Assembly: GCA_947470165.1 (NCBI GenBank)
Contig: CANISN010000020.1
Location: forward strand, 1-14,473
Origin: Burkholderiaceae bacterium
GTDB taxonomy: Bacteria > Pseudomonadota > Gammaproteobacteria > Burkholderiales > Burkholderiaceae
Reading direction: 5' to 3'
DNA: 14,473 nucleotides
Shown: piece after piece, positions 1 through 14,473 of the stretch
Position numbering within the stretch: the stretch's first letter is position 1
Layout of the letters: each line of letters starts with the position of its first letter
The notes under the pieces: generated by a model
What the model was told of the DNA's origin: nothing
Seen by the model: the letters and a program-made list of their open reading frames with translations, nothing else
The model's database searches: none
Program-made: the position numbers and the translations under genes

Positions 1-8
1 AGGTTTAA
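1..8 (+). CDS. possible last codons of pheT (partial)
   Basis: The window opens 44 nt before ihfA. One frame reads GTT then a TAA stop at 6-8; the other two plus-strand frames run through into ihfA and stop at 46-48 or nearby without resembling a known C-terminus. In Burkholderiales ihfA normally follows pheT (phenylalanyl-tRNA synthetase beta chain), so this TAA may be the pheT stop. With only two codons visible there is no sequence evidence for the identity; the call rests on known gene order. Confidence 0.25.
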
Positions 9-44
9 TATTAGCCTTAGACATAGCACGAAGAGACTTCAGAC

Positions 45-368
45 ATGAATGAATTAGCTAACAACGATACCGTTACCAAGAACGAGCTCTCTGAAGCGCT
101 CTTCGATCAAGTGGGTCTTAATAAGCGCGAAGCTAAAGATATGATTGATGCATTCTTTGACCGCATTGGTAAGTCGCTAGAGACCGGAGTAGAAGTAAAG
201 ATCTCTGGATTTGGTAATTTCCAGCTTCGTAATAAATCTGCCCGTCCAGGCCGAAATCCTAAAACGGGTCAAATGATTCCGATTGCAGCTCGCCGTGTGG
301 TTACTTTTCATGCAAGTCAAAAACTCAAGGACGTAGTTGAGTCGCATGCTCGAGAAAACAGCATTTGA
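45..368 (+). CDS. ihfA: Integration host factor subunit alpha
   Basis: IHF-alpha pairs with IHF-beta to form a heterodimer that bends DNA sharply at specific sites. It acts in the nucleoid in transcription, recombination and replication. The 107-aa product has the whole HU/IHF fold: an N-terminal helical dimerisation part (about residues 11-50), the glycine-rich turn GFGNF (55-59), and the DNA-inserting beta arm with the signature RNPKTG (70-75). Pro72 corresponds to the proline that intercalates at the kink. It is slightly longer than the 99-aa E. coli protein because of an N-terminal extension of about seven residues. A purine-rich GAAGAGA stands just upstream of the ATG. Its 3' end overlaps the following MerR gene, which suggests co-transcription and translational coupling. 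Alpha rather than beta or HU is chosen from the overall sequence and the ihfA-merR order typical of betaproteobacteria. Confidence 0.95.
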
Positions 369-696
369 AACTGGGGCTGCGCTGCTTACTTCGCAGCTCC
401 CCCCAATCCCCTCTAAGCGTTATTTCACTATTGGTGAAGTAGCTGATCTGTGTGGTGTTCGTTCTCATGTGTTGCGTTATTGGGAGCAGGAATTTTCACA
501 ATTAAGTCCTCAAAAGCGTCGCGGCAATCGTCGTTACTATCAACATCATGAGGTTGTCTTAATACGTAAGATTAGGGCGCTTTTATACGAAGAAGGTTTC
601 ACTATTAGTGGCGCCAGAAATCGCCTTGATGAGGCACGCGGTGAGCTCCGCTTACGCGATGAGTTGCAAGCTGTTCTCCAAATTCTCTCAAAATAG
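346..696 (+). CDS. MerR-family transcriptional regulator
   Basis: This is a small cytoplasmic DNA-binding protein, 116 aa from ATG 346. A winged helix-turn-helix starts at [14 protein letters not shown] and continues through the MerR hallmark VLRYWEQEF and a wing with RRGNRRYY. A short helical region follows. There is no long coiled-coil effector domain and no cysteine cluster like those of metal sensors, so it belongs to the short, ligand-unknown MlrA-like branch that commonly follows ihfA in betaproteobacteria. Translation could also begin at an in-frame TTG at 337; ATG 346 is preferred for its codon. Either start lies inside the ihfA reading frame, whose stop is at 366-368, so the genes overlap by at least 23 nt and are probably coupled. 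Target genes cannot be deduced from the sequence. Confidence 0.85.
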
Positions 697-700
697 TTAC

Positions 701-709
701 TGATACAAT
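701..709 (+). promoter_or_regulatory. extended -10 promoter of tRNA-Pro
   Basis: TGATACAAT contains the TGn extension followed by TACAAT (704-709, five of six to TATAAT). It lies just after the MerR stop (694-696). Initiation about 7 nt downstream would fall near 716, leaving a leader of only about six nucleotides before the tRNA. No good -35 hexamer is visible at normal spacing, which fits an extended -10 promoter. It would let the tRNA be transcribed separately from ihfA-merR. Confidence 0.5.
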
Positions 710-721
710 TTCTTTTTCCGT

Positions 722-798
<77 letters not shown>

Positions 799-805
799 TC
801 TAATT

Positions 806-827
806 CTGCATTCATTACACATTGCAG
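806..827 (+). terminator. weak hairpin after tRNA-Pro, possible terminator
   Basis: CTGCA (806-810) can pair with TGCAG (823-827) across a 12-nt loop, followed by a T-rich stretch from about 831. The stem is only five base pairs, so termination would be inefficient. Readthrough from the tRNA promoter may supply the thioesterase transcript, since no separate promoter is obvious. Confidence 0.25.
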
Positions 828-855
828 CATCTTTTATCTCTTCACCTTTATTTCT

Positions 856-1257
856 ATGACATCAAGCTCAAACAGCATCACTTACTTTGGATTAAGTATT
901 CCATTTTTATCCCATTTGGGTGTGGTACCTGAGTACGCCGAAGGGGGTAAATCGCGGATTAGTCTGGTGATTAAGCCGGAGTTTGAGAATAGCTTCCAGA
1001 TCGCCCATGGTGGTGTAGTGATGACTTTATTGGATTTTGCTATGGGGGCAGCAGCCCGCAGCACTAATAACCAGCCCTTGGGCGCCATGACAATCGACAT
1101 GAGTGTAAGCTTCTTACGCCCCAGTATTGGCAAAATCGCGGTGGAAGGTACGGTGCTTAAATCTGGCAAAACGATTCATTATTGTGAGGCTGTTGTCTTA
1201 AATGAGGCTGGTGAGGTCACCGCTAAATCGAGTGGCACATTTATGCTGAGAAGATGA
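856..1257 (+). CDS. PaaI-family hotdog thioesterase
   Basis: This is a probable cytoplasmic acyl-CoA thioesterase of the single-hotdog PaaI/YbgC-like superfamily, 133 aa, a normal length for the family. The long central helix begins in NSFQIAHGGVVMTLLDFAMG (about residues 45-64). It holds the HGG motif and the acidic residue in LLD that define the active-site region. The strand MSVSFLRP is the usual next element. The reading frame is open upstream into the tRNA, so the ATG at 856 is the first sensible start and gives the usual N-terminus (YFGLSIPFLSHLGV). No Shine-Dalgarno sequence precedes this ATG, which is odd and leaves some doubt about the exact start. The substrate (aryl-CoA or short acyl-CoA) cannot be read from the sequence and no pathway genes are adjacent. 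Confidence 0.85.
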   Translation: MTSSSNSITYFGLSIPFLSHLGVVPEYAEGGKSRISLVIKPEFENSFQIAHGGVVMTLLDFAMGAAARSTNNQPLGAMTIDMSVSFLRPSIGKIAVEGTVLKSGKTIHYCEAVVLNEAGEVTAKSSGTFMLRR

Positions 1258-1264
1258 TATTAAT

Positions 1265-1292
1265 TTATAAATACTAAATATAGTATTTATAA
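1265..1292. repeat. perfect 11-bp inverted repeat in AT-rich spacer
   Basis: TTATAAATACT (1265-1275) and AGTATTTATAA (1282-1292) are exact reverse complements around the 6-nt loop AAATAT. The repeat starts 8 nt after the thioesterase stop. The stem has only one G-C pair and no T-run follows, so it would be a poor intrinsic terminator. It could equally be a protein-binding site or a cruciform-prone spot in the AT-rich region before the H-NS gene. Confidence 0.6.
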
Positions 1293-1394
1293 TGATTATG
1301 TTATTTACCTAACTATTAATATAATAAACCACTGATTTATATGGGGGTATATTGAATATTTCTACATATTAATTCTTTTTAAATAATATATCTC

Positions 1395-1400
1395 TATAAT
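1395..1400 (+). promoter_or_regulatory. -10 box of the H-NS gene promoter
   Basis: A perfect TATAAT stands 64 nt before the H-NS start codon. The -35 region 16-17 bp upstream is only T-rich (TTCTTT near 1373-1378), with no good TTGACA. Initiation would fall near 1407, giving a leader of about 57 nt. The whole 1258-1400 stretch is extremely A/T-rich, the kind of curved DNA H-NS proteins bind, so autoregulation is plausible but not shown. Confidence 0.5.
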
Positions 1401-1463
1401 GACTACCGAGAGATGGCTAATTCCTAGCTATTTCAGACAATGAATATTCGGAGAAATTAATAG

Positions 1464-1748
1464 ATGTCTTCTTATAAAGAACTTTTAGCCCAGCGTGAAC
1501 AGTTAGATAAACAAATTAAAGAAGCAGTTCTGCGTGAAAAGGCTGATGGCATAGCCAAAGCCAAACTGATTATCGAACAGTATGATTTAACGGCTTCAGA
1601 CTTATTTAGCCGTAAAGCTGGCGCCCGTAGCTCTAGCGGCAAAGTTGCCCCTAAGTACCGTAACCCCTCTACAGGAGATACTTGGACCGGTCGTGGTAAG
1701 GCGCCAAAATGGATAGAAGGTAGAGATCGCAGTAACTTCTTGATATAA
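1464..1748 (+). CDS. H-NS-family nucleoid-associated protein
   Basis: This short H-NS/HvrA-type protein (94 aa) binds AT-rich DNA, silences genes and shapes the nucleoid. An N-terminal oligomerisation helix (about residues 3-38, rich in charged residues and Leu/Ile) is joined by a flexible serine-rich linker (52-60) to the C-terminal DNA-binding domain. That domain runs KVAPKYRNPSTGDTWTGRG followed by KAPKW, with the minor-groove loop TGRGKAPKW at 75-83. This form, with KYRNP and a C-terminus near EGRDRSNFLI, is common in Burkholderiales, which often carry several paralogues. GGAGA at 1450-1454 is a good ribosome-binding site 9 nt before the ATG. The gene is monocistronic: its own -10 box lies upstream and a strong terminator downstream, and it converges on the minus-strand regulator. 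Confidence 0.93.
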   Translation: MSSYKELLAQREQLDKQIKEAVLREKADGIAKAKLIIEQYDLTASDLFSRKAGARSSSGKVAPKYRNPSTGDTWTGRGKAPKWIEGRDRSNFLI

Positions 1749-1776
1749 GCTACTGATTTAAATAAACTTTAATAAA

Positions 1777-1808
1777 AAAGGCCACTCATAATCTATTGAG
1801 CGGCCTTT
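1777..1808. terminator. bidirectional terminator between H-NS gene and minus-strand regulator
   Basis: AAAGGCC (1777-1783) pairs with GGCCTTT (1802-1808). The stem continues, after one A-C mismatch, with CTCA (1785-1788) pairing TGAG (1797-1800), closing an 8-nt loop. T-rich sequence follows on the plus strand, and six A residues (1774-1779) give a T-run on the minus strand. The hairpin can therefore end transcripts of both converging genes. Confidence 0.85.
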
Positions 1809-1831
1809 CTCTTTAGTTGATTCAATATCCC

Positions 1832-2533
1832 CTAGGCGCACTTTCTATTTAGTGCATGGACAAAAATTGGCTCTAAGAGCTCATGACGATTTTTATTGCC
1901 CAAAACTGTTTCTAGCTCTGGATTGGTGGCGGGATAGCCAATAATTAAGGGATTTTGATCAATTAAGCCATTTTCCAGCTCTTCCTGAAGGATTTCAGGA
2001 TACTGGGACCTAACACCTACGGTATTCTCATCGGCTAAGCCCATCACACCTGGATGAAGCCTAATAAATCCCTCATCTACCAAAATAGGAATGCGCTGCG
2101 TGTCCTTGTTTTTACTCAAATAATGGATTAAATGAACTTGTTCGACAGGTGGAATTAAGGCATCCAAGAAGATTAAGTCGGGCGACAGGGAGACTGCCTT
2201 CATCAGACCTTCAAGACTATCTACAGACACCTCAATATCAACCTTTAATTGCCAACATTGAATAGACTCGATTAATTCATGGCTATTTTCAACCCTTCTA
2301 AATATCCCCATAGCAATGCAATTTTGCGTGGTTTTTTGTCGCATCGCTCTTTTTCGCCTCGCAAGCTGTTGATCTAAGGAGCTAGCCAAGATGCGACGAT
2401 GGCCCCCACGGGTCTTCCAGGCGATTAATTCACCCAACTCAACCATTTTCTGCACGGTACCTAGAGATACTTGTAATACCTTTGCGCTTTGCCGAGTACT
2501 TAAATATTCCATTTCTGGGGTAATTGCTTTCAT
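1832..2533 (-). CDS. excisionase/MerR-like HTH regulator with degenerate receiver-like domain
   Basis: This is a 233-aa putative transcription regulator with two parts. Residues 10-49 form an excisionase-family helix-turn-helix (YLSTRQSAKVLQVSLGTVQK, then a wing with WKTRGGHRR). After a basic linker (56-68), residues 71-155 resemble a CheY-like receiver. PDLIFLDALIP places Asp124 where the phospho-acceptor normally sits, followed by a helix and the strand IPILV. The acidic pair after the first strand is absent (IFRRVEN), and the Thr/Ser and Lys switch residues are not visible near ILVDEG, so phosphorylation is doubtful. The C-terminal 70 residues match nothing I recognise. AAGGA lies only three nt before the ATG at 2533, so Met8 (ATG 2510-2512) is an alternative start. 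It is transcribed divergently from sucA across a palindrome-rich spacer. Regulation of sucA or of itself is an inference from position only. Confidence 0.75.
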   Translation of the reverse strand: MKAITPEMEYLSTRQSAKVLQVSLGTVQKMVELGELIAWKTRGGHRRILASSLDQQLARRKRAMRQKTTQNCIAMGIFRRVENSHELIESIQCWQLKVDIEVSVDSLEGLMKAVSLSPDLIFLDALIPPVEQVHLIHYLSKNKDTQRIPILVDEGFIRLHPGVMGLADENTVGVRSQYPEILQEELENGLIDQNPLIIGYPATNPELETVLGNKNRHELLEPIFVHALNRKCA

Positions 2534-2605
2534 ATATCCTTAATCTCATTAATTCATTTGAAGATTTAGAGAATACGAATCAAATCAATGTGAATCTGTC
2601 GGCAG

Positions 2606-2617
2606 AGGTTTAAACCT
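2606..2617. promoter_or_regulatory. perfect palindrome AGGTTTAAACCT, candidate operator
   Basis: This 12-bp perfect palindrome lies in the 292-bp spacer between the divergent minus-strand regulator and sucA, 73 bp upstream of the regulator's start. A second inverted repeat (AAACTT/AAGTTT, 2625-2630 and 2638-2643) follows directly. Together they make a candidate binding site for a dimeric regulator, possibly the adjacent one. No factor can be assigned from sequence. Confidence 0.35.
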
Positions 2618-2691
2618 GAGTAGGAAACTTCTTATTCAAGTTTGAAAGAGGGCAATATCCATGTTGGCGGCAAAATCGGGGAAAGCCTGTT

Positions 2692-2719
2692 TTGTTTAAA
2701 TGGTTAATCGTGTTAAATT
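2692..2719 (+). promoter_or_regulatory. candidate sucA promoter
   Basis: TTGTTT (2692-2697) is spaced 16 bp from TAAATT (2714-2719). The -10 is preceded by TG at 2711-2712, an extended -10 arrangement. Initiation near 2726 would give a leader of about 100 nt that includes the whole folded region before sucA. The hexamers are imperfect, so the call is tentative. Confidence 0.35.
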
Positions 2720-2745
2720 AGCAGAGTTAGCAGTAGCACAGATCA

Positions 2746-2818
2746 ATTCGTGAAGCGGTGTAGCCGCGTATCGAGTGGTTATAACCACAGTTTTTATTCG
2801 GGAAACCCGATGAAAGGT
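2746..2818 (+). promoter_or_regulatory. sucA RNA motif-like 5' leader (candidate riboswitch)
   Basis: Three consecutive hairpins precede sucA. The first has an outer stem ATTCG/CGAGT (2746-2750 with 2772-2776) and an inner stem GCGG/CCGC (2755-2758 with 2764-2767). The second is the perfect palindrome GTGGTTATAACCAC (2775-2788), a 5-bp stem with a TATA loop that shares two bases with the outer stem. The third is TCGGG-AAA-CCCGA (2798-2810), extended through a 2x2 internal loop by GTTTTT (2790-2795) pairing with AAAGGT (2813-2818), which is the sucA Shine-Dalgarno sequence. A conserved sucA RNA motif is known in the sucA 5' UTR of Burkholderiales and overlaps the ribosome-binding site; its ligand is, to my knowledge, not established. 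The pairings are read directly. The match to that family is by position and architecture, not by covariance search. Confidence 0.7.
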
Positions 2819-2825
2819 GAGCATC

Positions 2826-5681
2826 ATGATGCAGGATCAAAGGGATAGCTCCTATCTCTTCGGCGGAAACGCACCCTACGTAGAGGAACTCTACGAATCC
2901 TACTTGCACGATCCAGCTTCTGTAGCTGATCACTGGCGAGATTATTTTGATAATGTGAAGCAAATCCCAGCGGTGGATGGCTCGTCTCGAATTGATATTG
3001 CCCATGGTCCCATTGTTGCTTCCTTTGCTGAGCGGGCCAAGCAAGGCCCTATTAGAACGGTTTCCGATTCGGCTGATTCTGCGATGGGACGCAAGCGCGT
3101 TGCTGTTCAGCAGTTAATTGCTGCCTATCGAAATGTTGGTAACCGCTGGGCTGATATTGATCCCTTGAAGCGTACAGAGCGTCCAGATATTCCTGAACTA
3201 GATCCTGCCTTCTATGGTTTTACCGACGGCGATATGGATATCGTCTTCAACACCAGCAATACTTTCTTTGGCAAGTCGGATATGTCCTTGCGAGATATAT
3301 TGCAGGCATTACGTCAAACCTATTGCGGCACTTTGGGTGCTGAGTACATGTTTATTGCCGACCAAACTATCAAAAAATGGTGGCAAGAAAAATTAGAGTC
3401 CATTCGCTCAACCCCGAGATTTAATGTTGATGAGAAACGCCAAATTTTAGATCGCGTTACTGCGGCAGAAGGTTTGGAGCGTTATCTTCAGGCAAAGTAC
3501 GTAGGCCAAAAACGTTTCTCTCTTGAGGGTGGTGAGAGTTTCATCGCTTGTATGGATGAATTAATTCGTGAGTCTGGCGCTAAGGGCGTTCAGGAGATTG
3601 TGATTGGGATGGCTCATCGTGGTCGCCTCAATGTCCTGGTTAACGTTTTAGGCAAAATGCCATCAGATCTTTTTGCTGAATTTGAGCATAAGGGCCCAGA
3701 AACATTACCTGCAGGTGACGTGAAGTATCACCAAGGTTTCTCAAGCGATATTTCTACGCCAGCCGGTCCAGTGCATTTGTCATTAGCATTTAATCCTTCC
3801 CATTTAGAAATCGTTAACCCAGTCGTGGAAGGTTCTGCTCGTGCCCGTATGGAGCGCCGTGGTGATATGTTGGGTGAGCAAGTGTTGCCAGTATTAGTGC
3901 ATGGCGATGCTGCGATTGCAGGTCAGGGTGTCATGCAAGAGACTTTAGCGATGGCGGAAGTACGTGGCTATTCAACTGGTGGCACGATCCACATCGTAAT
4001 TAATAACCAAATTGGTTTCACTACATCCGATCCCCGCGATTTACGCTCTAGCTTGTATTGCACTGACATCATGAAGGTGATTGATGCTCCGGTCTTGCAT
4101 GTCAATGGCGATGATCCTGAAGCCGTTGTCTTGGCAACTAAATTGGCAGTAGAGTTCCGCACGCAATTTCATAAAGATGTGGCCATTGATATTGTTTGCT
4201 TCAGAAAGTTAGGTCACAACGAGCAAGATACGCCTGCGATGACGCAGCCCTTGATGTACAAAATCATCTCAGAGCATCCCGGTACTCGAAAGTACTATGC
4301 CGATAAGTTGGAGGCTCAAGGCGTATTACCGGCTGGCACTGGTGACCTGATGGTGAAAGAGTACCGCGCCGCGATGGATGCGGGTAAGCAAACTTCAGAC
4401 CCTGTATTAAGTAACTTTAAAGGTAAGTTCGCTGTCGATTGGTCGCCTTTCTTGAATAAGAAATGGACTGATGAGGCAGATACAGCCATTCCATTAACGG
4501 AATGGAAGCGCCTAGCAGAGCGGGTCTCTACAGCTCGAGAAGGATTCAAGGTTCACCCCTTAGTCGAAAAGGTCTTGAAAGATCGCGCAGCAATGGGTCG
4601 CGGTGAAACCAATATTGACTGGGGCATGGGTGAGCACATGGCTTTCGCATCCTTGGTAGCAAGTGGTTATCCAGTCCGCCTATCAGGCGAGGATAGTGGT
4701 CGTGGCACCTTTACCCATCGTCATGCGGTTTTGCATAATCAAAACCGCGAAAAATGGGATACCGGTGTTTATATTCCCCTGCGCCACATTGCTAAAGACC
4801 AGGCTCCATTTTTGGTGATCGATTCGATCTTGTCCGAAGAGGCTGTGCTGGGTTTTGAGTATGGCTATGCTGCTTCAGAGCCCAACACCTTGACTATTTG
4901 GGAAGCGCAGTTTGGCGATTTTGCGAATGGTGCTCAAGTAGTGATTGATCAATTTATTGCTTCTGGTGAAGTGAAGTGGGGTCGTGCGAACGGCTTGGTC
5001 ATGATGTTGCCTCACGGTTATGAAGGACAAGGTCCAGAGCATTCATCGGCACGTTTAGAACGCTTTATGCAGTTGTGCGCGGATACCAATATGCAGGTCA
5101 TTCAGCCAACAACAGCGTCACAGATTTTCCACGTATTACGCCGTCAAATGATTCGACAGTTCCGTAAGCCGCTGATCTTGATGACACCAAAATCTTTATT
5201 GCGTAATAAAGAAGCAGCCTCACCATTAACGGATTTCACGAAAGGTGGATTCCACACGATCCTGCCTGAGCGCGATGAGGCTATTGAAGGTAAGAAGGTT
5301 ACTCGTTTAGTTATGTGTTCCGGCAAGGTCTATTACGACTTAGCTAAGACGCGTACTGAGAAAAAACTAGATGATGTTGCGATCATTCGTTTGGAGCAAC
5401 TATATCCATTCCCGCATAAAGCATTGAATGCTGAGTTGAAGAAGTATCCGAACCTCGAAGAGGTGGTGTGGTGTCAGGATGAGCCGCAAAACCAAGGCGC
5501 CTGGTTCTTTGTTCAGCACAATATTTTGGAGAACATGTCTGAGGGCATGAGGTTGGCATATGCAGGTCGCCCAGCATCAGCCTCACCAGCCTGTGGTTAT
5601 GCTCATCTCCACCAAGAACAACAAAAGTCTCTTCTTACGGCTGCATTCGCAAAACTAAAGGGTTATGTCATTACGAAGTAA
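2826..5681 (+). CDS. sucA: 2-oxoglutarate dehydrogenase E1 component
   Basis: E1 is the thiamine-diphosphate-dependent subunit that decarboxylates 2-oxoglutarate and passes the succinyl group to the E2 lipoyl arm, in the cytoplasmic TCA cycle. The 951-aa product has the usual N-terminus (LFGGNAPYVEELYESYLHDP), which helps hold E1 in the complex. GMAHRGRLNVL starts near residue 261. The ThDP/Mg segment runs from HGDAAIAGQG (from His359) to INNQIGF (392-398). The transketolase-like C-terminal half carries GEDSGRGTFTHRHA (about 621-634) and VVWCQDEPQNQGAW near the end. Length and motifs are normal. GTG 2817 is also in frame, but it lies inside the Shine-Dalgarno AAAGGTGA (2813-2820), so ATG 2826 is chosen; ATG 2829 is adjacent. 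It is first in a sucA-sucB-lpdA-zapE operon, and its leader appears able to sequester the ribosome-binding site. Confidence 0.97.
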   Translation: MMQDQRDSSYLFGGNAPYVEELYESYLHDPASVADHWRDYFDNVKQIPAVDGSSRIDIAHGPIVASFAERAKQGPIRTVSDSADSAMGRKRVAVQQLIAAYRNVGNRWADIDPLKRTERPDIPELDPAFYGFTDGDMDIVFNTSNTFFGKSDMSLRDILQALRQTYCGTLGAEYMFIADQTIKKWWQEKLESIRSTPRFNVDEKRQILDRVTAAEGLERYLQAKYVGQKRFSLEGGESFIACMDELIRESGAKGVQEIVIGMAHRGRLNVLVNVLGKMPSDLFAEFEHKGPETLPAGDVKYHQGFSSDISTPAGPVHLSLAFNPSHLEIVNPVVEGSARARMERRGDMLGEQVLPVLVHGDAAIAGQGVMQETLAMAEVRGYSTGGTIHIVINNQIGFTTSDPRDLRSSLYCTDIMKVIDAPVLHVNGDDPEAVVLATKLAVEFRTQFHKDVAIDIVCFRKLGHNEQDTPAMTQPLMYKIISEHPGTRKYYADKLEAQGVLPAGTGDLMVKEYRAAMDAGKQTSDPVLSNFKGKFAVDWSPFLNKKWTDEADTAIPLTEWKRLAERVSTAREGFKVHPLVEKVLKDRAAMGRGETNIDWGMGEHMAFASLVASGYPVRLSGEDSGRGTFTHRHAVLHNQNREKWDTGVYIPLRHIAKDQAPFLVIDSILSEEAVLGFEYGYAASEPNTLTIWEAQFGDFANGAQVVIDQFIASGEVKWGRANGLVMMLPHGYEGQGPEHSSARLERFMQLCADTNMQVIQPTTASQIFHVLRRQMIRQFRKPLILMTPKSLLRNKEAASPLTDFTKGGFHTILPERDEAIEGKKVTRLVMCSGKVYYDLAKTRTEKKLDDVAIIRLEQLYPFPHKALNAELKKYPNLEEVVWCQDEPQNQGAWFFVQHNILENMSEGMRLAYAGRPASASPACGYAHLHQEQQKSLLTAAFAKLKGYVITK

Positions 5682-5724
5682 TCGTTGACCTCACCCAATA
5701 TAAAAACACTAAACAGGATCCATC

Positions 5725-6912
5725 ATGGCTATTTTTGAAGTTAAAGTCCCCCAACTCTCCGAGTCAGTAGCCGAAGCTACTTTATTGCAATGGAAAAAGA
5801 AAGTCGGCGATGCTGTTGCTCAAGATGAAATTTTGATCGAAATCGAAACTGATAAAGTGGTGCTGGAGGTTCCTTCACCGTCCGCTGGCGTTATTACAGA
5901 GATTGTGATTGCTGACGGCGGCACTGTAATTGCCGAGCAGTTGATTGCAAAGATTGATAGTACTGCTGTTGCCGCTGCCCCAGTAGCTTCTGCTGCCCCA
6001 GCTGTAGCTCCCACAAAAGCTGCTCCTGCTGCTAAATCATCTGCCGCCGCCGCTCCTTCGGCTACAAAAATCCTTGCTGAACATAATCTAAGTGCTGACC
6101 AAGTTGCAGGCTCTGGTCGTGATGGCCGCGTTACTAAGGGTGATGCACTTAACGCAGTAGCAGGCGGAGCAAAAGCTGCTGCATTACCAAGTACACCAAT
6201 TCCAATGGGCAATCGTCCAGAAGAGCGTGTGCCGATGAGTCGCTTGCGTGCTCGTATTGCTGAGCGTTTGCTTGAGTCCCAGGCTAACAACGCTATATTG
6301 ACTACATTCAATGAAGTTAATATGGCACCAGTAATTGCCATGCGTAATAAGTACAAAGATCAGTTTGAAAAAGTGCATGGCGTGAAGCTGGGGTTCATGT
6401 CCTTCTTCGTTAAGGCTGCAACTCATGCATTGAAGAAGTTTCCATTGCTCAATGCCTCTGTTGATGGCAATGATATTGTTTACCATGGTTACTTTGATAT
6501 CGGTATCGCAGTGAGCTCACCGCGTGGCTTGGTAGTTCCAATTCTGCGTGATGTTGATCAAATGAACCTAGCAGATATTGAGAAGAAGATTGCCGAATTT
6601 GGCCTTAAAGCGCGTGAAGGTAAATTATCCTTAGAGGATTTAACGGGCGGTACATTCTCCATCTCTAACGGCGGTGTATTTGGCTCAATGCTTTCTACTC
6701 CAATCATTAATCCTCCACAATCTGCCATCTTGGGTATTCATGCAACTAAAGAGCGTGCTGTGGTTGAGAATGGTCAAATTGTGATTCGTCCCATTAATTA
6801 CTTAGCCTTGTCATATGATCATCGCATCATCGACGGTCGTGAGGCAGTACTTGGTCTGGTTGCAATGAAGGATGCTTTAGAAGATCCTTCACGTCTCCTC
6901 CTTGATTTGTAA
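5725..6912 (+). CDS. sucB: 2-oxoglutarate dehydrogenase E2, dihydrolipoamide succinyltransferase
   Basis: E2 forms the core of the 2-oxoglutarate dehydrogenase complex and transfers the succinyl group from lipoamide to CoA. The 395-aa protein is modular. One lipoyl domain (residues 2-77) has the lipoylated Lys44 in ETDKV. A flexible Ala/Pro-rich linker (about 79-111) follows, then the peripheral subunit-binding domain (about 111-146, [12 protein letters not shown] to [10 protein letters not shown]) and the catalytic acyltransferase domain from about 165. The catalytic motif DHRIIDG places His366 and Asp370 near the C-terminus. A single lipoyl domain and the C-terminal RLLLDL are typical of succinyltransferases rather than pyruvate-complex E2. 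The ATG is preceded by AGGAT, 43 nt after the sucA stop, so co-transcription is likely. The GC-rich alanine linker makes a long antisense open frame that is not a gene. Confidence 0.97.
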
Positions 6913-6923
6913 GAGGGAAGATC

Positions 6924-8360
6924 ATGAGTCAATCATTTGACGTATTAGTTATTGGTGGTGGCCCTGGTGGCTACATTGCAGCAATTCGTGCGGCCCAATT
7001 GGGGTTTAAGGTTGCCTGCGCAGAATCCAATGCTTATGACGATCCAAAAGGTGAGCCACGCTTAGGTGGTACTTGCTTAAACGTTGGTTGTATTCCATCA
7101 AAGGCTTTACTTGCCTCTTCTGAAGAGTTTGAGAAGATTAGTCATCATGTAGCAGACCACGGCATTACCGTTGGTTCTGTAAAGCTCGATTCCAACAAAA
7201 TGCTTGCGCGTAAAGACGCGATTGTGACAAAGATGACTGCTGGTATTCAGTTCTTGTTCCGTAAGAATAAAATTACTTTGCTCAAAGGACATGCGTCATT
7301 TGAAAGTAAGGGTACTGATGGATACCAAATTAAGGTGGATGGTAAGGATAAGGGCATTTTTACGGCCAAGAACATAATTATTGCTACAGGATCTAAGGCA
7401 CGTCATTTACCGAACATCCCAGTAGATAACGTATTAATCAGCGATAACGAGGGTGGCCTCAAGTTTGATTCCATTCCAAAGAAACTGGGTGTGATTGGTG
7501 CTGGTGTGATTGGCCTCGAGTTGGGTTCTGTCTGGCGTCGTGTTGGTTCTGACGTCACTATTTTGGAAGCGCTTCCCACTTTCTTAGGTGCTTGCGATCA
7601 AGGTATCGCTAAAGAGGCGCAAAAGATCTTTACCAAACAAGGCCTCAAAATGAATATGGGTGTCAAGATTGGTGAAGTCAAGGTGGATAAAAAAGGTGTT
7701 GCTGTTCACTACACTGACAGCGATGGTAAAGCTCAAAAATTAGAGTGCGATCGATTAATTGTTTCTGTTGGTCGCGTGCCAAATACTGAGAAATTAGGTC
7801 TCGATAAGATTGGTCTCAAAGTAGATGAGCGTGGCTTCATTCCAATTGATGACCATACCTGTGCTACCGCAGCACCCGGTGTTTATGCGGTTGGTGATGT
7901 AGTGCGTGGACCAATGTTGGCACACAAAGCAGAAGACGAGGGTGTGTTGGTTGCCGAAATCATTGCAGGTCAAAAACCACATATCGATTACAACTGCATT
8001 CCTTGGGTTATTTATACCGATCCAGAGATTGCTTGGGTTGGTAAAACGGAAGAGCAGCTCAAGCAAGCTGGCATTGCTTACAAGGCTGGCCAGTTCCCAT
8101 TTGCTGCCAATGGTCGCGCATTAGGTATGGATCGTGCCGATGGTTTTGTCAAAGTGTTGGCCGATGAAAAAACGGATGAAATTTTGGGCGTCCATATTAT
8201 TGGCCCCAATGCTTCTGACTTGATTGCTGAAGCTGCAGTGGCGATGGAATTTAAAGCAGCGGCTGAAGATATTGCTCGTATCTGTCATCCACATCCAAGC
8301 TTATCAGAAGTGGTTCGCGAGGCAGCATTAGCGACGGATAAACGTGCATTAAACATGTAA
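6924..8360 (+). CDS. lpdA: Dihydrolipoyl dehydrogenase (E3)
   Basis: E3 is a flavoprotein that reoxidises dihydrolipoamide on E2 and passes electrons via a disulfide and FAD to NAD+. The 478-aa product starts with the FAD-binding GGGPGG (11-16). The redox-active pair is Cys51 and Cys56 in GGTCLNVGCIPSK. A second dinucleotide fold for NAD+ is seen at GVIGAGVIGLELGSVW, and the second FAD signature at GVYAVGDVV. The C-terminal dimer interface holds the catalytic His457 and Glu462 (HPHPSLSE). All key residues are present. GAGGGAAG just before the ATG is a strong ribosome-binding site, and only 11 nt separate it from the sucB stop. The E3 is probably dedicated to the 2-oxoglutarate complex here, though E3 is often shared with other 2-oxoacid dehydrogenases and the glycine cleavage system. 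Confidence 0.96.
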   Translation: MSQSFDVLVIGGGPGGYIAAIRAAQLGFKVACAESNAYDDPKGEPRLGGTCLNVGCIPSKALLASSEEFEKISHHVADHGITVGSVKLDSNKMLARKDAIVTKMTAGIQFLFRKNKITLLKGHASFESKGTDGYQIKVDGKDKGIFTAKNIIIATGSKARHLPNIPVDNVLISDNEGGLKFDSIPKKLGVIGAGVIGLELGSVWRRVGSDVTILEALPTFLGACDQGIAKEAQKIFTKQGLKMNMGVKIGEVKVDKKGVAVHYTDSDGKAQKLECDRLIVSVGRVPNTEKLGLDKIGLKVDERGFIPIDDHTCATAAPGVYAVGDVVRGPMLAHKAEDEGVLVAEIIAGQKPHIDYNCIPWVIYTDPEIAWVGKTEEQLKQAGIAYKAGQFPFAANGRALGMDRADGFVKVLADEKTDEILGVHIIGPNASDLIAEAAVAMEFKAAAEDIARICHPHPSLSEVVREAALATDKRALNM

Positions 8361-9464
8361 TTGAAAGCATTAGAGTATTACCATCAAGAATTAAAAGTGC
8401 GCGGGTATCAAAGCGATCCCGCGCAGCTTGCTGCTATTGAGCGCTTGCAAGATTGCGAGGATGAGTGGGTTGCTTATAAAGAAATCCGTAGTAGTGGTCT
8501 CAAAAAGAAACTGTTTCACCCAAAGTTGCCGCGTGGTGTTTATCTCTGGGGTGGAGTAGGCCGCGGCAAATCCTTTCTGATGGATTGTTTCTTTGCAGCA
8601 TCTCCATTAGAAAAAAAGATCCGCATCCATTTTCATGAATTTATGCGTGAAGTACATCGCGAGCTTCATGAGCTGTCTGGATTATCTGATCCACTTGATG
8701 AGCTTGCTAAAAGAATAGCCATGCGCTATCGCCTCATCTGTTTTGATGAGTTTCATATTAATGACATTGCCGATGCCATGATTTTGTATCGCTTATTGAG
8801 CGCGCTTTTTGAAGATCGTGTTCAGTTTGTGATGACATCAAACTACCAGCCAAATGAGCTATATCCTAATGGCTTGCATCGCGATCGCTTGCTTCCCGCT
8901 ATCAAACTTCTTGAAGAACAGCTTGATGTTATGAATGTCGATGCGGGTAATGATTATCGACGTGTGCAGATGGCTCAAGTACAGGCTTATCTCATGCCAG
9001 TAAATGCACATACCCATTCAATTCTGATGCAAATGTTTAAGACATTAATTGGAAACCAGAAGGAAACGGTTCGTCCTGTGCTGCGGATTGAATCTCGAGA
9101 GTTAAGGCCTCTCCACATGGCCGAAGGAGTGGTGTGGTTTGATTTTCAGACTTTGTGTTGTGGTCCAAGGTCTCAAAATGATTACCTTGAGATAGCCAAG
9201 CTCTTTCATACGGTGATTTTGTCAGGGGTTCCGTATATGCCCCCGAGGATGACCAATGAAGCCCGCCGTTTCATTTGGCTGATTGATGTGCTGTATGACC
9301 ATAAGATCAAGCTAATTATCTCTGCAGAGCTCCCTGCCGTTGATCTGTATACCGATGGTCAAATCACCAGTGAGTTCTCCAGAACGGTATCTCGCTTGAT
9401 TGAGATGCAATCCCGTGACTACCTAGATGCACCTCGTCGGGTGGTGGACACTAGATTGACCTAA
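8361..9464 (+). CDS. zapE: Cell division protein ZapE (AFG1-like ATPase)
   Basis: ZapE is an AFG1/LACE1-type P-loop ATPase. In E. coli it associates with the Z-ring and destabilises FtsZ polymers under some conditions; it is probably cytoplasmic or membrane-associated. The 367-aa product begins with the family's N-terminal segment (LEYYHQELKVRGYQSDPAQ). It carries Walker A GGVGRGKS (64-71) and Walker B LICFDEF (125-131), followed by HINDIADAM typical of the family, and ends in an AAA-like lid. Translation appears to start at TTG 8361, immediately after the lpdA TAA with no intervening base, because the codon before it in frame is that stop. No clear Shine-Dalgarno sequence is visible, so termination-reinitiation from lpdA is likely. 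Its presence after the E3 gene matches gene order in many Burkholderiales. Confidence 0.92.
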   Translation: MKALEYYHQELKVRGYQSDPAQLAAIERLQDCEDEWVAYKEIRSSGLKKKLFHPKLPRGVYLWGGVGRGKSFLMDCFFAASPLEKKIRIHFHEFMREVHRELHELSGLSDPLDELAKRIAMRYRLICFDEFHINDIADAMILYRLLSALFEDRVQFVMTSNYQPNELYPNGLHRDRLLPAIKLLEEQLDVMNVDAGNDYRRVQMAQVQAYLMPVNAHTHSILMQMFKTLIGNQKETVRPVLRIESRELRPLHMAEGVVWFDFQTLCCGPRSQNDYLEIAKLFHTVILSGVPYMPPRMTNEARRFIWLIDVLYDHKIKLIISAELPAVDLYTDGQITSEFSRTVSRLIEMQSRDYLDAPRRVVDTRLT

Positions 9465-9473
9465 AATGGGCTT

Positions 9474-10322
9474 ATGACTAGTAATTCAAGCCTAAACGCA
9501 GATTTACATTGCCACTCCGTGGTTTCTGATGGAACCTTAACGCCTGAGCAACTAGCGGAGCGTGCGCATGAGAATGGCGTCCGCTTATGGGCATTGACGG
9601 ATCATGACGAGTTGGGTGGTCAGGAAAGAGCCCGTATTGCTGCTAGTTCATTCGGCATGGATTATCTTTCAGGGGTTGAGATCTCGGTGACCTGGATGGG
9701 TCAGACCATTCATATTGTTGGTCTCGGTATTGATGCTTCCAACGCTGGAATTTTAGAGGGGTTGCGGCGTACCCGTGAAGGTCGTGGCAATCGTGCCAAG
9801 CAGATGGCAGAACAACTGCTAAAGGTGGGTATTCCTGGGGCCTATGAAGGCGCTCTGCATTTCGCTGGTAATCATGATTTAATTTCTCGTACCCACTTTG
9901 CACGCTTCCTGGTTGATCAGGGTGTCTGTCGTGATACCGAGCAAGTGTTTAAAAACTATTTAGTTGAAGATAAACCTGGTTATGTGCCCCACCTTTGGGC
10001 CTCATTAGATGATGCAGTCGCTTGGATCAAGACAGCTGGTGGCGCTGCCGTTATCGCACATCCAGGACGATATAAGCTCAGCGCCATGCAAATGGATGAG
10101 CTCTATAAGCATTTTAAGGAAATCGGCGGCATGGCAATTGAAGTCATCACTGGCAGCCATAGTCCAAGCCAATATCAAACCTATGGCAAGATTGCTGAGC
10201 ATTATGGGTTTTTAGCTTCCCGTGGATCTGATTTTCATGATCCAGAGGAGAGTTATATTGACTTAGGTACCTTACCGCATTTACCCGATCATTTAACCCC
10301 GGTATGGACGCTATTTCATTAG
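9474..10322 (+). CDS. PHP-domain phosphoesterase, RNase AM / nucleoside 3',5'-bisphosphate phosphatase type
   Basis: This is a metal-dependent PHP-family hydrolase of 282 aa, similar to YciV of E. coli (RNase AM, a 5'-3' exonuclease on short RNA) and to a characterised nucleoside 3',5'-bisphosphate phosphatase of Chromobacterium. The N-terminal metal-binding motif is DLHCHSVVSDG (His12, His14, Asp19), followed by TDHD with His44 and by Glu69 in SGVEIS. His80 (TIHIVGLG), AHPGRYK and the C-terminal RGSDFHDP supply further ligands, so a trinuclear site appears complete. There is no polymerase domain as in DnaE or PolX. The ATG lies 9 nt after the zapE stop with only a weak ribosome-binding site. 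It is followed after 52 nt by trpS. The choice between RNase and small-molecule phosphatase activity cannot be made from sequence, and both may hold. Confidence 0.85.
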   Translation: MTSNSSLNADLHCHSVVSDGTLTPEQLAERAHENGVRLWALTDHDELGGQERARIAASSFGMDYLSGVEISVTWMGQTIHIVGLGIDASNAGILEGLRRTREGRGNRAKQMAEQLLKVGIPGAYEGALHFAGNHDLISRTHFARFLVDQGVCRDTEQVFKNYLVEDKPGYVPHLWASLDDAVAWIKTAGGAAVIAHPGRYKLSAMQMDELYKHFKEIGGMAIEVITGSHSPSQYQTYGKIAEHYGFLASRGSDFHDPEESYIDLGTLPHLPDHLTPVWTLFH

Positions 10323-10374
10323 GCGACTATTTCACTTAACCAGTTGTAATTACCTTTAAATAATAAAGATCAAG

Positions 10375-11577
10375 ATGTTTGAAGAACGCGTTCTCTCTGG
10401 TATGCGACCAACAGGTAGTTTGCACCTCGGCCATTACCATGGTGTTTTAAAGAATTGGGTTCGCTTGCAGTCTGAGTATCCCTGCTACTTTTTTGTAGCA
10501 GACTGGCATGCCTTAACAACTCACTATGAAACCCCCGATGTGATTGAGCAATCAGTTTGGGATATGGTAATTGACTGGCTTGCTTGCGGCGTTGACCCAA
10601 ATCAGGCGACATTATTTATACAGAGTAAAGTTCCCGAGCATGCTGAACTATTCTTGTTGCTTTCAATGGGCACCCCCTTGGGCTGGCTAGAGCGCGTTCC
10701 AACATACAAGGATCAAATTGAAAAGCTCAAAGAAAAGGATCTGCAGACTTATGGATTCTTGGGCTACCCTTTGCTTCAAGCTGCCGACATTCTGATTTAT
10801 CGTGCGCAATTTGTGCCGGTAGGCGAGGATCAAGTCCCGCATGTGGAGATGACCCGTGAAGTAGCGCGCCGTTTTAATTATCTCTATGGCCGCGAGCCTG
10901 GCTTTGAAGAGAAGGCTCTAGAGGCAGTCAAAAAACTAGGCAGTAAGCGCGCCAAGATGTACGCTGAGTTACGCGTTGCCTTTCAGGAGCGGGGCGATGA
11001 TGAGGCTTTAGAGCAAGCCAAAGCATTGCTCCAAGAGGCGCAAAGCCTTTCTATGGCAGATCGTGAAAGATTGTTTGGCTTCTTAGAGGGCGCTCGCAAA
11101 ATTATTTTGCCAGAGCCGCAAGCCTTGCTTACTAGTGCTTCGCGCATGCCAGGTATTGATGGCCAAAAGATGTCAAAGTCTTATGGCAATACGATTAGCA
11201 TTCGTGAGAAACCAGAAGAAGTGATCCGCTCTATTCGCACTATGCCAACGGATCCAGCGCGTGTTCGCAGAACTGATCCGGGAGATCCAGCGCGTTGCCC
11301 AGTTTGGCAATTACATACCGTGTATTCCAATGAGGATACCAAGACTTGGGTGCAAAAGGAGTGTCAGTCAGCAGGTATTGGTTGCTTGGAGTGTAAACAA
11401 CCTGTGATTGATGCCATTCTTACTGAACAGCAACCGATGTTTGAGCGTGCGCAGAAATATTTGGATGACCCAAGTTTACTGCGCTCCATCATTGCCGATG
11501 GTTGCGACAAGGCTCGCAAGGTTGCGCAAGAAACGATGCGCGAGGTCCGTGAGTCTATGGGTCTAGCGTACGATTAA
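10375..11577 (+). CDS. trpS: Tryptophanyl-tRNA synthetase
   Basis: This class I aminoacyl-tRNA synthetase charges tRNA-Trp in the cytoplasm. The 400-aa product has the HIGH-type motif HLGH (17-20) in TGSLHLGHYHGVLKNW and the KMSKS motif at 265-269 (GQKMSKSYGN). Tryptophan-pocket and dimer segments lie between (LGYPLLQAADIL, then VPVGEDQVPHVEMTREVARRF). It is about 65 residues longer than the E. coli enzyme. The extra length is mainly a Lys/Glu/Ala-rich, probably helical insertion at about 173-245, between the catalytic half and the KMSKS region. The ATG is preceded only by a weak AAAG. The 52-nt spacer before it is AT-rich and could hold a weak promoter. A small methyltransferase gene follows within 20 nt. 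Confidence 0.95.
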   Translation: MFEERVLSGMRPTGSLHLGHYHGVLKNWVRLQSEYPCYFFVADWHALTTHYETPDVIEQSVWDMVIDWLACGVDPNQATLFIQSKVPEHAELFLLLSMGTPLGWLERVPTYKDQIEKLKEKDLQTYGFLGYPLLQAADILIYRAQFVPVGEDQVPHVEMTREVARRFNYLYGREPGFEEKALEAVKKLGSKRAKMYAELRVAFQERGDDEALEQAKALLQEAQSLSMADRERLFGFLEGARKIILPEPQALLTSASRMPGIDGQKMSKSYGNTISIREKPEEVIRSIRTMPTDPARVRRTDPGDPARCPVWQLHTVYSNEDTKTWVQKECQSAGIGCLECKQPVIDAILTEQQPMFERAQKYLDDPSLLRSIIADGCDKARKVAQETMREVRESMGLAYD

Positions 11578-11596
11578 GGCCATTTGCTTGGCTTCA

Positions 11597-12118
11597 ATGC
11601 ATGATGCGATACTAGATGCCTCCAGTTGGGTAAGGCGTTTTGCACCGCTCATTCCGACCGAAGGTTCTGTATTGGATTTAGCTTGTGGTGCAGGTAGGCA
11701 TGCTGGTTTATTGGCATCACTAGGTCATACTGTTTTAGCTGTTGACCAAGATATCAGTGCTATTGAGGGCTTGCCAAATCCCAGAATTCAAAGTCAAAAA
11801 GAGGATCTTGAGGGAGATATTTGGCCTCTATCAGGTCAGCAATTTTCAGGGATTGTTGTGGCTAACTATCTCTACCGCCCGTTTTTGGATCAGCTGCCCA
11901 AAATGCTGCGTGATGGCGGTATCTTGATCTATGAAACCTTCGCCGCTGGGAATGCTCAATTTGGAAAGCCATCCAATCCTAATTTCTTACTAAATCCAGG
12001 GGAATTACTTGCTTTAGCGGCTAGCGCAGGGCTTAAGGTGCTCGCCTATGAGGATATTTACCTTGATCAGCCTAAACCAGCCATGGTTCAGCGGATTTGT
12101 GCTTTAAAAGGAAATTAA
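11597..12118 (+). CDS. small class I SAM-dependent methyltransferase
   Basis: This 173-aa Rossmann-fold methyltransferase has an unknown substrate. Motif I, VLDLACGAGRH (25-35), binds S-adenosylmethionine. The acidic residue after the second strand is Asp50 (LAVDQD), motif II/III covers GIVVANYLYRP, and the strand GGILIYETFA is followed by GNAQFGKPSNPNFLLNPGEL, a run I associate with TehB/UbiE-like proteins of unassigned role. The frame is open to an upstream TTG at 11588; ATG 11597 is preferred for its codon, but neither has a strong ribosome-binding site. The gene follows trpS closely and precedes dapA by about 60 nt, so it is probably cotranscribed with trpS. Nothing in the neighbourhood reveals its target. 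Confidence 0.8.
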   Translation: MHDAILDASSWVRRFAPLIPTEGSVLDLACGAGRHAGLLASLGHTVLAVDQDISAIEGLPNPRIQSQKEDLEGDIWPLSGQQFSGIVVANYLYRPFLDQLPKMLRDGGILIYETFAAGNAQFGKPSNPNFLLNPGELLALAASAGLKVLAYEDIYLDQPKPAMVQRICALKGN

Positions 12119-12132
12119 AAGGGTGCATTCCG

Positions 12133-12162
12133 TTACAATTTGTTGCTTAACATTCAGATAAT
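12133..12162 (+). promoter_or_regulatory. possible dapA promoter
   Basis: TTACAA (12133-12138) and GATAAT (12157-12162, five of six) are 18 bp apart and would start transcription near 12169, just before the chosen dapA start at 12176. Alternatively TACAAT (12134-12139) is itself a -10 box, but it lacks a recognisable -35. Readthrough from trpS and the methyltransferase gene may be the main source of dapA mRNA. Confidence 0.25.
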
Positions 12163-12175
12163 TCAGACGCATTCA

Positions 12176-13099
12176 GTGACTAATACAACACAATCCGACG
12201 CCTCTATAAAGCCCATCGCTGGGAGTATGCCTGCCATCGTGACGCCGATGCTCGAGGATGGGGCTCTGGATTTTCCTGCCTTACGTTCATTACTTGATTG
12301 GCATGTCGCCGAAGGTTCAGATGGCATTGTGATTGTGGGTACTAGCGGTGAATCCCCAACGGTTTCCGTAGAAGAGCATTGTGAGTTGATCAAAGTAACT
12401 GTTGACCATATTGCGGGACGCATTCCAGTTATCGCTGGAACTGGCGGAAACTCAACAACCGAAGCAATCGAGCTAACCAAGTTCGCTAAATCAGTGGGTG
12501 CGGATGCTAGCTTGCAGGTTGTCCCTTATTACAACAAACCTACGCAAGAAGGTATGTTTTCCCACTTCAAGAAAATTGCAGAGTCGGTTGATCTCCCCGT
12601 CATTCTTTATAATGTTCCCGGAAGAACGATTGCAGATCTTGCCAGTGAGACAACAGTTCGCCTTGCAGGAGTGCCTGGCATCATTGGCATTAAAGATGCG
12701 ACAGGGAGCATTGAGCGCGGAACTATATTGCTAGCTGATTTGAAGCGCGCTGGGTATCATGATTTCTCGGTATTTTCTGGTGACGACCTCAGTGCTGCTA
12801 TGTTGATGCTCATGGGTGGCAAAGGAAATATCTCTGTTACTGCGAATATCGCACCCCGCTTGATGCATGACTTGTGCCAGGCGGCTATGTCTGATAATGT
12901 TGTCAAGACCCGCGCGATTCAATATCAATTACTGGCTGTTCATAAGGCCATGTTTACTGAGGCAAACCCGATTCCTGTGAAATGGGCCTTGCATGAAATG
13001 GGCAAAATCACTGCTGGAATTCGTTTGCCTTTAACCCCTTTGAGTGTCGCTTTGCGCGAACCTCTAAAGACTGCAATGAAACAGGCCGGCCTACTATGA
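12176..13099 (+). CDS. dapA: 4-hydroxy-tetrahydrodipicolinate synthase
   Basis: DapA condenses pyruvate with aspartate semialdehyde, the first committed step to diaminopimelate and lysine and hence to peptidoglycan. It is a cytoplasmic TIM-barrel lyase. Numbered from GTG 12176 (307 aa), the pyruvate-binding loop is GTSGES (55-60) and PYYN gives Tyr119. LYNVPGRT supplies Tyr145, the proton relay, and Arg150, which binds the carboxylate. The Schiff-base lysine is Lys173 in [10 protein letters not shown]. The frame is open to a TTG at 12140, which would add 12 residues of unlikely sequence. The GTG gives an N-terminus (MTNTTQSD, then [12 protein letters not shown]) like that of relatives, so it is chosen, although no good ribosome-binding site is visible. 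The stop overlaps the start of bamC by four bases (ATGA), the usual dapA-bamC coupling. Confidence 0.94.
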
Positions 13100-14244
13100 T
13101 GAATTTAATGCAATCTCTACGCCAGTATTGCGTAGCTTTATTAATTTTTTCTGCTATATCTTTTGGTTTAGTGGGCTGTAAATCAGTTTCTTCTAACGAT
13201 ACGGTGGACTATAAAACTGTCGGCGCTGTTCGTGGGCCCAATTTGTCATTCCCGCCTGACTTAATTACTGCCCAGGCTGATCGTCGCTACATTGTGCAAG
13301 ATGGTACTGCCACTATGTCCGAGTACAACGCTGCGGTTAAAAAATCTGTACAGACTCGCAAGAATGTCATGACCGGTATTCCGGGTATGCGGATTGCTAG
13401 AGATGGTGAGCGTCGTTGGTTGGTAGTCGAAAAGCCAGCACCAGAGTTATACCCACAAATTAAAGATTTTTGGCAAGAGAATGGTTTCCTTTTGGTAATT
13501 GACTCACCATCGACCGGCATCATGGAAACTGATTGGGCTGAGAACCGAGCCAAGATTGCGCAAGACTTTATTCGCTCTACTATTGGCCGCGTCTTAGATT
13601 CTCTTTACGATACCGGTGAGCGTGATAAATACAAAATACGTCTTGAAGTTAGCAAACCAGGTGAGACTGAGATTTATATCACTCATCGGGGCTCCATTGA
13701 AAAATGTGTAAGCGATAGTACTGCTACTTGTATCTCTACAGTTTGGACAGCACGCCCAAGCGACCCTGAACTAGAGGCAGTTTTCTTGGCTCGCTTAATG
13801 GAGCGTTTAGGAATGACTCAGGAGCAGGCTAAAGCGCAAGTTGCCGTGCCGCTAGATCGTAAGACACAGAAGGCAAAGCTAGTTCAAGAGGGTGTTAATA
13901 CCGCCCACATTGAATTGGCATCGGGCTTTGACCGCGCATGGCGAGATACTGGTCTTGCCTTGGATCGATCTAACTTTACTGTAGAAGACCGCAACCGTGC
14001 TAACGGTATTTTCTATGTGCGTTACGTCAATCCAAAAGATTTAGGTGATACCAAAGGCTTCTTTGCGAATCTCTTTAGTAGCAAGGATGACTCTAGTCTG
14101 AAGGCGAAGAAATATCTTGTCATTGTTAAATCCACGAGTGATAAATCTTCCAGTGTCTATGTTCAAAATGCAGATGGTAAACCTGAAAATACTCCGGCTG
14201 GATTGCAACTTTTGACTCTGCTCACTGAGCAGATGTCCAGATAA
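13096..14244 (+). CDS. bamC: Outer membrane assembly lipoprotein BamC
   Basis: BamC (NlpB) is an accessory lipoprotein of the BAM complex, which folds beta-barrel proteins into the outer membrane. The 382-aa product has an N-terminal signal with a hydrophobic core (about 11-26) and the lipobox GLVGC, so Cys28 is the probable lipidated residue. Lys29 at +2 is not an inner-membrane retention signal. A low-structure segment with [18 protein letters not shown] follows, equivalent to the BamD-binding N-terminal region. Two helix-grip domains come next, at about 95-215 and 265-375 ([20 protein letters not shown] marks the second). The ATG overlaps the dapA stop in ATGA, indicating translational coupling. 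A strong hairpin terminator follows the gene. The family is poorly conserved in sequence, but the dapA-bamC order and the domain layout make the identity firm. Confidence 0.9.
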
Positions 14245-14275
14245 GTAATTCAATCTAATTAGTTTAAGCCAATAA

Positions 14276-14299
14276 AAAAGCCGCTTTTCAGCGGCTTTT
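14276..14299. terminator. strong bidirectional terminator after bamC
   Basis: AAAAGCCGCT (14276-14285) and AGCGGCTTTT (14290-14299) form a perfect 10-bp stem with a TTTC loop. The plus strand ends in a T-run and the minus strand also has one from the A tract at 14274-14279. It can stop both bamC and the convergent small lipoprotein gene. Confidence 0.93.
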
Positions 14300-14315
14300 G
14301 ATTTCAAGAAGAAGA

Positions 14316-14473
14316 TTACTTCTTAGCGTCAGCAGCTGGAGCAGCAGCTGGAGCAGCTGGAGCAGCAGCAGGAGCGTCAGCAGCAGGAGCAGCGGCAGGA
14401 GCAGCAGGAGCGACTTCTACAGGTTTTGCTTCTTCTTTTTTACCGCAAGCGGTTAAAGCGATTGCCAACAATG
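14316..14473 (-). CDS. small Ala/Pro-rich lipoprotein, partial (5' end outside window)
   Basis: The minus strand encodes the C-terminal 51 residues of a small protein whose start lies beyond the right edge; the stop is TTA at 14316-14318. The visible part begins LLAIALTACGKKEEAKPVEV. This is the end of a signal peptide and a lipobox (LTAC), so the Cys followed by Gly-Lys-Lys is the probable lipidated N-terminus. The remainder is almost entirely Ala and Pro with a few Asp (APAAPAAAPAADAPAAAP repeats), ending in DAKK, and is likely extended and unstructured in the periplasm. Such short Ala/Pro/Lys lipoproteins are common but uncharacterised. I cannot assign a function. It converges on bamC and shares the hairpin terminator at 14276-14299. 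Confidence 0.75.
   Translation of the reverse strand, partial: LLAIALTACGKKEEAKPVEVAPAAPAAAPAADAPAAAPAAPAAAPAADAKK
14329..14411. repeat. low-complexity GCAGCTGGA/GCAGCAGGA repeat
   Basis: This is an imperfect tandem of 6-9-base units made from GCAGCT, GGAGCA and GCAGGA. It encodes the Ala/Pro tail of the minus-strand lipoprotein. Such repeats can change length by slippage in steps of three bases, altering tail length without breaking the frame. Confidence 0.7.

Follow-up and report, generated by a model that had tools for sequence, protein, structure and literature searches.

A sucA-motif leader in Polynucleobacter that keeps its helices and lacks the conserved internal loop

Is the structured leader in front of the sucA gene of a Burkholderiaceae bacterium still a working member of the sucA RNA motif family? 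The question is raised by the window, by which we mean the whole 14,473-nucleotide stretch of DNA analysed (assembly GCA_947470165.1, contig CANISN010000020.1, positions 1 to 14,473 of the forward strand). The motif was reportedly described in 2007, and to our knowledge it has been an orphan ever since. The first-pass annotation, made from the letters of the window, had assigned positions 2746-2818 to this motif. A search with the Rfam covariance model agrees: RF01070 matches the plus strand at 2741-2823 over its full length (model positions 1-83) with 52.4 bits, above the curated cut-off of 40, and E 1.3e-7. The leader is a homologue of the family, and since the match covers 2741-2823 the element is slightly longer than first drawn. 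It is the single RF01070 match in the genome assembly, which is 82% complete. Directly behind it on the plus strand come the ATG of sucA at 2826 (2-oxoglutarate dehydrogenase E1, 2826-5681, 951 aa; TIGR00239, 1211 bits), sucB (5725-6912; TIGR01347, 553 bits) and lpd (6924-8360; TIGR01350, 547 bits).

Upstream, an extended -10-like promoter element, TGTTAAATT, lies at 2711-2719 on the plus strand; a consensus scan found no sigma-70 pair there. The pattern TG[TCG]TAAA occurs among the last 60 upstream bases in 61 of the 62 rows of the window's clade, defined below. Read as a promoter, the element would place the transcription start near 2726 and give a sucA leader of about 100 nt. A relative of this leader is transcribed, since PMC4603805, in its accessible part, maps the start of a 118-nt sucA leader in B. 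cenocepacia. The leader adjoins a divergent gene on the minus strand (1832-2533) for a 233-aa protein with an excisionase-type DNA-binding domain, which could be a regulator. Further away, a tRNA gene at 722-795 is probably tRNA-Pro because its anticodon, read by eye, is GGG.

The nearest SucA relatives that carry a genus name place the window in Polynucleobacter (best 80 of 592). Counted at E 0.001 or better, RF01070 matches occur in 113 of 121 Polynucleobacter genomes (94 of 95 among good assemblies), in 134 of 151 genomes of one other family, in 37 of 300 genomes sampled from the Burkholderiales, and in 3 of 321 from the class, where all of the three belong to that order and one is the window's genome. 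A full-length match lies in front of the gene at 77 of the named SucA loci (best 80 of 592), and at the other three the contig starts within the gene or at most 27 bases from it. In each of 143 aligned leaders an open frame begins 1-8 nt downstream (142 with ATG, 1 with GTG), its product matches the window's SucA in 143 of 143, and none has a gene other than sucA behind it. As support for the link to SucA, 96 of these leaders are independent because they were fetched by the RNA, while the other 47 were fetched by SucA itself. Ten genomes scanned up to E 10 for second copies give one strong match each, at the sucA leader, and 11 further weak matches, the best at E 0.03. Behind Polynucleobacter, the named SucA relatives nearest to the window (L062-L141, best 80 of 592) are in many cases of genera that we take to belong to the Comamonadaceae, which for these best 80 of 592 would be only a hint about the history of the sucA gene.

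Three adjacent hairpins had been read from the sequence at the outset, and they are present between 2747 and 2819. On the plus strand, P1 (2747-2750 with 2772-2775) is an outer stem that encloses P1b (2756-2759 with 2763-2766), the two spanning 2747-2775; the GCGG/CCGC stem of the first-pass annotation (2755-2758/2764-2767) falls within P1/P1b. P2 is the hairpin GTGGT/ACCAC (2775-2779/2784-2788), with 5 bp here, and P3 is the hairpin UCGGG-AAA-CCCGA (2798-2802/2806-2810). The 121-nt stretch 2720-2840 folds better than 200 of 200 dinucleotide shuffles (z -4.49). Its minimum-free-energy (MFE) structure is not the family fold, and such MFE folds, for the 83-nt as for the 121-nt stretch, we treat as prediction noise because they disagree with each other and with most of the relatives folded. 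Several MFE folds contain a hairpin at 2821-2832, where a palindrome on the plus strand, GCATCATGATGC, spans the sucA start codon and could form 4 bp; GCATCATGAT is found at this place in 59 of 62 clade rows versus 8 of 32 other Polynucleobacter rows. Predicted pair probabilities in P3 are 0.54 for the outermost pair and 0.96-0.99 for the rest. Those in P2 are only 0.14-0.24, since 2741-2745 competes for 2776-2780.

Comparison with relatives supports the family fold helix by helix. The alignments, that used for covariation included, are fitted to the family structure and hence biased towards it. In the 97 distinct leaders, standard pairs make up 84.8% of pair cells; shuffles reach 74.4%, and slid controls give 36-49%. 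Both sides change in 5 of 5 pairs of P1, with 98.3% of cells paired, and in 7 of 7 model pairs of P3, with 84.5% paired. Of 500 shuffles, none reaches the observed value in four of the five covariation measures for P1 and P3, and 5 reach it in the fifth; all five measures lie above the slid controls. Covariation in the stems had been proposed as a check on the fold: compensatory changes are found in P1 and P3, but P1b and P2 scarcely vary. The latter two are weakly tested by covariation because their G-C pairs hardly change. Without exception the 97 distinct leaders have both G-C pairs of P1b, and 94 have its U-G pair; in P2 they all share the first G-C pair, and at the second 92 have G-C and 5 have G-U.

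The window departs from the family in the internal loop between P1 and P1b. On the plus strand the 5' strand of the loop (2752-2755) reads GAAG, where the family form is UAAn or CAAn, and the 3' strand (2767-2770) reads CGUA, where the family form is UGUC. The conserved loop as a family feature is read from our alignments and is not among the curated criteria of RF01070. Outside Polynucleobacter, UAAn or CAAn is found in 36 of 49 distinct leaders and UGUC in 37 of 49; among the 12 leaders lacking UGUC, six are off by one base, L021 by more, and five were picked for low score. L171, L172, L174, L187 and L188, all from outside the genus and hand-chosen for low score, likewise lack UGUC and are possible further independent losses of the loop.

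Counts of this kind describe our sample and not prevalence, since the sample is non-random: leaders entered it by best score in each search or through SucA (best 80 of 592), 40 hand-picked regions were added (low scorers, then others lower on the list), and some rows are probably from the same genome, so distinct leaders are counted where stated. To compare within Polynucleobacter we defined the window's clade on a tree of the sucA coding sequence, which is independent of the leader; an outside group picked by its UGUC letters was set aside as circular, and the tree-defined groups serve for the rate test. In a quick tree that contains many short rows, support is 89 for the clade of 62 rows and 99 for a 50-row part of it; in the long-sequence tree, 30 rows have 100. 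The 32 Polynucleobacter rows outside it include L050, which is too short for the tree, is placed outside by its leader alone and is absent from the rate test.

The clade has lost the loop. UGUC is found in 0 of its 62 rows versus 29 of 32 outside it, where the exceptions are L052 (UGCC), L204 and L208; hand-picked regions make up 28 of the 62 and 3 of the 32, and with the hand-picked rows removed the clade count is 0 of 34. UAA, UAG or CAA stands in the 5' strand in 30 of 32 rows outside and 4 of 62 inside. The four columns of the 3' strand took 41 parsimony changes in the 62 clade rows versus 1 in 29 rows outside, that is, 0.73 versus 0.04 of the rate at four-fold sites, of which the test has only 19-23. 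Adding L204 and L208, a second Polynucleobacter lineage without the loop, raises the outside figures to 7 changes and a rate of 0.23. The 5' strand took 31 changes inside and 8 outside (0.55 versus 0.30 of the four-fold rate), while P2, the strand facing the Shine-Dalgarno (SD) region, P3, the P3 loop and the SD segment together took 28 inside versus 37 outside. A Fisher contrast of both core strands with these 3' elements gives p 3.1e-9, or 1.2e-6 with L204 and L208 outside; it omits the P2 loop, P1 and P1b, and parsimony counts are not strictly independent events. No loop strand is better conserved than UGUC outside the clade; the 49 distinct clade leaders have 20 different 3' strands in its place. 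Columns 13 and 30, partly conserved as A, change more slowly in the clade, with 4 changes each versus 8-14 at the other six loop positions.

The helices P1, P1b, P2 and P3 have been retained, in part with new pairs. Standard pairs in the clade fill 239 of 245 cells of P1, 193 of 196 of P1b, 243 of 245 of inner P3 and 196 of 196 of P2, though most P2 pairs are invariant there. P1 pairs 8-34 and 9-33 and P1b pair 16-26 are paired above shuffled columns within the clade; P1 pair 11-31 is not, and the other pairs scarcely vary. Since P1 stays paired, the 5' hairpin still has a role, though perhaps no more than one in folding. Column pair 15-27, which closes the old loop, is standard in 36 of 49 distinct clade leaders versus 0 of 21 outside, above shuffled columns; the window has G2755-C2767 there, a pair within the GCGG/CCGC stem and absent from the family form. 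Pair 36-49 lengthens P2 in 38 of 49 clade leaders versus 5 of 21 outside. The closing stem P0 is reduced in the clade, with 58 of 147 cells paired versus 47 of 63 outside; in the window two of its three pairs are non-standard, and the RF01070 cut-off is still passed.

The 3' half is likewise retained in sequence, and its predicted pairing touches the ribosome-binding site. The SD region, AAAGGUG, lies at 2813-2819 on the plus strand. An early reading paired GTTTTT (2790-2795) with AAAGGT (2813-2818); these segments can pair, but G-U pairs make up three of the six, and the predicted probability of this register is only 0.00-0.05. The 83-nt MFE register uses the anti-SD strand CAGUUUUUAU (2788-2797, plus strand), pairing 2791-2797 with 2810-2816 and 2788-2789 with 2818-2819, and most of the SD is still covered. 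In the relative L062, with U to C at 2792, the GTTTTT/AAAGGT register is the MFE one, C-G replacing U-G. For the window's 3' hairpin the predicted SD pairing of 0.74 compares with 0.52 in 60 shuffles of the anti-SD strand, 18% of which do at least as well. The core-lost leaders with a U-run average 0.75 versus 0.53 shuffled, and against shuffles the 0.05 level is passed by only 2 of 49 for pairing and by 13 of 49 for energy; the CCUGCA-type group falls below its shuffles (0.44 versus 0.50). P4, the SD helix, has 51.7% of cells paired in the model register over the 97 distinct leaders, partly because clades shift register: by eye, CACU, CGCU, CAGUUUUU and CAUC are all able to face GGUG. Because pairing is not clearly above shuffles, occlusion of the SD is a prediction. 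The segments themselves are well kept, with the anti-SD sequence CCACAGU[UC]UU in 49 of 49 distinct clade leaders and a single change over the 12 columns of the SD segment in the 62-row clade.

Since the loop changed while the 3' half was kept, we infer that the loop is a recognition site abandoned by the clade and that the 3' half still serves initiation. We hold, with a confidence somewhat above even, that the window leader is a sucA-motif homologue that acts on translation initiation, has most likely lost family-type sensing and attenuates weakly or constitutively. The leader of the sucA-sucB-lpd mRNA would act in cis, its 3' hairpin folding over the ribosome-binding site so that SD pairing may control translation. 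Elsewhere in the family P1, the internal loop and P1b would form the probable sensor, with UAA/UGUC recognising a ligand or a protein. In the window's clade the loop would have been freed from constraint and partly closed by new pairs, and in the window copy sensing in the family's way is most likely gone, presumably lost rather than changed, which would leave a structured leader with weak or constitutive attenuation. The broader statement, that the whole Polynucleobacter clade has cut a sucA-family riboswitch loose from its ligand, the recognition loop being lost and the helices and the SD-covering half kept, we offer tentatively and think likelier wrong than right. Several observations count against our explanation. 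SD pairing does not clearly exceed shuffles and P4 is only about half paired; the clade keeps P1 and P1b, which argues for some remaining function of the 5' domain; columns 13 and 30 are still slow; and L204 with L208 lift the outside 3' rate from 0.04 to 0.23.

The same evidence can be read in other ways. If the loop were a spacer and the binding site lay in the invariant GG/CC of P1b and P2, the window copy would be an ordinary ligand-sensing sucA riboswitch, as in the first-pass annotation, which tentatively suggested a TCA-cycle or nitrogen-status metabolite; we find this reading unlikely but credible: the P1b G-C pairs and the first P2 G-C pair are invariant and kept in the clade, and P1 still pairs despite its changes, but it is UGUC, the strand most conserved outside, that runs at 0.73 of the four-fold rate in the clade, and P0 is reduced there too. 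Variant riboswitch classes are known in which the helices are kept while the loop changes, and a purine-rich loop (GAAA or GAAG with CGUA, UGUA, CAGA and others) might here recognise a different ligand. The kept helices and 3' half around a changed loop and the partly conserved A at columns 13 and 30 fit such a re-specialised variant; the 20 different 3' strands in 49 distinct clade leaders, with no single new consensus, do not, and make us think it quite improbable. We think it distinctly unlikely that an sRNA or an RNA-binding protein, and not a metabolite, is what mainly binds the leader, as helices within the leader covary and an sRNA site would not need that.

Other readings turn on the U-run. 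P2 and the U-run might be a weak intrinsic terminator, the clade having shifted towards transcriptional attenuation. A pattern scan finds the terminator pattern at 2775-2788 plus the U-run (1 found versus 0.2 expected), and the clade both lengthens P2 through pair 36-49 and keeps the U-run in 49 of 49 leaders. We nevertheless rate this very unlikely: the five leaders with a U-run that were examined have hairpins of just -2.3 to -6.1 kcal/mol, a C or G breaks the U-run in some clade leaders, and the U-to-C change of L062 instead creates a C-G pair with the SD. U2791-U2795 opposite the SD region, beside a stable hairpin, also resembles a fourU RNA thermometer. We rejected this as hardly credible, since predicted SD accessibility is flat with temperature, 0.20 to 0.22 over 10 to 45 C, and no thermometer family is among the seven Rfam matches up to E 1.

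Our preferred reading, loss of family-type sensing with the 3' half kept, changes what this copy is good for. The first-pass annotation had called it a useful member of the family; it lacks the conserved loop, the likely recognition site, and two of three P0 pairs, which makes it a poor choice for a ligand search and yet part of a useful natural variant series. Nucleotides that a large clade can dispense with while its helices stay paired point to the likely recognition site, and make canonical leaders the better ones for ligand screens, the clade's leaders being natural negatives. If the clade did uncouple the riboswitch from its ligand, the natural loss variants would show where the ligand pocket of an orphan riboswitch lies and would serve as matched controls in the search for that ligand.

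The same annotation held that the ligand is not established, and the accessible parts of three papers concur: PMC3766115 enters sucA with '?' for ligand, PMC7011215 gives the ligand of the motif as unknown and reports more sucA motif RNA on nitrate, and PMC4603805 writes that the leader 'probably constitutes a riboswitch'. Open-licence literature, as far as its accessible text goes, yielded no ligand for the motif and no paper on a 2-oxoglutarate, ketoglutarate or succinyl-CoA riboswitch. The family is already known; we did not find the clade-wide loop loss described in the accessible text of the open papers searched, among them PMC8632094, which does not mention sucA there, and PMC2864571. 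RNA control at the sucA node is known elsewhere by another route, since enteric bacteria repress sucA post-transcriptionally under nitrogen limitation (PMC9731577, accessible part).

A second leader in the window's genome invites comparison. Upstream of a monomeric icd (L242; G000:C17:2352-4574, minus strand) stands GATGATTTAAAAT with a GAGGAAA ribosome-binding site. The L242 leader matches no Rfam family at cut-off and is probably the icd-II candidate riboswitch of Polynucleobacter, as the description in the accessible part of PMC8632094 matches it. By a strict pattern, 9 of the 14 core-lost genomes that have a monomeric icd carry an icd-II-type leader in front of it, versus 0 of 5 core-kept ones; by eye, near forms occur in three further core-lost genomes (G031, G341, G393), and the leader is also present in G306, G307 and G378, outside this comparison. 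A general link between core loss and the icd-II-type leader was rejected because the separately core-lost G339 and G396 carry another icd leader.

Like our leader, icd-II comes from Polynucleobacter and a TCA gene, has a three-stem junction and carries its ribosome-binding site in the first stem, as far as the accessible part of PMC8632094 describes it; the gene is a different one, icd, and in the icd leaders fetched it shares, by eye, no sequence with the sucA core. The sucA-II (RF01758) and sucC (RF01759) motifs are also candidate structured RNAs named for TCA-cycle genes, but the accessible part of PMC2864571 gives them for Pseudomonadales and gamma-Proteobacteria, and neither has a match in the window up to E 1. 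With RF01070 itself the window leader shares the gene, the position just before the start codon and helices P1, P1b, P2 and P3. It differs in having neither the UAA/UGUC internal loop nor most of the closing stem P0, in its U-rich anti-SD strand and in the additional palindrome at the start codon. The leader thus belongs to a known orphan family as a derived copy that is probably sensor-defective or re-specialised.
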